From contig JAHBMJ010002940.1 in assembly GCA_018398765.1 (NCBI GenBank), forward strand, positions 127,986-166,826: DNA of 38,841 nucleotides. Direction: 5' to 3'. This stretch comes from Chromera velia (lineage: Eukaryota; Sar; Chromeraceae). Numbering within the stretch: position 1 is the first letter of the stretch; every line of letters starts with the position of its first letter. The notes beneath the pieces are model-generated. The model worked only from the letters and a program-made list of their open reading frames with translations, did no database searches and had not been told where the DNA came from. This document shows positions 1 to 38,841 of the stretch, piece by piece. Both the position numbers and the translations under genes were made by a program.

Positions 1-57
1 CCCCCCAGCAGTGCATGGGCAATCGGCCTAACGTTAGCTTCCGAACAGAGCAGCCTT

Positions 58-249
58 TTAGGGAGAGGTCGAACCATAGGAACTCGCCGCCCGCTTGAGC
101 CGGTCTATCCTCCCATGACAAGACGGGCCCGTAGCCAAGCGCTGTCTAGACGGATATTCAATTTGGAAGACCGAAGGCCTCACTCCGTCGGGGAAAACAC
201 CCCCCCATCCTGTCTGCCCTCCCCTACCCTGCCGGCCCTCTTTCTGCAA
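58..249 (-). pseudogene. fragment resembling LINE reverse-transcriptase C-terminal region
   Basis: The minus-strand frame contains FQIEYPSRQRLA at about 165-125. This matches F-stop-LENPSRQRLA in the LINE at about 27149-27110, and the DNA is similar over roughly 40 bp. Similarity is lost on both sides, so only a short piece of a related element is supported. The rest of the frame is Gly/Arg-rich and shows no domain. At the position where the 27.1 kb copy has TAA, this fragment has CAA. Chance similarity cannot be fully excluded because the match is short. Confidence 0.35.
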
Positions 250-463
250 AGAAGGGGAGGCGTATGGACGTGGGCGGGCAGGATATAAGAGGGGTCTTAA
301 TCAAATGGTAGGACCCCATACGAAGCCAAAAATGTGCAGTATGGCCTTATCTGGCGGCCTTGGTGGCCCCAGAGGCCCGCGACCTACCAAAATGATCGTC
401 AGGACCCCGGCATTTCAAATCTGGCGAAATTTTGACCGCAAGTTTCCAGAGTCACCCTCAAAA

Positions 464-1009
464 TCACCAAAATATCTGAAAAAACCTCAGAAAGCTCACA
501 GATGTCTGCAGAGGGCCAAGTTCGTTCCCTCTTGCCTTGCTTTCCTTCTTGTTGTCCAGAGCAGTATTGGTGGTAAAAGTCGTACCATTCCCCTCCTTTA
601 AGACCAGAGAGCTTATGTCTATGTCAAGGTGAAGTCTTGTTGCACCGCTGGTCTGCTTGGATGGGTTTGGCAGTTCATACTGCGAACAGTCAGGAATTGG
701 CCCTTCTGGCCTCCTGAACAACATTCCTTCTTTTCACCAGGAGGCCCTAAAATCGATTCCCGACAATTTTGCCCAGTGCCTCTTATTAGTTGACATCCTT
801 CCAGGGCAGTGGGATAGATTACTGGTGTATCTGCTGGTTGTGGGAAGGTAAAATTCTTTTGTGTCTTTGTTGTGGTCAAGTGACATCTCTAGAGCATTGA
901 TCGACTTCCACTTCCCCGGGTAGGTCGTTTTGTCTTGCTCATTCCCTCTAGACATGATCATATACATGTTGGGCAGTACCTCTGTGCACTGAATACAGGT
1001 TGGAGGCAC
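464..1009 (-). pseudogene. unrecognised degenerate reading frame
   Basis: One minus-strand frame stays open from 1009 to 464 except for a TGA at 736-734. Its composition is mixed rather than low-complexity, for example TNTALDNKKESKARGNELGP near 550-490. It begins near a CxxC pair (CIQC at about 997-986), which might be a decayed zinc knuckle, but the expected following His and Cys are not present. I do not recognise a family. It could be a transposon remnant or a chance frame. Confidence 0.25.
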
Positions 1010-1358
1010 TCAAGAAAGAGAAAGGTCTTCCGACGATTTCATATAGGCTGCCCCCTGGAGTGCATCTTTCTGTTTTTGGGCAGACTTGTCACTTGAAGTC
1101 CACAGTGCATCAACCATTCGTTATCTCCTGTTGGAACTAAGCTACCTGGACCAGATAAAGTGTGTCGGTATGCATTTTATCATCATTAATGCATCACAGC
1201 CCTTTCTGAACTTCTGAGTCCAGGGAGGCCTCTTTGGCTTCTTCAGATGTCAGAGCTCAGACGTCCATTCTTTGCACTCCCTGTATGTATTGGAGTCCTT
1301 TTTTCTGCACCAAGTAGCTAGAGAGAGTAAGGAAAAAATTTTTAAAATGATATATATT
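1010..1358. other. non-coding flank left of satellite
   Basis: No convincing reading frame or RNA gene is visible here. The last 40 bases become A/T-rich (a run of A and T around 1330-1358) just before the first clear satellite unit. Confidence 0.5.
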
Positions 1359-1979
1359 GGCATGTAACTCATTTCTCTCTGACACAACACACAGGCATGT
1401 AACTTACTTGTCTCTGATACAACACATAGCCATATAGCTAACTTCTCTCTGACACAACACATAGGCATGTAACTCATTTCTCTCTGACACAATACATAGG
1501 TATGTAATTCATTTCTCTCTGACACAACACATAGGTATGTAGCTCATTTCTCTCTGACACAACACACAGGCATGTAACTCCTTTCTCTCTGACACAACAT
1601 ACAGGCATGTAACTCATTTCTCTCTGACACAACATACAGGCATGCAACTCATTTGTCTCTGACACAACATACAGGCATGTAACTCATTTCTCTCTGACAC
1701 AACACACAGATATGTCACTTATTTCTCTCTGACACACCATACAGGTATGTAACTCATTTCTCTTTGACACAACACACAGGTATGTAACTCACTTATCTCT
1801 GACGCACTAGCTGATACAACATACAGACATGTAACTCATTTCTCTTTGACACAACATACAGGCATGTAACTCATTTCTCTCTGACATAACAGATAGGCAT
1901 GTAACTTACTTCTCTTTGACATAACACACAGGTATGTAACTCATTTCTCTCTGACACAACATACAGGTATGTAACTCAC

Positions 1980-3080
1980 TTGTCTCTAATACAACACACA
2001 GCCTTGTAACTCACTTATCTCTGACACAACACACAGGCATATAACTCATTTCTCTCTGACATAACACACAGGTATGTAACTCACTTGTCTCTGATACAAC
2101 ACATAGGCATGTAACTCACTTCTTTCTAACATAACACACAAAGTTTAACATGTAACTCATTTCTTTCTGACACAACACACAGGCATGTAACTCATTTCTC
2201 TCTAACACAACACACAGGCATGTAACTCACTTGTCTCTAATATAACACACAGCTATGTAACTGACTTCTCTCTGATGCAACACACAGGCATGTAACTCAT
2301 TTCTCTCTGACACAACACATAAGTATGTAACTCATTTCTCTCTGACATAACACACAGGCATGTAACTCACTTGTCTCTGACACAACACACAGGCATGTAA
2401 CTCACTTCTCTCTGACATAATATACAGGCATATAACTCATTTCTCTCTAATACAACACACAGGTATATAACTCATTTCTCTCTGATACAACATACAGGCA
2501 TGTAACTCATTTTCCTCTGACACAACATACAGGCATGTAACTTATTTCTCTCTGATACAACACACAGGTATATAACTCATTTCTCTCTGACACAACACAG
2601 AGATATGTAACTCATTTCTCTCTGACTTAATACACAGGCATGTAACTCACTTGTCTCTAATACAACACACAGCCTTGTAACTCACTTATCTCTGACACAA
2701 CACACAGGCATATAACTCATTTCTCTCTGACATAACACACAGGTATGTAACTCACTTGTCTCTGATACAACATATAGGCATGTAACTCACTTCTTTCTAA
2801 CATAACACACAAAGTTCAACATGTAACTCATTTCTTTCTGACACAACACACAGGCATGTAACTCATTTCTCTCTAACACAACACACAGGCATGTAACTCA
2901 CTTGTCTCTAATATAACACACAGCTATGTAACTGACTTCTCTCTGATACAACACACAGGCATGTAACTCATTTCTCTCTGACACAACACACAAGTATGTA
3001 ACTCATTTCTCTCTGACATAACACACAGGCATGTAACTCACTTGTCTCTGACACAACACACAGGCATGTAACTCATTTCT
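1980..3080. repeat. tandem 671-bp higher-order duplication in satellite
   Basis: The segment from about 1980 to 2410 recurs at about 2651 to 3080, offset 671 bp. Both contain the CAGCCTTGTAACTC unit and the irregular AAAGTT(T/C)AACATG unit. A further relative of the irregular unit lies near 4230. Confidence 0.75.
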
Positions 3081-5097
3081 CTCTGACATAACACACAGGC
3101 ATATAACTCATTTCTCTTTGACACACCATACAGGCATGTAACTCATTTCTCTCTGATACAACACACAGGCATGTAACTCATTTCTCTCTGATACAACACA
3201 CAGGCATGTAACTCACTTACGCTCACTTGTCTCTAACACAAGACACAGACATGTAACTCATTTCTCTCTGACACAATACACAGGCATGTAACTCATTTCT
3301 CTCTGACACAACATACAGGCATGTAATTCATTTCTCTCTGACACAACACACAGGCATGTAACTTATTTCTCTCTGACACAACATATAGACATGTAACTCA
3401 TTTCTCTCTGATACAACACACAGGCATGTAACTCATTTCTCTCTGATACAACACACAAGTATGTAACTCATTTCTCTCTGACACAACATACAGGCCTGTA
3501 ACTCATTTCTCTCTGACACAAGACACAGGTATGTAACTCACTTCTCTCTGACACAACACATGGGTATATGACTCATATTTCTCTCTAACACAACACATAG
3601 GCATGTAACTCATTTCTTTCTGATACAACACATAGGTATGTAACTCACTTCTCTCTGATACAACACACAGTTATGTAACTGACTTCTCTCTGACATAATA
3701 TACAGGCATATAACTCATTTCTCTCTAATACAACACACAGGTATATAACTTATTTCTCTCTGATACAACATACAGGCATGTAACTCAGTTGTCTCTGACA
3801 CAACACACAGGCATGTACCTCATTTCTCTCTGATAGAACACATAGCTATGTAACTCATTTTTCTCTGACACAACACAGAGATATGTAACTCATTTCTCTC
3901 TGACTCAATACACAGGCATGTACCTCATTTCTCTCTAACACAACACACAGGCATGTAACTCATTTCTCTCTGACACAATATACAGGCATGTAACTCATTT
4001 CTCTCTGACACAACACACAGGCATGTAACTCACTTGTCTCTGATACAACACATAGGTATGTAACTCATTTCTCTCTGATATAACACACAGGCATGTAACT
4101 CACTTGTCTCTAACACAACACACAGGTATATAACTCACTTCTTTCTGACACAACACACAGGCATATAACTCACTTGTCTCTGATACAACACATAGGCATG
4201 TAACTCACTTCTTTCTAACATAACACACAAAGTTTAACATGTAACTCATTTCTTTCTGACACAACACACAGGCATGTAACTGATTTCTCCCTAACACAAC
4301 ACACAGGTATGTAACTCACTTGTCTCTAATATAACACACAGGTATGTAACTGACTTCTCTCTGATACAACACACAGGCATGTAACTCATTTCTCTCTGAC
4401 ACAACACACAAGTATGTAACTCACTTGTCTCTGACACAACACACAGGTATGTAACTCATTTCTCTCTGACATAACACACAGGCATGTAACTCATTTCTCT
4501 TTGACACACCATACAGGCATGTAACTCATTTCTCTCTGATACAACACACAGGCATGTAACTCACTTATGCTCACTTGTCTCTAACACAACATACAGACAT
4601 GTAACTCATTTCTCTCTGACACAATACACAGGCATGTAACTCATTTCTCTCTGACACAACATACAGGCATGTAACTCATTTCTCTCTGACATAACACACA
4701 GGCATGTAGCTCAGTTATCTTTGCTACAACATACAAGTATGTAACTTACTTGTCTCTGATACAACACACAGGCATGTAACTCATTTCTTTCTGACACAAG
4801 ACACAGATATGTAACTCACTTCTCTCTGATACAACACATGGGTATGTGACTCATATTTCTCTCTAACATAACACACAGGCATGTAACTCATTTCTCTCTG
4901 ACACAATACACAGGCATGTAACTCATTTCTCTCTGATACAACACACAGCTATGTAACTAACTTCTCTCTAACATAATATACAGGCATATAACTCATTTCT
5001 CTCTAACACAACACACAGATATGTAACTCATTTCTTTCTCATACAATATACAGGTATGTAACTCACTTGTCTCTGACATAACATACAGGCATGTAAC

Positions 5098-6624
5098 TCA
5101 TTTCTCTCTGATACAACACACAGGTATGTAACTCATTTCTTTCTGACACAACACATAGATATGTAACTCATTTCTCTCTGACACAACACACAGGTATGTA
5201 ACCGACTTATCTCTGATACAACACACAGCCATGTAACTGACTTTTTTCTGACATAACACACAGGCATATAACTCATTTCTCTCTAACACAACACACAAGT
5301 ATGTAACTCATTTCTGTCTGATACAACATATAAGCATATAACTCACTTGTCCCTGACAGAACACACAGACATGTAACTCATTTCTTTCTGATAGAACACA
5401 CAGGCATGTACCTCATTTCTCTCTAACATAATACACAGGCATATAACTCACTTGTCTCTCACATAACACACAGGTATGTAACTGACTTCTCTTTGACATA
5501 ACACACAGGCATGTAACTCATTTCTCCCTGATACAACACACAAGTATGTAACTCATTTCTCTTTGATATAACACACAGGCATGTAACTCACTTGTCTCTA
5601 ACACAACACATAGGTATGTAACTCATTTCTTTCTGATGTAACACATAGGCATGTAACTCATTTCTCTCTGACACACCATACAGGCATGTAACTCATTTCT
5701 CTCTGATAAAACACACAGCTATGTAACTCACTTGCACTCACTTGTCTCTAACACAAGACACAGACATGTAACTCATTTCTCTCTAACACAATACACAGGC
5801 ATGTAGCTCATTTCTCTCTGACATAACACACAGGCATATAACTTATTTCTCTCTGACACAACACACAGGCATATAACTCATTTCTCTCTGACACAACACA
5901 GAGCCATGTAACTCATTTCTCTCTGATACAACACACAGCCTTCAAGATGTAACTCACTTGTCTCTGACACAACACACAGGCATGTAACTCATTTCTCTCT
6001 GACATAACATACAGGCATGTAACTCACTTGTCTCTGATATAACACACAGATATGTAACTCATTTCTCTCTGATACAACACACAGGCATGTAACTCATTTC
6101 TCTCTGACACAACACACAGGCATGTCACTCATTTCTCTCTAACATAACACACAGGCATGTAACTTATTTCTCTCTGACACAATACACAGGCATGTAACTC
6201 ATTTCTCTCTGACATAACACACAGATATGTAACTCATTTCTCTCTGACACAACACACAGGTATGTAACTCATTTCTCTCTGACACAACATACAGGCATGT
6301 AACTCATTTCTCTCTGACACAACACACAGGCATGTAACTCACTTGTCTTTGCTACAACACATAAGTATGTAACTTACTTGTCTCTGACACAACACACAGG
6401 TATGTAACTCATTTCTCTTTGACACAAGACACAGGTATGTAACTCACTTCTCTCTGACACAACACATGGGTATGTGACTCATATTTCTCTCTAACACAAC
6501 GCACAGGCATGGAACTCATTTCTCTCTGACACAATACACAGGTATGTAACTCATTTATCTCTGATACAACATACAGCCATGTAACTGACTTCTCTTTGAC
6601 ATAATATACAGGCATATAACTCAT
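5098..6624. repeat. higher-order repeat block, copy A
   Basis: This stretch of the satellite is repeated with an offset of about 2515 bp at 7613-9139. The same diagnostic variants occur in the same order: an ACTGACTTTTTTCTGAC unit, a TGCACTCACT insertion, CAGAGCCATG, CCTTCAAGATG, and the TGGGTATGTGACTCATATT unit. Limits are approximate. Part of it (5098-5298) also has a nearer copy at 6726-6926. Confidence 0.8.
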
Positions 6625-7612
6625 TTCTCTCTAACACAACACACAGGTATGTGACTCATTTCTCTCTCATACAATATACAGGCATGTAACTCACTTGTCT
6701 CTGACACAACATACAGGCATGTAACTCATTTCTCTCTGATACAACACACAGGTATGTAACTTATTTCTCTCTGACACAACACACAGATATGTAACTCATT
6801 TCTCTCTAACACAACACATAGGTATGTAACTGACTTATCTCTGATACAACACACAGCCATGTAACTGACTTTTTTCTGACATAACACACAGGCATATAAC
6901 TCATTTCTCTCTAACACAACACACAAGTATGTAACTCATTTCTGTCTGATACAACACACAGGCATGTAACTCACTTATGCTCACTTGTCTCTAACATAAC
7001 ACACAGACATGTAACTCATTTCTCTCTGACACAATACATAGGCATGTAACTCATTTCTCTCTGACACAACATACAGGCATGTAACTCACTTGTCTCTGAC
7101 ATAAGACACAGGCATGTAACTCAGTTGTCTTTGCTATAACATACAAGTATGTAACTTACTTATCTCTGACACAACACACAGGCATGTAACTTATTTCTTT
7201 CTGACACAAGACACAGGTATGTAACTCACTTCTCTCTGATACAACACATGGGTATGTGACTCATATTTCTCTCTAACATAACACACAGGCATGTAACTCA
7301 TTTCTCTCTGACACAATACACAGGCATGTAACTCATTTCTCTCTGATACAACACACAGCTATGTAACTAACTTCTCTCTGACATAATATACAGGCATATA
7401 ACTCATTTCTCTCTAACACAACACACAGATATGTAACTCATTTCTTTCTCATACAATATACAGGCATGTAACTCATTTCTCTCTGATACAACACACAAGT
7501 CTGTAACTCATTTCTCTCTAACACAACATACAGGCCTGTAACTCATTTCTCTCTGACACAACACACAGGCATGTAACTCACTTGTCTCTGACACAACATA
7601 CAGGCATGTAAC

Positions 7613-9139
7613 TCATTTCTCTCTGATACAACACACAGGTATGTAACTCATTTCTCTCTGACACAACACACAGATATGTAACTCATTTCTCTCTGACACA
7701 ACACACAGGTATGTAACCGACTTATCTCTGATACAACACACAGCCATGTAACTGACTTTTTTCTGACATAACACACAGGCATATAACTTATTTCTCTCTA
7801 ACACAACATATAAGTATGTAACTCATTTCTATCTGATACAACATATAAGCATATAACTCACTTGTCTCTGACACAACACACAGACATGTAACTCATTTCT
7901 TTCTGATAGAACACACAGGCATATAACTCATTTCTCTCTAACATAACACACAGGCATGTAACTCACTTGTCTCTCACATAACACACAGGTATGTAACTGA
8001 CTTCTCTTTGACATAACACACAGGCATGTAACTCATTTCTCCCTGATATAACACACAAGTATGTAACTCATTTCTCTCTGATATAACACACAGGCATGTA
8101 ACTCACTTGTCTCTAACACAACACATAGGTATGTAACTCATTTCTTTCTGATGTAACACATAGGCATGTAACTCATTTCTCTCTGACACACCATACAGGC
8201 ATGTAACTCATTTCTCTCTGATAGAACACACAGCTATGTAACTCACTTGCACTCACTGGTCTCTAACACAAGACACAGACATGTAACTCATTTCTCTCTA
8301 ACACAATACACAGGCATGTAACTCATTTCTCTCTGACATAACACACAGGCATATAACTTATTTCTCTCTGACACAACACACAGGCATATAACTCATTTCT
8401 CTCTGACACAACACAGAGCCATGTAACTCATTTCTCTCTGATACAACACACAGCCTTCAAGATGTAACTCACTTGTCTCTGATACAACACACAGGCATGT
8501 AACTCATTTCTCTCTGACATAACACACAGGCATGTAACTCACTTATCTCTGATATAACACACAGATATGTAACTCATTTCTCTCTGATACAACACACAGG
8601 CATGTAACTCATTTCTCTCTGACACAACACACAGGCATGTCACTCATTTCTCTCTAACACAACACACAGGCATGTAACTTATTTCTCTCTAACACAATAC
8701 ACAGGCATGTAACTCATTTCTCTCTGACATAACACATAGGTATGTAACTCATTTCTCTCTGACACAACACACAGGTATGTAACTCATTTATCTCTGATAC
8801 AACACACAGTTATGTAACTGACTTCTCTCTGACATAATATACAGGCATATAACTCATTTCTCTCTAATACAACACACAGATATATAACTTATTTCTCTCT
8901 GATACAACATACAGGTATGTAACTCATTTCTCTTTGACACAAGACACAGGTATGTAACTCACTTCTCTCTGACACAACACATGGGTATGTGACTCATATT
9001 TCTCTCTAACACAACACACAGGCATGGAACTCATTTCTCTCTGACACAATACACAGGTATGTAACTCATTTATCTCTGATACAACATACAGCCATGTAAC
9101 TGACTTCTCTTTGACATAATATACAGGCATATAACTCAT
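7613..9139. repeat. higher-order repeat block, copy B
   Basis: Second copy of the block at 5098-6624, offset about 2515 bp, with only scattered substitutions. The shared irregular units show that multi-unit segments, not only single 35-bp units, were duplicated. Confidence 0.8.
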
Positions 9140-9989
9140 TTCTCTCTGACACACCACACAGGTATATAACTCATTTCTCTCTGATAGAACACACAGCTAT
9201 GTAACTTACTTGCACTCACTTGTCTCTAACACAAGACACAGACATGTAACTCATTTCTCTCTGACACAATACACAGGCATGTAACTCATTTCTCTCTGAC
9301 ATAACACACAGGCATGTAACTCATTTCTCTCTGACACAACACACAGGCATATAACTCATTTCTCTCTGATACAACACAGAGCCATATAACTCATTTCTCT
9401 CTGATACAACACACAGCCTTCAAGATGTAACTCACTTGTCTCTGATACAACATACAGGCATGTTATAGTAACTCATTTCTCTCTGACATAACACAAAGGC
9501 ATGTAACTCATTTCTCTCTAACACAACACACAGGTATGTAACTCATTTCTCTCTGACACAACACACAGACACATAACTCACTTGTCCCTGATACAATACA
9601 TAGCTACATAACTCACTTGTCTCTGACACAACACACAGGTATGTAATTCATTTCTTTCTGACACAACAAATAGGCATGTAACTCACTTGTCTCTGACACA
9701 ACACACAGGCATGTAACTCAAATCTCTCTAACAGAATATAGAGGCATATAACTCATTTCTCTCTAACACAATATACAGGCATGTAACTTACTTATCTTTG
9801 ATACAATACATAGCCATGTAGCTTATTTCTCTCTCACACAACACACAGGTATATGTACTCATTTCTGTCTGACAGAACACACAGCTATGTAACTCATTTC
9901 TCTCCTACACAACATACAGGCATGTAAGTCACTTGTCTCTGACATAACACACAGACATGTAACTCATTTCTCTCTGATACAATACATAG

Positions 9990-10631
9990 TAGGTGATCAA
10001 CATGCAGCGCTCCGTGTGAGTTGGAATTGCAGAGCATACAGTCATGGTTAGTCGATCAGTTTTTGTATTTACCGCAATCCGTCTGATTAAAGAGAGACAA
10101 AAACGCCCTGATTTTCTCACGGGGCTCCCGTTCGGAGACACAATGCTTGCCGACATCGCTGTCACCCATTAATTTTTCATCAATGCTAACCGCCTGCACT
10201 GATTTGCAAAAACAGCAGGGTCAGCAGTGAGGGGAATAGAGAAAGTGAAGAACAACAAGTACGGAGAGATCTGTCATGAAATCGGTTTCCGTTTTATGCC
10301 GCTTGTTTTTAAAGCTTATGGAAGACTAAGGCAGGGAGTAGTAAAGTTTTTGAAGGAAGTGGCAAAGTTGGGAGCAGGGAGGGTGAGGGGTGGGGAGGGA
10401 GACAAAGCAGTCCAAACAAGGTTGATGGACCATTACCACAAGCTCTTGTCCTACACTCTGCAGTGTTTTGTCGCAGCAAACCTTCTGTCCTCCATCCACA
10501 GCAGGAGGGGCACAACTTGTACAACTTGCCGTACAAGGGGCCTTTTCCAGCCCGAGGGTCTGCTCGGGAGGGAAGTGGCTACGTTCTCCGGGTCTTTTAA
10601 CCGGGAGGGCGTAAACTCTAGCGCAAACTGA
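9990..10631 (+). pseudogene. C-terminal remnant of non-LTR retroelement (restriction-like endonuclease type)
   Basis: In one plus frame the order is VINMQRSV, AEHTVMVSRSVF, KERQKRPDFLTGLPFGDTM, LADIAVTH, then EKVKNNKYGEICHEIGF, FMPLVFKAYGRL and VVKFLKEVAKL, ending at TGA 10629-10631. The pattern RPD-x(n)-D(I/V)xV followed by a K-KY, F-PLV and YG block is familiar from the C-terminus of retroelement polyproteins that carry a PD-(D/E)xK-like endonuclease; this assignment is from memory of the family, not a search. In-frame stops are TGA 10017, TAA 10170 and TGA 10200, so it is dead. There is no reverse transcriptase core upstream: the satellite array begins directly to its left. The last 60 or so codons have no recognisable domain. 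Confidence 0.55.
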
Positions 10632-10940
10632 AGGAATTTCTTTGGCAATGCGAGAAGAAAATGAGAAGAAAGAAGAGAGATGGGTAAAAGCATAAGGAAA
10701 TGAATCAGAAAAGTTTGGGGATTCCTCCCGAACTGAGTTTTAAAAAAAAGTTTTGATGGGGTGTTTAAAGTAGGAGTTCTTTGAAGGGATGGAAGACGTG
10801 TAGGATGCACCTCTGCACAATGATAATTAAGGTTTTTGCTCTACATAATTAAGGTTTTTCTGATTAAAAGGGTGGCCTTTTTTCAATCAAAGAACTGAAG
10901 TGTCTCGAAGGTTCTGCCCTGCATCCCTTTTATCTCTTCT
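10632..10940. other. non-coding spacer
   Basis: No gene is supported. A short local direct repeat (ATAATTAAGGTTTTT) occurs twice at about 10823-10857. The minus-strand frame across 10810-10451 has no recognisable features. Confidence 0.45.
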
Positions 10941-11290
10941 CTCTCTCTTTTGATTGTCGAACCTGTTGTGAAGCCGCGATTGATCAGCTATATCAAAGTG
11001 ATCGAAGTCGCACCTATTTTCGTCACTGATGATTGAAGGTTTTTTCATGCATGCCGCGTCCCCATATATGAGAGGCAGATCTAACTCGTCCTACAATTAC
11101 CAGCGACGAAAATGATGATTAAAGGTTTTTTCATGCATGTCGTATCCCCATATATGAGAGGCGGATCTAACCTAGTTTGTTGATTTGTTCTGTCCTACGA
11201 CTACCAGCGATGAAAATAGGCGTGACTTCGATCACCCTGATATAGCTGATCAATCGCGGCTTCACAACAGGTTGGACAATCAAAAGAGAG
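10941..11290. repeat. long imperfect inverted repeat (fold-back)
   Basis: The left arm, about 10941-11025 (starts CTCTCTCTTTTGATTGTCG), is the near-perfect reverse complement of 11204-11290 (ends ACAATCAAAAGAGAGAG). Arms are about 85 bp with only a few mismatches and enclose about 180 bp. A further partial direct copy of the right arm (GGCGTGACTTCGATCACC) lies at 11403-11420. This could be a fold-back or MITE-like element. No transposase frame or clear target-site duplication is visible. Confidence 0.8.
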
Positions 11291-11524
11291 AGCGACGAAA
11301 ATGATGATTGAGGTTTTTGTTATGCATGCCGCGTCCCCGTATATGAGGGGCGGATCTAGCCTAGTCTGTCAAAAGGTTCCGCGGTTCGTCCCGATCAAAA
11401 TAGGCGTGACTTCGATCACCCTGATACAGCTGATAGTTTTAGCACGGAACAAATCGACAAACTAGGTTAGATCCGCCTCTCATATGGGGACGCGGCATGC
11501 ATGAAAAAACCCTCAATCATCATT
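11029..11524. repeat. four copies of a ~60-bp motif, one inverted
   Basis: A motif running GATGATTGAAGGTTTTTTC, ATGCATGCCGCGTCCCC, ATATATGAGAGGCGGATCT occurs directly at about 11028-11085, 11113-11170 and 11302-11360. It occurs in reverse complement at about 11464-11523, so the second and fourth copies form another inverted repeat that includes AACCTAGTTTGT. The copies interleave with the arms of the larger inverted repeat. It lies 300-800 bp upstream of the GRASP start codon, so part of it may sit in that gene's promoter region. Confidence 0.8.
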
Positions 11525-11817
11525 TGTGTCTTAAGCTGGATTGTTCTCATACACTCAGAGAGTTCTGTGCAAGGTAAAACATGATCGTGCAAAGCTTATT
11601 CCATGGGATTTGTGCTGATTGAATCTTTTAATTGCAGGCGCAACCTTGCAGTTCCACAGCGGTCGTGAAGCCCTTCGTTGTTTTCCCCAGCTCCACCCTC
11701 GGGCCGCAGCTCTACCAGCTCCACTGAGTCGACCCCTTGAATCCCTTTCTCAATCTTCGAAGTTGTGTCTGAATACAGTCACAAAATTAAAGGCCATTTG
11801 TTCGGAGGCGAAGAAAG
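11525..11817 (+). promoter_or_regulatory. presumed 5' leader/promoter region of GRASP gene
   Basis: The segment separates the repeat cluster from the GRASP initiation codon. It contains a possible small leader intron: donor CAAG|GTAAAA at 11574 and acceptor TTTTAATTGCAG ending at 11637. No TATA box or other core element can be assigned with confidence. Confidence 0.3.
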
Positions 11818-12885
11818 ATGGGAGCAGGGCAGTCTGACGAGAGTGGTCCGTTTGCTTCGACAGGCGTGGCGGAAGCTGGTGGTTTGTGTGAAAGCAACGG
11901 TTGCCCTCCCGATTCTTTTCCTCCTTCTGTGCAGGCTCGGGATTTCGCGTCTTCAAAGTGGGCAAAGGGAGTCCGGCAGGTGAGTCGGAAGACTGTTCTG
12001 GTGTGCAAGCAGTTTTATCCTGTCCTGCTTTCTCACCAATACGCGTGCGTGCGTCTCTCTGCTTGCTGTCTCTGTGCAGACAAGGCCGGGCTTGAGGTCT
12101 TCTTCGACTTCATTTTTGAAGTGGAGGGACATCCGACGGTCGGTGGAAACGAGGCAGGGGATTCGGGGGGTGCGATGGGAAGATGAACTGATGTGTCACA
12201 GGCTCGTGCAGCAGAAGTCCCTCCTAGAGCCCTTTTCTCCCCTCAACCCGTCGTTAGGAAGGATACTCACCCACCCGTGTACTTCTCGCTCGATCTGTTC
12301 TCCCGTCTCCTTTCTCCGTGTGCAGACTGAAGATCAAAGGGACTTCTTCCAGCGCATCCTGGTGAACAAAGATCGGAATGTGAGGCTAACGGTGTACAAC
12401 TCCAGGCTCAAGGCAGTCAGAGGTCGGCCCGCCTCTCTGGGCGTTACTGCGGGAGGACGCGTCTCTCTCCTCACATATTTTCTCAAAGCCTTTCTTCCTT
12501 CCTTCCTGGCTTCAATTGGCTGTTTGTGCTGCTCCAGACTCGCTGTCTCCTCATCGTTTGAGGACCCCCCTGTCTCCTGCTGCCTCCTGCCTGCGTGTGT
12601 GTCTGCAGAGGTGACCGTGGTGCCGCAGGTGTGGGGTGGACCTGGCCTTCTTGGTGAGTCGCGTCTTTCTTGTTTGAGGAGGGAGGGGGTCGTTTGTGTG
12701 TTTGCCAGTCGGGTGTGGCCTTTTCTTCTTGTGTGGTGTGCCTTTTGAAAAGCACTTCGCGGGTGCGTGGTTCAGCTTCCCCTTGTCATCCTGCCTCTGC
12801 CACTTTCTTCTTGGGGGGGGGCCTTTTTGTTGCGTCTCTACTTGCAGGGCATTGGTGAGATTGTCTGTCTGCAAAAGAAGAGCGA

Positions 12886-12939
<54 letters not shown>

Positions 12940-13245
12940 CCTGTGTGTGTGTGTGTGTGTGTGTACATGCATGGGTGCAGGTTCCACGGTTCGGTACGCC
13001 TCTTTTGCGGACGCAGAGACTCAGGGTGTGCGGGTCTTGGAGGTCTTTCCTCAGTCCCCTGCAGCCAGATGCGGTCTGGTGCCCTTCAAGGATTGGCTTC
13101 TGGGATCAAACGATGTGAGTCTGTCTGTCTCTCTGTGTACATGCATGCATGGATGCAGGGTGGGTGGGTTGCGCTGGGTTTGGTTGGGCTGACAGTCTCT
13201 TCGATCGCGTCTCCGCTTCTCTTTTGGTGCCCACCCAGCAGTCCG

Positions 13246-13328
<83 letters not shown>

Positions 13329-13524
13329 CTGTATTCCTTCGAACACGATCCCTCGAGATCCAACTCCTCCCTCCTCGGGGTGGGTGGGTGGGTGCACTCT
13401 CTCTCGTGAGGGAGGCATGGAACCGCATCCTCCCTCCCTCCCTCTATGGCTGCATTTCACTTTCTTGCTTGTTCGGACAGTCCATCTACTTGACCATTCC
13501 TTCTGCTCCCTCCCCTCCCTGTTG

Positions 13525-13555
<31 letters not shown>

Positions 13556-13609
13556 TTCGGGCCCCCTGCCCACGCTATTTGATTGTTGGTGCTGTTCTTT
13601 TGTCTTTGT

Positions 13610-13649
<40 letters not shown>

Positions 13650-13650
13650 T

Positions 13651-13682
<32 letters not shown>

Positions 13683-16600
13683 TTCTTTCTTTTTGTCTCT
13701 TGTGTTGATGCAGAAAAGGAGGGAGAAGAAGAAGAATCTGTCTGTCTGTCTGTTGTCTGTCTGTCTCGTCAAAAAGAGGTAGAAGAAGAAACATATAGTC
13801 TGTCTGCGAAGAAGAGCAGGGAGAAGAAGAAACTAATAGTCTGTCTGTCTGTGCAGCACGTGCTGAGAGACGCCGAGGACCTCGTGGATCTTGTGAACAA
13901 TGCCAGCAGCAGGAAAACGGCACTGCCTCTGTCCGTGTACAACGCGGACTCGGAGAGGATCAGAGAGGTGGGTGGGAGGGAGGGTGGGTGAGGGGCAGGA
14001 AGGAACCATTGAGGTTGAAGGAAGATGGAAGAGAACAAAGAGGGAGGAGGGGCAGGGGCCGAGACAGGTAGGAGAGAACGGAGACTGGCAGGCAGGCACG
14101 CATTCGTCTCTCTCGACTAAAGTCTTGCATTGGTTGTCTTCTCTTTTGGGTTGCCTCCACTTTCTGTTCCGTTGACTGCCTGTGCCAGCACCTGTCGGTC
14201 GAGATCTTCCTGTTTTTCGGTTAATTTGTTATCGGAAGCTCAAACTCTTGATTTGTTGTCCTCTCCTAGGGGTCTCTGCGGGTCCTCTTTCACTCCTTTG
14301 TGTCTGCCCATCCCCTTTTTTCCCGCTTTGTTCGTCCTTTTCTGCCTACCTGCCCGCCTGCCTTTCTGCGTGCCTTCCTGCTTGCACACAGATGTTTGGA
14401 TGTTTCATTCATTCATAGATTCATTCGTTCATTCCTACATACATTCATTCATTTGTTCGTTCATTCATTCATGTGGGGGAACGATGCAGGACAGGAACCT
14501 TTTTGTTCTTTTGTCTCTCTGTGCTTTCTTCTGTTGAGACGCAGGTGGAAATCTTCCCGACGTCAGACTGGGGGGGTGAGGGAAGTCTGGGGTGCGATAT
14601 CGGTACGGGACTCCTGCACAGGATACCGGCGCCTCGGTCAGCCGCACCGTCCTTGCTTTGTCGGATGTATCGTTTGTTTCTTACATGTATGCTTTGTATA
14701 TATATATGTGTCCTTGCTTTGTCGGACAGAAGCGCGTGTGCTCTTGCTCTCTCTTGGCACTGTCTATACCCTTCTGAAAGAAAGGCTGACGGCCGTCTCC
14801 TGTGCTCTCTCTTCTCTGGCCTGATTGGGTCCCTGGACCTCTCTCTGTGTGTCCACTCCTCTCCTTGTGAGAGAATCTTCATTCTTTATACTGACTGAGT
14901 GCTTGATTGTATTCGAAAGGGATCTTCTGGCTCCTTCCTGAAGCCTGCCATGGTGGTTGTTGGAAGGTGGTCCCTTGCTTTCATTTAATGAAAATATGCA
15001 GAGACTGAGAATGTATTTTTGTACGCGTGTTCGCAATTGCAGTGGGGTTCCTGTGAAGAAGACCTCCACAGACGCTCTGGTAGAGTTCTTCCAGAGACGG
15101 CAAGGGGGTCTCCCTCCTCAGACGGCAGGACCTCAAGGGGGGATGGGGGGGGCTCCTCAGCAAACTCCAAATTACTACAACGCCCCTCAGGCCCAGCAGC
15201 AACTCGGACAGGGGCCTCCAGGAGCAGCCATGCCGGGAGGGGTCCCTGGAGGGGTGCCGGGTCGTGTCACGTACAGGTCCATCCGCTAGCTCCATTGCTT
15301 CTTTGTGCTGGTGCCGCGCTTGCGTGTGAATCTCTCCCTTTAGCCTGTAGCCTGTGGGTGCGTGGGAGGAACCCTTCCTGCCTGAAGGCCTGCCTGTTGA
15401 TCCGTCGTCCTCTGCATGCGTCTTCCTTCCTGCATGTGGGGTTGTGATGCATGTCCTCTCTCTCCATCCTCGTTAATCTCCTCCTCAATGTGCCTCCTTC
15501 CAGCTCCCTCTAAACCCCCTTCCCTTCCCTCCCTCGCTTGCTTCCTCCCTCCCGAATGAATGAATGCCTCCTTCCCTCATGCATGCAGCGGAGATCCCCC
15601 TCAGATTCCTCCTGGAGTTATGCCTCCAGGGGCGTTTGGGGGCACGGGTGCTCCCCCTCCGATCGGTGCGGCGCCAAATGGGACAGGTGCCCCCATGCCT
15701 CCGGTAAGTAAGTCCATGGGAGAAGGTTGGATTGATTGAAGGGTGTGTGTCGTGAGAAAGAGACAAATTTAAAGGCTGAACAACTTTCCATGTCTTCTCT
15801 TGTCGTCTCCTTTGGTTGCCTTGCGGCTAGACGTCTTTCTTCACTTTGTTCTTTCTGGTCCTTGATGCGGTTCTTTCGTTCCATCTGTCATTTCTCTCTA
15901 CGCTTCTTTTCTCACTCTCACTCCCACCTTTCTTCTCCATGCATTCGTCATCTCCAGGTTGTCTCTGCTGATGGCGCGTCTGCCTACTCAGCTGCCCCCC
16001 CCCCAGTGATGCCCTCCATGCCCCCTCAGCAGCAACCGCAACAGACTCCGGGGGGCTTGCCTGCACCCCAACAGACACCGCCCCAGTCTGCTCTGGCACC
16101 TGGAGGGCCATCAGGTCAGAGGGGGGGTGTGGGCATTGGCGTGTGAGTCTCTCTCTCTCTCTGTCTCTGTGTGTGTGTGTGTGTGTGTGTGTGGTGTTCG
16201 TGGTGTCTTCGTGTTTGTTGATCCTTCGCAGACTGGGACGCTGGAGCCCTCCTTTCTTCTTTCGCACTGTCTTCTTTGAGACTTCCATCTTCTTGTCGTT
16301 CGCTCAAGTCGGCATAGACGTGAGTGACTGACTCGGCCTGTCCCATTTGTTCTTTGAAACCTCAAATGTGCCTGCCTCTGTACCTGTCATTGCATGGCGT
16401 GTGTGTCTTCCTACCGCCCTCCCAATGCGTCTCTCTCTGCTCGAATGAATGCAGGCTTCTATCCCTCGTACCCCCCTCCTGCGGCCTCTTCTTCACAAGA
16501 ACTTCCGGCCGCAGCCCCAGGCACGAACCCCTACCTCCAGCCCCAGCAGTCAAATTCAGGACTGCCTCCAACCCCCCATGTCAGTCAGTCAGTCACTCAG

Positions 16601-18975
16601 TGAGTCAGTCAGCAAGGGCAGTTAGGAGAGTCAAAATCAAGGCAGCTTTGCGCTTCTTTCCCTCTCTGCAAACGGAAATTCCATGATCGAAATTCCAGTC
16701 GGGCACTCCTTTTTGAATTCGTCTTCTCTTCAGAAGAGAGGGCTCTTTCTCTCCTCCATGGACAGAGGCCTCCATTCCTGTTTCCCTCCCGTTTTGAATT
16801 GCAAGTTAGTATATTTTTGAGTTTTTGATTCTTGTTTCACTACGTTTAGGTAAATATTTTTTGCTTTTCGGATTGGTGTTTACGAGAGAATCAAGGAAGG
16901 GAATTCCTTCCAAGCGTTGGTGGAGGGACTGCACAGGTGGGGGGAGTCTGGGGACTCTTCTGCGTGTGCACCCACCATTTTTGTGTGTCACAATTTCCGT
17001 TGAATTTTGGGTTTTTCCTGAAATTTTCTTGTCTCTCTCTCATTCATTCATTCAGTCATTCATCTCCTCTCCTCTCCTTGGCATCTCTTCTCTTCTGCCT
17101 GCCTGCAGCCTTCGTTCGCGAATGCCGCTGCTGCCAAGGCTGCTGCTGCCGTCCCCCTCTCCTCCCCCTCCCCCCCCTCCTGGATGCCCCCCCACCTTCT
17201 GGCGAAGTTTCAGGAGGAGGAAGAGAAGAGACGCCATCTCGCACAGCAGCAGACACAGACAGGGTCCACGGAGGGAGGACAGGGACAGCAGCAGCAGGAT
17301 GACGGTCTGATGAACCCCCCCCCTCTTCACGGACGCTCCCCTGCCTCCACGGGCCCTCAGCAGCCAGGGACAGGTGGAGGCACTCCGGCAAGCAAGCAGG
17401 TGCTGCACGACCCATTCGGCACAGGATCTGGTCAGTCGATGGAAGCATGGACATTTTTTTTTCTTGTCGTTCTTGTGTGCGGGAGTGCCTCGAAGCTCCG
17501 ACGACTTGATTTCCTTTTTTCGAAGGGAGATGCCGAGACACGCAGCTAGGCAGAAGAGACGCGCAGTCGGTGCATGAAGCACGGTAGTGAAGGCAAAACG
17601 AAGAATGAAGTGAAGAGAAAATGGAGGACGGCCACGGAAGGATCCCTCCTCTGACCGCACTTCTTTCTTCAGATACATCAGAGGCAGAAGAGAAAAACAA
17701 AGAGAAAGGGAGGGACGGGGGGAGGGACGAACTTAATTGGACGAAAGAAGGCATGGGTGAATTCAGAAGAAGTGAATGAATGAATGAATGAATGAATGAA
17801 TGAATGGATGGATGCATGGGTGAGCAGACAGACAGACAGACAGACAGACAGAGGCCTCGTCCCCCCTTCCTCTCACTCCTGAGTCTCGCTTTTCCGTTCC
17901 TTGCTGTTCTTCTCTTTTGCAGGCGAGGCCACAGGCGCCTCCCCCCTGCAGCACCACGGGATGGACCAGCCTGGCGCTCCCCCTCAGCAGATGCCGGGCG
18001 TCCCTCAGCCCCCCCTGCACGGAGGAGGCATGGGGGGGATGCCAGGGCCCTACGAGATCCCGGGGGCCGGCATGCCCCCCATGGGCGGGCCCTACGAGGG
18101 GTACCCGGGTGGGGGCATGCACGGGGGCATGGGGATGCCTGGAGCAGGGGGGATGCCTGGGGGGGGCATGGGGTCCCAGTACGCGTATGTGCCTGCGGGG
18201 TTTGCTCAGCACGGTTATGGGGGTCAGTGAGGCATNGGGGGGAAGCAAGTGGATTGGATCGATCAATTGCCTGCCTGCCTGCCTACCTGCCTGCCTGCCT
18301 GCCTGCCTGTGTGTTTGCAAGTCGGGGGAGCGCCGGAAAGGGAGAGAAGAGAGTGTGGAGCGATGAGAGGAAGGGCCGAGTTCCCCTAGGCAGAGCCCGC
18401 CTGCCTGCCTGCCTGTATATGTCGGCTTTCTTTCGCCTACGCATCGTCTCTGTGAATAACTGTATGAGAGCAGGAGAAGCAACCGACCGCCACCTTGTAC
18501 ATTTTCGCTTCCACGGTGCCGGCATTTACCGCGGATGAGAGAGGCAGACTTTCTGACTGCCTACGTGTCTGCATGCGTGTGCAGAAGATCAGTCCGCACT
18601 GCCCTTGTTTGTGTTTCACATCATTGCGGCTTGACCAGCAATGCTCTCAGTGAGATTAGGAGAAGAGGAATTGAGGGAAGGGCGGCAAAAGCAGAAAAAA
18701 GTCCATACGGAAGAGGGGAAATGCGAGTCAATCGAGTCCCGCCCGACATTTCTCTGTTTGAAGTCTCTCTCTGGGGTCCCCTCTCGTCGTCTTCTTCCTC
18801 TCTCTGTCTCTGTCCGTTTGTTTTCTCCCTCCTTCCTTCCTTCCTTCTATCTGCAGCAGTGAAAAAGGAGCAGCAGCCCCCCCGAGAGGCGGGAGGAGGT
18901 GGGGGGACTGTAGGTGCGCTTCAGGGGGCCTCCCTGCGTCCTGGGTTTATTGCAGGAGTAGATGCTCTCTCCTGA
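11818..18975 (+). CDS. Golgi reassembly-stacking protein (GRASP55/65 family), 15 exons
   Basis: GRASPs are peripheral Golgi proteins that tether membranes and act in unconventional secretion. My exons are 11818-11878, 11935-11979, 12080-12138, 12326-12422, 12609-12653, 12981-13114, 13857-13967, 14545-14636, 15043-15276, 15589-15703, 15958-16114, 16455-16579, 17109-17430, 17923-18222 and 18857-18975. They sum to 2016 nt (671 aa) with every phase matching. The start MGAGQS gives Gly2 and Ser6 of a myristoylation signal. PDZ1 (about 20-103) has GFRVFKVGKGSPA, KAGLEVFFDFI and WGGPGLLG. PDZ2 (about 104-213) has VLEVFPQSPAARCGLVP, EDLVDLV, SDWGGEGSLGCDIG and HRIPAPR. The tail is Pro/Gly/Gln/Met-rich, with a charged stretch at HLLAKFQEEEEKRRHLAQQQ. 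Exon 1 may end at 11881 instead. Without the last splice the protein ends at TGA 18228-18230 (634 aa). Domain identity is secure; single boundaries less so. Confidence 0.9.
12886..12964. repeat. (CT)n(GT)n compound microsatellite in GRASP intron 5
   Basis: A CT run passes directly into a GT run inside the intron 12654-12980, about 16 nt upstream of the TGCAG acceptor. Confidence 0.95.
13252..13327. repeat. (CT)n(GT)n compound microsatellite in GRASP intron 6
   Basis: Same CT-then-GT arrangement as in intron 5. It creates spurious open frames on both strands (Ser-Leu, Cys-Val, Thr-His and Arg-Glu runs), which should not be annotated. Confidence 0.95.
13525..13858. repeat. (TCTG)n and (CTTT)n simple repeats in GRASP intron 6
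   Basis: TCTG runs lie at about 13525-13557, 13738-13769 and 13840-13850, and a long CTTT run at about 13610-13693. Together they make most of the 742-nt intron pyrimidine-rich up to the acceptor at 13856. Confidence 0.9.
16148..16193. repeat. (CT)n(GT)n microsatellite in GRASP intron 11
   Basis: Third instance in this gene of CT passing into GT on the sense strand. Confidence 0.9.
17774..17851. repeat. (GAAT)n and (ACAG)n microsatellites in GRASP intron 13
   Basis: A GAAT/GGAT run at about 17774-17815 is followed by ACAGACAG at about 17826-17851, 70 nt before the acceptor at 17922. Confidence 0.9.
18223..18856 (+). other. retainable last intron of GRASP gene with alternative stop
   Basis: The donor G|GTCAGTGAG contains an in-frame TGA (18228-18230), so retention ends the protein with GYGGQ. 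Splicing to CTATCTGCAG at 18856 restores phase and adds about 39 residues beginning VKKEQQPPREAGGGG. The intron carries CCTG repeats (about 18268-18308), a single ambiguous base at 18236 and a pyrimidine tract before the acceptor. Confidence 0.55.
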
Positions 18976-19537
18976 TCGAGAAAGAGCTGTGTGGCGTGAC
19001 AGAGAGAAAGGAAGAAAAATGGGGGAGATTCGTTTGTGACTGAAGCTCGGAGAGACGCTGTGTGGTGGGCTTTGATCAGGCATTTGATGTGCATGCATGT
19101 GCGGTATGAAAGAGATGGATGCCGTCTTCGCCTCCCCTCTTTTGTCTGTCACTGCACCGAGAATTCAGATGCATGAACTTTGAAGGGGTGGATGGGGTCC
19201 AGTCAAAGCTCGATGAGTTGATTCAGACAGACGGATACTGGGTGTTGTGGGTAGCTCAGCAAGTCACACGTGTGTGAATTTCTCCTGTTGTTCTGCTGTT
19301 GCTGCCGGGTGTTGTGCCAAATCTGCCAATGTTGTGGCTGCAACTGCCACCGTTGAGAGTAGCGGGACTGCTCACACTGTCTGCTACGACACCTAACTAG
19401 GGGGGTCGCGGACCCCTACCGGTCGAAGGCTCGAAGCTACTAGCCATGACCCATCTTTGTTTGCATGTTATATGCTTCACTTCTACCTGAAGGGGTTATT
19501 TGCCTCTCATCTAGCCTCTCATCAAGATCGAAGACTT
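18976..19537. other. 3' flank of GRASP gene, no gene seen
   Basis: Probably 3' untranslated and intergenic sequence. A small GC hairpin (GGGGTCGCGGACCCC) lies at about 19402-19416. No tRNA or other RNA gene could be fitted to it. Confidence 0.4.
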
Positions 19538-19620
19538 ACACACACACACACACACACACGCGCGCGCGCGCGTATATATACATCTAGATATGTGTATATT
19601 AATATATAATAATATGTTTA
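19538..19620. repeat. (CA)n(CG)n then TA-rich simple repeat
   Basis: A CA run turns into CG and then into ATATAT-type sequence over about 80 bp, with strong potential for alternative DNA structure. Confidence 0.9.
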
Positions 19621-19789
19621 ATAATATATGTGTTTAACTTTTACTCACTGACGCTAGCCTTCAACAATGAAAAAATGCCTAGAAAAAGGAAATTAGTGAT
19701 TAGTGGTGCCCTAGAGAGCACTGTCGCCGTTTTGTTTTGAGATAGCGTTATTAACAACTTTTATACTAAGATTCTATATAATTATACTA

Positions 19790-20332
19790 TCCCCCCCCAA
19801 AATACAGACGACAGACAGATCCCCAGAGCTCCCAATTCTTCCTCTGAAGTGTTAGATCGTGCTGCTCCGTCTGTGCAGGCACCCGGGGGAATTTTGTTAC
19901 CCCCCCCTCGTGCAACTGATGCAGCTGCTGCTGCCGTACCCTTCGGGGCTCTCGTCTCTCCAGATGAGGGAGGACCCTCCGCCCCTAGGACAGACGGGGG
20001 TAAGAACAAAAAAAGAATGATGTCAGGTTGAGAGACCAGGTCGCCGAGGCAGGGGGGCAAGAGGATGGGAAGGAAAATTGTAAAGGAGGAGGATGCGGTG
20101 CGTATGAGGGGTTGGATGCTCCACAGAAGCTTTCAGGCAGCGGGCGAAGGGTTTCTGAGGTTTCGCGAGATACCTGTCGGTCTCCGCCCTCGAGATACTC
20201 CCGATGGTCCCTCCTCACAGGAGCGCCTACGGAGGGGCGTAGGGGCTACGTCCTGTGGGGGAGATGGGGGAACACAAGGGGAGGGACTGGGGGGCAGTGG
20301 GGGGTTCCAGCGAGAGGATGGGGCGACTCTTG
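19790..20332 (+). pseudogene. unassigned coding-like frame (Pro/Ala/Gly-rich, then basic)
   Basis: One frame is open from about 19790 to TGA 20338-20340 except for TGA 20029-20031. The first part is Pro/Ala-rich (VQAPGGILLPPPRATDAAAA). The second is more complex (KIVKEEDAVRMRGWMLHRSF, GEGFLRFREIPVGLRPRD) and ends in Gly-rich sequence. A possible donor CTTG|GTAAAT lies at 20333. It may be the ORF1/gag-like part of a retroelement or an exon of an unknown gene. I recognise no domain. Confidence 0.35.
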
Positions 20333-20495
20333 GTAAATGATGACCGCTTGATAACAGTAGGCCCTCCTACCTCATCTTCTATTTCTTTTTCTTTTCTTTT
20401 TCCCTCTTCTTCTTCTTCTTCTTCCTTGCTTTTCCTCCCTGTTGATGAGGCATTGCTTTTATTTGAATGCATACATTTTGATTAGCCTTTTCCAG

Positions 20496-21062
20496 TGCGT
20501 GCAAGAACTTGCCCTCCCCATTTTCTAAGACCCACCCTTCATCCTCTGTCAGAAACTGGCTCCACTGTTTTCTGAGAAACTTTTTTCGGGTAGTAACCGT
20601 TTTACGTGCCTAATAGATGACTCTTTGTTTAAAAGCATCTCCTCCTTTTTGTCGTACCCCGCTCGACCTGTTGATGTTCCCTTGCAGCTCTTGGACCTAG
20701 ACAGTAGAGATAGACAGCAAAGTTTCACTTCCAGCGCGCCAATGGAAGAGTTAGTGAGGCTTGCTTTATATCGGGAAGCGAAAAGAAAAGGAACGCAAGA
20801 ATAGTAAGGAAAGGAGTCAGTAGACTGTACGGCTGGAGGCAGAAAAGAAGGAGAAAGGTGCAGGGGACTAAGAATGGAGATCGAGTCCTCAGATAGTATG
20901 AAGACAGACAGAGGCAGACAGATGGTGTACGGTGATAAGGAATGGAGAAACAGAGAGACAAGAAAGGATAGAGAGAGGGCAAAGAAAGAGATATCACTAG
21001 AAAGGTGTAAGACAGTTAACAAGAGAGAGACAGCGCCTGACAAGGAAATTCAGTCGGGATGA
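20496..21062 (+). pseudogene. unassigned coding-like frame interrupted by TAA/TAG only
   Basis: After a pyrimidine-rich stretch ending TTTTCCAG (20495), one frame continues to TGA 21060-21062. It is interrupted by TAA 20526, TAG 20802 and TAA 20805. The middle has normal protein complexity (FTCLIDDSLFKSISSFLSYP, VDVPLQLLDLDSRDRQQSF, MEELVRLALYREAKRKG). The last 80 codons are purine-rich and highly charged, so openness there is weak evidence. The antisense frame (21043-20549) is a shadow. Family unknown. Confidence 0.35.
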
Positions 21063-21526
21063 AATAGGAAGGATAGAAAGGGCAGGAAAGGCAGTGAAAA
21101 CACAGGTCCGTTTTGCTTTCAGAGAGGGCCGGCGGACGCTGATACTGTTGACTGTCCTCTGGTTTTTTCCTTCATCCTCCCAATTAGAGTGTATGGAGAT
21201 AGAAAGAGCAGGCCTGGGGGGGGTATGAATGTTAAAACCCAAAGAAAACGGACAAACAGGAATGACTGCAAGAGAAAAAAAGACAAAGAGGGTCAGAGAG
21301 AGGAAAGGAGGGATGACGAACGACAAAGCAGTGAAGGTGAAGAGAAAAATGGCGATTTTTTTTTTTTTTGAGCTTCATTTTCTCCTCATTTTTTTCCAGT
21401 AAAACTAGGTAAACGGAGTTCATTACCGGTAATCCGGTAATTACTAGTACAAAGGGGTCATTACTGGATGAAAAAGCAACCCTGCTCAGACTGGTTTAGT
21501 CTACCAACTATCGACTCCATACGTCG
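21063..21526. other. purine-rich spacer and leader of gypsy element
   Basis: Purine-rich DNA is followed by a T run (21356-21370). Next come a perfect 12-bp palindrome ATTACCGGTAAT at 21422-21433 and a partial copy CCGGTAATTAC. This may include the leader or remains of the LTR of the gypsy element. No LTR end or primer-binding site is certain. Confidence 0.35.
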
Positions 21527-22791
21527 ATGGAAGGTGTGACAGAGGATGTACCGGCTCCGGAAATTCTGCAGATCGTCGGGGCTATTGAAGGACTGTCTCA
21601 GTAGATTGACTCTATGCAGGTAACGCAAAACCTACATGGAGAAACTCTGCAATTACTTGTTTCTCAAGCCCCTCAGGAATCTGTCCAGGCAACGGTGACG
21701 TCACTTACCATTGCGCTAGCCCAAAGTACAACCGCGTCCTCATCGTACTACATGAAGCTGTGCAAGGCCCCTGCTCTGTTCTCTAGAGTGCGAGCCAAGC
21801 TGACCAGATGGTTGAAAGACGTAGAAGACTTCTACAAACTTGAGAAAGTGTTAGACCTGGACAAGTACTGGTGGCAAAGAACAGAATATCCCAGGACCTG
21901 AAGGAATGGTTTGACCTCTATGACGTTGAGAACGGACCATTTCAGAACTAAGAGTCGTTAAAGGCTGCCCTCATCGAGCACTATTCAGACACACTGGCCA
22001 GACAGAAGGCCAGAAAGGACCTGAAGAAGTGCTGATGCACTAGAGCTGGGGTTAACGACTACAACAAGCGATTTAAGCCGCTTGTCACGAAACTGAAAGG
22101 CCGGTTGATCAAAGAAGACATCGTTGAAGACTATATCTCTGGTTTGCCAGCAGATGTCCATCTTGAAACAAACAAGGCATATCCGGTCAACTTGGTCATC
22201 GCCATGAAGATGGCAAGCGAGCTTGAAGTCTTTCTCTCTGGTAGAGAAGGACCACGAGGCGGGATACGAGACTTTCAAAGGCCGAGTGCCTTCGAGAGTG
22301 GTGGGAAGAGTGCCCGACGCAACTCTCCACTGGGACAAGAGGAAAGGCCCGTCCCCGTAGACCTATGTGGGGACTGTCAACTCCCACCACCACTCACACC
22401 AGCAGAGAGGTCTCTCTGTATTGCAGAGGGAAGGTGTTTCAGATGCCGCCTCGCAGGGCATACTGCTAGGCAGTGTCCAGGTTCCTTCTCTGGACTCGGC
22501 GGAAACTTCTCTGGAATGCGGAGACTCACTGGCGGAGGGAACCCTCAAGACTCGCAGGACTACGGGAGATTCCGTGGAGACTTCAAGCAGGGGGGATGAG
22601 GGCAGGGCAGAGGCAGATACCAGGGAGATCGCAGAGGGTTTGGAGCTCCATTCCCGACCGCCCAAGCATGGCCACCTCTGGGCCAGTCACAGTGGAGAGG
22701 GGGACGCAGAGACGGTGGTCCCAGAGGAAGAGGAAGAGGTGGAAGGAAGCCGGCAGGTAGGGGAGTTCGAACAATCTACGGAGGTTTCGAG
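21527..22791 (+). pseudogene. gag: gypsy gag with CCHC zinc knuckle
   Basis: Gag forms the virus-like particle and binds RNA. It starts at ATG 21527 (MEGVTEDVPAPEILQIV). The capsid-like part includes LTRWLKDVEDFYKLEKVL, LKAALIEHYSDTLARQKA and VNDYNKRFKPLVTKLKG, followed by a knuckle CFRCRLAGHTARQC (CX2CX4HX4C, about 22438-22479) and an RG-rich tail. Four in-frame stops and one frameshift make it non-functional. Gag runs into pol without a frame change, as in single-ORF gypsy elements. Confidence 0.8.
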
Positions 22792-23538
22792 ATGGATGAG
22801 GTGATAGGAGCAGAGGGACTCGAAACTTGTGGTCAGTGCCCCGAGATGGGAGGAAGCCCTGAGAATGAAGACGTGCCAATGGAAATAAAGGAGGAGGAAA
22901 ATGAAACAGGGGTCTGTTCGGGGTTGTTTGTGTTTTCAGGTCGAGTGGCTGGTGTACCTGTCAGAGTTTTAGTTAATTTCGGTGCAGATAATATTTATCT
23001 TGACCGTCGTTTTGCCCATACCCACCATCTTCGTGTGTGTAGATTGAGACGACCCGTCAACTTGCACGGTGCCCTCAAGTCTTCAAAGACTTGGTCGGTC
23101 TGTGAATGTGCACCCACAATGCCGATCAACATTCAAGGGTATTAAGAGACAGTGAGTGCAATGTTGGCCGACCTGGATGAGTATGATTTGATCTTGGGGA
23201 CAAAGTGGGGTCGTGTCTATGAGCCTGAACTGCAGTGGTTGTCTCAAAGTCTGCGTTTTTGGTTTAGAGGGAAATTGATTTATTGGATTCCAGATGTGGA
23301 GTTGGAGGAAGAGGATGAGGAACAAACATTCAGCACTCCTTCTCTTCTCTCTTCTGTGTAAGCAAAGCGGGCAATCCGGAAAGGAGCTGTCTGCTATCTA
23401 GTCAGACTGCAGACAGAAATCCCTTTCAGTGAGTCCACTGGGGTTGCTTGCAGAGTTCAGGGATTACATGAAGTCAGTGAGGACGGGAGGAGAAAGAATC
23501 CTAGGGAGAATGGAAAGGGATTTTGGGGTAGTGAGGCA
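22792..23538 (+). pseudogene. gypsy aspartic protease region, catalytic Asp lost
   Basis: The segment VAGVPVRVLVNFGADNIYLD (about 22945-23004) aligns with the active-site strand of retroelement proteases. These normally read D-(S/T)-G-A; here the Asp is Asn and the next residue Phe. The downstream LADLDEYDLILGTKW (about 23164-23208) matches the conserved YDxILGxxW segment that closes these domains. Stops at 23143 and 23359 interrupt the frame. Confidence 0.7.
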
Positions 23539-24157
23539 ATGAATGATGATTTTCACTCTTCTCTTCCTTCTGATTATCCTGTTCTCTCTTCGCCTGAATT
23601 GACTGAGGCTTGTGAGTACCTGAAGAAATCAACCATGCCGATCGACGTGAAGAGAATTGTGGCAGACAATGCATCTCGCTTTCTTGATTCCTTGATAGGG
23701 CTGCCGCCGTCCAGGGGGGAAGGACTTGACTTCAAGATAGATCTCGAACCAAGACACCCACCTCCAGCTCACCCACCTTATCGTCTCTGTTTGGGTGAGC
23801 TGGATGAATTGAGTAAGCAAGCTGATACATACTTGAAGCAAGAATTCATTCGACCGTCTTGTTCTCCTTTTGCAGCACCAGTTTTGTTTGTGGCAAAGAA
23901 GGATGGGACAATGAGGATGTGTTGTGACTATATGGGATTAAATAGAATCATAGTGAAGGACAAGCATCCATTGCCTCATTCTCAAGATTTCATCGATAGG
24001 CTGTATGGGGCAAAGTTTTTCACAGCTCTTGATCTTCGGCAATACTACCATCAGATGAGAATGAGAGAGAAAGACGTGCCCAAAACAGCCTTCACGATGA
24101 GGTATGGGAATTATGAATGGCTGGTGGTCTCTTTTGGATTAACGAATGCCCCGAACA
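23539..24157 (+). pseudogene. pol: gypsy reverse transcriptase, N-terminal half
   Basis: Clear RT fingers and palm: FKIDLEPRHPPPAHPPYR, then PSCSPFAAPVLFVAKKDGTM, RMCCDYMGLNRIIVKDKHPL, FFTALDLRQYYHQMRM (motif A with its Asp) and WLVVSFGLTNAP (motif B). The YxDD motif C should follow within about 40 residues, but the sequence switches near 24157 to antisense copia DNA. The remaining 65 codons of the open frame to 24360 are antisense to copia integrase and should be ignored. Confidence 0.9.
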
Positions 24158-25050
24158 ATGAGGCATTTTCTCTCCTCCCCCTCCTCAGTAGGAGGCGGGA
24201 CCTCTGCATCTGCCTCAACAACGACTGTTCCCTCATCAAATCTCTCTATCTCCACTCTTCCTTCTCGCTTCGACACAACGAGATCAAAGGCATCACTGCT
24301 GTCCTCCTCCCATTCAAAACCTCCGTCAGATCTGTTGGAATCATCAAGGGCCTCGGTTGAGGCAGAATCGGACGAGCACTCACCGACCCACTGGTGAAGA
24401 CGGACTTGAGAAGGATGAATACGAACCGTCTGCCACCCCCCTTTGCACTTCACAACAACAGAGACGGCCTTCGAAGAGAACACCCCCCCAAAAAAACCAA
24501 TCTCTCCCTTTGGTACAAAGCCTTCTTGCAAGCCAGGAGCGCGATTGACAAAGCGCACCCTGTCTTTAATGGTCACAGAACATACCCCCGGACTGTTTTT
24601 GAAGACGGCAGAGTCGGGAGACTTTCCAGTGTGTGAGTGAACCGTCTCACTCATCTGCTGTGCAACCCCCTGCAGGAAAGACGGCCAGAGGTAGGCAGGG
24701 ACGGGAATGGAGAGGAACAACTTCCGCAGGACAGACTTTAGAGTGGCATTCACTCTTTTAATGAGCTCCTGGCTTTGTGGCATGTACGGGGCCCCGAAAT
24801 CCTATGAAATGCCCTCTTGTCTGCAAAACCGTCTATAAGAAGATAAAGTGAATTCCCCTCCGTTATCTGAAGAGACAATCTTTGGTTTTCCTTTTCCCAA
24901 GTGTTCAAACTTTCTCGTCTAGTGGATCAGATAGTGCATGGCCATCTATTTCTTTCTGATTGCCATCAAGTCAACCTTCTTTGTTGCTTTATCAACAATC
25001 ACAGAAATCCAGAAAACACCCTCCACCCCCTGAACTTTCACCTTAATTTG
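24158..25050 (-). pseudogene. copia-1 integrase core and C-terminal part
   Basis: The DDE core is visible: VFWISVIVDKATKKVDLMAI supplies the first Asp, KIVSSDNGGEFTLSSY the second, and MPQSQELIKRVNATLKSVLR the Glu. VRFVNRAPGLQEGFVPKGE and KGGWQTVRIHPSQVRL follow, resembling integrase C-terminal segments, then an acidic linker up to the junction. Three TAG codons lie in the core (24948, 24921, 24804), and no TGA. Confidence 0.8.
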
Positions 25051-25951
25051 TCAAGTCATGAATGATTCTGTCATTGAACTCATTCACACGCGAAGACACA
25101 CCATAAGCAGGCACATTCCATGCACGTGCATTCACTCTGATATACGCATCGCACTCTTCACCCACTTGCTGACACTCATACAAGGATACGTCAATTCCTT
25201 TTTCATGCAGTGTCTTTCTCAGACGCTCACCCACGGCATGACAATATCTGTGATACAACAGGTTCACAAGGTGTGCACGCTTGTCTGCATCCACAGGCAC
25301 CCGGAGACAACGCAATCTTTCTTCTGCTTTCTTTCTTTTCTCAGTGTCTGGATCGCTGTGCTTTCTTGTATGTGCTTCGGCCTTTTCCTTTGAGTAGGAA
25401 GGAAGAGGCTCAGAAAAGCGAACATACTTGCACCCATAATCAGACTTCCTCACTGCAGAAGGTTGAGCACTCTCTCCTTTTCTTTCTGAATCATTCAAAA
25501 ACAAAAGAGGCAAAGAGTCTTTTCCAATCACCCGTGCAGGAAACTTTTCTCCGTTCACATCCTCCCACCAAACGCAGCCACTTCCCTCCTCCAAATCAAG
25601 ACGCTTCTTGCTGGCAAAAAGCAAAGACTGATCGATTTAATCACTCACCGCCGCCTCTTCACGCGCTGTCCTCCAGACACCCCAATTTATATCGAAGACC
25701 GGCAGGTGCAGAAGTGCGATTTGAGACGTGGTGAGGACTGCGTAGGAACGAGCAATGTCAAACACTTTCACTTTGTCATACGTAGATACAGAGTAGGCAG
25801 CAGCGACAGAGGGAGAAACCAAACTAAAGGTATTGTCGGAATCGATAAGAAGGGAAGGAGCATGCTTCAAACAAGACTTTCTTTGTCTTTTCTTCGCAGA
25901 TTCTGCCTTTTCTCTCTCCTTACTACCCCCACCACAACCCTCAGGCAGCAC
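25043..25951 (-). pseudogene. copia-1 protease and gag-pre-integrase region
   Basis: One frame spans protease and pre-integrase, interrupted by TAA 25639. The likely protease active site is SLLIDSDNTFSLVSP (about 25855-25811), with Asp-Ser kept but Gly replaced by Asp. Further on, LLYHRYCHAVGERL, VSLYECQQVGEECDA gives His and Cys pairs like the HHCC zinc-binding pre-integrase domain. The frame is lost near 25045 and resumes shifted by one base in integrase. Confidence 0.65.
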
Positions 25952-26010
25952 CGGTACAGAAGGAGAAAGATCCCCCCCTGTCCTGGTGGATGACCGTTGG
26001 CCTGACAGGT

Positions 26011-26610
26011 CTAGTTTGATGAGGAAGACGAGGACCCAGAGCCCCCGGCTTTCCCCTCATCGGCCTTCTTCTTATGACACATCCTCTCAAAGTGTCCCTT
26101 CTTTCCGCATGGCTCGTAGTTGCACTTCTTCTCGAAGGTGTAGCAGTCTTTAGCCTTGGAACCATGCTCTAGACCACAGTTGGGACAGTCTTTTTTCTTG
26201 GGGGCAGAGGGAGACTGAGGGGGAGGTCGAGAACGGGACCTGGACGAGCTGTTTTGACCGCCGCGGGAAGGAGAACGACCTCTCCCGGCAGCCTGTTGTG
26301 CATTCTCCCTCTCTTTTACTCTGGATGCGCTGTCCCTCTCACTCTGCCTATGACCCCTCTTCCTCACCTTCCTCAGCTTCTTCACAAGACCGATGGTCTT
26401 GGCCAGAGTGGCCAACAGCTCGTAAGAGATACCGTCGTAATTGATGTCCTCCATCTTCATCTGGGGATTAGCAACGATCTGGACCTACTACCCAGAGGAG
26501 GCGGAACGAGAAACACCGAAGCGGGGCGAGGACATCGAAGACAGGCCTCCTGTTATTCTGGTAGACGCGGAGACGGCGTCACTAAACATAGAAGACTTGT
26601 GTGATGATTG
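26011..26610 (-). pseudogene. gag: copia-1 gag with zinc knuckles
   Basis: The frame runs through SMFSDAVSASTRITGGLSSM, two adjacent TAG codons, then MKMEDINYDGISYELLATLA. A basic Arg/Ser-rich linker leads to CPNCGLEHGSKAKDC and CNYEPCGKKGHFERMC, the second close to CCHC with a CX4C opening. It ends in a Ser run. The N-terminal capsid portion upstream of 26610 is unclear. Confidence 0.7.
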
Positions 26611-26751
26611 AGGGTTAAATCCTAGATTTAGCGACACCAAATCCCAAGTCACTAGGAAGGCTTTGAGGACAGCCCAGAGCACACATTCATGGGGGGGGGG
26701 ATGAAGAAGCCTAGGCAGAATTGTGTATAACAGCAACACCATATCCTTCAT

Positions 26752-26827
26752 TTTTTTCTTATTATCAGAAGTGCTCGTACCCTTTCCGGTTACATTTGCA
26801 ACGCGTTATGCGATCTGTATTTTTATG
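26752..26827. other. boundary between copia-1 and LINE
   Basis: A short T-rich stretch (TTTTTTTCTTATTATC at about 26749-26766) would be an A-rich 3' tail for the minus-strand LINE. This suggests the LINE 3' end lies here, directly beside the copia gag. No target-site duplication was found by eye. Confidence 0.4.
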
Positions 26828-29511
26828 TTAATAGGCGCTTTCTGCTTCCCAAATTCTGTTCCGTTCCCTTTCTGTGTCCTTACATTCCGTCAGAACATGA
26901 ACCTCATCTTTGATCATATGCAAGGGGGACAAACATTTATCGTACAGCTGTTCCTGTCGGGTTCTATCTATATCCCCCCCTGTGAGAGCCCTGAAAAGCA
27001 TACGGAAGCCTGCGGAGGACTGCAATAGACTCTTTGGTAGAGGTTCAACACTGTACTCTATCATTTCACTTCTTGGACGCCATTTCCTTTCTGAATCACT
27101 CAGAAGGTGCATGGCCAAACGCTGTCTGGACGGATTCTCTAATTAGAAAGGGGAGAGATTCGCAAGGTGGAGAAAAATTCCATCTCTGTCTCTAACATTT
27201 CTAGTTTCTTCTTTCAACCAGTCGGACAGCCAGGCACCCTCTACAATCTTTTTTGCCGCCCTTTTCCTTTTGCCCTTGCCCTTCTTTTTAAACTTATCCC
27301 CCACCGTGCTTAGCAATGGAGACCACAAAAGGGAGCAATCTAATGGAACGGCCAGCCATTTTACTGTCTTAACGAAGGGTTCACACGAGCCGGCCAAGCA
27401 CTCATTCCACATTGCCTGGGGTAGAGCACGGTCGATCGATTTGATGCATTGGATGAAACCCTCGCTCAACTTACTAAGTAGAGAACTGAATGGCTCAAGA
27501 GAGAGAGAGAAAAGGGAAGGCGAGACAAAGGAGTGATGAGAGAGACCAAAACAACATTGAATAAAACGTAACTGTAATGCATCGAGGCAGGCAACATCTG
27601 TCTTTCTCAGTGGGATCGTTTCCAGTCTATACAGTGCGACTAGCAGCCAGAAAGCCTTAAACAAAGTAATTTTAGAAAAGGGAAAAACAAAGCCCAGAGA
27701 AGAGAGAGTACCAAACACAACCCCCAATGCCTTTTTTACCGCCTCAATACGGGCTTCGACTGTCTTGCTAAGGTCTCCGCCCTCAAAAACCTAGTTGCCT
27801 GAATACTTATATTTACTCACCGCTTCCACTGGTCTGCGTTCATAAAGAAAAGGGGTCCGAGGCACTAGGTCGGGGTGGGGGGAGGAGAGACGCATAACTT
27901 TTGTCTTTTTTAAATTCACCTTCAGGCCATGCTCCTTACAATAGTCCTCGAGGTGAGACAGGCGTTTCTGCAAGTCTGAAGCACTGTGAGCAAACAGAAC
28001 AAGGTCGTCAGCGTATCCGATGCTTTCGATTAAAACGTCAGACAGTCTGACAGGAGTCTCTCTATCAGTACCCCCAGCCGAGCTTTGATTCCTGTTTTCA
28101 TTATTGGAGCTGACAGACTTATGCAGATTGTTGATGAAAAGAAGAAAGAGGAGAGGAGAGAGAGGATCGCCTTATTTTAGTCCTCCGCCTTCTAGAAAGC
28201 ATTCTATTGCCCCATCCACCCAAGCCTTCACCTGACTATACATTGAATGAATCATCCAAACATCGGCTTAGCTTACTCCTTCCTCTCTGAGCCTTTCTAA
28301 TATTTTGACCTGAGGAACTGTATCAAACGCCTTGCTGAAATCAACAAACGTGGCAATCAGAGGGCTCTTCTTCTTTTTGGAGCTGAGAATTAACGAAGAC
28401 AAAGCAGCGAAGGCCTCTCTTGTCCCTACCTCCTGTCTGAAGCCGAGCTGCCTTTCATCAATTTTCACCTCCTTCCTGATTTTTAAGTCCATCAATAAAG
28501 CAAAAATCTTACCCAGAAGCCCCACAATGTGGATCGGGTGCCATTCGTTACAGTCGAGACTTGGCGGGCCCTTGGGGACTGGAGCAATGCGTAATACATT
28601 CTAGCGTTCAGGCTAAAAAGAAAAAAAGTGAAACAAATTGAAAAAGACAAAGAGTAGCAAGCGGGAGAGAGGAGAAAAACTAAAACATAACGAGAGGTGA
28701 CAGGAGCTAACCCCATCCAAACCCAACGCCTTCTTTAGGTCAATTCTTTTCAGTGTTTCCTCAATCATATATATAGAGAAGGTGGGCTGAGAAGGAGGGG
28801 GGAAGGCCAGACCAACAGGTGCAGGCAGAAGACCAGGACCGTCAAAGACCCCTGCCCAGAACTGAGTGAAAGAAGATGCAGCGGGTTTATTATCCCCTCC
28901 CCTCTGTGTTTTGATTTTTCTGTTCCATTGCCATACTTTTGAGGGGTCAACTGCTACTTTTCTAGCTAGTCTCTCTGCTGTCTGTTGCTCGAGCTTACTC
29001 CTTTTTGCTGCAAACAGTCGAGCTCTTTCCCTTCTCAATTTGACACATTCTTTTTGCAAAGGGTGGGAAGGGTTCGGAACATGTTTTACCTTTTCCTTGG
29101 CCTCCTTCACCTTGAAATGTATCAGGCGGCATTGTGGGTCCCACCAAGCCTGACGGGTGCTCTGCTTTCTCCTAGACTATCTTTTTTTCTTGGATGCCTT
29201 TCCCCCGTCTACCACTGCACCCACTTTGCTGTCTGCTAACTTTTCTTCCCAGGAAAGACCCAACTGTTCCAATTGTTCAAGATAAGAAGCTTTGCTGAGA
29301 AAGTTGGGGGGGGGAGCATTCTGAAGGGGAGGTGGTTGTGGGGGAAGGGGTGGGGGGTCAGGGGGAGGTGGGATCGGGGGAACAACTTGACCTCGTTCAC
29401 GCAGTTTGTTTACCCCTCTGTCGAACAGGCCGGGAAAAACCGTCTCAGAGAACGGCAGGACCGCTCTGATAAGGGGAATCATTTCATTATCAGTCACTGA
29501 GGAAGTTCTAT
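26828..29511 (-). pseudogene. LINE reverse transcriptase and C-terminal zinc knuckle
   Basis: After a Pro-rich linker (about 29390-29330) come IDLKKALGLDGVSSCHLS, RIAPVPKGPPSLDCNEWHPI, DERQLGFRQEVGTREAF, FVDFSKAFDTVPQVK (motif A), GLK-stop-GDPLSPLLF (motif B), YADDLVLFA (motif C, about 28016-27990) and LKVNLKKTKVM (motif D). A C-terminal CLSPLHMIKDEVHVLTECKD resembles the usual Cys/His knuckle. Seven TAA/TAG codons and no TGA interrupt this single frame. One falls at the normally conserved Gln before GDPLSP. The frame ends at TAA 26830, which may be the natural end. Confidence 0.85.
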
Positions 29512-30600
29512 TTATAGTGAGGAGAGGGGGGAGAAAAGAGAAATTCTTTCGCCCGTGGGGGCATGTAGAAGATCAGAAGACATAGGGGGAGGAGATGAAT
29601 CAAGAAAAAAAGAAAGAGAAAGAACAACATATTGTGGGGCAAAGTGAGCTTCCAGGTTTGAAGTGGCAGAGGACCAGGCTATCAAAAGAAAAGGATCTAC
29701 AAAAAAGTGATCAATCGCTGTTGTTTCTTCTCTTGCTTTAAAAAAGGTGCACGGGCCCGGGAAGGAGACATCAACACCCAGCCTCTCATATTTCAAGGAC
29801 AGGCCATGGAGAGAAATTAAGTTAAAACGTTTATAAAGACGGATCAGCCAATTCCCTTGCTTGTCAGGTTGACTGCCATAGCTGCAGGCTGACAATCGAG
29901 AGGGCTTACAAGCATCAACTTCGTTCTCTTCTCTGCTTTCATCAGTGGGACATAGCATTCTTTTCCAAGTCAGCCCTTCCGGCATCCGAGTCCCCAGCTT
30001 GCCATTCATATCCCCAACCAGGATACACAAATCCTCGAGAGGTACCTGACACAGTGCATCGATCACACCCTCTCTCTCTCTGTCTCTTAGCTCCCTGTCT
30101 CTCTGTCTCAGGTCAGACCCTCTAGGTAGAAAGTACATACCGAAAACATGGAGGACTCTTGTGGCTGACTCCCCTCCTTCTGAGGGAGAAGGCACACTCG
30201 CTGACAGACGGACCAGATTTTAACCCACCAGCTCCCACTTTAGCTGCAGTTCATGAATTAAAGAATTCCTGACTAGGATGTATACACCCCCTGTCCTTGC
30301 TTTCCCGATGGTTGCGGCTTTCCTTCTCGACCCTTCTGCTTTAATTTTCCTTCTCAACCACTCAAAGTGATCGAAATTATACCCTGTATGAGTGGATGTT
30401 CTTATGGGCATGGAGGGGCACTTCATTTCAGTTAACACCACAATGTCTGCCTGGCATTGCCAAGCGGCCAGCCACCACTCGAGAGCCTTGCTTCGTATGC
30501 ATGACCCCAGCTCCCCCACATTTACCGTTTTTATTGTGAGTTTCCTTCTTCCTGAAGCCATAAGACCAGACTTTACATCGTAAGAAGGAGAGAAAGCATT
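29512..30600 (-). pseudogene. LINE endonuclease/exonuclease/phosphatase (APE) domain
   Basis: This domain nicks target DNA to prime reverse transcription. Motifs in order are LTIKTVNVGELGSC (Asn of the first motif), ADIVVLTEMK (catalytic Glu), GGVYILVRNSL, LCILVGDMNGKLG (the Asp-x-Asn motif, about 30025-29985), TAIDHFFVDP and SNLEAHFAPQYVV. In the last, the usual Ser-Asp-His is reduced to Glu-Ala-His. TAA 30222 interrupts the frame. The start is arbitrary, near MASGRRKLTIKTVN. Confidence 0.8.
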
Positions 30601-30880
30601 GTGGGAGGGTGAGGATGCAGAAGGGAAGAGAAGGGGGGGGAGGACGGCTAAAAGACCCATTGAGGGATTGAAGAGGTTGCGGAGGGGCACACCGATGGGG
30701 CAGAGGCAGAAGCACATGCAGAAGCCAAAGCAGAAGAGGAAAAAGAAAAAGAAACAGAAGCAGAAAAAGAAGAAGAAGAAGAAGAAGAAGAAGAAGAGGA
30801 TGCGGAAGAAGGAGAAGAGGAGGAGGAGGACGACGACACTGCAACCGGAGGGGGGGGAAGGTTGGAAGGAGAACCTGCAT

Positions 30881-31703
30881 GACGCTTTTGTCGGTCTAAG
30901 ACTTCACACTTTCTGAGTCTGCATGCTTCCCTGCGACCGGCCCAGAAGGCACATACTAGACGCTGTCCATCTTCAGAAGGGAACGGAGAACGAACTCTTG
31001 GAGATGTTCATTGTCCCCCATCGTGACTGAAGAAACCGAAAACTTTGGAGACCGGACAAGAGGGACAGCTGTTTACATGCGCCTGTGTACGTCAGTTTAT
31101 GCCCGCCTCAGATGCACCACATATAGAATAAGTGATGAACTGAGGGCATAAGATTCTATACAGAAAGTCTGTTATACAGGAGAGACAAGAAACGGTCTCC
31201 CTTCAACAGTTTTTAACCATTGGAGCAGGCCAATCGGTGAAAGATTGGCATGTTTTCACAGAATTCGTCATCCATGCATTCATATGCATCATGGCCCGTA
31301 AAGGTACTAGACCCGGGCCAAGCAGATGCGCGCCGGCCACGGAATAATCGATCTGACAGGTCTGCGCCGATCGCGCAGGATCGAAAAAATTAATTGGGTG
31401 AATTGAAGTTTTGCGCAGCCTGTATCAAATTTAATGACAATAATAATTTGCCACTATAATGTGACTCATACAATTGCAAGACATAATTATCATTTACGTT
31501 AGATTTCAAACGATCGCTATGCGCATCTCCTAGGCAAGCGATAGTATGCAGGGACCTGCACTGAAGAGACAGAGCCCTTGTAAAAAGATTTTAAGCTAGC
31601 AATACAGTTAGATAAAGATACGTATACAAAACAATCTTCTACAATTTGCGCACTTATGTATGCAACAGCTATAAAAAATTCACCACAGATCAAGAGAATT
31701 AAT
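30881..31703. other. LINE 5' region and A/T-rich spacer, no gene seen
   Basis: The first few hundred bases may be LINE 5' sequence. The rest (about 31400-31700) is A/T-rich without a convincing frame on either strand. Confidence 0.4.
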
Positions 31704-32999
31704 TTATAGCTTATAATGGTTTAATTCAAGCTGCGACGTTTTGTATATACGTCTTATATTCAGACAGGCGCAAAGAGGACATCGACTAGACGCTTCTCTG
31801 AGAGAAGAGGCCTTATAAGAAAGTAAACGAATATGTTTCTCACAAGTCATCAAATCAGTGACACGACCTAGGACACGATGGCTAGGATGACTAAGACGGA
31901 TATATAAAAGGAACATATCATCATCATCCTTTTAGCGGATGGTACAATCATAGATAAGAACGTGTTTACGCTCCTGAGGCGTCTGTTGAGTGACCTGAGA
32001 TAAGGATTTGATACCAGAAGAATCTGACACAAGATGCGACGAAGACTGTGACTCTGACTTTTGCTTATCATCGGAGGAGGGAATCTTCTTCTGTTTTTTC
32101 TTTGACTGCTTCTGTTTTGGCTGTTGGGCTCCCAGTTGCTGCTATGCGTCAATGACATTCTTTCCTTTGCCTCCAATTTCTTGCTTGCTACTGTTGGCAT
32201 CAAAAGGATAGGCAAGACGATCGGAATCCTCAGGCCACAGAGATTTTCCGGAGTTCTTGTAGGCTCCTACTAAAAAAGCTTCAGTAGAGACTCCTTCACG
32301 AACACAAAAAGTCTCTCATGGTGGACAGAGATAGATTTGTTGACCTTAAGATAGGGTGTGTGGCCCTAGCCTTGGCCGAAAACCTATTTAGGAATGAAGG
32401 ATCGGTTTACAGCATCCAAAGGAAGAACAGGAGTCTTCAATCGGAAAATTTAATACCTGAGAGTCATTTAGAGTTGCCAGTTGGTGATCAATGGCAGGAA
32501 TCAAAGCACAATCCTGCCAATCACGCTTTCTATAAAAGCCATAGAAAGCAGTCCATACAGTGTGAATGGAGTTGTCGTCGGCATACGTAATCATAGAAAT
32601 GATGAAAATACTATCGATATGAGTGGTAATTTAAAACTTCTTACCATTCGCTATTATAAACTCCGTGAGAACGTTGTCATAGTGGGAGAGACCAGGCACA
32701 AAGTACTTACCGAAACAAGAGGGGAAGTAACCTTTGGTAGCACTAAAGTCGATCATCAATGTCAAAGAGACTGATATGCGGCTTCTCACTACAGCGAGAT
32801 CGGCTGAGTGAGCTTCCGCGGTGACTTCATGATCATGAGTCTAGACTGCGTTGTGCTTTAGCTCTTCCAGATCAACGTAGGTGGGGAGTTTAGTCAGCTT
32901 GAAGGACTAAACGATGGGAGTCTCTTCAGCAGCAAGGTGCTGATGAGTGAGAGTGCACATCTCGTGCTGCTGAGGCTTCGCCATTTCCTGCTCAATGGC
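31704..32999 (-). pseudogene. copia-2 protease and gag-pre-integrase region
   Basis: The protease active site appears as LTLMIDFSATKGYFPS (about 32778-32731): Asp is kept, and Ser-Gly-Ala is changed to Phe-Ser-Ala. TEFIIANGKKF follows, like the conserved Ala-Asn-Gly segment. Near the end FLLYIRLSHPSHRVLGRV (about 31913-31860) and RCPLCACLNIRRIYK (about 31782-31738) are the His and CxxC parts of the pre-integrase domain. A Gln/Lys/Ser-rich linker joins the two. The frame ends at TAA 31706. Confidence 0.65.
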
Positions 33000-34274
33000 A
33001 CAATCGTAAAGATCTCAAAAGATCTGCGAAGGAGAAAAAAACAGGGACATCATGTTCCTATAGAACAAGTTCATGAGTGAGAGCGTTGGCATGTGCGTGG
33101 GTACGTTTGCTGCTGAAAGGCTTCTTCTACTGCTGTTTACCCTGACGATTGCCAGATCGGAATCCAGAGGAAGTCTTCGACTGCTGATTTTTTTTATGTT
33201 TACACGCTCGTGTCCAACGACCAGTGCGTCCACAGTTATTGCACTTGTCATTCGGTTTGACGGGATAGGAATAGGGCCCGGAGCTATTGTTCCCACACTT
33301 CTAACACTTCTTATTCGCTCGGACATTTTGGTCGGTGGAACGGTTGAATGGGAAGGTGGAAGGATGAGAAGCAGCCTTACTACCCCACCTATTCCCAAAC
33401 CCCCAGACCCACCACCCTGTCTGTTCTGTTGCCCTCCCCTAAGTTCCCCTGACCCACGTGCACCATGCAAAACGTTAAGTGTATGCTTGATCCGAAGGTC
33501 TGTGGATCCCCTTGACCTAGCTTAATGATAAAGTTCCAGTGGGCGAGGAGATTCGTGGCAAGGATCTCATGTCGACGATCAGACAGTTAGCCTTGGAGCT
33601 GAAGCGCATCTACGTACTGTCGAGGGATCGAACTTAAGAACTTGAAGTACAGATCCTCTTCAGTGGGATGGTACTTAACGTACTTTATGTCATATAAAAG
33701 CTTCTGCTAAGCCTGGACATACTTATACATGTTAGTGTACGTGCACCAGAAGTTGTCGAATTTCTGATACACGTCAACATACTGACGGTGCATTGGAAGC
33801 TCATAGTGTTCTTTTATGGTTGATAAGAGATACTCACAAGAAGGCGGGTCTATGTTCTCAGACTGCTATTTCTGACTGGCAGACAGTGGCAGTGTAAAGG
33901 ACATCGAGTGGCTCGGCGTTGTTGGCAGAGTTCTAAACGGAGTAGAAGATGGCTACATGTTCCTGAGTAGCCTTCTTTATCTTATCTTTGATGTCGCCAA
34001 ACATCACATCGAGCTGCAAGGACAAAGCTTGCTCGTAATCTCTAAACTGATCACGGCGAAACTTGTCGTACATGGGGATGTTGACGTAGGATACACGAGA
34101 TACGGTGTTGCCTCCATCGAAAGGATAGACATCCCCGGTTCGGTCCGAACGTTCAACTGCTGCCCCAGTGGAGGAAGCAGACGCCTGCTGTCGAATAGAC
34201 TTACGCTCCTGCGTCAAACAACTCTCTCGCTCCGCCCCAATGGCCAACATAGTGGTCCACTGTAGCTCTGTCAT
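33000..34274 (-). pseudogene. gag: copia-2 gag with degenerate zinc knuckle
   Basis: It opens with MTELQWTTMLAIGAERESC and continues with VNIPMYDKFRRDQFRDYEQ. In a shifted frame come YLLSTIKEHYELPMHRQYVD, NFWCTYTNMYKYVQA and EEDLYFKFLSSIPRQYVDAL, a capsid-like region. The knuckle DKCNNCGRTGRWTRAC (about 33235-33188) has Cys at three positions but Arg where His is expected. TAA/TAG occur at 33935, 33709, 33589, 33391, 33382, 33379, 33303, 33129 and 33060. Several sit beside CAG codons. Confidence 0.65.
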
Positions 34275-34320
34275 CTACAAAAGAGATGCAGTGACACCAC
34301 TGAGATTAATCTCCGGCTGC

Positions 34321-34323
34321 AGC

Positions 34324-34366
<43 letters not shown>

Positions 34367-34382
34367 CATACATATATACATA

Positions 34383-34411
<29 letters not shown>
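34321..34411. repeat. (TA)n-rich microsatellite
   Basis: A TA/CATA/TGTG run just upstream (on the minus strand) of the copia-2 gag start. Confidence 0.95.
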
Positions 34412-34416
<5 letters not shown>

Positions 34417-35729
34417 CAGGGGGATAATTGTTCTATACACAGAAATTAGCACACTATTACACACTATAGTGGACAAATCATCAATCCTAAATTATTGATG
34501 TCATAGAGCTACGGTCGCAGACTCGATGCGGAGTAATGCTAAGTAACGCGGAGTTATCACTATACTACCATTATGCTATAATGCATCATTACAGCCCTCA
34601 TATAATATGACGGCTAGTAAGATTTGCTACTCCAGATTTTACCTACTGCATGTATTAAGTTTTTTACTAGACTGTTATTAATACTATGAAGTTGAAGCCC
34701 TGTTTGGCTACTAGTAATCGGCCATGCATAGTAGACGTTTAAAACCTTTCAATTCCAATTTGACCTCATCTCTCTCTCGGTCTGCACATAGAGAGGTGAC
34801 GACGACCTCCAGCGCGCGGACATGCACTGCGCATGCAAGCCTCGATGCGCCTAGGAATGCGAGCTAGTATAGAGGCCCAAAGGTACAGGAGTGCATCCAT
34901 CAATCGAGTCACCCCCGGCACTTCAGCAGTATCGCACCAATCAACTCCTCTTTGCCTCTGTGAGCGATCGCATTCATTCTCCTTCAGATTCTCTTTCTGG
35001 GGCCTCTCTGCACACCTTCAGGAGGGCGGCTCGAAACAGGCGGGGAGGCATCGACCAATGAGAGAGAGAGAAGAAGAACAATTAAGGGAATGAAGGGAGA
35101 TTGCATGCAGGGACTCGACTCAACCGATGAACCACCCACCATCTCCTTTTCAATTTTAAACTCTTTCTGATCGAAGATCAGGTGCGGTAGACGGCGGAAC
35201 AAGCAGACTGACATTGAAGGAGCTAGGGGGGCGAATTTAAATGAAGGAAGGGGGCGCTTGTTTGACAAAAGAAGGAAAGGGGCAGGCAGCTAGGCCTCCA
35301 TGAGCACGGAATGAGATGAGCGTCTGTCTGCACACTGGATCGAATCTGATCGAGGGATTGATCGAGGGTTGGTTCCTTTACCCCATGGATACGGTAGGAG
35401 CACTGCAGTATGTTTGCGAGAACGAGTGGCGAGAGGATGGACAGGCAGACAGACAGACAGGATATTGGAGGAGGAAGGGAAGAGGGAAAGGGAACCAACG
35501 CAGAGCCCCAACGCATGCACTGATCATGTGACAAGAACAGCGCTGCTGGTGAGGGAGCGAATGAAAAAGAGAGAGAGGACGAACGTCCGTGTGGAGGAGA
35601 AAGAGAAAATCCACCAAAGTACCCCTATACCATCCATCGCCCCCCCTCCCACAAACGCAACGAGAAGTGCACATGTCGCATGGTAAATTTGATCGTGAAG
35701 CAGCACCGATATTTCTTTTATTTATTTTA
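34412..35729. other. spacer between copia-2 and MORN gene, no gene seen
   Basis: The first 350 bp are A/T-rich and may include the copia-2 leader or LTR. The rest is mixed sequence with a short ACAG run (about 35444-35460). Frames here on both strands lack family features. Some of it is probably the 3' untranslated region of the MORN gene. Confidence 0.4.
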
Positions 35730-38307
35730 TCACTCCGCCGCTGCCTCCTCCAACCACTTTTCCCGTCTTCCGTCCTTCCAGAGAGCCAGACGACGGTTGC
35801 CCTCCTTTGCGGTGTAGTAACCTGAAGAGGGAAGGAAGGGAAGAGAAAGCAGTAAGGAAAAGGCAGGGACACGAGCAGAAAGGACGTCTGAGCCAGTGCG
35901 CTGGTCCAATGAAGTTGTCCCTCAGTCAGTCTGCTATTCACTCACCCTCTCACGAATTCTTCTTCTCCTTCTTTTGCTTCCCCTGACTGATCTCTTCCTC
36001 TCGTTGACCTCTCTGTACTTCTTCTGTCTTTTTGCTCCATGTTTTGGATTCTTCTTGATTCACACATAGACGAAAGAAAACAAAACGAAGAATCAGACAA
36101 CGACAGACAGACAGACACAGACAGACACAGACAGACACAGACAGACACAGACAGACACAGACAGACACAGACAGACACAGACAGACACAGACAGACAGAC
36201 ACAGACAGACAGACAGACAAACAGACAGAGAGATAGTAAGACAAACAGAGCAGTCACTCCAAGCAGCTGTAGACCCACCGACTTCAACCCCACAAGCCTC
36301 CCTCGGTATGATACACACCGACCTCACTTCCTCACTCACTGACTGACTGACTGACCTTCACCGTCCTGTTTGCCCTCCTTCCAGAACCCTTCGTACCTCC
36401 TCCCGTCTGCCCAGGTGAACTCCCCGAACCTGATCGATCGATCGATCGACAGGCAGGCAGGCAGGCAGAGAGGGAAGAAAGAGAAAGAAAAGGGGTAAGA
36501 AGGAGAAAAGACCAAAACATTCAGGAGGAAAACCTAGCGACGTAAAAAAAAAAAAAAAGGAGAAAAGACCAAAACATTCAGGAGGAAAACCTAGCGACGT
36601 GTCAAACAAGAAAGAACTCCGTGCTTTTCCTTTTCTCTGTTCGCGTCTCGCTTTGTGTGTGCATGTGTGTGCATGTGTATGTATGAATGTGTGTGTGTTT
36701 CATCGCTTGCGTCTGATGGACTCACCCTCCCTCCCTCCCTCCCTCCCTCTCACCCGTCTTTTCTGTCGTTGTTGTACTGTCCCTGGTACTTCCTCCCGTC
36801 GTGCCACTGGTAGACTCCCGTCCCGTGCATCACGCTGCCTTCCCATTGGCCTTCAAACTTCCGCCCTGCATGCATGCATGCGTGCACTCATTCCCTTTCT
36901 TTTCATTTGTGCAGAAGAACCAGGAAGCGTCGTTACGGTTATTGGCACGAGGCCAGGTAGAAGCCTCCAAACAATCATTCATTCAGCTGACTGGGGTGCA
37001 GACAGACGGGTGCACATGAAGATTTTCAAAGGGCAGGCTTGTCAGTCTCATGATTCGGTAACAGCGTTGATCTCGATCGATGTCTTGGCAAGACAGGCAA
37101 ACAAAAAGAGAAGAGGGGAACGACAAAGAGAGAAGCGACGGATAAATCTAGAGACCAACCCACCCAACCACCCACCCACTGACCGTCCTTCCCGATGTAC
37201 AGCCCGGCTCCGTTGATCTTGTTTTGCGACCACTCTCCCCTATACTGCACATACGCACATGCATTTAGACATACACACGTGGATGTATGCACACGCACAA
37301 ACACACACACACACACAGTTGCTGGAGGATGGGAGACTGAACGACATCCCTTTCCCGGGAGTGGTGGAGACAGAAAGCACATGAAAAAAGAAGAGGGCCG
37401 ATAAAACAAAGCGAAACAGGACCAGGCACTTTCCAAAAACACGAACAAAGAAAAGAGCACCGACTGCCTTCCCTTTGCTTCAGCCCGAAACAAGTCAATA
37501 CGGGCAGACTCCCCGACTCTCTTACTGACTTACAGAAAACCCCACACCTTCCCTGCCTGCATCCCTGCCAACCCACCCTACAGAGTAAAACACTGACTGA
37601 CTGACTGACTGACTTCAGAACCGTCTCCCCAGTAGTATACGCCTCTTCCCTCCTTCTTTCCGAGCTTGAAGTTTCCTTCAAACCTGCATGACAGACAGAC
37701 AGCATGAGGACGGGGGTTACAGGTCTTTCAAGCACGTCCACATGCAGCCTACGGGTGCCTTCTTGCATCACAAACCCCTTCACAACATTTGAGTCCTTCT
37801 TTCTCTCCCTGTCTCTTTCCCTTTCTCTCCCCTGTTTCTCTCGCTCAGCTGGGAACTCTCTGTCGCAGAAGACAAAGGCCAGAAGAAAAAGAGAAGTCGA
37901 TCGAGTGATGCACAGCTCCTCAGGCTGCAAGGAAGCAACTGGAAGGAAAAGATTTGATTTCCGGAGGCTTCGACAGTCCGACAAGGGACGCGCGCAGCCT
38001 AAAGCAAGCTAGCCACCAGTTTTCAAAACTACGAACCATAAACAAGCGAAACAAACAAGATGAAGAGGACCTCGTCCTTTCCGTCTATTCTCCAGATACC
38101 AAAGGAGAGAAGCGCATACCTGCTTCCTTCTGTATCTGCATGATCACCCAGGAAAAGGAAAAGAAAAAAACGTGCAGACCCCACCTGCTTCCTTCGCTCC
38201 ACTTCTCTACACCAACACCGTCCTGCACAGAGAAGGAGACGCACGCAATGTATGGATACTGTTTTTTTAAAAAGGGTGCAAAGACCTCGAACTGCTTCTC
38301 GGGATAC
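35730..38307 (-). CDS. MORN-repeat protein, 3' seven exons
   Basis: MORN repeats bind membranes or act as scaffolds, and in protists occur in cytoskeletal and lipid-signalling proteins. Exons on the minus strand: 38307-38286, 38222-38185, 37683-37614, 37244-37184, 36865-36754, 36429-36356 and 35821-35730. All phases match and give about 155 residues. Repeats read [68 protein letters not shown] and [17 protein letters not shown], closing with [18 protein letters not shown] and [12 protein letters not shown] before TGA 35732-35730. TTTATT on the plus strand (AATAAA on the coding strand) lies just after the stop, at 35717-35726. The first listed exon is least certain; the start codon is not found and may lie beyond the window. 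No kinase or other fused domain is visible, so a more specific function cannot be given. Confidence 0.85.
36096..36235. repeat. 10-bp minisatellite in last MORN intron
   Basis: About twelve copies of GACAGACACA, with ACAGACAG at the right end, lie inside the intron 36355-35822. They generate false Ser/Val/Cys-rich frames on the minus strand and Asp/Arg/Thr-rich frames on the plus strand. Confidence 0.95.
36501..36600. repeat. 57-bp direct duplication containing an A15 run
   Basis: The 43-bp sequence starting AGGAGAAAAGACCAAAACAT occurs at 36501-36543 and again, identical, at 36558-36600, separated by a run of A. It lies in the MORN intron between 36429 and 36754. Confidence 0.9.
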
Positions 38308-38757
38308 CTGAAGTAACACACAAAATAGGCAGTGCAGTGGCTGAACCGAAGCTTTGGGTCAATTCTGCTGGTTCCCTTCTATTCGTTCTTTCATCTGTCA
38401 ATTTTTTTATCTAGCCTGCGTCAGGTGTTTCGTTATCTTCAGCCAACAAAAGGGGAAGAAAAATTGAGGATATCAGGATTTCCTCAGACGCTTCCGGGAA
38501 CTTCGTTTCGTTGTTCCAGTTCTTGTTTTTTTTCTCTGTCTGTCCGTCTGTCTTTCTTTGTTTCTTTTCTTTTCTTTTTCTCTTTCTTACTTTTCTTCTT
38601 CCCTCTTGCTTTCTCCCGTCTTCTCTTCTTTTTCCATCTCCCTCTCCTCATCTGCCCTTCTCCTATGCAGGTGTCTCTTTCCGCTTCCCGGCCGTCCTTT
38701 CTGTTCTCTGAACTCCCCTTTCCCTTCCGTTCTCTCACTCTGAATCACAGTGACTTC
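38308..38757. other. upstream of identified MORN exons, nothing assigned
   Basis: On the minus strand this should contain further 5' exons or the promoter of the MORN gene. I found no additional MORN-like exon. Much of it (38520-38660) is T/C-rich simple sequence. Confidence 0.4.
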
Positions 38758-38806
<49 letters not shown>

Positions 38807-38836
38807 TGTGTGTGTATGGGTGTCTGTCTGTCTCTC
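38758..38836. repeat. (CT)n(GT)n compound microsatellite at window end
   Basis: A CT run from about 38761 passes into GT, then GTCTGTCTG, to the end of the window. It has the same architecture as the intronic repeats of the GRASP gene. Confidence 0.9.
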
Positions 38837-38841
38837 CCCCC

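Follow-up and report, generated by a model that had tools for sequence, protein, structure and literature searches.

The closest described parallels to the retroelements analysed here come from fungi, from methylated transposons, and from eukaryotes with only DNMT2-like methyltransferases. In Neurospora and other Ascomycota, RIP introduces C-to-T changes on both strands of repeats (PMC12543289, PMC9246332), and in Zymoseptoria tritici repeats undergo mitotic, Dim2-dependent mutation in which C-to-T changes make up >95%, with >98% of these at CpA, and CpG not mutating at high rates (PMC8016269). Deamination of 5-methylcytosine in methylated transposons is a further precedent, for which the relevant reports concern SAR DNMTs (PMC9998398) and dinoflagellate DNMT retrotransposons (PMC5890265). 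Dictyostelium and Entamoeba are the DNMT2-only eukaryotes (PMC12405889, PMC2824750, PMC3380923); PMC12405889 describes Dictyostelium as having no biologically significant DNA methylation, and cites an earlier report of demethylation at its retrotransposons following dnmA depletion.

The window analysed here is a stretch of 38,841 nucleotides from the genome of Chromera velia (177.8 Mb in 4040 contigs), from which the sister copies of its elements were also taken. This species is a photosynthetic alga, and a free-living relative of the apicomplexans; its genome contained 58 LHC matches, as fits an alga. In open-licence literature on RIP or C-to-T mutation in algae, protists or alveolates, and on methylation in Chromera, we recognised no report of such a process, although this does not prove its absence. 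The in-frame stops of the window's elements were very probably left by a powerful C:G to T:A process that acted on both strands of the alga's repeats after their insertion, under the ordinary genetic code, with its target likely to be cytosine bearing a methyl-type mark. The relevant features are:

1359..9986, plus strand: 35-bp satellite of ~243 copies, a repeat control other than an element, C-to-T biased too
21527..24152, plus strand: gypsy-type element piece with a weak zinc knuckle and a reverse transcriptase frame; 3 in-frame stops judged
24153..26600, minus strand: first window piece of a copia element; 5 in-frame stops judged
26602..30964, minus strand: LINE with reverse transcriptase, sitting within the copia element; 5 in-frame stops judged
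30965..31358, minus strand: second piece of the copia element, with an LTR (~31121-31358) at its end
31359..34274, minus strand: older single-copy copia-like gag remnant without a single open frame, richest in TpA

Profile searches placed RVT_1 at 23362-24357 in the gypsy piece, with the zinc knuckle scoring under the cut-off; nine further copies at 90-92% identity were among the matches listed, of which seven were aligned. LINE copies were found on 22 contigs, also at 90-92% identity, with RVT_1 at 27794-28171; seven were aligned over 27383-29032, across which the frame ran unshifted, as originally predicted. The first copia piece shared 86-92% identity with five near-complete or complete copies, as well as partial ones, was homologous to the genome's copia loci over 24280-25005, and was aligned to two copies, limited to 24274-25014 and 26008-26600. 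The second piece matched the same contigs as the first, and the final ~235 bases were present twice on six contigs, at a spacing of 4 to 12 kb (~5.6-5.8 kb in three). What had been read as four retroelements therefore includes one copia family counted twice, as the first copia and the first 394 bases of the second are a single family split by the LINE. The remnant at 31359-34274 had no close copy genome-wide except one 81-base match at 73%; its GC is 0.447, and its TpA/ApT of 0.83 is the highest of the element pieces.

The stops named in the original prediction are real: those within its quoted strings at 33129, 32144, 33709 and 33303 all lie on the minus strand at exactly these coordinates. 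Also present are the adjacent pairs at 26490/26487 and 33382/33379, together with the single stop at 28174. That almost all stops are TAA or TAG (TAR) held in frames supported by homology, but not for the proposed total of ~35 TAR to 3 TGA, as just 13 window stops, covering parts of the gypsy element, LINE and copia, were judgeable against sister copies, and these were 12 TAR and 1 TGA (leaving out a shared stop at 26013 and a mixed site at 26256). Much of the claimed remainder must fall in 31359-34274, where the reading frame is freely chosen, because there is neither a close genome copy nor a continuous frame. Stop counts vary with the frame, such that the LINE reverse transcriptase frame over 27143-30903 contains 13 TGA, 9 TAA and 6 TAG. 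When 1404 window codons were aligned to the genome's reverse transcriptase and copia loci, they included 4 TAA, 6 TAG and 1 TGA (this TGA, at 24358, lying beyond the gypsy/copia border and being dropped). These distant loci were rejected as judges of where stops fall (11 stops, 1 plainly on a Gln column), and close copies used instead, because alignment columns are unreliable at 28-40% identity. Genome-wide, there were 21 TAA, 29 TAG and 6 TGA in 150 RVT_1 matches (counted by hand), and 40 TAA, 115 TAG and 32 TGA in 150 RVT_2 matches; 136 matches of a kinase control had 2 TAA, 9 TAG and 9 TGA (counted by hand, with intron read-through possible). As TGA outnumbered each other stop triplet in 13 of 15 frames across the element stretches, the excess of TAR does not stem from base composition.

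The judged window stops, said often to suit glutamine, were split between seven Gln and six Trp columns, and the same division appeared across the genome. Among 67 TAA/TAG stops in 46 aligned copies, tallied per copy such that inherited or recurrent stops count repeatedly, and exclusive of the window's copia stops, Gln columns accounted for 35, Trp columns for 28 and others for 4. That about half were on Gln columns is as expected were the elements derived from, or resident in, a background reading UAR as glutamine, but the Trp columns refute this, and TGA stops occur as well. A change of code would be sought in the NIKS and YxCxxxF motifs of eRF1, yet locus L069 keeps the standard TASNIKS and YLCDNKF; no TTA, CTA or TCA anticodon was present in 57 tRNA genes (63 of 4117 candidates scored; an incomplete set, without Leu or Pro genes); and the 30 best kinase frames contained 262 CAR codons to 1 TAR. 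A reassigned code is thus vanishingly improbable. The general caution is that pseudogenes rich in TAA/TAG can mimic a reassigned code, and it is the Trp columns, not the TAR:TGA ratio, that discriminate.

The stops fell where mutation from C to T on both strands, at rates highest at CpA and CpG, would place them. Sixteen gypsy and LINE copies had 39 of their 42 stops on a column of Gln, Trp or CGA, in the C-to-T direction, and the same was true of 43 of the 47 stops carried by 30 RVT_2 copies. Such mutation would give TAA or TAG from Gln codons, TAG or TGA from Trp codons, and TGA from CGA codons, and TGA stops did arise on the CGA and Trp columns of the same element families. The dominance of TAA and TAG follows from the preference for CpA and the scarcity of CGA codons. 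The measured spectrum predicts ~23% TGA, under which at most one TGA among 13 stops has a chance of ~0.16 by arithmetic, and the window's 12:1 ratio is therefore not unusual. Stop type was nevertheless rejected as evidence: the 42 stops comprised 12 TAA, 19 TAG and 11 TGA, for which the measured spectrum predicts 9.4, 22.9 and 9.7, but a uniform one-step model reproduces the ratio nearly as it stands (11.8, 17.0 and 13.2), so that it proves nothing.

By itself, this ratio would also fit ordinary pseudogene decay with no special bias, but the spectrum of substitutions makes such decay highly improbable. Differences private to single element copies were 68-86% C:G to T:A, with 297 of 348 in the gypsy element (19 reversals), 160 of 192 in the LINE (17 reversals), 80 of 94, 80 of 112 and 75 of 87 in three further copia groups, and 72 of 84 and 49 of 72 in the window's copia (3 copies). 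Copies were selected for the quality of their match to the window or Pfam model, with three RVT_2 copies that had no close kin dropped. After discarding columns that were gapped or had ambiguous neighbours, the analysis kept 2024 of 2639 columns for the gypsy element and 1348 of 1674 for the LINE; lifting the neighbour rule gave C-to-T shares of 362 of 422 and 175 of 211. C-to-T exceeded T-to-C by ~16-fold in the gypsy element and ~9-fold in the LINE, and transitions outnumbered transversions by 13.0:1 and 11.4:1. The analysis thereby shows the spectrum itself, its context and strand symmetry, its recurrence across six element groups and the satellite, and stops at the positions it predicts.

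Pooled context rates were 0.41 at CpG, 0.38 at CpA, 0.22 at CpT and 0.19 at CpC, with CpA distinct from CpC and CpT combined (p ~3e-12), and the latter two still ~10 times the T-to-C rate. The base two after the cytosine was without effect (CAG 0.375, CAH 0.385), and that of the 5' neighbour was small (rates of 0.26-0.32 in gypsy, and 0.16-0.29 in LINE copies). A C-to-T excess that depends on the 3' neighbour, but hardly on the 5' one, is the pattern of methylation-linked deamination. Two other sources were rejected: UV-type damage, as TpC and CpC were not above ApC in the gypsy element (in the LINE, GpC was below the rest), and CHG-type maintenance methylation, as CAG and CTG had no excess over CAH and CTH.

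An alternative is a genome-wide C-to-T mutation bias, not targeted at repeats. The bias found in repeats was absent from both host gene pairs compared. A host kinase pair (L018/L021; 1.6 kb, 91% identity) differed by 70 transitions and 52 transversions, unlike the private changes of the gypsy copies (p ~7e-15), and a second pair, over 158 bases, by 8 and 6. A further pair (L017/L025; 17 to 2), situated in the flanks of its loci and probably repetitive, was rejected as a host control. Furthermore, equilibrium GC under the gypsy rates would be ~8% by arithmetic, whereas GC in the kinase loci and in the flanks of the window is 49-52%. The host comparison consists of two pairs, of 1.6 kb and 158 bases, which leaves this bias a little room, but it is decidedly improbable.

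The process is RIP-like in effect, while some classical signs of RIP fail. The suggestion of RIP-like CpA-to-TpA deamination was right in that C-to-T was overwhelming on both strands of repeats, but the process was not confined to CpA. Classical RIP in the alga, as a homology-sensing premeiotic process mutating duplicated stretches in bursts, would account for these two-stranded changes, for rates at CpA above those at CpC and CpT, for the effects on all repeat groups tested, and for the conversion of Gln and Trp codons to TAA/TAG, as in Ascomycota. Against it, firstly, CpA was not dominant, CpG being as high. Secondly, RIP is recognised by elevated TpA/ApT and lowered (CpA+TpG)/(ApC+GpT), but the proposed dinucleotide comparison found no such signal in the elements relative to the host, with the two ratios at 0.60 and 1.40 in copia loci, and 0.54 and 1.29 in kinase loci; the remnant at 31359-34274 came closest, at 0.83 and 1.19. 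Thirdly, RIP is expected to affect any long duplicate, host genes included, whereas the single 1.6 kb kinase duplicate compared, at 91% identity, was unbiased. Fourthly, gypsy copies were affected evenly rather than patchily (index of dispersion 0.58); LINE copies were uneven (2.24), some being closer kin. Finally, no clear methyltransferase of the RID/Masc1 or Dim2 type emerged from a search of exons in a possibly incomplete assembly, its hits being nearest DNMT2. Classical RIP is consequently improbable.

Methylation-linked deamination of repeats is the likeliest explanation, with a putative methylation step. Following insertion, C:G would be changed to T:A on both strands of repeated DNA, where cytosines would carry a methyl-type mark, and deaminate over time rather than in bursts, with single-copy host DNA largely spared. 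This resembles Zymoseptoria in the dominance of C-to-T, the favouring of CpA, the association with repeats (methylated repeat regions in the fungus), and a gradual build-up, through mitotic growth in the fungus and as an even spread over gypsy copies here. It differs in that CpG is at least as high as CpA, CpC and CpT are raised, no Dim2-like enzyme was found, and the host is an alga. The repeat-linked C-to-T changes and preference for CpG and CpA are shared with methylated transposons, although in the alga the rise extends to all four contexts, and the genes detected were solely DNMT2-like.

The cytosine methyltransferase profiles PF00145 and TIGR00675 identified the same three loci, in a search of exons in a possibly incomplete assembly, and all three had DNMT2 as their nearest relative in the PDB, with a weak match for the third (60 residues, E 0.009). 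Such a repertoire would resemble that of Dictyostelium and Entamoeba, with a link to retrotransposon silencing reported in Dictyostelium, whereas no comparable mutation scar is described in the available part of PMC12405889. It is possible, but doubtful, that C. velia has a RIP-like mutagenic defence, in which cytosines before a purine preferentially become T in retrotransposons and satellites, with host duplicates spared, and which would operate without DNMT1, DNMT3 or DNMT5, perhaps through a DNMT2-type or other enzyme. An alga with such a strong repeat-linked C-to-T spectrum, and only DNMT2-like enzymes detected, would be a test case.

AID/APOBEC-like enzymes also yield C-to-T, in this instance by deaminating single-stranded cDNA during reverse transcription, but both strands were affected equally (0.307 at C and 0.296 at G sites in gypsy, 0.235 and 0.241 in LINE copies), the 5' preference was slight, and events did not run along one strand (109 of 229 neighbouring events on the same strand, against 114.6 when shuffled). 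An APOBEC_N profile search had no match, and was uninformative, as its controls were silent too. The 35-bp satellite, presumably not reverse transcribed, was affected as well, and such an origin is very remote. The satellite had 522 C:G to T:A changes to 105 reversals, 71 of these in a single column, and also 205 transversions; its variants have spread through amplification.

The stops in question fall within retroelements nested together at 21527-34274, in an assembly of 177.8 Mb and 4040 contigs. The parts of this nest are:

21527-24152, plus strand: gypsy piece
24153-26600, minus strand: copia element, first piece
26602-30964, minus strand: LINE, between the two copia pieces
30965-31358, minus strand: copia element, second piece, ending in its LTR
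31359-34274: older copia-like gag remnant

The two copia pieces represent one family, as both are carried by the same contigs, six of which contain the LTR-sized end twice, at a spacing of about 5.6-5.8 kb in three. Translation of the remnant gives no single reading frame, and a genome-wide search found no close copy of it. At the edge of the LINE, 110 bases (26602-26711) are shared with about 26 more contigs at 92-95% identity, a closer match than that of the LINE body (90-92%); they are perhaps the LINE 3' tail, or a short element in their own right. Simple-sequence stretches rich in TpA flank the nest (19561-19632 and 34313-34430) in an otherwise TpA-poor window.

The original observation was of TAA and TAG stops greatly outnumbering TGA, often at positions suiting glutamine. 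The strings and stop pairs it quoted are located exactly, and the excess is evident in the homology-backed frames of the window, as well as genome-wide in 150 RVT_1 reverse transcriptase matches (21 TAA, 29 TAG and 6 TGA by hand count) and 150 of the copia-type RVT_2 (40, 115 and 32). Kinase matches (n=136; 2 TAA, 9 TAG and 9 TGA by hand count) differ from these in their TGA share (p ~0.003). The observation is thus right only in part. The total of about 35 TAA/TAG and 3 TGA was not confirmed, because just 13 window stops (12 TAA/TAG, one TGA) could be judged against sister copies; seven are on columns where these encode Gln, and six on Trp columns. Counted per copy, and therefore not as independent events, 42 stops in 16 gypsy and LINE copies comprised 31 TAA/TAG (19 Gln, 11 Trp and one Tyr columns) and 11 TGA (seven CGA, two Trp, two other), while 47 in 30 RVT_2 copies comprised 36 TAA/TAG (16 Gln, 17 Trp, three other) and 11 TGA (eight Trp, two CGA, one other). 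The stop-type ratio alone is no evidence, as a uniform model predicts 11.8 TAA, 17.0 TAG and 13.2 TGA against the observed 12, 19 and 11; the measured C-to-T spectrum predicts 9.4, 22.9 and 9.7. Instead, it is the columns and the mutation spectrum that inform on the origin of the stops. One TAG in the copia gag frame (26013) is common to all three copies examined, and may be the natural gag end or an inherited stop.

The proposal that UAR is read as Gln is wrong, as 28 of the 67 TAA/TAG stops occupy Trp columns. The genetic code is standard. The 30 best kinase frames contain 262 CAR codons, one TAG and two TGA, and no stop anticodon occurred among 57 tRNA genes identified by ARAGORN in 40 fetched stretches (63 of 4117 candidates scored), an incomplete set with no Leu or Pro gene. 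One eRF1 locus has the standard motifs TASNIKS and YLCDNKF. Matches to eRF1 domain 1 occur on three contigs (C1868, C3488 and C3696; loci L069, L070 and L071), hence eRF1 may be duplicated; the C3696 match differs around NIKS.

The stops instead result from a C:G to T:A spectrum across the element copies. Among changes private to one copy, this class contributed 297 of 348 in gypsy (19 reverse, 32 transversions; eight copies, being the window's and seven of nine listed) and 160 of 192 in the LINE (17 reverse, 15 transversions; eight copies, from the window and seven of 22 contigs listed). It likewise contributed 72/84 and 49/72 between the window's copia and two sisters, and 80/94, 80/112 and 75/87 in three further copia groups, comprising 27 of the 30 RVT_2 copies fetched. 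Rates were alike at C and G sites (0.307 and 0.296 in gypsy; 0.235 and 0.241 in the LINE). The pooled rate depended on the 3' neighbour (CpA 0.38, CpG 0.41, CpT 0.22, CpC 0.19), hardly on the 5' neighbour, and not on the second base after C. No strand clustering of neighbouring C-to-T events was found.

Three observations support this process being aimed at repeats. Firstly, the 35-bp satellite (1359-9986, ~243 copies) has 522 C:G to T:A changes against 105 reversals, 71 of them in a single column, and 205 transversions. Secondly, host kinases lack the bias, although this control is thin, consisting of two pairs: L018/L021 (1.6 kb at 91% identity) shows 70 transitions and 52 transversions, and the second (158 bases) eight and six, compared with transition:transversion ratios of 13.0 in gypsy and 11.4 in the LINE. 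Thirdly, kinase loci and window flanks have a GC content of 49-52%, whereas by our arithmetic the gypsy rates imply a fall to ~8%. In the satellite, CpG is nearly absent (0.01 of expectation) and GC skew is steady near -0.42.

The suggestion of RIP-like CpA deamination was right in kind, given the C:G to T:A excess among sister copies. However, classical RIP is disfavoured: CpG is changed as often as CpA, composition indices failed, changes are spread evenly over the gypsy copies (less evenly over those of the LINE), and the host duplicate is without bias. A 3' preference with little 5' preference, on both strands of repeats, is more like the way cytosine-5 methyltransferases choose their sites than like AID/APOBEC enzymes or UV damage. 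Yet searching the genome with PF00145 and TIGR00675 returned only three loci, all nearest DNMT2, the third weakly:

L127, contig C3982: DNMT2-like
L128, contig C1092: DNMT2-like
L130, contig C675: DNMT2-like, known from a 60-residue piece alone

DNMT2 is usually single copy. Exon-by-exon searching can recover a host gene here, as eRF1 gave five matches. Possible sources are DNMT2 itself, a DNMT of divergent sequence, or a gene on small contigs that the assembly lacks. What still deserves attention is that an alga without an obvious DNA methyltransferase should have a strong C-to-T process linked to its repeats. The closest described behaviour is the mitotic C-to-T mutation that depends on Dim2 in Zymoseptoria (PMC8016269). 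The genome's 58 LHC matches identify a photosynthetic eukaryote, and therefore not a fungus.
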